Positions 1 to 25,599 of a stretch of 25,599 nt of DNA are shown here, piece after piece (the first letter of the stretch is position 1; every line of letters begins with the position of its first letter). The stretch spans positions 1 to 25,599 of IMG/VR virus record IMGVR_UViG_3300006919_000391; one strand, written 5' to 3'. The DNA comes from a virus. The notes beneath the pieces are model-generated. The model was not told the DNA's origin, made no database searches, and saw nothing but the letters and a program-made list of their open reading frames with translations. The translations under genes were made by a program, and so were the position numbers.

Positions 1-3
1 AAT

Positions 4-3000
4 ATGTCGTTCCTGACTGACCAAGAGATCGCTGGAATCAAGACAACCAGACTTGCCGAAGATATCCAGCACAACTTGACGCACATCTTCCCCTCGCAAA
101 GCCTGCTTGAGAAGGCCGCAGAGATGGGCCGTCCAATGATGAAGTGGTATCAGGCTGCTCATTTGACCATCGAGGAAGCCGCCGCAGGTATGGACATGGA
201 GGCTTGGCGGTTGGCTGGTTTGCTTGCAGCGACCAGCCCAAGTAAATCTGTTGATAAGTCAGTTGATGTAGCACTGGCAATTCTTGAGGCACGCCAAGCA
301 AATGGCGGCAGCATCACGGACCAGCAGGTTCGGGAAGCCGTCGAGGGTGCCAGCGGTATCGAGGCCGACATTGGCAACTCGATCCGCGTGTTAAATGCAT
401 CGACTGAACAAGAGATGAACGAAGCGTTGTCTGGCATGAAGGTCACCTCCTTCTCGCAGGCTTTGATGGGCGACCTCAGTCAGGTTACGGGCGATACGTT
501 GATGGCACGGGCATATGGCATCTACAACGCTCGCATGGGTAACAAGGCTGAATACTTCGCCAGCACCATTGCAATTCGCAAAGTAGCGGAGGCTTTGGGT
601 ATGGAACCAGCCGAAGCACAGGCGGCTATTTGGGTTGTATCCCGTACGACTAGCGGTCGTGTCTCTGCTGCTAGAACAGCCCAAAGGCGAGCGGAGAAGA
701 AAGGCAAGAAGCCAACACGCGGCGTGGCGGCAATCGCTGACACACCAATTGAAGCCAGCGAGGTGTACCGTGGTGATGACATCGCAAGTCTGCTTGCCGG
801 CAGGTCGCGTACGCTCACTACTGGCGAGGTGCGGTCCTTTGCAGATCGCCTGCGAGGACTCGGCGTGGACACCACGCGGGTCGATGCTGCATTGACGGAG
901 TGGGAGTCGCAGAACCCAGAGGCCACCCCGGAGGGCTGGAAGGAACGGTCGCTCACTGATGCGTTGGGTCTGCGTTCCGCACGCCGGTTTGTTCGCAATG
1001 TTGACCAGTCGTTTGTGGTGCAGGAGAAAGATCCAGCAAAGGCCGGCAAGTTACGACCTAGCCTCAGCATAGCCCGCGATGACGTGCCGCCTGCTTTTTA
1101 CCGTGGTGGAAACCTTGGGAACCCCGGCGGATACCCAAGAAACACCCCAATGCAATATGTTGATCTTGACGAAATGCCGGCTGCTGCCCGTGCTTTTGTT
1201 GAAGAGTCTGGCATTGACATCACCGACGAACGTGGCAATCCAATGGTCTTCTTCCACGGAGGTTCATTGAAGGATGGTCGCATGATCACCTCTCCGCATG
1301 GTGCAGCAGGAGCGGGTACCTATGCCGCGAGCAACATTAATATTGCCTCAACCTTTGCCAAATCGGGAAACATCTTCCCCTTGATCATCGCACCTACAGG
1401 ACTTGCCCTTCATCAAGACATGGCAAGTGTGATTCAACACGAATTGGCATTTGGCAAAGACGGTCGCAACTGGCTCACCAAAGATCAAATCATCCAGATG
1501 GCCTCACGGTTTGACCACACTGTCGAAGGTGTGTTTAGAGGGGGTAACACAACAACTCCACTTGCAGAATTGTCCGGACGTGTCAAGCACCAAGAGTTCG
1601 GCGGTACGCACCACCCGATATCCGACCTGCTTAACCCCAACACAAGAACACCTTTGCTCAAGCCAATCCTGTTGGGTGCTGGAAAGCCGGTTGGTCATTC
1701 TTTCCAAGGCACTGACGGCGTTTACCTGTCTCTTGGTTTCCAAGTCATTGGTGATGTCACAAAGAAAAACGACGCGGTCTTCTACTTGCAGGAATCACAA
1801 GGCGATCCTGACATGATTCCATTTTCTGGGGCACTGGCGGCTATTGCTGGTGATGTCAACATCGGGTCGGGCGTGGTGAGTGAAAGCATTGGTTCAGAAT
1901 CCATGGCGTTTGGATTGACCGCCGCACACACCACAGGGGACTACGCACGAATCTTGGAGGTTCGAGTCTCACCAAACGGCGAAGTTGTATCTTCGTCTGA
2001 CCCAGACTCATTCCCTGTTGGAAGCAAGTTGGATATGGCGTACGGGCAACGCAACTTCCAGACCACCCAAAGAAGAAGCGTGCAAAGGCTTCTAGGGGAG
2101 TTCCAACAAAGAAGTAAAGAGTCTATTGGTCTTTTGCAACGTGAAGCCCCACACATGCTGGCGGATGACAAACACTTCTTGGTCAATCAAGACGGTGTAA
2201 GGGTTCCTTTCGACAAGACCCAAAACTTGCCAATCGAAGCCAAGCAGGGTCTTGGCATCGGTCTTCACTTCACCAGTTACGGTGGCCTGTCTGTGAACGT
2301 AGCCCAAGTGGGTGGCATACGCAGTGCTTTGCCGGGGCAAGCGACATTCGGTCCAGCGGATGTACAAAACTTCGATGGCTCATTGGATTACGGTCAAAAG
2401 GCAAACAACATTCGTGCTTCGCTGTCTGGTCCGCAAGGCTCCATGGAGTTTGAAAACGATCTATCTACCCGCACTCAACGTGCCTTGGTTGATAAGTTTG
2501 TTGACCTTCAGGATGTCACGCAAGAGTTGAAGAAGCGTGGCGACCTGACCGAGGAGAGAGATGTTTACACAGGCATCAGACTCCAGAATGCACGGGTCGC
2601 GTCACAGGCAGAGTCATTTGCTGAAAGCACCCTGCAACCCTTTGCACAACTGGTGGTAGAGGAGGATGTTGACTTGGCTGAGTTGGAAGACTACGCCTAC
2701 GCTCTGCATGCGAAAGAAAGAAACGCACAGATCGCCAAGCGTAACCCGGACATGCCAGATGGCGGGTCGGGTATGACAAACGCCGAAGCCGATTCAATCA
2801 TTGCTGATATCCATTCCCGTCCAAACTCAATGGCTCACCAAGAGTTGGCTGGCATGTTGACCAACATCCAGTATGAAAACTTGCAGATGCTTCACGACTC
2901 TGGGCTAATCACCTTTGATGAGTTGGTGACATTGCAGACCACATACCAGCACTACGTTCCCCTCCAAGGCGTTGCAGACCCAACCGAAGCCAAGTACGAG

Positions 3001-5163
3001 GAAGAGTTGGCAGACGCTGTGCCGGGGCGACCAAGCAAACTTGCCGGCAGCACGTCTGGCATGATGCGTGCTGAGGGACGGACCACTAGGGCACCTAACG
3101 TTCTTGCGAATGCTTTGGCAAGCAAGCGGGGACAGGTGTTGGCACGGATCGAAAAGAACCGCACGGCTAACCGCCTGCTGCGGGCTGCGGAGACTTTGCA
3201 AGAACCTGACATGATGCAGGTCTACGACAAGTTGCCCACCCGAACCGTCGAAGGCCGGCAGGTTCCCGACACTGCGTTTGCTGCAAGGGCTGATGTGGTA
3301 ACTGTCCACCTCGAACAGGACACTGAAGTCAACGGTCAGCAGAAGAAGCAGGGTGAAGTGGTCTATGTCCAAGTCAAAAGCCCGCAACTGGCTGGCGTGC
3401 TGAACCAGTCAATGCAAGAAGGCGGCGGCGTGGGCGAGATTCTTATCAGGGCAGGCAACCTGATAAACAACTTCTTTAGATTCACCATTACGACGTTTGC
3501 CCCAGAGTTTATGTTCCGCAACTTGTTCCGTGATGTTCAAACTGGTGTTCTGAATCAGGCAGCAGAGCGTGGGCTGGGAAGCAGTATCCAGACAGCCAAG
3601 TTGATTGGCAAGGCTTTGCGTACCACCATCGGTGCAGAGTTTGGTCGTGAAGGCCCACTCAGTGATGCGTACAAGGCAATGGCTGAGGGCGGCGGCAAGC
3701 AGTCTGGCTATGCGAAACTGGACATCGATGCGGTTGCCAAAGCCATGAAGGACATGCAGCGTTTGGTACGCAAGGGCAGCAAAACAGGCAAGGCAACAAG
3801 GTCAGCGTGGAAGAACACATTCGGCTGGATCATCGACGTTGGTTCTGGCATTGAGAACGCAACACGTCTTGCGACTTACCAGACAGAGATCGACAACGGT
3901 GCTACCCCAGAGCAGGCAGCGTTGCGTGCCCGTGACGTTACAGTTGACTTTAGTCGTAAAGGCACATGGGGTGCAGGGCTGAACGCCTTGTACCTGTTCT
4001 TCAACGCTGGTGCCCAAGGTGCCAACCGTATCTACCAAGCCGCCACAGGCAAGCGTGGTAAGCAGGTAGCCCTTGGCTTTGCCGGCACGGGCATGTTGGC
4101 TGCAATGTGGAATGCATCGTTTGATGACGAAGATCCTGAGACCGGCATGATGGGCTACGACTTGATCCCAGAGTGGGAGAAGCGTACGCACGCGATCTTT
4201 ATGATTCCCGGTGGTGAAGGTGACTACCTTAAGATTCCGTTGCCTTACGGATACCACTTGCTCTACAACGCTGGCACGGCAGTCGGTGATGTTTACAACG
4301 GCAACTTGAGCATGGGCGAAGCCTTTGAGCGGGTTGGTATGACGGCTCTCGACACGTTCAACCCTCTGTCTGGTTCGGGCGTAACCAACAACTTTGTGAG
4401 TGGTGTTGCTCCTACTGTCGCCAAGCCAATGGTTGACCTTGCCACAAACCGCAACTTTGCCGGCAACAGAATCTATGCCGAGCAGATGTATGGATACGCA
4501 GGGCCACGGTCAGAGCAAGGGTTTGAAACCACACCTGAAGCGTTCAAAGACTTTGCTTCATTCATGAACCGAATCAGTGGTGGCAACGAGTTCATGGAAG
4601 GTGCAATTGACCGTGAGCCAGAGGTGTACAGACACATCTACGGCCTGCTGACTGGTGACATTGGTCGGACGGTAAACCGTATTGTAAATCTGCAAGACGC
4701 ACTTACTGATGAGCAAGCCCAAGAGATTCTTGGCACCTCACGGGAAGACGTACCGTTCCTTCGCATGGTGCTGGGCACTGACACTGAACGCGACAAAGAT
4801 TTGGTGTATCGTCAGATCAAGGAAGAGACGCAGAAGATCCACGTTCAACTTAAGGATATGTACGCAGCAGGACGTGAAGACCTTGCACAAGAGTTGTACG
4901 ACAGCGACCCCCGCATGGGTGAGTTCTCATACATCATGCATGGTGGTGGTGGTGTGCCCGGATTTGAAAGCGGCATGAGAAAGATCCGCAAAGCACTTCG
5001 TGATGGCAGAGCCTTGGAGGACAGCAAGTTCTTTATCCCCGGCACAAACATCGAGACAACCGAAGTGGAGTTGGTTCGTGCCCAGCGTGAATTGCGAAAT
5101 GCTGCACTTCGGGTCTACGCAGACATCCTGAATGAAAGGCGTGGTCGAAAGGATGAAGATTAA
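4..5163 (+). CDS. Giant phage polyvalent protein (DUF7178-like / ADP-ribosyltransferase-like / LPD38-like)
   Basis: A 1719-residue protein, probably a virion protein ejected with the DNA. Residues about 50-220 resemble the phage DUF7178-type domain: an LAALSP-like segment (LLAATSPSKSV) and a later helix with QAAIWV. Around residues 410-445, VFFHGG followed by GAGTYAASN matches the start of ADP-ribosyltransferase domains of polyvalent proteins. From about residue 1150 (NNFFRFTITTFAPEFMFRN) to past 1330 (VDFSRKGTWG, then LYLFFNAGAQG) it resembles LPD38, the usual C-terminal domain of such proteins. The middle is unassigned. It is the last rightward gene before the convergent recombination operon. 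The ATG sits three bases from the window edge with no visible ribosome binding site, so the true start may lie upstream. Domain names are from memory; the glutamate expected in an ADP-ribosyltransferase site was not located. Confidence 0.8.
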   Translation: MSFLTDQEIAGIKTTRLAEDIQHNLTHIFPSQSLLEKAAEMGRPMMKWYQAAHLTIEEAAAGMDMEAWRLAGLLAATSPSKSVDKSVDVALAILEARQANGGSITDQQVREAVEGASGIEADIGNSIRVLNASTEQEMNEALSGMKVTSFSQALMGDLSQVTGDTLMARAYGIYNARMGNKAEYFASTIAIRKVAEALGMEPAEAQAAIWVVSRTTSGRVSAARTAQRRAEKKGKKPTRGVAAIADTPIEASEVYRGDDIASLLAGRSRTLTTGEVRSFADRLRGLGVDTTRVDAALTEWESQNPEATPEGWKERSLTDALGLRSARRFVRNVDQSFVVQEKDPAKAGKLRPSLSIARDDVPPAFYRGGNLGNPGGYPRNTPMQYVDLDEMPAAARAFVEESGIDITDERGNPMVFFHGGSLKDGRMITSPHGAAGAGTYAASNINIASTFAKSGNIFPLIIAPTGLALHQDMASVIQHELAFGKDGRNWLTKDQIIQMASRFDHTVEGVFRGGNTTTPLAELSGRVKHQEFGGTHHPISDLLNPNTRTPLLKPILLGAGKPVGHSFQGTDGVYLSLGFQVIGDVTKKNDAVFYLQESQGDPDMIPFSGALAAIAGDVNIGSGVVSESIGSESMAFGLTAAHTTGDYARILEVRVSPNGEVVSSSDPDSFPVGSKLDMAYGQRNFQTTQRRSVQRLLGEFQQRSKESIGLLQREAPHMLADDKHFLVNQDGVRVPFDKTQNLPIEAKQGLGIGLHFTSYGGLSVNVAQVGGIRSALPGQATFGPADVQNFDGSLDYGQKANNIRASLSGPQGSMEFENDLSTRTQRALVDKFVDLQDVTQELKKRGDLTEERDVYTGIRLQNARVASQAESFAESTLQPFAQLVVEEDVDLAELEDYAYALHAKERNAQIAKRNPDMPDGGSGMTNAEADSIIADIHSRPNSMAHQELAGMLTNIQYENLQMLHDSGLITFDELVTLQTTYQHYVPLQGVADPTEAKYEEELADAVPGRPSKLAGSTSGMMRAEGRTTRAPNVLANALASKRGQVLARIEKNRTANRLLRAAETLQEPDMMQVYDKLPTRTVEGRQVPDTAFAARADVVTVHLEQDTEVNGQQKKQGEVVYVQVKSPQLAGVLNQSMQEGGGVGEILIRAGNLINNFFRFTITTFAPEFMFRNLFRDVQTGVLNQAAERGLGSSIQTAKLIGKALRTTIGAEFGREGPLSDAYKAMAEGGGKQSGYAKLDIDAVAKAMKDMQRLVRKGSKTGKATRSAWKNTFGWIIDVGSGIENATRLATYQTEIDNGATPEQAALRARDVTVDFSRKGTWGAGLNALYLFFNAGAQGANRIYQAATGKRGKQVALGFAGTGMLAAMWNASFDDEDPETGMMGYDLIPEWEKRTHAIFMIPGGEGDYLKIPLPYGYHLLYNAGTAVGDVYNGNLSMGEAFERVGMTALDTFNPLSGSGVTNNFVSGVAPTVAKPMVDLATNRNFAGNRIYAEQMYGYAGPRSEQGFETTPEAFKDFASFMNRISGGNEFMEGAIDREPEVYRHIYGLLTGDIGRTVNRIVNLQDALTDEQAQEILGTSREDVPFLRMVLGTDTERDKDLVYRQIKEETQKIHVQLKDMYAAGREDLAQELYDSDPRMGEFSYIMHGGGGVPGFESGMRKIRKALRDGRALEDSKFFIPGTNIETTEVELVRAQRELRNAALRVYADILNERRGRKDED

Positions 5164-5194
5164 AAAACCCCCCTCGCTGGGCAGCCGAGGGGGG
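5162..5194 (-). terminator. Intrinsic terminator of the leftward recombination operon
   Basis: A 9-bp perfect stem (CCCCCCTCG at 5168-5176 with CGAGGGGGG at 5186-5194) and a 9-base loop. Read leftward it is followed at once by six T, the standard rho-independent arrangement. It ends transcripts of the gene finishing at 5222. Read rightward there is no T run, so it is less likely to stop the giant gene's transcript. A second, weaker hairpin (TAATCC 5202-5207 with GGATTA 5219-5224) overlaps the stop codon of the leftward gene. Confidence 0.85.
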
Positions 5195-5221
5195 CAGGAG
5201 GTAATCCAGTTCTAGGGTGGA

Positions 5222-5527
5222 TTAGAACGGGATATCGTCATTAGCAACGGTGGAGGGAGCCGCTGCCTGACTTGACGAGGAGTCTTGTTTAACGACCTTG
5301 ACCTCGACGCGACCAGAGTAGTCGCATCTCTTTTCTCCATTGTCATCTGGCTTCTCTTGCCAGAGGCCAGCCTTGTAGGCTTTGCCGTTCAGTGTGAAGA
5401 ATACCGAGCCAACTGGCTGGGTGGTATTGGGGTCATTCTTGTCAAACTTGTCATTCTTGTAGAAGCGACAGTAAACACCTTTACCGTTCTCTTCGACTTT
5501 TTCGTAAGTGGGTTTGTCACTCGCCAT
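5222..5527 (-). CDS. DUF736-like small protein with SSB-type acidic tail
   Basis: 101 residues. The core (RFYKNDKFDKND, GSVFFTLNGKAYKAGLW, then YSGRVEVKVV) has the spacing of small phage DUF736-like proteins, which look like a compact beta fold. The last residues are NDDIPF, the acidic-aromatic tail by which single-stranded DNA-binding proteins recruit partners, after a Ser/Ala-rich linker. Placed directly after ERF, it is most likely the phage's single-strand-binding protein or an accessory to it; the function is inferred from tail and context. The start is set by AAAGGAGG seven bases upstream. The gene overlaps the end of ERF by 11 bases and is last in the operon, just before the terminator. 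Confidence 0.75.
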   Translation of the reverse strand: MASDKPTYEKVEENGKGVYCRFYKNDKFDKNDPNTTQPVGSVFFTLNGKAYKAGLWQEKPDDNGEKRCDYSGRVEVKVVKQDSSSSQAAAPSTVANDDIPF

Positions 5528-6239
5528 TTTGGGCCTCCTTTAACTTGCCCTGTTCTGTAAGTCTACCCCAAACCTGCGTGGCTTGCTGGGTATTGAGGTC
5601 TTGCAACGATGCGACCCCGTAAAATTTCTTGACCCGATCAGCCCAGCCATCTTCCCCGCCGGCAACCGCGTAGGCTTCAAATGCCCGGATCATGTCCCCC
5701 AGAGGACGGGTCGGTGCCGGTGGTACATCCAGTCCCGCCGCCTTATTAGGCACCGTCCCCGCCTCTGGCGGAAGGCTGTCCACTTCAAACTGCTCGCCCC
5801 GTGGGATCAGGAGCAGGTCACGAAGTGCGTAGTTGAGAAGAGTTGTCTGTGCTGCCAGTGCAGCCTTGCTCAAATCACCACGTCCAGCAATTGGCAACTG
5901 CTTGTTGAAGCACCGTGTCTGTCCGCTGTCAGGGTGGCTGAGTTGATACTCCGCATCCATGACAAGGTGTTCGGTGCCGCTGTTGATGATAGTGATTGAT
6001 GTCTGAGAGAACACCAGTCCGTTACGCCGAAGCACTGGGCCGGCGTGAGCAAGTTGCTGCTCCGCTGAGACGTAGTCGTACTTCTGGTGGCTGTTGCGTC
6101 CGTCCTTGGCTACGCCGCCGACTTCTGCTTGAGCCTTCAGGAGGGCTTCATCCAAGCGGGCGGTTCCATCAGAACGATCCCCCCCGGTCCCCGATCCCAC
6201 TTGTCCTCCATCGTACAATCCAAAACTTTCTTGAGCCAT
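5517..6239 (-). CDS. erf: ERF family single-strand annealing recombinase
   Basis: 240 residues. ERF proteins anneal complementary single strands in phage recombination and genome circularisation. Visible signatures are VAKDGRNSHQKYDYVSAEQ, the conserved entry of the family (K-N-x-x-x-K-Y-x-Y-V-S), and later GRGDLSKAALAAQTTLLNYALRDLL followed by IPRGEQFEVD, matching the family's A-x-T-x-x-x-YA-x-R-L motif. A long low-complexity N-terminus (residues 1-35) precedes the domain. I chose the ATG at 6239 because a perfect AGGAGGT lies seven bases upstream; a GTG at 6248 is in frame but badly placed. The start lies 103 bases inside the exonuclease gene, so the two are translationally coupled, as expected for an exonuclease/annealase pair. 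Confidence 0.9.
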   Translation of the reverse strand: MAQESFGLYDGGQVGSGTGGDRSDGTARLDEALLKAQAEVGGVAKDGRNSHQKYDYVSAEQQLAHAGPVLRRNGLVFSQTSITIINSGTEHLVMDAEYQLSHPDSGQTRCFNKQLPIAGRGDLSKAALAAQTTLLNYALRDLLLIPRGEQFEVDSLPPEAGTVPNKAAGLDVPPAPTRPLGDMIRAFEAYAVAGGEDGWADRVKKFYGVASLQDLNTQQATQVWGRLTEQGKLKEAQNGE

Positions 6240-6973
6240 AGTTCGCACCTCCTAGTTGCGAGTTCAATCCATTCTTGAGACACCTCAACCACCGTAACTC
6301 CGTACGGTGCAGTGTTCTCGACAAAAACCATAATCACTTGTTGAATCGGGTTGCCACAGGCTTTGAGTCCTGCGGCGTAGAACGCCATCTGAGCGTCGTA
6401 GTGGAACGAAGACAGGCGGTGACGCACCGTGTTCAGGTTCACGTCTGCACTGGTCTTGAGATCCACCAGCAAGCCTTCGCCGTGGGCATCAATCTTGCCT
6501 TTGCACAACGCACCTGCTTCGTCTTCGCCCCAGTTCCAGAGAGCCATCTGCTCACGCTTGGGAGCAGCAGCCAACACGTTGCTGGCGTGTGGACATTTGG
6601 CGACCGAGTCTGCGATGTACTGGGCAGTGTCAAACTCGTCCTTGGTGATTACCACCTTGTTTGCGTTGACACGCTCAAACTCTGCGATCTCTTCTTTGCC
6701 GGCTTTGGTGCGACGGTTGACCGAGGGAGCCACAGCCACATCCATGTCGAATGTATCTGGGGTAAGCACGATGCTGTGGACCGCAGTCCCCAGACGCATG
6801 CTGGTGGTGGGTGTGTGCTTTGCGGTGAGTTGGTGCTGGTAGTGCAGCGGCGACTGTGCAATGGCTTTCAGCGTGGAGAAGTTGATGCCAGCATGCTGCC
6901 GGTACACCGTTTCCGGTAGGTCGTGCAGCATTCCTGCGGTAAGTTCAGTGGGTGGCGTAGTCGGTTGACTCAT
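6137..6973 (-). CDS. RecE-type PD-(D/E)XK 5'-3' exonuclease (DUF3799-like)
   Basis: 278 residues. The N-terminus (MLHDLPETVYRQHAGINFST then LKAIAQSPLHY) is typical of RecE C-terminal/YqaJ-like phage exonucleases: a short D-Y-H-x-x-x-x-S-x-S-x-L-K segment before LGTAVHSIVL. The catalytic signature is GKIDAHGEGLLVDLKTSADV (D in KID, then D-L-K as the (D/E)XK pair). A later YDAQMAFYAAGL contains the conserved Q-x-x-x-Y. The C-terminal LMEPPAWMKPS matches the usual PPAW ending. It resects duplex ends for the ERF annealase encoded next. The start at 6973 is supported by GGAAGGGA a few bases upstream; a longer frame exists but lies inside the preceding gene, which this start overlaps by 29 bases. 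Confidence 0.88.
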   Translation of the reverse strand: MSQPTTPPTELTAGMLHDLPETVYRQHAGINFSTLKAIAQSPLHYQHQLTAKHTPTTSMRLGTAVHSIVLTPDTFDMDVAVAPSVNRRTKAGKEEIAEFERVNANKVVITKDEFDTAQYIADSVAKCPHASNVLAAAPKREQMALWNWGEDEAGALCKGKIDAHGEGLLVDLKTSADVNLNTVRHRLSSFHYDAQMAFYAAGLKACGNPIQQVIMVFVENTAPYGVTVVEVSQEWIELATRRCELWLKKVLDCTMEDKWDRGPGGIVLMEPPAWMKPS

Positions 6974-7454
6974 GTGGTCCCTTCCATTTGTCCCATGTGA
7001 GGAAAGACTGGAGCGAACGCTTCGTTCCAAATCGTCTGTAGTGGTCGTGATAATACAGATACTCCCACCAAGATGTCTTCACTTGCTGGTAAAAATCTTT
7101 CTCTCGACTGACAGCATCTGGCAGTGAACCTTGTGCCGTGTACATCAAAGCCAACGCGGCAGCACATTCGTCAGGCTTGCATTCAACATGGTGCTTCTCT
7201 GCCAGCGTCAACATTTCCTGCAACGCTTGCTCTGCCGGCTTGCTCAAGACCACCCGTTCGGCTGGCGGTTCTTCACGGGCCAGCCAGTTGAATACAAACC
7301 TGTCCCAGTTCTTGTACCGCTTGCGTGGGTTGGCACGAAGCCACCCGTCCATGCGAACCAGTTGCTGGCTGATGTTGATGGTTGGAAACGTGGTGCAGAG
7401 ATCCATGATCTCATCCGGTGTTGCAGCCCAACCAGTATTCTTATTCCACCGCAT
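6945..7454 (-). CDS. Probable phage replication/helicase-loader-like protein
   Basis: 169 residues, no full match recognised. The segment WLRANPRKRYKNWDRFVFNWLAREEPP (residues about 38-64) strongly resembles the motif in many phage replication initiators and helicase loaders, where a W-L-x-x-N-P...R-F-x-x-x-W-L helix pair ends a DNA-binding region. The rest is helical, with an unusual aromatic-rich stretch (SWWEYLYYHDHYRR). It heads the recombination operon, with GGAGGA six bases before the ATG. Its 3' end overlaps the exonuclease. Role as a replication accessory is inferred from motif and context. Confidence 0.6.
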   Translation of the reverse strand: MRWNKNTGWAATPDEIMDLCTTFPTINISQQLVRMDGWLRANPRKRYKNWDRFVFNWLAREEPPAERVVLSKPAEQALQEMLTLAEKHHVECKPDECAAALALMYTAQGSLPDAVSREKDFYQQVKTSWWEYLYYHDHYRRFGTKRSLQSFLTWDKWKGPHESTDYATH

Positions 7455-7471
7455 ATCAAGTCCTCCGTTTT

Positions 7472-7499
7472 GTTACATTGCAGGGGTGATTGAAATCAA
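7472..7499 (-). promoter_or_regulatory. Candidate leftward promoter for the recombination operon
   Basis: Read leftward: TTGATT (plus 7494-7499), 16 bases, TGTAAC (plus 7472-7477), about 18 bases before the ATG at 7454. Four of six bases match the bacterial consensus in each box. It overlaps the first codons of the divergent RusA gene. Weak, by eye only. Confidence 0.3.
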
Positions 7500-7938
7500 A
7501 ATTATTGTGCCTGAGCAAGCCATCCCTCAGCCACGGCCCCGTGCCCGAAGGTTGGGCAACAGGGTACAGGTCTATGTCCCCAAGGGGAAGTCAGCCTCGT
7601 ACCGCAAAGCCATCAAGGCGGCGGTGGAGGAGCAGTGTCCCGGTCTGGTCATTGATGGACTCTGCGGGATGGACATCGAGTTTGCCATGCGGATGACCAC
7701 CAAGAACAAGAAGGCCATGCATGGCACGCCACACCTGCGGCGACCCGACATCGACAACATGCTGAAGACAACACTGGATGGACTTGTTGACTCAGGCTTG
7801 TTGACAGACGATTCAATTGTTGCATCGCTGTTTGCCAAGAAGCGTTGGTGCCGCGAGGGGGAGGCGGCAGCAACTTACATCCTGATCGAGTATGAAAATC
7901 CCGAAGGGGAGGAGACCTCCCCTCCGGGCACTCACTAG
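7486..7938 (+). CDS. rusA: RusA-like Holliday junction resolvase
   Basis: 150 residues from a GTG at 7486, close to the 120-150 residues usual for the family. RusA cuts four-way junctions symmetrically as a dimer with three aspartates. All can be seen: RRPDIDNMLKTTLDGL holds D88 and D90, and LLTDDSIV holds D108/D109. The N-terminal PQPRPRARR and the YRKAIKAAVEE helix are also typical. A longer open frame upstream lacks family resemblance, so the GTG is preferred even though its ribosome binding site is poor. It is the only rightward gene between leftward neighbours and starts 31 bases from the divergent ATG at 7454. It complements the exonuclease/ERF/SSB-like set as the junction-resolving or debranching enzyme before packaging. 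Confidence 0.88.
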   Translation: MIEIKIIVPEQAIPQPRPRARRLGNRVQVYVPKGKSASYRKAIKAAVEEQCPGLVIDGLCGMDIEFAMRMTTKNKKAMHGTPHLRRPDIDNMLKTTLDGLVDSGLLTDDSIVASLFAKKRWCREGEAAATYILIEYENPEGEETSPPGTH

Positions 7939-7943
7939 GAACC

Positions 7944-7960
7944 GAGCGGGACAACCGCTC
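7944..7960. terminator. Hairpin between convergent rusA and zincin genes
   Basis: GAGCGG (7944-7949) pairs with CCGCTC (7955-7960) around a 5-base loop, in the 30-base gap between two convergent stop codons. No T run follows on either strand, so it is at best a weak terminator or mRNA end-protecting hairpin. Confidence 0.4.
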
Positions 7961-7968
7961 AACTCACG

Positions 7969-8607
7969 TCAGGCGATCACGTCGCGGTCTACTCCAATGG
8001 CAGAACGCAGGCGATCATTGACTTCTTCGTCTCTCGCCCAGAAGCAGAGACTGTTGCGACCCATGATATTACTTACCGTCCGCATGGGAAGCCCAAACAT
8101 TCTCATTGACAACAAATATGCTGCCCCGAAAGCGTTGCCATGGTTGGCATGCGGGTAACACATCAGGTGACTTACCTCGTGCAGCACGGTCGGCAAGTTC
8201 ACCCTGTCGGGTGCCATCTCGATGAGGCCGGCAAAGCCCTTCGGTCCAATGTTTGAAGCACGGGCGGTTGTAAGTTTGAGGTTCCGTGGCATGGATACGA
8301 TGATGCTGTAGCCACCGACAAACTTGGACAGTGAGTTCAGCATCTTCTGGATGATCTCGCCAAACTCAACGTGTGACTTCTTGACATCTCTGGGCAACCA
8401 CATCTTGCGACCCCAAACCTGACGGTCGAAGTCGTTGATCTCCATGTGCTTCCGGGCACCTTGGGTGCGGGCCTTTGGATACCAACTCAGGTGATGTTTG
8501 AAGTCTTTGCCAAGTTGGGTTTGTTTCTTGTCGTTGGTGAAGACATACCGTGTGCCTCCTTCGCACACTTCCACCCTGAAGCCATCATTGACTTGCGTCT
8601 GTTCCAT
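7969..8607 (-). CDS. Zincin-like metalloprotein (HEXXH, SprT/WLM-like arrangement)
   Basis: 212 residues. A zinc-peptidase signature is clear: H143-E144-V-S-H147, followed nine residues later by H156-G157-N-A-F. The HExxH...HGxxF arrangement is that of SprT-like and related minigluzincins, where the third histidine completes the zinc site. The N-terminal half (about residues 1-135) is basic and not recognised. There is no signal peptide, so it acts in the cytoplasm or virion. Cellular SprT/Spartan proteases digest proteins crosslinked to DNA; a similar job here is only a guess. AGGGG lies six bases before the ATG. The start overlaps the end of the preceding gene by 23 bases. Confidence 0.72.
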   Translation of the reverse strand: MEQTQVNDGFRVEVCEGGTRYVFTNDKKQTQLGKDFKHHLSWYPKARTQGARKHMEINDFDRQVWGRKMWLPRDVKKSHVEFGEIIQKMLNSLSKFVGGYSIIVSMPRNLKLTTARASNIGPKGFAGLIEMAPDRVNLPTVLHEVSHLMCYPHANHGNAFGAAYLLSMRMFGLPMRTVSNIMGRNSLCFWARDEEVNDRLRSAIGVDRDVIA

Positions 8608-9052
8608 CTCTTACCCCTAACTTTGAAAATTGATTGATCGGAATGTGGCACACAGGTTCGATGTCGTTGAAGTCCCGTGTGAGTTTGGTGCGACCTCCAA
8701 CGGTGACGGTCCTCGGTGCCCCAGTCAATCTGGACGAGGTTGTTATGTCAACGTATCTGATATCACCCTTCTTGTCTTCGACGTAGAAGTACGTTCGCCA
8801 TGCAGTTGTTTCGTACAGTTGCGTTGCCGCCAGAAACTTCTTGAGACTCAAGACGATTGTCTTGTAATCGCCCCACTCCATGTTGCGATACTTGTATTCG
8901 CCAAACGAAACGACCAAGCCATCTCGCAGTGCAGCGAAGTCCACGGTGTAAGTCTTGGGCAACTTGACAATCGTGGCACCAGTCTTTTCTTGGATGAAAC
9001 CGAAGGCCGCACGTTCGCGGCCCCGGTCATCCTCGTTCTCCCACATCGTCAT
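8585..9052 (-). CDS. PD-(D/E)XK nuclease-like protein
   Basis: 155 residues. The middle resembles small phage PD-(D/E)XK proteins: TYTVDFAAL supplies a strand-borne D, VVSFGEYKYR supplies E-x-K, and YKTIVLSLKKFLAAT fits the helix that follows (commonly x-x-x-S-L-x-K-W). The order D, 14 residues, E-x-K is as expected. The C-terminus contains a basic beta-rich segment. Substrate unknown; it may cut or bind DNA alongside RusA and the exonuclease. It starts by ATGA overlap with the upstream small gene and has no good ribosome binding site of its own, so coupling is likely. A second ATG lies at 9046. Confidence 0.6.
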   Translation of the reverse strand: MTMWENEDDRGRERAAFGFIQEKTGATIVKLPKTYTVDFAALRDGLVVSFGEYKYRNMEWGDYKTIVLSLKKFLAATQLYETTAWRTYFYVEDKKGDIRYVDITTSSRLTGAPRTVTVGGRTKLTRDFNDIEPVCHIPINQFSKLGVRDGTDASQ

Positions 9053-9270
9053 TGGATGTAACCCGAACGCTTGCCAAGTTGGTTCTCAAGCCAAACGTAG
9101 GTGGCCCGCAGGTCACGCAGTGCCGGCGTGTACTGGACTGGCCTGCCACGCGACATCGATTCGATCTGGTCTACACGTCGCTTTGCGACTTCCAGTTCTT
9201 CTTTCGCAATCTCTTTGCGAACCATGTTGAGCAGCAGTTTGATGCGTGCTTTAGTGAGTGAGGGTTTCAT
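9049..9270 (-). CDS. Small coiled-coil protein of unknown function
   Basis: 73 residues, strongly helical and charged: KARIKLLLNMVRKEIAKEEL and EVAKRRVDQIESM have heptad-like spacing. No known family recognised. GGAG is eight bases upstream of the ATG. Start (TAATG) and end (ATGA) overlap the genes on either side, so it belongs to the 9758-to-7969 transcription unit. Confidence 0.7.
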   Translation of the reverse strand: MKPSLTKARIKLLLNMVRKEIAKEELEVAKRRVDQIESMSRGRPVQYTPALRDLRATYVWLENQLGKRSGYIQ

Positions 9271-9758
9271 TAGATGTTCTCCATAAATCGTGATCGTCGT
9301 GCGTCGTAAGGGGTGCCTCGGTGCTTGACCGGCACACCGTCTTGCTCATAGAAGCCGGGAAGTTTCATACGCTCGTACCCCCAGTCCTCGCATTCTTGGT
9401 TGATGACGTTGAACGCTTCAGTCCAAGTGGTGCTTTTGACATCGCTATCGCACTGGTGGTAAAAGAAATCACTAACTGCGAACGCCACTTGTGCATTCAT
9501 GGTTGCAGTCACAGGATCTTGGTGTTCCAGAAGGTCAGTAGGAATCTGCATGTACGGCTTGGACACCTTGGCGGTGGCTGCGACCTGCACCATGCACGCT
9601 GCAATACGCGAGGCAATCTTGATCCACAAGGTTTGCGGATCGTGGTAAAGGCGGCTGAGGCTGACCACGCTGGCCCCGTGCCGGAGCCTCGCCATGGTGA
9701 CGTGTTGGAATTGACTGTCGATGACCGACTGGGCATCGGGCTGTGTGAATTGAGACAT
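9270..9758 (-). CDS. Conserved-looking phage protein, function unknown
   Basis: 162 residues, soluble and alpha-rich, with no family I can name. Notable parts are a polar N-terminus (MSQFTQPDAQSVIDSQFQHV), an Ala-rich helix (IASRIAACMVQVAATAKV) and an aromatic C-terminus with WGYERMKLPGFYEQDG. The ATG at 9758 follows ACGGAG seven bases upstream; an open frame extends another 80 codons but covers a hairpin-rich leader and has a non-coding composition. First gene of a four-gene leftward operon ending with the zincin. Confidence 0.7.
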   Translation of the reverse strand: MSQFTQPDAQSVIDSQFQHVTMARLRHGASVVSLSRLYHDPQTLWIKIASRIAACMVQVAATAKVSKPYMQIPTDLLEHQDPVTATMNAQVAFAVSDFFYHQCDSDVKSTTWTEAFNVINQECEDWGYERMKLPGFYEQDGVPVKHRGTPYDARRSRFMENI

Positions 9759-9915
9759 TTGGTTCTCCGTGAGTGAAAGCCCCCCGCCAGCAGGAACGTC
9801 CAAACTGGCGAGGGGGTGCGAAAGTTGTTGAGTTGTCGCCCGAAGGCAAATGGTGGAGGCCGCTAAGGGGGAGATGCATGCCTCCACCGGAGGGTGGATT
9901 TGCAATCTAGCGAGA
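9759..9915 (-). promoter_or_regulatory. Structured leader with two GC-rich hairpins
   Basis: A 157-base gap after the lysozyme gene. Hairpin 1: GGTGGAGGC (9852-9860) with GCCTCCACC (9880-9888), a perfect 9-bp stem with a 19-base loop. Hairpin 2: CCCCCGCCAG (9781-9790) with CTGGCG-A-GGGGG (9805-9816), about 10 bp with one bulge, only some 20 bases before the next start codon. Neither is followed by a T run leftward. Hairpin 2 is in the position of the repeated leader hairpins found further right and may control entry to the gene at 9758. Confidence 0.55.
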
Positions 9916-10338
9916 CTAGTTACAGTCCGCAAGTGCTTCTTTGGTTTTTTCCCAATACTGTTGGGTCGCTTCGATACGCCAGTGACCACGCGGACCACCG
10001 TTGTGCATGCGGGCTTTCATCTCGTTCCAAGACATGCCGGCAGGCTTGCGGTCTTCGCGGGCGTAACGCTTCATGAAGCCACGCATGGTCAGCACTGCAT
10101 GCTCCAAGTCATCAACCATGTGGTATGGAAACTTGACACCTGAGTCTCGGTGATAAGCCTCAGATATTTGCAGGGGACCGCGTGACATGAACCGCTTGCG
10201 ACGTGGGCACCAGTCACCAAGGATTGGTTTGTCGCCCGTGAGTTTCTTGCCTGACTCAACTTGCCAGATGGCACATTCCAAGTCAGTCAATTTGAAATCG
10301 GCAACGAGGCCGAATGATAGTAAAAGGGTTGTGAGCAT
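9916..10338 (-). CDS. Invertebrate-type (destabilase-like) lysozyme, probable endolysin
   Basis: 140 residues. It fits the i-type lysozyme pattern: CAIWQVESGKK corresponds to the C-I-C-x-x-E-S-G-C region with the catalytic Glu (E28); D36 or D42 lies where the catalytic Asp is expected; then RGPLQISEAYHRDSG matches C-G-P-x-Q-I-x-x-x-Y-W-x-D-C-G; and RMHNGGPRG matches the highly conserved A-R-x-H-N-G-G-P-x-G. Most structural cysteines of animal homologues are absent. The N-terminus MLTTLLLSFGLVADF is hydrophobic and could be a short signal or anchor. It would hydrolyse peptidoglycan at lysis. GAGG lies seven bases before the ATG. It is encoded alone in the early block, far from any candidate holin. 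Confidence 0.75.
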   Translation of the reverse strand: MLTTLLLSFGLVADFKLTDLECAIWQVESGKKLTGDKPILGDWCPRRKRFMSRGPLQISEAYHRDSGVKFPYHMVDDLEHAVLTMRGFMKRYAREDRKPAGMSWNEMKARMHNGGPRGHWRIEATQQYWEKTKEALADCN

Positions 10339-10392
10339 ACTAATTCCTCTCTGAAGTACGGCTGAGAATACCGTTTAGGGTAGGGGTGAGCG

Positions 10393-10692
10393 TTACTGGA
10401 TTGCGTTCTCAGGGCGAACGAAATCGTCAAACTGATCAAAGTCACTGTGATGTGCATGCACTTCGATGTTGCCTTCGTGATCTTCCAGAAGCAGTGCGGC
10501 TTGGCAGTTTAGGGCAAAGACGTGGACAGCAAACTCAGCCTGCATTGTTTTGAGGATTGGCCTGCCGGCACTGTTGGGTATAACCGGCATGTACCGTGAT
10601 TCCTCCCGTACTCCAAACTCCGGAGTCCAGATGCGAATAGTAACTTTGATCTTCGGGCCGATGTGATCTTCAGGCCATTCGGGATTGTTCAT
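10393..10692 (-). CDS. Hypothetical protein
   Basis: 99 residues, probably beta-rich; no family recognised. It has an acidic C-terminus with HAHHSDFDQFDDFV. The segment VFALNCQAALLL resembles AFAFKCQARLL in the gene at 14233-14568, so the two may be distant paralogues. The ATG overlaps the upstream stop as ATGA, with AAAGG seven bases before it; a longer open frame lies wholly inside the upstream gene. Followed by a 54-base gap holding only a 4-bp ACGG/CCGT hairpin. Confidence 0.65.
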   Translation of the reverse strand: MNNPEWPEDHIGPKIKVTIRIWTPEFGVREESRYMPVIPNSAGRPILKTMQAEFAVHVFALNCQAALLLEDHEGNIEVHAHHSDFDQFDDFVRPENAIQ

Positions 10693-11171
10693 TTGGATGC
10701 CTTTCGTCTGCGGGCCATTGGCTTTTCGGGACCAAATCGGTCGATGTAACAAGTGTTGAGGAACGAGTCGATGCACTCTTCCAACTGAAAGATTGCCTCG
10801 TCGTTGTCGTAGAAGGCCATGCTGTTCCGGGCACAGAGGATGGCCGCATCACGCAGTTCGACGCACTGCCATGAGTCTTCGCCCATGAATTTCTCAACCG
10901 CTTTCATGCGGCACTCCAAGCCTTCGGTGTCGAGGTCTTCTTCATCGAATCGCTCTGCGTCATCGAACGGAAAGGGTGCCGACACCAAGTTGCAGGCACC
11001 GTTGTTGAACAGGTCGTAGTAGATGTTCTGGACTTCACGCCAGCAGTCAACCGCGATGTGTTCAGCCGACCCGGAGCCGGGGACTTCGGCACTGAGCCGA
11101 TCTTGACGGGCTTGCATCTTGGGGCTGCCTTCGTGACGATCATTGTTCCAGTAAGTTTTGAGAGTAGACAT
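10689..11171 (-). CDS. Hypothetical acidic protein
   Basis: 160 residues, acidic (DDAERFDEEDLDTEGLE) with a basic end (MARRRKASK). No family recognised; the central part looks alpha-helical, with several cysteines (residues about 59-140). The start has AAAGGA seven bases upstream and follows one of the repeated leaders. It forms a two-gene unit with the next gene through a 4-base overlap. Confidence 0.65.
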   Translation of the reverse strand: MSTLKTYWNNDRHEGSPKMQARQDRLSAEVPGSGSAEHIAVDCWREVQNIYYDLFNNGACNLVSAPFPFDDAERFDEEDLDTEGLECRMKAVEKFMGEDSWQCVELRDAAILCARNSMAFYDNDEAIFQLEECIDSFLNTCYIDRFGPEKPMARRRKASK

Positions 11172-11258
11172 TTGAGATTCCTTTGTGAGTTGAAGTTAGT
11201 AGATAGACCAGAGTCGGTCAGTCGCCCCCCCGCAGGGGGGCTGGTGTCTGACTGTGGA
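11172..11258 (-). promoter_or_regulatory. Repeated leader cassette, copy 1
   Basis: Leftward order: stop codon plus TGATCCACAGTC (11250-11261), a perfect 7-bp GC hairpin with TGCG loop (11224-11241), the element GACTCTGGTCTATCTACT, then AACTCACAAAGGAATC and the ATG at 11171. The loop is a UNCG-type tetraloop in RNA. A second copy with the same order lies at 13324-13409. No T run follows the hairpin. Confidence 0.65.
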
Positions 11259-11897
11259 TCAGGATGACTTGGTGGTAGCACCGAACCAACTGGCTGGCTT
11301 CGGCACGATCTGATGGGCGAGCGACCGAATGTCGGTGAGACTTGCCAAGCGGTAGCCTCGCCAAGCACCTGAAGCAGGTTCAAGGGCTTGGTTGCACTCG
11401 ATGCTTTCAAGACGATAGAAGAAGCAGTCACGAGGATCGCAAGCCATGCCTGACTCTTCTGGGAATTGCACCCACACGCCTTGGTTCTTTGGGCCACACA
11501 CCGTCTTCACGACTGTGCCCTCCACGCCCTCACGCACGCCATCGGCATTGAGTTCAAAGCCTTTGTGCGTTGGGCAGTAAGTGTCCCTATTCCCACTTGC
11601 CGCAAGCCCTCGGCTGCGGGCGATCACAGTTTGACCGGGAAAGAAGTTTCTTAGCCGTGCCTTGTTCCACTTGGCTCGCATCTTTTTGTCGATGGCACGG
11701 GCTTTCATGTCGATGTCGGCTTCTTCTCTGCGGTGCAGTGCCATGCGTTCAATCTCGATCTGACGCTTACGTTTGCTCAGTTCAAGCAGCGACTGTTGCA
11801 TGTCTCGGATTTCCGCGTAGTTATGCACTTCGTTCTTGGATGGGTTGAGAAGTCGTTTGGTGCTGTGGATCAGTGTCCACTTGGTGTAGTCACTCAT
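11259..11897 (-). CDS. Hypothetical protein with N-terminal coiled coil
   Basis: 212 residues. Residues about 28-75 (IRDMQQSLLELSKRKRQIEI then RMALHRREEADIDMKARAID) form a strongly charged coiled coil. The C-terminal half is globular, with FFPGQTVIARSRG and EGTVVKTVCGPKNQGVWVQF looking like an SH3-like or KOW-like beta barrel (G-x-x-V...G-x-V-x...V-x-V-x-F). That could bind nucleic acid or protein; the resemblance is loose. The start follows AGGAG in the recurring CACAGGAGATTCACC context. Single-gene unit between two repeated leaders. Confidence 0.65.
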   Translation of the reverse strand: MSDYTKWTLIHSTKRLLNPSKNEVHNYAEIRDMQQSLLELSKRKRQIEIERMALHRREEADIDMKARAIDKKMRAKWNKARLRNFFPGQTVIARSRGLAASGNRDTYCPTHKGFELNADGVREGVEGTVVKTVCGPKNQGVWVQFPEESGMACDPRDCFFYRLESIECNQALEPASGAWRGYRLASLTDIRSLAHQIVPKPASWFGATTKSS

Positions 11898-11992
11898 GGT
11901 GAATCTCCTGTGAGTTAGGGTGAGTAGATAAGCAGCAGGGCTGCCCAGTCCGCCCCCTCCGTGGAGGGGACAGGTGGGGAGTCGTGCGGAGG
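11898..11992 (-). promoter_or_regulatory. Repeated leader cassette, copy 2
   Basis: Contains CCCCTC (11954-11959) paired with GAGGGG (11964-11969) around a CACG loop (leftward strand), then CTGCTTATCTACTCACC and AACTCACAGGAGATTCACC before the ATG at 11897. Shares CTTATC-A/T-ACTCACC and the ribosome binding context with the cassette at 13324-13409. Confidence 0.6.
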
Positions 11993-13015
11993 TCAGCCGA
12001 CGAGGACGGCCTCCTTCTTCTTGGGCAGGTGAGCCTTGCAGGTTTCGTTCCAGACCTTGCCCTTCAGGTCATTGCCGGTGCCCAGCAGGCGGGAGAAGGT
12101 GCGGTTGGTGGAGTCCTCAGACTCGCCGCGTACGGTGCGGTGGTGGTCAGCCCACTCGGTCACAGCGTTGAAGGCGGCCCATGCGGAACGCTCCATGCCG
12201 TTGGCCGTGCGGCCCTGAGCGAGCGACATCCACTGGCTGATGGTGTCCATTGCCATCGACGCAGACTTCTTCTCGCCCTTGGTCTTGGGATCGACGATGA
12301 CCTTGCCGATGTGACGGTTGTAAAGGTTGGTGAGGAACAACTCCAAGTCGCCTTGGGACAACTCGACGTTGGCAAGTGCCTCAGCCTTCACAGCGAAGAC
12401 GTTGTGGTTGTTCATGGTCCCTGCGAAGAAGTCAGCCGCATCGGCAGCAGCACGCTGATCGATGGTGGCGGTGTGACGCAGGCTTGCAACCTTGCCGGTT
12501 GCCATCGCAGCATCGTGAGTGTTCTTGCAGACAACCCGAATGTTGGTGTCGCAAAGTTTGAGGCCCATCGATCCGTCGTGTGACGTGGTGAACATGGCGT
12601 ACTGGGCCAGTTCATCGACTGCCCCGCGTGCCTCGATTGCAGTGCGACCAAGGTCAACCAGCATGGCGATGAGCCGTCCGCCACGCATGGTCAGGGCTGA
12701 CTCGACAAACTTGGACTTGCCACATGCCTGCTCGACGAACGCAGCAAACTCGCTGTTCTGGAACGGCTTGTAGGTTGGGCTGACATAGCCCAGCACGGAG
12801 TCGGTGTCCTTGCGAACGACGGCGTTGTGACCGCACTCGACAATCTTGCCATCGGCAGTCTTGCGAAGCAGGGTTTGCGACTCGACTTCCCAATCCATCA
12901 CACGCTTGAATGCATCGTGTGCGGTGGTGTGTTCAGGGAGGACAGTGCCAAGGCCGTGCCATGCGGCAGTCTTGGCAAAGACGGCGTTATCAGTAGAGGT
13001 GATTTCGTGAGACAT
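11993..13015 (-). CDS. DUF932 family protein (phage/plasmid-like TIGR03299 type)
   Basis: 340 residues, usual length for the family. The N-terminus (FAKTAAWHGLGTVLPEHTTA then AHDAFKRVMDWEVE) is the family hallmark, followed by VLGYVSPTYKPFQNSEFAAF and LTMRGGRLIAMLVDLG. DUF932 proteins are common in phages and plasmids, near recombination or replication genes; the biochemical role is unknown. The start at 13015 has AGGAAT upstream; a longer frame runs into the non-coding leader. A 6-bp hairpin (13037-13051) lies just before the ribosome binding site and might modulate translation. Confidence 0.88.
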   Translation of the reverse strand: MSHEITSTDNAVFAKTAAWHGLGTVLPEHTTAHDAFKRVMDWEVESQTLLRKTADGKIVECGHNAVVRKDTDSVLGYVSPTYKPFQNSEFAAFVEQACGKSKFVESALTMRGGRLIAMLVDLGRTAIEARGAVDELAQYAMFTTSHDGSMGLKLCDTNIRVVCKNTHDAAMATGKVASLRHTATIDQRAAADAADFFAGTMNNHNVFAVKAEALANVELSQGDLELFLTNLYNRHIGKVIVDPKTKGEKKSASMAMDTISQWMSLAQGRTANGMERSAWAAFNAVTEWADHHRTVRGESEDSTNRTFSRLLGTGNDLKGKVWNETCKAHLPKKKEAVLVG

Positions 13016-13137
13016 GGTGAGATTCCTAAAGGTTGGGGGCCAACGTGGCCCAGTTGATAAGTGAGTAATGTAGCAAGTCTGACTAGCAGTGCAAGCCAAT
13101 ACCCCCAGAATAATTTGGGGGTGATGGGATGCAGTGT
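13016..13137 (-). promoter_or_regulatory. Leader of the DUF932 gene with promoter-like boxes and two hairpins
   Basis: Hairpin A: ACCCCCA (13101-13107) with TGGGGGT (13116-13122), 8-base AT-rich loop. Downstream on the leftward strand TTGCAC, 16 bases, TACATT resembles a weak sigma70 promoter, followed by CACTTATCAACT, which shares TTATC-A-ACT with the repeated leaders. Hairpin B: GGGCCA (13037-13042) with TGGCCC (13046-13051), ending close to the ribosome binding site. Confidence 0.45.
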
Positions 13138-13323
13138 TCAGTCCATGGGCTTCACCTCGGAACGCGAGGTGCTGGTCAGCCCAGTGTTGATGATCAGTTG
13201 ACCGTCAGAGTCTTGGTCAACTGACCAGTATGGCCCCCGCCCAAACTTTTCCATCAACTCGCCTACTGCGATCATGAAGGATGCCATGGTGGGGGGAGTT
13301 GGTGTGGTGTCTTTGGTTTGCAT
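13138..13323 (-). CDS. Small hypothetical protein
   Basis: 61 residues. Polar Thr/Pro-rich N-terminus, a short helix (MASFMIAVGELMEKFG) and a C-terminal GPYWSVDQDSDGQLIINTGL that looks like a beta hairpin. No family recognised. The ATG follows AGGAG seven bases upstream, in the repeated leader context, which sets this start over a longer open frame through the cassette. Confidence 0.65.
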   Translation of the reverse strand: MQTKDTTPTPPTMASFMIAVGELMEKFGRGPYWSVDQDSDGQLIINTGLTSTSRSEVKPMD

Positions 13324-13409
13324 TGTGAATCTCCTGTGAGATGAGGTGAGTTGATAAGCCAGAGTCGGCAAATGGATGCCCCGCAGGGCACCCGATTGAG
13401 GACTGTGGA
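13324..13409 (-). promoter_or_regulatory. Repeated leader cassette, copy 3
   Basis: Leftward order: TGATCCACAGTC beginning at the upstream stop codon (13401-13412), hairpin GGGTGCCC/GGGCATCC with a TGCG loop (13374-13393), the element GACTCTGGCTTATCAACT, CTCACAGGAGATTCAC, then the ATG at 13323. Same order as the cassette at 11172-11258. The hairpin lies within a 26-base stretch that recurs exactly at 14186-14211. Confidence 0.7.
13371..13396. repeat. 26-bp perfect repeat, copy A
   Basis: A 26-base sequence beginning AATGGATGCCCC and ending GCACCCGAT is identical at 13371-13396 and 14186-14211, about 815 bases apart, both times between leftward genes. It encloses an 8-bp hairpin with one G-U pair and a TGCG (leftward strand) loop. 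Confidence 0.9.
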
Positions 13410-13823
13410 TCACATCCAAGACGGGCGAAAGTCACACTCGCCATACGGGTTCGCAAGATCGAAGTCAGCGAGTTCATCCTGCTTGGCTTTTGACTTCAAG
13501 ATCAGAAGTTGCAAGGGGTACGGATTAGCGTTTTGCTGCTTTCGGTATGTGCGAACCATGCTTCCGGCTTCTTTCACTTCGAGCATCAGATGGATGTATT
13601 CGGCAAAGTGATCTGGAGCGTCCCCCGCGATGCCTTCTTTGCCTTCGGTGAAGACGTGCCGCCATGTTCCGCTGTCGCCTTTGACCCAGCATTCAGCACC
13701 CGGAAATGTTGAAGACAGGCCAGCGGCAAGAATGTGAAGATCCGAGGTGGTGCAAAGCGTCTCGCGTTTGCCTTCATGGTTGATGAATTTGATTTTGTAG
13801 TTCATGGGATTAGTGGGAGTCAT
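13410..13823 (-). CDS. Hypothetical protein
   Basis: 137 residues; no family recognised. Starts with YKIKFINHEGKRETLCTTSD, a beta-hairpin-like segment, and later has HFAEYIHLMLEVKEAGSM, an amphipathic helix. The ATG overlaps the upstream stop (ATGA) and has GGAG seven bases before it in the form GGAGAATCCAA, close to the recurring ribosome binding context. Forms a two-gene unit with the upstream membrane protein. Confidence 0.65.
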   Translation of the reverse strand: MTPTNPMNYKIKFINHEGKRETLCTTSDLHILAAGLSSTFPGAECWVKGDSGTWRHVFTEGKEGIAGDAPDHFAEYIHLMLEVKEAGSMVRTYRKQQNANPYPLQLLILKSKAKQDELADFDLANPYGECDFRPSWM

Positions 13824-14137
13824 TTGGATTCTCCATTGCGAGTGATGGCCCGCTCGATGACGGGGATGAGGGTCATTGGAAGGATGCAGCCGAGAGCGAT
13901 GCCACCCACCATGGGCAGGATCGCAGGGTCGGTGACAGCACCGAGAACGTCAGAGACAAGGTTGCCGATGGCACCGCCGATGATGGCACCGAGGCCGGGG
14001 CGAGCGTACTTGCCAATCTTCTCGGCAAGCCATCCATCGAGTTCAAGGCCAAGGTAGGCACCGGCGATCAGAACGCCATTGTCAACAAGGCCGTAGAGCG
14101 TGCCTTCAGGAAGGCAGTTGGTGATGCAGTCAAACAT
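13820..14137 (-). CDS. Small glycine-rich membrane protein (possible holin)
   Basis: 105 residues with at least two membrane segments: about residues 16-34 (GLVDNGVLIAGAYLGLEL, weak), 47-70 (ARPGLGAIIGGAIGNLVSDVLG) and 73-92 (AILPMVGGIALGCILPMTLI). The GAIIGGAIG stretch is a glycine-zipper-like motif. Short polar C-terminus (ERAITRNGESK). Size and topology allow a holin acting with the lysozyme at 9916-10338, but nothing specific proves it. GGAG lies seven bases before the ATG. Confidence 0.65.
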   Translation of the reverse strand: MFDCITNCLPEGTLYGLVDNGVLIAGAYLGLELDGWLAEKIGKYARPGLGAIIGGAIGNLVSDVLGAVTDPAILPMVGGIALGCILPMTLIPVIERAITRNGESK

Positions 14138-14232
14138 GAGTTTTCTCCGTGAGTAGTGTGACTAGTTAGTGGGTCAGAGCAGACCAATGGATGCCCCGCA
14201 GGGCACCCGATGGAAGGCTGTGATGAGAGGGT
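14138..14232 (-). promoter_or_regulatory. Repeated leader cassette, copy 4
   Basis: Carries the second copy of the 26-base hairpin repeat (14186-14211), preceded by CATCACAGCC, a loose relative of the TCCACAGTC after other stops, and followed by CACTACTCACGGAGAAAACTC and the ATG at 14137. It lacks the CTTATC element of copies 2 and 3. Confidence 0.6.
14186..14211. repeat. 26-bp perfect repeat, copy B
   Basis: Identical to 13371-13396 over 26 bases; flanks diverge at once on both sides except for a nearby CTGTG on the right in both copies. See copy A for the hairpin. Confidence 0.9.
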
Positions 14233-14568
14233 TTAGGCGTGGCTGATTTTGACAGCCAGATGACCGCAGATGTCGAGCAGTCGTGCTTGGCATTTGAAGG
14301 CGAAAGCCACGTTCATGAATTGGATTTCGAGTTTGCTGTCCTCGTCGATGTCCAAGGTGTCAACTCGGTCAATGCCGTGCCATTGCCTTTCCATTGAGAT
14401 GTTGGTGATCAGGAGAGTGCCGTCCCATCCGCCGACATTCCGACCGGCATTGCTGATGGTGACCTTCTCGCTGTCGAGGTGCCCCGCGAAGTCGTGTTCT
14501 GCTTCATGCTTGATCAGCATGGTGACGGCTTTGACTGCTGCGGCTTCGTCTTTGTCGAATTGGTTCAT
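14233..14568 (-). CDS. Hypothetical protein, first gene of the leftward block
   Basis: 111 residues; no family recognised. N-terminal helix (DEAAAVKAVTMLIKHEAEHD), then a beta-rich half with WDGTLLITNISM and LEIQFMNVAFAFKCQARLLD. The last piece resembles part of the gene at 10393-10692. AGGAAT precedes the ATG seven bases upstream in the usual ACTCACAGGAATCTCACC context. An open frame extends far upstream but has no coding character. Confidence 0.65.
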   Translation of the reverse strand: MNQFDKDEAAAVKAVTMLIKHEAEHDFAGHLDSEKVTISNAGRNVGGWDGTLLITNISMERQWHGIDRVDTLDIDEDSKLEIQFMNVAFAFKCQARLLDICGHLAVKISHA

Positions 14569-14933
14569 GGTGAGATTCCTGTGAGTTGGAATGAGGTGAA
14601 GTAGACTGCTGCGATGTGCAGCGTTGTCAGAAGAGGTGGTGACCAGTGTCCCGGTCACCACCTGAAGGTTGGTGGTCTTGCTGACACTCCAACCGGCTGT
14701 TCTGCTCGGATCTGGATGGCACCAGTGGAGGGGACCACTGAGGTCAGCGAAGTGTTCATCCGACTGGAAGCAGAGAAGGATCGCCTCGGAGCAGCAGACT
14801 TGGCTGGTGCCGTGACTCAGAGAGTCGTACAGCCTGCTGGCCCTTGGACTGCCGGCGGTTGCATCGAGCATCCCCTGCGGTCTTCAGTCGGATTCAGTTG
14901 TCAAAGAAAGCGTCGCTCAACTGCGATGAGTGG
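14569..14933 (-). promoter_or_regulatory. Long non-coding leader of the leftward block
   Basis: About 365 bases with no gene I can support. It contains a perfect 10-bp hairpin (GGTGGTGACC 14635-14644 with GGTCACCACC 14653-14662, 8-base loop) and a 6-bp hairpin (CAGTGG 14723-14728 with CCACTG 14735-14740). It ends with the recurring AACTCACAGGAATCTCACC before the ATG at 14568. If transcription starts at the promoter near 14934, this is an unusually long 5' leader that could hold an antitermination or attenuation signal. Confidence 0.5.
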
Positions 14934-14962
14934 AATATGCCAAACATTCACCAGTGTTGCAA
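14934..14962 (-). promoter_or_regulatory. Candidate leftward promoter
   Basis: TTGCAA (14957-14962), 17 bases, CATATT read leftward (plus 14934-14939); four of six consensus bases in each box, optimal spacing. Lies in the only clearly AT-rich stretch between the divergent blocks. Confidence 0.4.
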
Positions 14963-14970
14963 GACATATT

Positions 14971-15000
14971 TCGACAAAGTTTGGACTTTTCTTCAATTAT
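14971..15000 (+). promoter_or_regulatory. Candidate rightward promoter for the packaging module
   Basis: TCGACA (14971-14976, five of six to TTGACA), 18 bases, AATTAT (14995-15000, four of six). Transcription would begin about 15007, some 35 bases before the preferred terL start. Lies eight bases from the divergent leftward candidate. Confidence 0.4.
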
Positions 15001-15040
15001 TTTTGAGAGGTGGCCTGAAGTGCTGCCAAAGCAGGGAGTT

Positions 15041-16981
15041 ATGAAGTTGGACGATGTAGAAGGAATGGCGAGCAATACTGGTATGAGCAGGGAACCGGAG
15101 GTCGCTCCGCTGGAATGGGCCGCTGGGAGGCTTGACTGCGGTGGTGGCCTCTCGGTGCCTTCCAACGTGGCTGAGTTGTCACGGTGGCGGTTGGCTCTCA
15201 GACAGGCAGTGAGAGATGGGGTGGTGGCTCCAGAGACAGAGCGTGCCCGATGTGCAAGGTCACTGCCGTACTGGGTGGCAGCACATGGATGGACATACCG
15301 GCTGCGGGAGGTCGGGGAGGATGGACGGACCAGATCAGTGGGAACCAGTGGTGATAGGTCAGGCGAGGTGGCAGCGACCGGGGGGGCGGGGGGTGGATCG
15401 CCGCCGTCGCCCGCGTCGTTAACAGTAACAACCCCCCACTACCCTTTTGCTCTGTATCCCATTCAGGTAACAACACTACAACGGCTAGTCAACGGTATTG
15501 ACACTGGGGCTGACGTGCTACTGGACAAGTCACGGGACATGGGCTGTTCGTGGCTAGGAGCCGCTCTGATGGCTTGGACGCTTCTCTTTGTCCCAGAGGC
15601 TCAGATGATCGTGGTAAGCCGTGTGGAGGATCTGGTGGACCGTAAGGGCGACCCTAGTACCGTCATGTGGAAGATCAGGTATTTGCTGCAACGATGCCCC
15701 GAATGGCTGAGTGGTATTGACCCTGCTCGCTTCGGTGAGGGTGGTGACTGCTCACGTCACTTGTCAATCGTGAACCCGATGAACGGTAGTACGATATTCG
15801 GGCAAGCATCCACTGGTCACGTTGGTCGTGGTGGCAGAACCCGCTTCATCGTCTTTGACGAGTATGCAGCATTTGAGAAAGCGGAATCGGCTTGGCAATC
15901 AGCGGCAGATACGACTGCGTGTCGGATTGCGATCTCGACCCCCCTCGGTCCTCAGACCCACTTCTCCAAACTCCGTATGCAAGGGATGGCTTCAGGCTCG
16001 CCGGAGGTAATAACCCTTGGTTACTGGGACCACCCTGAAAAGGGCAGGGGCAGGGAGTGGCGTTGCGACCACGATGGATCGGTTACCGGGACTGTGAACC
16101 GCTGGTACTGGTGGTCACCATGGTTTGACCGTGAGGTTGAGCGTCGTGCTGACCCTCTGGATGTTGCCCAGAACATTCTGATTGACCACGTTGGCTCTGG
16201 ACAGACGTTCTTCAACAGGCCGGCACTGGGGCAGCACATGCGGGAGCATGGCTTTGAACCACGTCGCTGCGAATGGAACGAACAGCAGCAACGCTGGGAA
16301 GACTACCCAGATGGTCGCTGGCGTGTCTGGGAGGCTGCTGGTAACAAGTCAACACCGCACTACGTCATGTTTGCTGACCCAGCCTATGGGTTAGGCCGTA
16401 ACAACTCAGCAGTGGCTGTAGTCAATGTAGACACAGCCAAGTTAGCAGCGATGTTTGTTGACCCGCATGTGACACCGTTCGAGTTGGCTGAGATGATGTC
16501 GATGGCGGGACGTGGTCCGTTCAGGGGCCGGTATGGTTCTGCTCTGATTGGTTGGGAGAACAACGGACCCGGTGGCAGCATGGGATCAGATTTGTGGAGA
16601 TTGGAATACCCAATGCTCTACCGCATGCGTGCCCAAGGACAAGACCATGACAAAGAAGGCCACACATTAGGGTGGACATCAACGCGGATGAGTAAGCGAC
16701 TGATGCTTTCCAACTTCCAGCGGTCACTGTTGCAGGGCGAATTCTTCTGTCCATGCAACAAGACTCTAGAGGAAGCCAGCGAGTATGTGTTGACCAGAGA
16801 CGGCGGCATTGAGTCACCAGAGGTTGCAGACCAGTCAGCAGGGGCGAGGCTTGCTCACGGTGACCGTGTGATCGCTACCGCAGGTGCAGTCATGCTGATG
16901 AATGAGTTTCCAGCGTTCCTTGACGAAGCGAGTGACTTCGCACCGGGAACGTACGGCAGCATGCTTGGGTGGGATACATGA
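15041..16981 (+). CDS. terL: Terminase large subunit (DNA-packaging ATPase/nuclease)
   Basis: 646 residues from the ATG at 15041. TerL pumps DNA into the prohead and cuts the concatemer. The N-terminal ATPase shows a Walker A-like LLDKSRDMGCSW (residues 160-171), equivalent to the K-x-R-Q-x-G-x-S motif of phage terminases, and Walker B with catalytic Glu in FIVFDEYAAF (D273, E274). A coupling-type STP follows (AISTPLG). The C-terminal RNase H-like nuclease begins at YVMFADPAYGLGRNNSAVAV with D446. I prefer 15041 because AGGGAG lies just upstream and residues before it look random; a GTG at 14930 would add 37 residues but overlaps the promoter candidates. The Pro/Gly-rich N-terminus (residues 1-125) is longer than usual. 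Confidence 0.93.
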   Translation: MKLDDVEGMASNTGMSREPEVAPLEWAAGRLDCGGGLSVPSNVAELSRWRLALRQAVRDGVVAPETERARCARSLPYWVAAHGWTYRLREVGEDGRTRSVGTSGDRSGEVAATGGAGGGSPPSPASLTVTTPHYPFALYPIQVTTLQRLVNGIDTGADVLLDKSRDMGCSWLGAALMAWTLLFVPEAQMIVVSRVEDLVDRKGDPSTVMWKIRYLLQRCPEWLSGIDPARFGEGGDCSRHLSIVNPMNGSTIFGQASTGHVGRGGRTRFIVFDEYAAFEKAESAWQSAADTTACRIAISTPLGPQTHFSKLRMQGMASGSPEVITLGYWDHPEKGRGREWRCDHDGSVTGTVNRWYWWSPWFDREVERRADPLDVAQNILIDHVGSGQTFFNRPALGQHMREHGFEPRRCEWNEQQQRWEDYPDGRWRVWEAAGNKSTPHYVMFADPAYGLGRNNSAVAVVNVDTAKLAAMFVDPHVTPFELAEMMSMAGRGPFRGRYGSALIGWENNGPGGSMGSDLWRLEYPMLYRMRAQGQDHDKEGHTLGWTSTRMSKRLMLSNFQRSLLQGEFFCPCNKTLEEASEYVLTRDGGIESPEVADQSAGARLAHGDRVIATAGAVMLMNEFPAFLDEASDFAPGTYGSMLGWDT

Positions 16982-17154
16982 TTACGGCAGCAGAAAAGTT
17001 GAGGCAAGTTCTGGTACAAGTTGTATCGCGTTATGCGATAGAGTTCGACATGGATCGCTTTACGATCACTGGCGTGCTGGAGGACGTGAAGCAGGACACA
17101 GTTTGGGCCAACCTACCGGACGAAGAAGATGTCGAAGAAGAAGAAGAGGAATAA
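16978..17154 (+). CDS. Small acidic-tailed protein
   Basis: 58 residues. A helix (ITAAEKLRQVLVQVVSRYAI) is followed by a strand-like segment and a C-terminal tail EEDVEEEEEE. No family recognised. It begins at the ATGA overlap with terL and ends inside the next gene, so all three are likely co-translated. The final 26 bases are read in a second frame as the basic head of the next protein. Confidence 0.65.
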   Translation: MITAAEKLRQVLVQVVSRYAIEFDMDRFTITGVLEDVKQDTVWANLPDEEDVEEEEEE

Positions 17155-17542
17155 GTCCGGTTGGGACTCACTCCACACACCCGAACGCTTCGACGGCGTA
17201 GTTGGCGACATCCACCCAGAAGACTTGATTGGTTACATCACCAAGGACTATTTACCACAGTCGCGTATGCGTAACTGGTATCCCAAGTGGGCTGATGACG
17301 AAGTGGTCAGCGAAGCGTGGATTCACTGCACAAAAGCGAAAAAACAAAAAGTTGCGGGGAGGTGGAAAGTAAAACTCTACCTTGTTCTTCGGAAGTCCTG
17401 CTGGGTGTCTTACTGGAGACAGCATCACGGCAAGTATGTCCGCAACAAAGAAGGCAAGAAGGTTTACATCACCGATGTTGACATCCTCACCAAATACTGG
17501 AGTGACATGCCGGCTGACCTACGGGAGTTGCTGAGACCTTGA
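17129..17542 (+). CDS. Basic protein with faint sigma-factor region 2 resemblance
   Basis: 137 residues, very basic, starting MSKKKKRNKS. Residues about 28-75 (HPEDLIGYITKDYLPQ... then DDEVVSEAWIHCTKA) and KLYLVLRKSCWVSYWRQ recall the helices of a sigma70 region 2, where a D-x-x-S/Q-E-A/T-W-I helix precedes the -10-binding helix. No region 4 is visible and the C-terminus is short, so this is only a hint; a DNA-binding packaging accessory is equally possible. Gene start lies within the previous gene with only GAAGA before the ATG. Confidence 0.6.
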   Translation: MSKKKKRNKSGWDSLHTPERFDGVVGDIHPEDLIGYITKDYLPQSRMRNWYPKWADDEVVSEAWIHCTKAKKQKVAGRWKVKLYLVLRKSCWVSYWRQHHGKYVRNKEGKKVYITDVDILTKYWSDMPADLRELLRP

Positions 17543-17818
17543 AAATTGCACCTTGACGTTAGAGCAAAGGTATGACCCCTTGCTCTATTGCACCCGTCAG
17601 TTGTCGCTTCAGGCAGAGGCTTGCTTTCACCATTTCACCGTGAACGACGCGGTCCCTGCTGCAAGTCAAGAGGGCGGATTACTCCGGCGTTGGTTAGGGT
17701 CAAATCCAACGACTTAGTTCGTTGACCGTGTTCAATGAGGAGGCCCACCCTCAGCAAGTTGATCTCCGATGGAGTCACGTCGGTAACTTGCGTACCCAGT
17801 CACGATGTAGACTAAGCC
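17543..17818 (+). ncRNA. Candidate structured non-coding RNA
   Basis: 276 bases between two rightward genes with no supportable reading frame. A chain of local stems can be drawn: TAGAGCAA(A)GG 17560-17570 with CCTTGCTCTA 17578-17587; CAGGC/GCTTG near 17610; CGTTGG 17688-17693 with CCAACG 17706-17711; CAACGA 17707-17712 with TCGTTG 17719-17724, which excludes the previous stem; GGTCAA 17698-17703 with TTGACC 17722-17727; TGAGG 17736-17740 with CCTCA 17749-17753; GGTA/TACC at 17782-17796. Strand is assumed from the neighbours. It could be a trans-acting RNA, a riboswitch-like leader for 17819, or a packaging site. It is not a tRNA or any RNA family I recognise. Confidence 0.45.
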
Positions 17819-18103
17819 ATGGCCCAGTCACTTAGAACACTCATCAGGGATGAAAACCCAGATGCCCAGTTCCTCACTCCGAGTATACTGGATCAAGCGA
17901 TTGTCGGTTACGGGGGTAGACCGGGCGAGCCAGTAGTCCCCATTTATTGTCGATCTAGGATTCACCAAATTTTGGAAGACATCGGTGCAATCGACCCCGA
18001 AGCAGTTCACTCAATTGTCATAGGTACATCGGGCCGGGGTCCAATCAACATGCCGATTATCGCGGCACCCAAACCGGAGTGGGATGATGACTCTGACTAT
18101 TGA
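17819..18103 (+). CDS. Small hypothetical protein
   Basis: 94 residues; no family recognised. Mixed alpha/beta sequence with a central RSRIHQILEDIGAIDPEAVH and a strongly acidic end (WDDDSDY). The ATG has no clear ribosome binding site (GACTAAGCC precedes it), so translation may depend on the structured region upstream. Its last 20 bases overlap the next gene. Confidence 0.6.
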   Translation: MAQSLRTLIRDENPDAQFLTPSILDQAIVGYGGRPGEPVVPIYCRSRIHQILEDIGAIDPEAVHSIVIGTSGRGPINMPIIAAPKPEWDDDSDY

Positions 18104-18287
18104 CATACTTGTTCTAATAGAGGGACTAGCGTTGCTGGTATGCGGCGTTTGGTTCGTCGCCAAAATTACTGCTACGCTGGGCCAGTTGACAAACTCGCTT
18201 CAGCGTTTGGAGCGAATCGTCGAGAGGCTCGATGAAAGACTAGACAATCACGAAGCACGCCTTATTCAACTTGAATCGAAGAAGTAA
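18084..18287 (+). CDS. Small membrane protein with C-terminal coiled coil (holin/XhlA-like topology)
   Basis: 67 residues: one membrane helix (about residues 4-28, LTIDILVLIEGLALLVCGVWFVA) followed by a heptad coiled coil (LTNSLQRLERIVERLDERLD) and a charged tail. This anchor-plus-coil plan is common among phage lysis-associated membrane proteins, though XhlA itself has the reverse order. Two ATGs in tandem (18084, 18087); GGAGTGG lies just upstream. Overlaps the previous gene by 20 bases and the next by one (TAATG). Confidence 0.7.
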   Translation: MMTLTIDILVLIEGLALLVCGVWFVAKITATLGQLTNSLQRLERIVERLDERLDNHEARLIQLESKK

Positions 18288-18844
18288 TGACCTGCCCGGA
18301 ATGCGAACGCAGACAGAAAGAAGAGAAGAGGTCTCTAGATGACTGCAATAGCAGTCTGGAGGCCATGAAGGTGAAGTGTCACCGATTGACTGTCGCGTTG
18401 TCTGTGGTGTCTGCGGTGGCTGGAAAAGAAGCCCTCGATATGGCTTTCAGCCTGTCAGACTCAGTCGCAGCAATCATTGAGTATGAGGGGAGTCCCGCTC
18501 CCGACGTTCTGGCTCTGGATGTGAGCGTGGAACAGGAGAGCAGCCTCCTCAGTGGACAGACCATCCCTGAATTTGAGCAGATTGATGATTTTTTCCTTGG
18601 AGTAGATGGCAATGAATTCACCCTCGGTGTTCTTAGCCAACCCCAGATAAGCGTCATCGAGGTCTTTGAAAAGGCACAGCCCATCTTGATGTCCGGTGCC
18701 GGTTTCTTCGGCTCGTCCAAATCGTTGCATAGCAATCATAGTTTATCTCCTTCTGAAGATCAGATTGTAGTACCTAGTCCTACATCGCTACCACTGCTGG
18801 CTTTGCTTGCATGGAAAGGAAGATCCCGTGTCCGCAAGACGTAA
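18287..18844 (+). CDS. Membrane protein with CPEC head and PEP-CTERM-like tail (partly antisense to another gene)
   Basis: 185 residues. Starts MTCPECERRQKEEKRS, a coiled coil after a Cys pair, then a hydrophobic helix (HRLTVALSVVSAVAGKEALD, about residues 32-51). The end is VVPSPTSLPLLALLAWKGRS followed by RVRKT: a V-P-x-P motif, a short hydrophobic run and a basic cluster, the layout of PEP-CTERM/VPSP sorting signals. The start is coupled to the previous stop by TAATG. Residues about 59-151 lie opposite a leftward gene with far better family support, so this middle part may be open only by chance. I regard the N-terminus as real and the full length as uncertain. Confidence 0.5.
   Translation: MTCPECERRQKEEKRSLDDCNSSLEAMKVKCHRLTVALSVVSAVAGKEALDMAFSLSDSVAAIIEYEGSPAPDVLALDVSVEQESSLLSGQTIPEFEQIDDFFLGVDGNEFTLGVLSQPQISVIEVFEKAQPILMSGAGFFGSSKSLHSNHSLSPSEDQIVVPSPTSLPLLALLAWKGRSRVRKT
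18461..18739 (-). CDS. Conserved phage protein (DAxLG...DGxSxEEA family), antisense within a rightward frame
   Basis: 92 residues. FKDLDDAYLGLAKNTEG, then EFIAIYSKEKIINLLKFRDGLSTEEAALLF and GSGTPLILND match a widespread phage family whose members read roughly D-A-x-L-G...Y-D-x-x-K-x-I-x-x-L-x-x-x-D-G-M-S-x-E-E-A...G-x-x-T-P; its function is unknown. The ribosome binding site is one of the best in the window (AGAAGGAGATAAACT before the ATG), and a TACAAT box lies upstream. It points against its neighbours and is codon-to-codon antisense to the frame 18287-18844. Confidence 0.75.
   Translation of the reverse strand: MIAMQRFGRAEETGTGHQDGLCLFKDLDDAYLGLAKNTEGEFIAIYSKEKIINLLKFRDGLSTEEAALLFHAHIQSQNVGSGTPLILNDCCD
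18740..18769 (-). promoter_or_regulatory. Strong ribosome binding site and -10 box of the antisense gene
   Basis: Leftward strand: TACAAT (plus 18764-18769, five of six to TATAAT), then about 25 bases including AAGGAG spaced eight bases from the ATG at 18739. The -35 region is poor (GTAGCG at 17-base spacing). Confidence 0.5.
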
Positions 18845-19085
18845 ACATGAGGCCAGAATGGCTGGTCACCGCAATTATGCGTGTGAGTACCAGCGAGACC
18901 ACGCCAGTCCCCAAGCCAAGAAGGACAGGGCTGCTCGGAACAAGGCTCGTAGAGATATGGGCTTGAAGAAGGGCGACCCGCGAGAGGTTGATCACGTCAA
19001 ACCACTGTCCAAAGGCGGCAGTAACCGGCGTTCAAACCTGCGGGTTACGTCACGAACAGCCAACAGGAGGAAGGGTCGTGGGTAA
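18828..19085 (+). CDS. HNH endonuclease family protein
   Basis: 85 residues from a GTG. The C-terminal half carries the HNH core: VDHVKPLSKGG with H56, SNLRV with N70, and TANRRKG with N79 (an H-N-N variant). The N-terminal half is a highly basic linker (KKDRAARNKARRDMGLKKGD) usual for small phage HNH proteins of marine viruses. HNH proteins near terminase genes often assist cutting at packaging; it could also be a free-standing homing nuclease. AAGGA lies eight bases before the GTG, which is why I prefer it over an upstream ATG inside the previous frame. Confidence 0.82.
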   Translation: MSARRKHEARMAGHRNYACEYQRDHASPQAKKDRAARNKARRDMGLKKGDPREVDHVKPLSKGGSNRRSNLRVTSRTANRRKGRG

Positions 19086-19215
19086 GAAAGACGCTTGCTA
19101 CCACAAAGTGAAGAGAACCGCCAAAGTTTGGCCCTCCGCTTACGCCTCTGGGCGGCTTGTGCAGTGCCGGAAAGTAGGAGCAGCCAACTATGGCAAGAAA
19201 AAAAAGCGAAAGTAG
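19078..19215 (+). CDS. Small Cys/Lys-rich protein of the KDACYHKVK...VWPSAYASG family
   Basis: 45 residues from a GTG overlapping the HNH gene by 8 bases, with AGGAGG just upstream. The whole protein (KKDACYHKVKRTAKVWPSAY then ASGRLVQCRKVGAANYGKKK) is a family I recall from many marine viral genomes; its function is unknown. Two cysteines and a basic tail suggest a metal- or nucleic-acid-binding miniprotein. Confidence 0.8.
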   Translation: MGKKDACYHKVKRTAKVWPSAYASGRLVQCRKVGAANYGKKKKRK

Positions 19216-19420
19216 TGACAGTCTGCACCAGTGGTTCAAGCGAAACAAAGGAACCGGCTGGGTTGACTGTAAGACAGGCAAGAAGTGTGGTCGAAGCGGT
19301 AAAAAAGACTCAGGACGGCCCTACCCATACTGCCGTCCGACCATGGCTCAATGCAAATCCAAGGGTGCAAAGGCTGCTGCAAGGCGAAAATCTGGCCCCG
19401 GTCGCGTAAGAGCGAAGTAA
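19190..19420 (+). CDS. DUF5872-like small basic protein
   Basis: 76 residues. WFKRNKGTGWVDCKTGKKCG and PYPYCRPTMAQC match the DUF5872 pattern (G-W-V-D-C...C-G-R...P-x-C-R-P-T-x-x-x-C), with four conserved cysteines that may bind zinc. The C-terminus is strongly basic (RRKSGPGRVRAK). Overlaps the previous gene by 26 bases; AGGAG lies nine bases before the ATG. Confidence 0.82.
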   Translation: MARKKSESSDSLHQWFKRNKGTGWVDCKTGKKCGRSGKKDSGRPYPYCRPTMAQCKSKGAKAAARRKSGPGRVRAK

Positions 19421-19434
19421 GTTAGGACAACACC

Positions 19435-19542
19435 ATGAAAAACGGCAAGTGCAGAGAGCGATACAACAAGTTGTTCAAGACCAACGGCAAAAAAACGCCA
19501 GTGAAGAGGAATATCAGCCGTGACAACAAGAAGAAAGCGTAA
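19435..19542 (+). CDS. 35-residue polybasic miniprotein
   Basis: MKNGKCRERYNKLFKTNGKK and a further basic end (NISRDNKKKA); over a third of the residues are Lys or Arg. No family recognised. Real-gene evidence: AGGA seven bases before the ATG, position in the run of small basic genes, and a 23-base overlap with the next gene. Confidence 0.6.
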   Translation: MKNGKCRERYNKLFKTNGKKTPVKRNISRDNKKKA

Positions 19543-19813
19543 AAACGTATCGCTGTCGGTCAAGAAGGGTGAAAAAAGGCCGGCAAGTCAGGGTGCAGGG
19601 CTGACTGCAAGGGGAAGAGCCAAGTACAACCGTGCTACAGGCTCAAATTTGAAGGCTCCGCAGCCCGGAGGCGGTAAAAGACGCACCTCATACTGCAAAA
19701 GGTCTGCCGGCCAGATGAAAAAACACGGTATTAACTGTTCCAAGACACCCAAAAAGCGTATTTGTGCTGCCCGCAGGCGTTGGAATTGCAGTGGCAAGAC
19801 CAAGAGGGCGTAA
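19520..19813 (+). CDS. DUF6321-like basic protein
   Basis: 97 residues from a GTG. KKGEKRPASQGAGLTARGRA, then KYNRATGSNLKAPQP and GGGKRRTSYCKRSAGQM is the signature of DUF6321-like proteins of phages and large DNA viruses. A C-terminal extension has extra Cys and basic residues (CSKTPKKRICAARRRWNCSG). Function unknown; probably DNA-binding or a minor virion component. Its stop is directly followed by the next ATG. Confidence 0.82.
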   Translation: MTTRRKRKNVSLSVKKGEKRPASQGAGLTARGRAKYNRATGSNLKAPQPGGGKRRTSYCKRSAGQMKKHGINCSKTPKKRICAARRRWNCSGKTKRA

Positions 19814-20290
19814 ATGTTTGTTCGACAAATCTACTTAACAGCGTTGTTGGTGCTTTCAGGCTGTAAGACCCAAGGAGGATTCCAACTCCCTTTCGATCTG
19901 CCGGCGGCTACACCGCCGAACACGCAGAACGCTCTGATACTGGACAGTCTCAGCCCGTTTCGGTGGGCGGGGGCACTCTGCATGCTGTCGGGGGCACTTC
20001 TGCTGTTCATATCACAGGGCAGCAAGGGCTGGATTCCACTTCTGACGGGAGCGGGTCTGGTTCTGCTCAACACGCTTCTAGCACATACACTCAGCAGCAC
20101 CTACACGATCTGGTTGATCGTGGGTACAGTAATCGTGGCCCTGTTGATACTGGGTCTAGACCTTCAGGAGTTCAAGAAATGTCTTCGATACCGTTCTCTG
20201 ATGCGTTTGCGTCAATCCTCGTTGTCCTCTTATCTTTCCTCGCCGGAGCATGGATCGGACGAACAGTCCTCACCTTCCTCCGAAGCCTGA
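19814..20290 (+). CDS. Predicted lipoprotein with multiple membrane helices
   Basis: 158 residues. Lipoprotein signal peptide MFVRQIYLTALLVLSGCK with lipobox L14-S-G-C17. Further hydrophobic segments follow at about residues 51-67 (WAGALCMLSGALLLFIS), 72-94 (GWIPLLTGAGLVLLNTLLAH) and 97-118 (STYTIWLIVGTVIVALLILG). The C-terminus is Ser-rich. The mix of lipobox and three helices is unusual for an o-spanin; a holin-like or superinfection-exclusion role is possible but unproven. Its last 112 bases also encode the start of another membrane protein in a different frame. Confidence 0.7.
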   Translation: MFVRQIYLTALLVLSGCKTQGGFQLPFDLPAATPPNTQNALILDSLSPFRWAGALCMLSGALLLFISQGSKGWIPLLTGAGLVLLNTLLAHTLSSTYTIWLIVGTVIVALLILGLDLQEFKKCLRYRSLMRLRQSSLSSYLSSPEHGSDEQSSPSSEA

Positions 20291-20358
20291 TTCTGGGCAA
20301 GATCGGAGCATGCCCCGACTGTCCCAAGATCACGGATAGCAAGACTAAGGATTCTTGA
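20179..20358 (+). CDS. Small single-helix membrane protein overlapping the lipoprotein gene
   Basis: 59 residues from the ATG at 20179, with CAGGAG nine bases upstream. One membrane helix (ASILVVLLSFLAGAWIGRTV), then a basic amphipathic stretch and a C-x-x-C end (GACPDCPKITDSK). The open frame continues upstream but that part is low-complexity and inside the lipoprotein gene. With the overlapping lipoprotein it resembles the embedded architecture of Rz/Rz1 spanins with the order reversed. Its 3' part overlaps a leftward regulator gene. Confidence 0.6.
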   Translation: MSSIPFSDAFASILVVLLSFLAGAWIGRTVLTFLRSLILGKIGACPDCPKITDSKTKDS

Positions 20359-20523
20359 CGCGACAGCAGACACGGTCGCCGGCGGAAGCAACGGGTTGTT
20401 GTCTTCAGCCATGATTCGTAAGCGTCTGTAGTCTTCAACGTCAAGTCGAACACACACAGATGCTTTGCCAGATCGTGTCCGTACACCATCATTGGTGGTC
20501 GATGTATATTTGTCAGTGGTCAT
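20230..20523 (-). CDS. Ribbon-helix-helix (CopG/Arc-like) DNA-binding protein
   Basis: 97 residues. GKASVCVRLDVEDYRRLRIM gives the DNA-contacting strand plus first helix, and TVSAVASRILSLAIRDLG the second, the usual MetJ/Arc/CopG arrangement at residues about 19-66. The C-terminus is acidic and Cys-containing and lies antisense to the membrane-protein gene 20179-20358. There is no ribosome binding site; instead TATGAT sits six bases before the ATG, suggesting a leaderless transcript. Likely a repressor acting at the divergent promoter region next to it. Confidence 0.7.
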   Translation of the reverse strand: MTTDKYTSTTNDGVRTRSGKASVCVRLDVEDYRRLRIMAEDNNPLLPPATVSAVASRILSLAIRDLGTVGACSDLAQNQASEEGEDCSSDPCSGEER

Positions 20524-20541
20524 TTCTGAATCATAACTAGT
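20510..20541. promoter_or_regulatory. Overlapping divergent promoters and possible operator
   Basis: Leftward: -10 box TATGAT (plus 20530-20535) six bases before the regulator's ATG, so the A of ATG falls at the expected transcript start. Rightward: TTGTCA (20510-20515, five of six), 16 bases, CATAAC (20532-20537). The two -10 boxes overlap. An imperfect palindrome around ACTAGT (TAACTAGTAA, 20534-20543) could be the operator. Confidence 0.4.
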
Positions 20542-20571
20542 AAGCCCGATGTATGGGCAAAGGAGTCTCGA

Positions 20572-20751
20572 ATGAGTCGATTAAGTGGCGGTGGTTTTAA
20601 TATCGGTGGCAGTGGCGGAAGAATTAGCGGATCGGGCGGTGGTGCTAAAAAGCCGGCTCGTAAGCACGTTCGCAAGGGTGCATCATCTGCTCGCAAGACA
20701 GCACGTCCCGTTAAGAAGAGGGACGAGAAGCGGGGTAAGAAGAAGAAGTAA
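20572..20751 (+). CDS. Gly-rich/Lys-rich miniprotein
   Basis: 59 residues: a glycine-rich head (LSGGGFNIGGSGGRISGSGG) and a lysine/arginine tail ending KRDEKRGKKKK. An excellent AAAGGAG seven bases before the ATG shows it is translated. No family recognised; composition suggests DNA or RNA binding, like protamine- or histone-tail-like phage proteins. First gene after the divergent promoter region. Confidence 0.75.
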   Translation: MSRLSGGGFNIGGSGGRISGSGGGAKKPARKHVRKGASSARKTARPVKKRDEKRGKKKK

Positions 20752-20753
20752 TC

Positions 20754-21278
20754 TTGAAACTAGACAAAAACACACCCCACGATCTGATACGGCAAGAGAT
20801 CCGCAACTGGGTGGATCAGGTGCTGGACATTCCTTCAGACCACTTTAATGGTCTGTCGGCCTGCCCGTTTGCCAAGCCAGCCTTAGACAAAGGCAAGGTA
20901 GATATCCGCATCGGTGGGAAGCACACGGTCTGGGACACGGTTGATTACTTCCCCCCTGACCGTGATCTAGTGATTGTCTGCCCGATTTTTGCTGACAAGT
21001 GGCTTCCGGATTCAATCGAAAGTTTCTGTGAGCAACTGAACCGTGGTATCAAATCGGATGATCTGATAGCAATCCCTTTTATACCGGACATCGAAGGCGG
21101 CACTGAGCAGCCCGATGTAGAGTGTGAGAATTGGGATTACTTGATTGACGAGTCGTTTCCAATGATTTTTATTCAGCGGCTGTCTGAGTTGAAAGCAGCC
21201 TCCGCGAAGTTGCAGAAACGCGGGTATTACCTCAACGTCTCTAGCAAGTTTAGGGACTATGTAGAAAGCAGGGATTGA
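20754..21278 (+). CDS. DUF1415-like protein
   Basis: 174 residues from a probable TTG two bases after the previous stop. IRNWVDQVLD followed by NGLSACPFAKPALDKGKVDI resembles the DUF1415 entry motif (W-x-x-x-V-x-x-L-x-x-C-P-F-A-x-x). The rest is alpha/beta with DLVIVCPIFADKW and a C-terminal coiled helix. Related proteins occur in marine phages; function unknown. The rare start and lack of a strong ribosome binding site suggest coupling to the upstream miniprotein. Confidence 0.65.
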   Translation: MKLDKNTPHDLIRQEIRNWVDQVLDIPSDHFNGLSACPFAKPALDKGKVDIRIGGKHTVWDTVDYFPPDRDLVIVCPIFADKWLPDSIESFCEQLNRGIKSDDLIAIPFIPDIEGGTEQPDVECENWDYLIDESFPMIFIQRLSELKAASAKLQKRGYYLNVSSKFRDYVESRD

Positions 21279-21279
21279 T

Positions 21280-21408
21280 ATGGCAGGACGTGGCAAGAAG
21301 ATGGGCAAGAAGACCATGGTCAAGAAGGGCAATGGCGGCGGCTCTCCGGGCAAAAAGAAGAATGCCAACCGTCGTAAGCGTGGCGGGGGCATGGGCTACG
21401 GCGGCTGA
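21280..21408 (+). CDS. 42-residue Lys/Gly-rich miniprotein
   Basis: MAGRGKKMGKKTMVKKGNGG then a tail with KKKNANRRKRGGGMGYGG: about 40% basic, no acidic residue. Starts one base after the previous stop and ends by TGATG overlap with the next gene, so it sits in a coupled run. AAAGCAGGG lies upstream of the ATG. No family recognised; likely nucleic-acid binding by composition. Confidence 0.7.
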   Translation: MAGRGKKMGKKTMVKKGNGGGSPGKKKNANRRKRGGGMGYGG

Positions 21409-21767
21409 TGTCCAAGGTAGAACCGACAAGAGACCCACGGGGACGCTTTGTTCCCGGTGTGAGCGGCAACCCCTCTGGTAGATCTAAAGGGGCTGTCGGT
21501 CTCATGTCACGATTACGCTCAGTGCTTGCTGAAGAGGTCGCAGACGGGGTGACCCGTGCAGATGAAATGGTTGCCCTGATCCATCAGGCCATCCGTGAAG
21601 ACCCCGTCAAGGCATGGCCCATCCTGAAAGACTTTGTTGCACGGGATGAAGGCCCAGTGGAGCAAGTACACAAACTGCAAGTAGCCCAAGAGGAGCAGCG
21701 GCAGGCGGATCAAGAGGTGGATATCGCCCTTGAAGCGTACTTGCAGCGTCAGATGATCGATGATTGA
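21408..21767 (+). CDS. DUF5681-domain protein, possible small terminase subunit
   Basis: 119 residues. GRFVPGVSGNPSGRSKGAVG (residues about 12-31) is the DUF5681 signature (G-x-F-x-x-G-x-S-G-N-P-x-G-R-P/S-x-G), found in short phage proteins beside terminase or portal genes. The remainder is helical with a C-terminal coiled coil (VHKLQVAQEEQRQADQEVD). Its place just before the portal and the domain's usual company suggest a small terminase subunit that recognises DNA, but terL itself is 4.4 kb upstream. Confidence 0.72.
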   Translation: MSKVEPTRDPRGRFVPGVSGNPSGRSKGAVGLMSRLRSVLAEEVADGVTRADEMVALIHQAIREDPVKAWPILKDFVARDEGPVEQVHKLQVAQEEQRQADQEVDIALEAYLQRQMIDD

Positions 21768-23541
21768 TAGCAGTGCATCCAACCTATTCTTGGAAGTAGA
21801 GAACGCAATCGACTTCCGCGACCGCCACATGGTGTCCATGAAGGACATGATCAAGCGGTACGCCGGCACCGATTACAACAACACCTACACCCACGACGTA
21901 CAGCCTGATGTTGACAACCACGCCTTTGAGTACATCTCACTGGTGTTGCCAAAGATTGTTTACGACAACCCCGCCGTCAAGATTGATAGCCGTCGCCCAA
22001 CCTTGCAGGGTGAGACGGTGGCAAAGGTTCAGTTGGCAATGAACCGTTGGATCAACGACACACAATTCCGAGAGACACTGCACCGTGCTGCCATGGACAT
22101 GATGTTCGGGTGGGGTGTTTTGATGACTGTAAGTGAGCCTGTCCCCGGTCAAAGGCCAGCGGATGAGGCAGTCAAGAGCCTCCCACGGGTGTATCGCATC
22201 GCTCCTGAGCATTTCTTCATGGACCCCAAGGCTGGTCACTGGACCGAGTCGCGGTTTATGGGCCACTCCTACGCCATGTTGCGTGAAGAATTGATTGACG
22301 CAGCCGAGAACGATGACACTTACGATATGGAGGCTATCCAAGAACTTGCCGGCAACTCTGGCATGAACAAGCATGATGGCACCAGCACTTACCAAGAGAC
22401 CAGTAAGTACAGAGACGAAGTAGCCATCTATGAAATCTGGTGCCCCAACACAGGATCAGAAGCCGAAAGCGACGGAAAGCATCACGGGATGCTCTACACG
22501 CTCGCTGTTGCTGGTCCCACCTCTACCGATGATGAACCCTTCGTCGGATACGTCAGGGCACCACAGCCTTACTACGGGCCACGATCTGGTCCGTACACCC
22601 TTCTTGGTATTTACAACGTCCCCGGAGACCCGTATCCCCTTAGTCCCCTGACTGCGACCAACCAACTTACCCAAGAGATCAACGGGTCTTTGCGGCAGTT
22701 GGTCAGTAACGGGCAGTCCTACAAGCGGATCTATCTGGTTGACGCGAAGAACAAGAAGTTGGCGACCGACATCAAGGAGATGCCCGACCGCTTTGTGATT
22801 CCAGTTGAAGGTTTGGACACCCAGCGTGTCATGCCGATGGAGTTGGGTGGCATCACCGCCCAGCACGTCCAGTACCAGAACCTGCTAACAGATAAACTGG
22901 ATAGACAGTCTGGCATCAACGATGCCCAGCGTGGCAATCTTTCTGGAGATGCAACCGCAACCGCAGTTGCCGTGGCTGAATCAGGTGCCACCGTCCGGCT
23001 TGCCCACATCCAGCGTCAATTTGCCGAAGGTGTGAAGGATTCGCTCCACACTGTCCTGTGGTACTTCTTCCACGACAACACAATCGTGCTGCCGCTGGGG
23101 CGAGATGCCATGATGCAGTTGGGTGAGATTGACCCCATCTTTACGGGCGGGGACGTGGACGGCGACTACGACGATCTCCTGATGACAATTGACCCGTACT
23201 CGATGGAGCGTACCTCTGAGGTGGTTCTTCAGCGTCGGGCCATCGAAGTTGTCCAACTGATCGGGAATATCGCACCCCTGTTCGCTCAAGCCCCGTGGGT
23301 CGATTGGCCTTCTGTGATGGCGATGCTTGGTCAAACCATGAACATCCCAAGCCTTGGCAGCATTATTGACCTTGAGAAGGCCGCAGAAGCGATGCAACAG
23401 GGTATGATTGGTCCCGCCGGCAGTGGCGGTGGCGGCGTGTCACAAATGGCTCCTAGTGAGAACCCAGTTGCTGGCACCAACGAGAACCAACAACAGATTG
23501 ACGCTGCACTTAGAAGCGTAGTAGCAAGGGCTGGAGTATGA
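21760..23541 (+). CDS. Portal protein
   Basis: 593 residues. Portal proteins form the dodecameric ring at the capsid vertex. Evidence: length and alpha/beta composition, VDNHAFEYISLVLPKIVYDN and the following MDMMFGWGVLM segment typical of portal N-terminal cores, RIAPEHFFMDPKAG (the common R-x-x-P-x-x-x-x-x-D-P region), and a long helical stem/crown region (LDRQSGINDAQRGNLSGDAT then ATAVAVAESG) that is well conserved in podovirus-like portals. A C-terminal Gly/Gln-rich tail follows. Starts 8 bases inside the previous gene and ends by ATGA overlap with the next. Confidence 0.88.
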   Translation: MIDSSASNLFLEVENAIDFRDRHMVSMKDMIKRYAGTDYNNTYTHDVQPDVDNHAFEYISLVLPKIVYDNPAVKIDSRRPTLQGETVAKVQLAMNRWINDTQFRETLHRAAMDMMFGWGVLMTVSEPVPGQRPADEAVKSLPRVYRIAPEHFFMDPKAGHWTESRFMGHSYAMLREELIDAAENDDTYDMEAIQELAGNSGMNKHDGTSTYQETSKYRDEVAIYEIWCPNTGSEAESDGKHHGMLYTLAVAGPTSTDDEPFVGYVRAPQPYYGPRSGPYTLLGIYNVPGDPYPLSPLTATNQLTQEINGSLRQLVSNGQSYKRIYLVDAKNKKLATDIKEMPDRFVIPVEGLDTQRVMPMELGGITAQHVQYQNLLTDKLDRQSGINDAQRGNLSGDATATAVAVAESGATVRLAHIQRQFAEGVKDSLHTVLWYFFHDNTIVLPLGRDAMMQLGEIDPIFTGGDVDGDYDDLLMTIDPYSMERTSEVVLQRRAIEVVQLIGNIAPLFAQAPWVDWPSVMAMLGQTMNIPSLGSIIDLEKAAEAMQQGMIGPAGSGGGGVSQMAPSENPVAGTNENQQQIDAALRSVVARAGV

Positions 23542-23834
23542 TCTACCTGTTCAAAACCAAAGAGGGTGCTGAGATCGAGTTGGACTTTCCAATGGGGACT
23601 GCTCCCAAGATCGGTGACTGGATCATTCGCAACGGTGTGGAGATGCAGCGTGTGGTTTCGTTCCATCTTGACGAAAGCGGCATCGCTCGCAAGACCCACC
23701 AGTACCCGTACGTCTCCAACGCTCTGCCCCGCAAACTAGAGGGCTGTGACCTTAACAAGCAAGGCAAGCCAATCATCACTTCTCAGAATCATGAGAAAGA
23801 GATTATGAGCCAGCACGGCTACACAAAAGAGTAA
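23538..23834 (+). CDS. FmdB-like small phage protein between portal and scaffold
   Basis: 98 residues. MIYLFKTKEGAEIELDFPMG, then MQRVVS and YPYVSNALPR, with GKPIITSQNHEKEIMSQHGY at the end. This is the plan of a phage protein often placed next to the portal or scaffold gene; the N-terminus resembles FmdB-type domains but the zinc-binding cysteines are missing. Function unknown, probably morphogenesis. Starts at ATGA within the portal stop. Confidence 0.68.
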   Translation: MIYLFKTKEGAEIELDFPMGTAPKIGDWIIRNGVEMQRVVSFHLDESGIARKTHQYPYVSNALPRKLEGCDLNKQGKPIITSQNHEKEIMSQHGYTKE

Positions 23835-23851
23835 ATGGTACGATGTAGTCC

Positions 23852-24730
23852 ATGGAAATGGACAACAATATCGTTGAACCCGAATCTGAAACCCCCGTAA
23901 CTGAGGAGCCTACTTCTCAAGCGGTAGAGACATCGAACCCGACCGAGTCGGACGATGCTGTACTTGACCGCTTGCTAGGTGGTGAACCAGCCAAGGAGGA
24001 AACTCCTGCTGCTGAACCTGAGACCCCGCAGGTCGATAGTGAAGCGGTGGAAAAAGCCGTCAGTGTGTTGAAACGTGATGGTGTCCCAGACTCAGTCATT
24101 GCACAAATGAAAGAGTCCGACATGCAAGGGCTTACCGAATGGGCCGACAGTGCTGCCAAGAGGCAAGCAGAAGTTGACAAATTCGGTAACCGGCTCAAGG
24201 CTTTGGAAGAAGGGAACAAGGAGAAAGAAGCAGAGAGTCAACCTGACACCTCTGCGGAAGACCCCTTCCTTTCGGTAGAAGCAAAGTATGGCGAAGACGC
24301 TGCCAAGCCACTGCGTGAGATGGCGGAGCAAATGCAAGCCCAACTCGCACAGGTTCAACACATGGCAATTTCATCGGAATTGTCGCGTGCCGAAAACAAC
24401 ATGCAGGCCGTGTGGTCTGACAAAGAATTGGACCGTGACAAAATTACTACTTCTATGCAAGCCCTAGCCGAACAGCATCCGGGCCGCTTTAAGTCAGTTG
24501 AAGAGATGATGTTTGTGGCGTGTTGTGATATTTATGGTGAACCCAACTTGGACTCGCTTGACGAGAAGAAGTTGCAGAAGCCAACAAAAGCACAGCCCAC
24601 GCCCATCCGAACGTCGGCACCAACCCCTTCGCCTAAGAAGGAGTTGACTCCCGCACAGAAGGAAGACGCAATCTTGGACGCGATTATGGGCGGCAAGTCT
24701 GCAAGTGAGGCGAAGGCAATGTTCTCATAA
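23852..24730 (+). CDS. Probable scaffolding protein
   Basis: 292 residues. Very acidic Glu/Pro/Thr-rich N-terminus (about residues 1-55), a helical coiled-coil middle (RQAEVDKFGNRLKALEEGNK and LREMAEQMQAQLAQVQHM), and a positively charged C-terminal end with LTPAQKEDAILDAIMGGKSA. Acidic head, coiled coil and small C-terminal helical domain, immediately before the capsid gene, is the standard scaffold arrangement. An alternative ATG lies at 23858; neither has a good ribosome binding site. Confidence 0.75.
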   Translation: MEMDNNIVEPESETPVTEEPTSQAVETSNPTESDDAVLDRLLGGEPAKEETPAAEPETPQVDSEAVEKAVSVLKRDGVPDSVIAQMKESDMQGLTEWADSAAKRQAEVDKFGNRLKALEEGNKEKEAESQPDTSAEDPFLSVEAKYGEDAAKPLREMAEQMQAQLAQVQHMAISSELSRAENNMQAVWSDKELDRDKITTSMQALAEQHPGRFKSVEEMMFVACCDIYGEPNLDSLDEKKLQKPTKAQPTPIRTSAPTPSPKKELTPAQKEDAILDAIMGGKSASEAKAMFS

Positions 24731-24742
24731 AGGGTTTAAGAC

Positions 24743-25599
24743 ATGGGATCTCCAGTCCAAACCTTCGTTGACTTCGTTAACTCAACAGGCCCAACCTACA
24801 TGACTTCCGCTGAGGAAGTCGTTAACGAAGCAGTGAAGAATACTTATTGCTTCTCACGACTCTTGAAAGACAAGGGCGATGAGAAAACTGTTCAAGGTGG
24901 CAGCGAAATTCGTGACGTTGTCATGTTTGATGAAAACAGCACCTACGCACACTACCAGCCAAACGAAGTGTTCTCTTGGTCAAACCCACAAGTGACCGAC
25001 ACGATCACCCAACACTGGCGGTTTGCTATTGACCATATGTCGTTTACTGACGCTGAAATCGAATTGAACTTCGGTGAAGGTCTGTCGGCTGATGGTGCCA
25101 AGGCTGTGTACAAGCGGCTCAAGCGAATCAAAGAGCAGCGGATGATGACCTCCATGCTGAACGGCATGGAAGCCGACCTCTTCCGTCCAACCTTTGGTAA
25201 CGCCACTGAGATGGAAGGGGCCAACGGCAAGTTGCCATCGTCCATTCCTTCGTTCATTACCGAGAAGTGCTTTGACGCTACTGGCGTTACTGGTCGCTTC
25301 CGTGGTGGACGGCCTCTTGGCTACTCCAGCACTGTGATGGGTGTTGATCCAACCACCGAGCATCGCCGGTCGAACGAAGTGGTCTTCTACAACAAAAAGG
25401 CCACCGCCAACTCCGGTGCCCAAACGAAGCCTGCTAACTTCAACTCGCACTACAACGAGGCTGCTCTTGAGTCCAGCACCACTACCATCTTTGATTTGGT
25501 CGGTGCGTTTGATGAGATGTTCTTGCGATTGCAATACATCCCACCAAGCACTCAATCGCAATACTTCGAGGATGCCAGCCTTAACCGGCAGATCATTCT
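24743..25599 (+). CDS. Major capsid protein (truncated by window end)
   Basis: At least 285 codons, open to the right edge. Begins MGSPVQTFVDFVNSTGPTYM, then GGSEIRDVVMFDENSTYAHY and WSNPQVTDTITQHWRFAIDH, followed by a helical spine (EQRMMTSMLNGMEADLF). Position right after the scaffold, a strong AAAGGG eight bases upstream, and an alpha/beta pattern with a long spine-like helix fit an HK97-fold capsid protein of podovirus-like phages. The family is not pinned down from sequence alone. Confidence 0.8.
   Translation, partial: MGSPVQTFVDFVNSTGPTYMTSAEEVVNEAVKNTYCFSRLLKDKGDEKTVQGGSEIRDVVMFDENSTYAHYQPNEVFSWSNPQVTDTITQHWRFAIDHMSFTDAEIELNFGEGLSADGAKAVYKRLKRIKEQRMMTSMLNGMEADLFRPTFGNATEMEGANGKLPSSIPSFITEKCFDATGVTGRFRGGRPLGYSSTVMGVDPTTEHRRSNEVVFYNKKATANSGAQTKPANFNSHYNEAALESSTTTIFDLVGAFDEMFLRLQYIPPSTQSQYFEDASLNRQII

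Follow-up and report, generated by a model that had tools for sequence, protein, structure and literature searches.

Structured intercistronic linkers beside exchanged genes in the leftward operon of an uncultivated phage

The leftward genes of an uncultivated phage are separated, at ~11.2-14.2 kb on the minus strand of the window (the whole stretch of DNA analysed, 25,599 nt), by copies of one intercistronic linker family. Each linker extends from a gene's stop codon to the start codon of the gene that follows and holds an interrupted hairpin, here called a rod. The linkers look like portable connectors that allow genes to be swapped with expression retained. Viral contig scans revealed the operon in one relative besides the window, L003.

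Linker family and rod structure

The initial annotation described reiterated regulatory leader cassettes, with a hairpin in each of four gaps. All four hairpins lie at the places indicated, each within a structured linker, and the reading as cassettes is supported, since the copies form one structural family that covaries between copies and is conserved in the relative. Pairwise blastn among the copies gives E values down to 1e-8. Between 14.2 and 11.2 kb each gap holds one rod, in a single orientation and always in the order stop codon, rod, ribosome-binding site; no further rods were found elsewhere in the window record or the L003 record. The initial annotation missed that its stop-tag (CCACAGTC) and CTCTGG form one stem, being the two arms of the outer stem of the rod. 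It also missed a fifth copy (c5), which fills the gap before the DUF932 gene, and the fact that linkers flank exchanged genes.

Table 1. Linkers, genes and signals of the leftward operon, in window coordinates
Feature	Position	Strand	Description
Sigma-70-like promoter, operon start	14934-14962	-	TTGCAA-17-CATATT; L003 TTGCAA-17-CATAGT
13-bp hairpin (AGGUGGUGACCGG/CUGGUCACCACCU)	14626-14670	-	leader of first leftward gene; z-score -4.81
Linker c4	14138-14232	-	precedes 105-aa gene; rod core 14174-14223, UGCG loop; includes CTAACTAGTC; ribosome-binding site CTCACGGAG; no TATC box
105-aa gene, exchangeable	13820-14137	-	glycine-rich, probably membrane protein; no match to the L003 gene here
137-aa gene, exchangeable	13410-13823	-	overlaps previous gene; no linker before it
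Linker c3	13324-13409	-	precedes 61-aa gene; rod core 13359-13408; TATCAACT 13349-13356; ribosome-binding site CTCACAGGAG
61-aa gene, exchangeable	13138-13323	-	L003: unrelated 100-aa gene
Linker c5	13016-13137	-	precedes DUF932 gene; rod 13086-13137 (by covariance model); TATCAACT 13052-13059; second hairpin GGGCC/GGCCC
Sigma-70-like promoter in c5	13067-13094	-	TTGCAC-16-TACATT; overlaps and follows c5 rod
DUF932 gene	11993-13015	-	common to both phages; 89% amino-acid identity
Linker c2	11898-11992	-	DUF932 gene on one side, 212-aa gene on the other; rod 11935-11987, inner stem 10 bp, loop CACG (UACG in L003); TATCTACT 11923-11930; ribosome-binding site CTCACAGGAG
212-aa gene	11259-11897	-	common to both phages; 77%
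Linker c1	11172-11258	-	precedes 160-aa gene; rod core 11208-11257; TATCTACT 11198-11205; ribosome-binding site CTCACAAAGGAA
160-aa gene, exchangeable	10689-11171	-	L003: unrelated phrog_586 gene
Erf-like single-strand annealing protein	5517-6248	-	phrog_155, E 8.9e-23

The hairpins of c1, c3 and c4 each form a single interrupted rod with up to 23 pairing positions and a UGCG loop. The tetraloop of the family is UGCG or a relative, and the loop of c5 is longer. Among c1, c3 and c4, 6 of the 18 pairs of an 18-pair rod have changed on both sides and still pair, and none (0/18) has changed on one side only; this covariation is between copies within one genome (three distinct rows) and not across a phylogeny, because the three rods are identical in both genomes. 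Paired cells make up 94% of the three-copy alignment, slid versions pair at 35-46%, and 0 of 500 shuffles matched the covariation. A simple arm-substitution permutation gave P 0.004 for c3/c4 and no significance for the remaining pairs; the three-copy pair count is the stronger test. When a covariance model was built from these three copies, the next matches on the sense strand were c5 (E 2e-4) and c2 (E 0.0017), and the one after that appeared only at E 0.67. Folding z-scores of c1-c4 range from -2.1 to -4.1. The strand is not fixed by folding energy, as c1 and c5 antisense fold at least as well. The initial annotation had proposed aligning the leftward gaps of this genome and its relatives with a covariance model; the covariation between copies and the conservation in L003 come close to that test.

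The shared sequence elements were largely as described. The 12-base tag attributed to copies 1 and 3 is TGATCCACAGTC, which runs from the stop codon at 11250-11261 and 13401-13412 and has no other match with up to one mismatch (0.14 expected). TATC[A/T]ACT is present in the three gaps named, c1, c2 and c3, and additionally in the c5 gap; the window holds only five copies, all on the minus strand. CTCTGG does precede this element in copies 1 and 3, and c4 has CTCTGA at the corresponding position and no TATC box. The statement that nearly all leftward starts share CTCAC-A/GGAG with a 7-base spacing is exact for three starts and otherwise overstated. CTCACAGGAG plus 7 bases occurs at starts 13323 and 11897 and CTCACGGAG plus 7 bases at 14137; starts 14568, 11171 and 9758 have variant ribosome-binding motifs, and the motif is absent before the DUF932 gene and before most of the genes downstream of 9.7 kb. 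The shorter CTCAC[A/G]GGA is found at three leftward starts, and its matches in the window number 4 against 0.47 expected.

Conservation and gene exchange

The comparisons cover two genomes, the window phage and L003. Across the five linkers, identity between the two is 95-98%, and 485 of 504 linker columns are identical compared with 368 of 463 fourfold sites (79%) from five shared leftward-block genes (Fisher 1e-16). With the stop codon included, c4 matches L003:9015-9112 in 96 of 98 columns and c5 matches in 122 of 126; for c2 the count is 94 of 99. The rods of c3 (L003:9489-9538) and c1 (L003:11784-11833) are identical in L003, despite differing genes on both sides of c3 and an unrelated gene following c1. 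Three of six intervals hold unrelated genes in the two phages, namely c4-c3, c3-c5 and the one directly after c1, and homology ends at the stop and start codons that bound these intervals, or within ~10 bases of them. Given that the linkers are nearly unchanged while the adjoining genes are unrelated, they are conserved connectors around exchangeable genes. Their conservation could also stem from recent exchange of the linkers themselves. Both the rod structure and the gene exchange are well supported. The resemblance of the linkers between the two phages would provide homology for gene replacement, with the Erf-like protein as a candidate to drive recombination there.

Viral contigs were scanned with DUF932, TerL, the capsid and the 140-aa gene as protein or profile queries, and with four DNA patterns. 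The linker is absent from the capsid relatives L075-L080, and the DNA-pattern matches L007-L074 (except L008, the L003 contig) lie in surroundings without a linker and look like chance. Annotated phages gave no DNA match to the whole region or to one linker, genome contigs searched for a host gave no match, and Rfam gave none for the linkers at the gathering score or at E up to 1. The 13-bp leader hairpin of the first leftward gene falls outside the rod family, yet it is structured and conserved; in a by-eye comparison its three changes relative to L003 all preserve pairing, two of them via G-U.

Possible functions of the linkers

The reading favoured here, to which we give about an even chance, is that the linkers are intercistronic RNA processing or stability hairpins with their own ribosome-binding sites, which also provide homology for gene replacement. 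Processing or stability elements were among the options in the initial annotation and fit best of those, as a role that we infer. A few host-type promoters would drive transcription of the leftward early operon into a long mRNA, on which each rod would act to separate the cistrons. Separation would probably be endonucleolytic, either of the RNase III type or by a cut in the unpaired stretch behind the rod, and the rod would protect the 3' end of the upstream mRNA piece. TATC[A/T]ACT would be the usual single-stranded stretch of the linker. The constant leader would give standard translation of the next gene, whichever gene sits there, and the linkers may supply homology for exact replacement of the intervening gene, aided by the Erf-like annealing protein. 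More tentatively, the rods may be a new structured RNA family of universal couplings, such that any gene placed between two copies is expressed at once, with its mRNA freed and protected and its start supplied; the operon would then be a row of interchangeable slots kept by the annealing protein.

It seems unlikely that the linkers are terminator and promoter cassettes of the T4 PeSL kind, in which the rod would at least partly stop transcription and a promoter behind it restart it. The parts come in the same order (stop, stem-loop, promoter-like box, ribosome-binding site, exchanged gene), the hairpins, with their tetraloop and GC stems, resemble those of terminators, and a sigma-70-like promoter in c5 overlaps the rod and continues beyond it. 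However, no T run lies behind the c1-c5 rods, as the initial annotation had noted, whereas a canonical terminator (stem plus T6) is present at the operon end (5165-5200), with a counterpart in L003. None of c1-c5 has the GC stem and immediate U tract of an intrinsic terminator, and a terminator scan finds no linker, which supports the earlier view that these are not plain terminators. A simple scan also gives no sigma-70 promoter within c1-c4. TATCWACT was rejected as a sigma-70 -10 in c1-c4 because its last position is not T, though an alternative sigma or a phage factor might still read it. The c5 TATC box lies ~8 bases downstream of the sigma-70-like -10, near the transcript start, and so is probably not itself a -10. 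The suggestion of promoters read by a phage-specific factor found no positive support in c1-c4, and the c5 box stands behind a -10.

Attenuation or translational control, with a phage or host protein binding rod and leader to set expression of the downstream gene, is improbable. The loop, the C.C and C.A mismatches and the outer-arm sequence are conserved beyond the needs of pairing, so a protein may bind, and the start-site sequence is common to several genes; but the rods sit ~36 bases upstream of the start, the ribosome-binding site is uncovered in predicted folds, and c1-c4 showed no alternative terminator fold. Least probable are DNA-level sites, either imperfect inverted repeats for a DNA-binding protein (operator or anchoring) or pure recombination sites, even though the rods occur in one orientation and in the early region only, as do ESAS (PMC3203893), the antisense strand folds equally well, and the linkers clearly mark the exchange boundaries. 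Complementarity is always kept between inner arms whose sequences are entirely different from copy to copy (GCCCCCC, GGGTGCCC, ACCCCCA, CTGTCCCCTC), evidence against a sequence-specific DNA operator, and the constant placement of rods after the stop codon and before the ribosome-binding site points to mRNA. Among other candidates, antitermination of the boxA/boxB type was rejected, as CTCT alone is in common, and a REP-type mobile element was judged unlikely, given the few copies, the one orientation and the invariable stop-to-start position.

Known phage elements and significance

The PeSL elements of T4-like phages, reportedly described by Arbiol in 2010 and Comeau in 2014 (both cited in PMC4503421), contain both a terminator and an early promoter. 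The linkers resemble them as small repeated intergenic stem-loop cassettes, followed by expression signals, between exchangeable early genes and associated with modular shuffling. Unlike PeSLs, c1-c4 lack both a U tract and a recognisable promoter, the linker stem is longer and interrupted, and the phage is not T4-like (its portal is SU10-type and its relative a 39.7 kb record). The functional terminator of the PeSL stem-loop has no equivalent in c1-c5, which lack U tracts, and a promoter behind the stem-loop was seen in c5 only, in a scan limited to the sigma-70 type.

The SAS/ESAS of cluster K mycobacteriophages are a repeated start-site sequence around the ribosome-binding site, roughly half of the copies being preceded by a nearby inverted repeat (Pope 2011, PMC3203893). 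They lie in the non-structural gene half and are attached to differing genes across phages; according to the authors, ESAS repeats generally do not support RNA pairing, and a site for a DNA-binding protein was suggested (PMC3203893). Here, too, several genes share a sequence at their ribosome-binding sites. The rods differ in that double changes preserve their pairing; their sequences have no relation to SAS/ESAS, and the phage is not known to infect mycobacteria; the 13-bp SAS sequence GGGATAGGAGCCC is absent from the linker start sites, which read CTCACAGGAG or GGAATCTCACC.

The early mRNA of T7 holds several RNase III sites along its length. The R1.1 site is a hairpin with an asymmetric 4/5 internal loop (PMC6121014). 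The linkers are similar in placing an interrupted hairpin of ~50-60 bases, a double-stranded RNA rod of about two turns, between early cistrons. Unlike R1.1, the rods carry symmetric 2x2 loops, 1x1 mismatches and a tetraloop, and their cleavage is putative.

Exchange of small genes in phage early regions is very fast, and the immediate expression of newcomers is rarely explained. Here the connector is directly visible, as a hairpin conserved base for base beside replaced genes, with its structure kept among copies by double changes. The idea behind PeSL and SAS/ESAS is thereby extended to an unrelated phage group, with a different element that probably acts at the RNA level. Recently exchanged phage genes are often counter-defence or host-takeover genes, and the linker is a sequence tag by which recently exchanged genes can be found.

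Structure and membership of the linker family

The four hairpin-bearing gaps between leftward genes reported in the initial annotation lie where it placed them (linkers c1–c4), and a fifth, c5, precedes the DUF932 gene and belongs to the same family. On folding, every hairpin extends beyond its inner GC stem. The interrupted hairpins (rods) of c1, c3 and c4 share one register: three pairs, a C.C mismatch, four pairs, two open positions, three pairs, two open positions, eight pairs and a UGCG loop. The innermost stem has seven pairs in c1, compared to eight in c3 and c4, and single outer pairs are missing in c4 (one) and c1 (one). The stop-tag (CCACAGUC), a shared sequence beginning at the stop codon of the upstream gene, and the CTCTGG element (GACUCUGG) are opposite sides of the outer stem, and they travel together because both are its arms.

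Across c1, c3 and c4, 94% of cells are paired; six of 18 pairs are changed on both sides with pairing kept, and none on one side only. No shuffle equaled this pairing, and slid versions collapsed. The covariation is counted between copies within two genomes, not between genomes, because for c1, c3 and c4 the 50-base rod does not differ between the window and L003, the only further contig among those searched that holds the operon. A covariance model built from c1, c3 and c4 and run over the window without filters gave c5 (13086-13137, E 2e-4) and c2 (11935-11987, E 0.0017) as its next sense-strand matches; the following match had E 0.67. As expected of inverted repeats, the model also matches c1, c3 and c4 on the antisense strand, and folding energies do not decide between the strands. 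The model recovered c2 in L003 too; c5 went unreported there under faster filters, yet its DNA is present. The model found no extra copies of c1, c3 or c4 in the whole L003 record, and no copies of the rod were found in the capsid relatives searched.

Features of the leftward operon and other regions of the window
Feature	Position	Strand	Remarks
Linker c1	11172-11258	-	
Linker c2	11898-11992	-	
Linker c3	13324-13409	-	
Linker c4	14138-14232	-	
Linker c5	13016-13137	-	
Candidate sigma-70-like promoter	14934-14962		operon start; counterpart in L003
Candidate sigma-70-like promoter	13067-13094		in c5; counterpart in L003
Candidate sigma-70-like promoter	9904-9932		counterpart in L003
Divergent control region	14569-15041		between leftward operon and rightward terminase gene
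CTAGTC motif	14160-14175, 13075-13088, 9910-9925	-	c4 and spacers of two promoter-like sites
DUF932 leader	13016-13066	-	two mutually exclusive hairpins possible
Near copy of stop-tag	11860-11885	-	first codons of 212-aa gene, both phages
Open frame	7490-7960	rightward	appears to break into leftward block
Very small Lys/Arg-rich open frames	18850-21410	+	terminase-portal interval

Constant linkers and variable genes

The window is a virus record of 25,599 bases. Its rightward block encodes terminase, an SU10-type portal, a capsid protein (labeled from gene order after the portal) and an LPD38 protein. The leftward block (~14.96 to 5.2 kb) holds DUF932, a gene for an Erf-like annealing protein and a number of small genes, with the linkers among its first genes. 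The five linkers are identical in L003 at 485 of 504 columns, compared to 368 of 463 fourfold degenerate sites (79%) in five shared leftward-block genes (Fisher 1e-16). Both phages retain the first leftward gene as well as DUF932 and the 212-aa gene. The c4-c3 interval holds two genes in the window and one in L003. For these, for the genes of the c3-c5 interval and for the gene directly after c1, no similarity between the two phages was detected (best blastp E 0.2; tblastn gave no match in the compared DNA). Homology breaks off at, or at most ~10 bases from, the start and stop codons, as at c1, where it halts at the following ATG, and at c5, where it starts in or beside the preceding stop codon. 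With unrelated genes beside them, the conserved linkers are thus constant parts surrounding variable genes.

The near copy of the stop-tag in the 212-aa gene (TGATCCACAG) is either an exchange relic or chance. A strong hairpin (CCCGGAGGGGAGG/CCTCCCCTTCGGG) lies close to the end of the open frame that appears to break into the leftward block. Capsid-region relatives (80-99% identity), which are without the linker, occur in several other records, so the phage group is not rare.

Transcription signals and leaders

A generic scan found no sigma-70-like promoters in c1-c4. The three promoter-like sites are only candidates because they were chosen by eye and by a pattern derived from them, and are absent from the list of that scan. 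TATC[A/T]ACT occurs five times in the window, always on the - strand, and four of the five are inside linkers. The c5 copy follows the -10 by ~8 bases, which would place it near the transcript 5' end; the box is therefore more likely an RNA leader feature than a -10 box. The initial annotation correctly noted that no T runs follow the rods. This is not a habit of the phage, since a canonical terminator with T6 ends the operon in the window and L003.

The leader preceding the first leftward gene is ~360 bases in length, is strongly structured (z -5.4 for 14569-14700 on folding) and contains a 13-bp hairpin separate from the rods. Compared by eye with L003, this hairpin has three changes, all keeping pairing, two via G-U, which favors action in the sense RNA. 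The CTAGTC motif is possibly an operator. The alternative hairpins of the DUF932 leader (GGGCC/GGCCC or GTTGG/CCAAC), which is the same in L003 save one base near the ribosome-binding site, may constitute a switch.

Possible role of the linkers

The PeSLs of T4-like phages and the SAS/ESAS of cluster K mycobacteriophages are nearest in arrangement, and T7 RNase III sites in rod shape. The linkers lack a defining feature of PeSLs as tested, having no terminator and a candidate promoter in c5 only. ESAS differ in sequence, and RNA pairing is reportedly not a general property of their repeats (PMC3203893), whereas pairing of the rods is kept by double changes.

We favor the interpretation, based on anatomy, that the rods separate cistrons in the mRNA. 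As anatomy and the known systems suggest, the mRNA would be cleaved at or behind the rod, which would shield the 3' end of the upstream gene, and the linker would supply the downstream gene with a standard ribosome-binding leader. The linkers may double as short homology for precise gene replacement, which the phage-encoded Erf-like annealing protein would serve.
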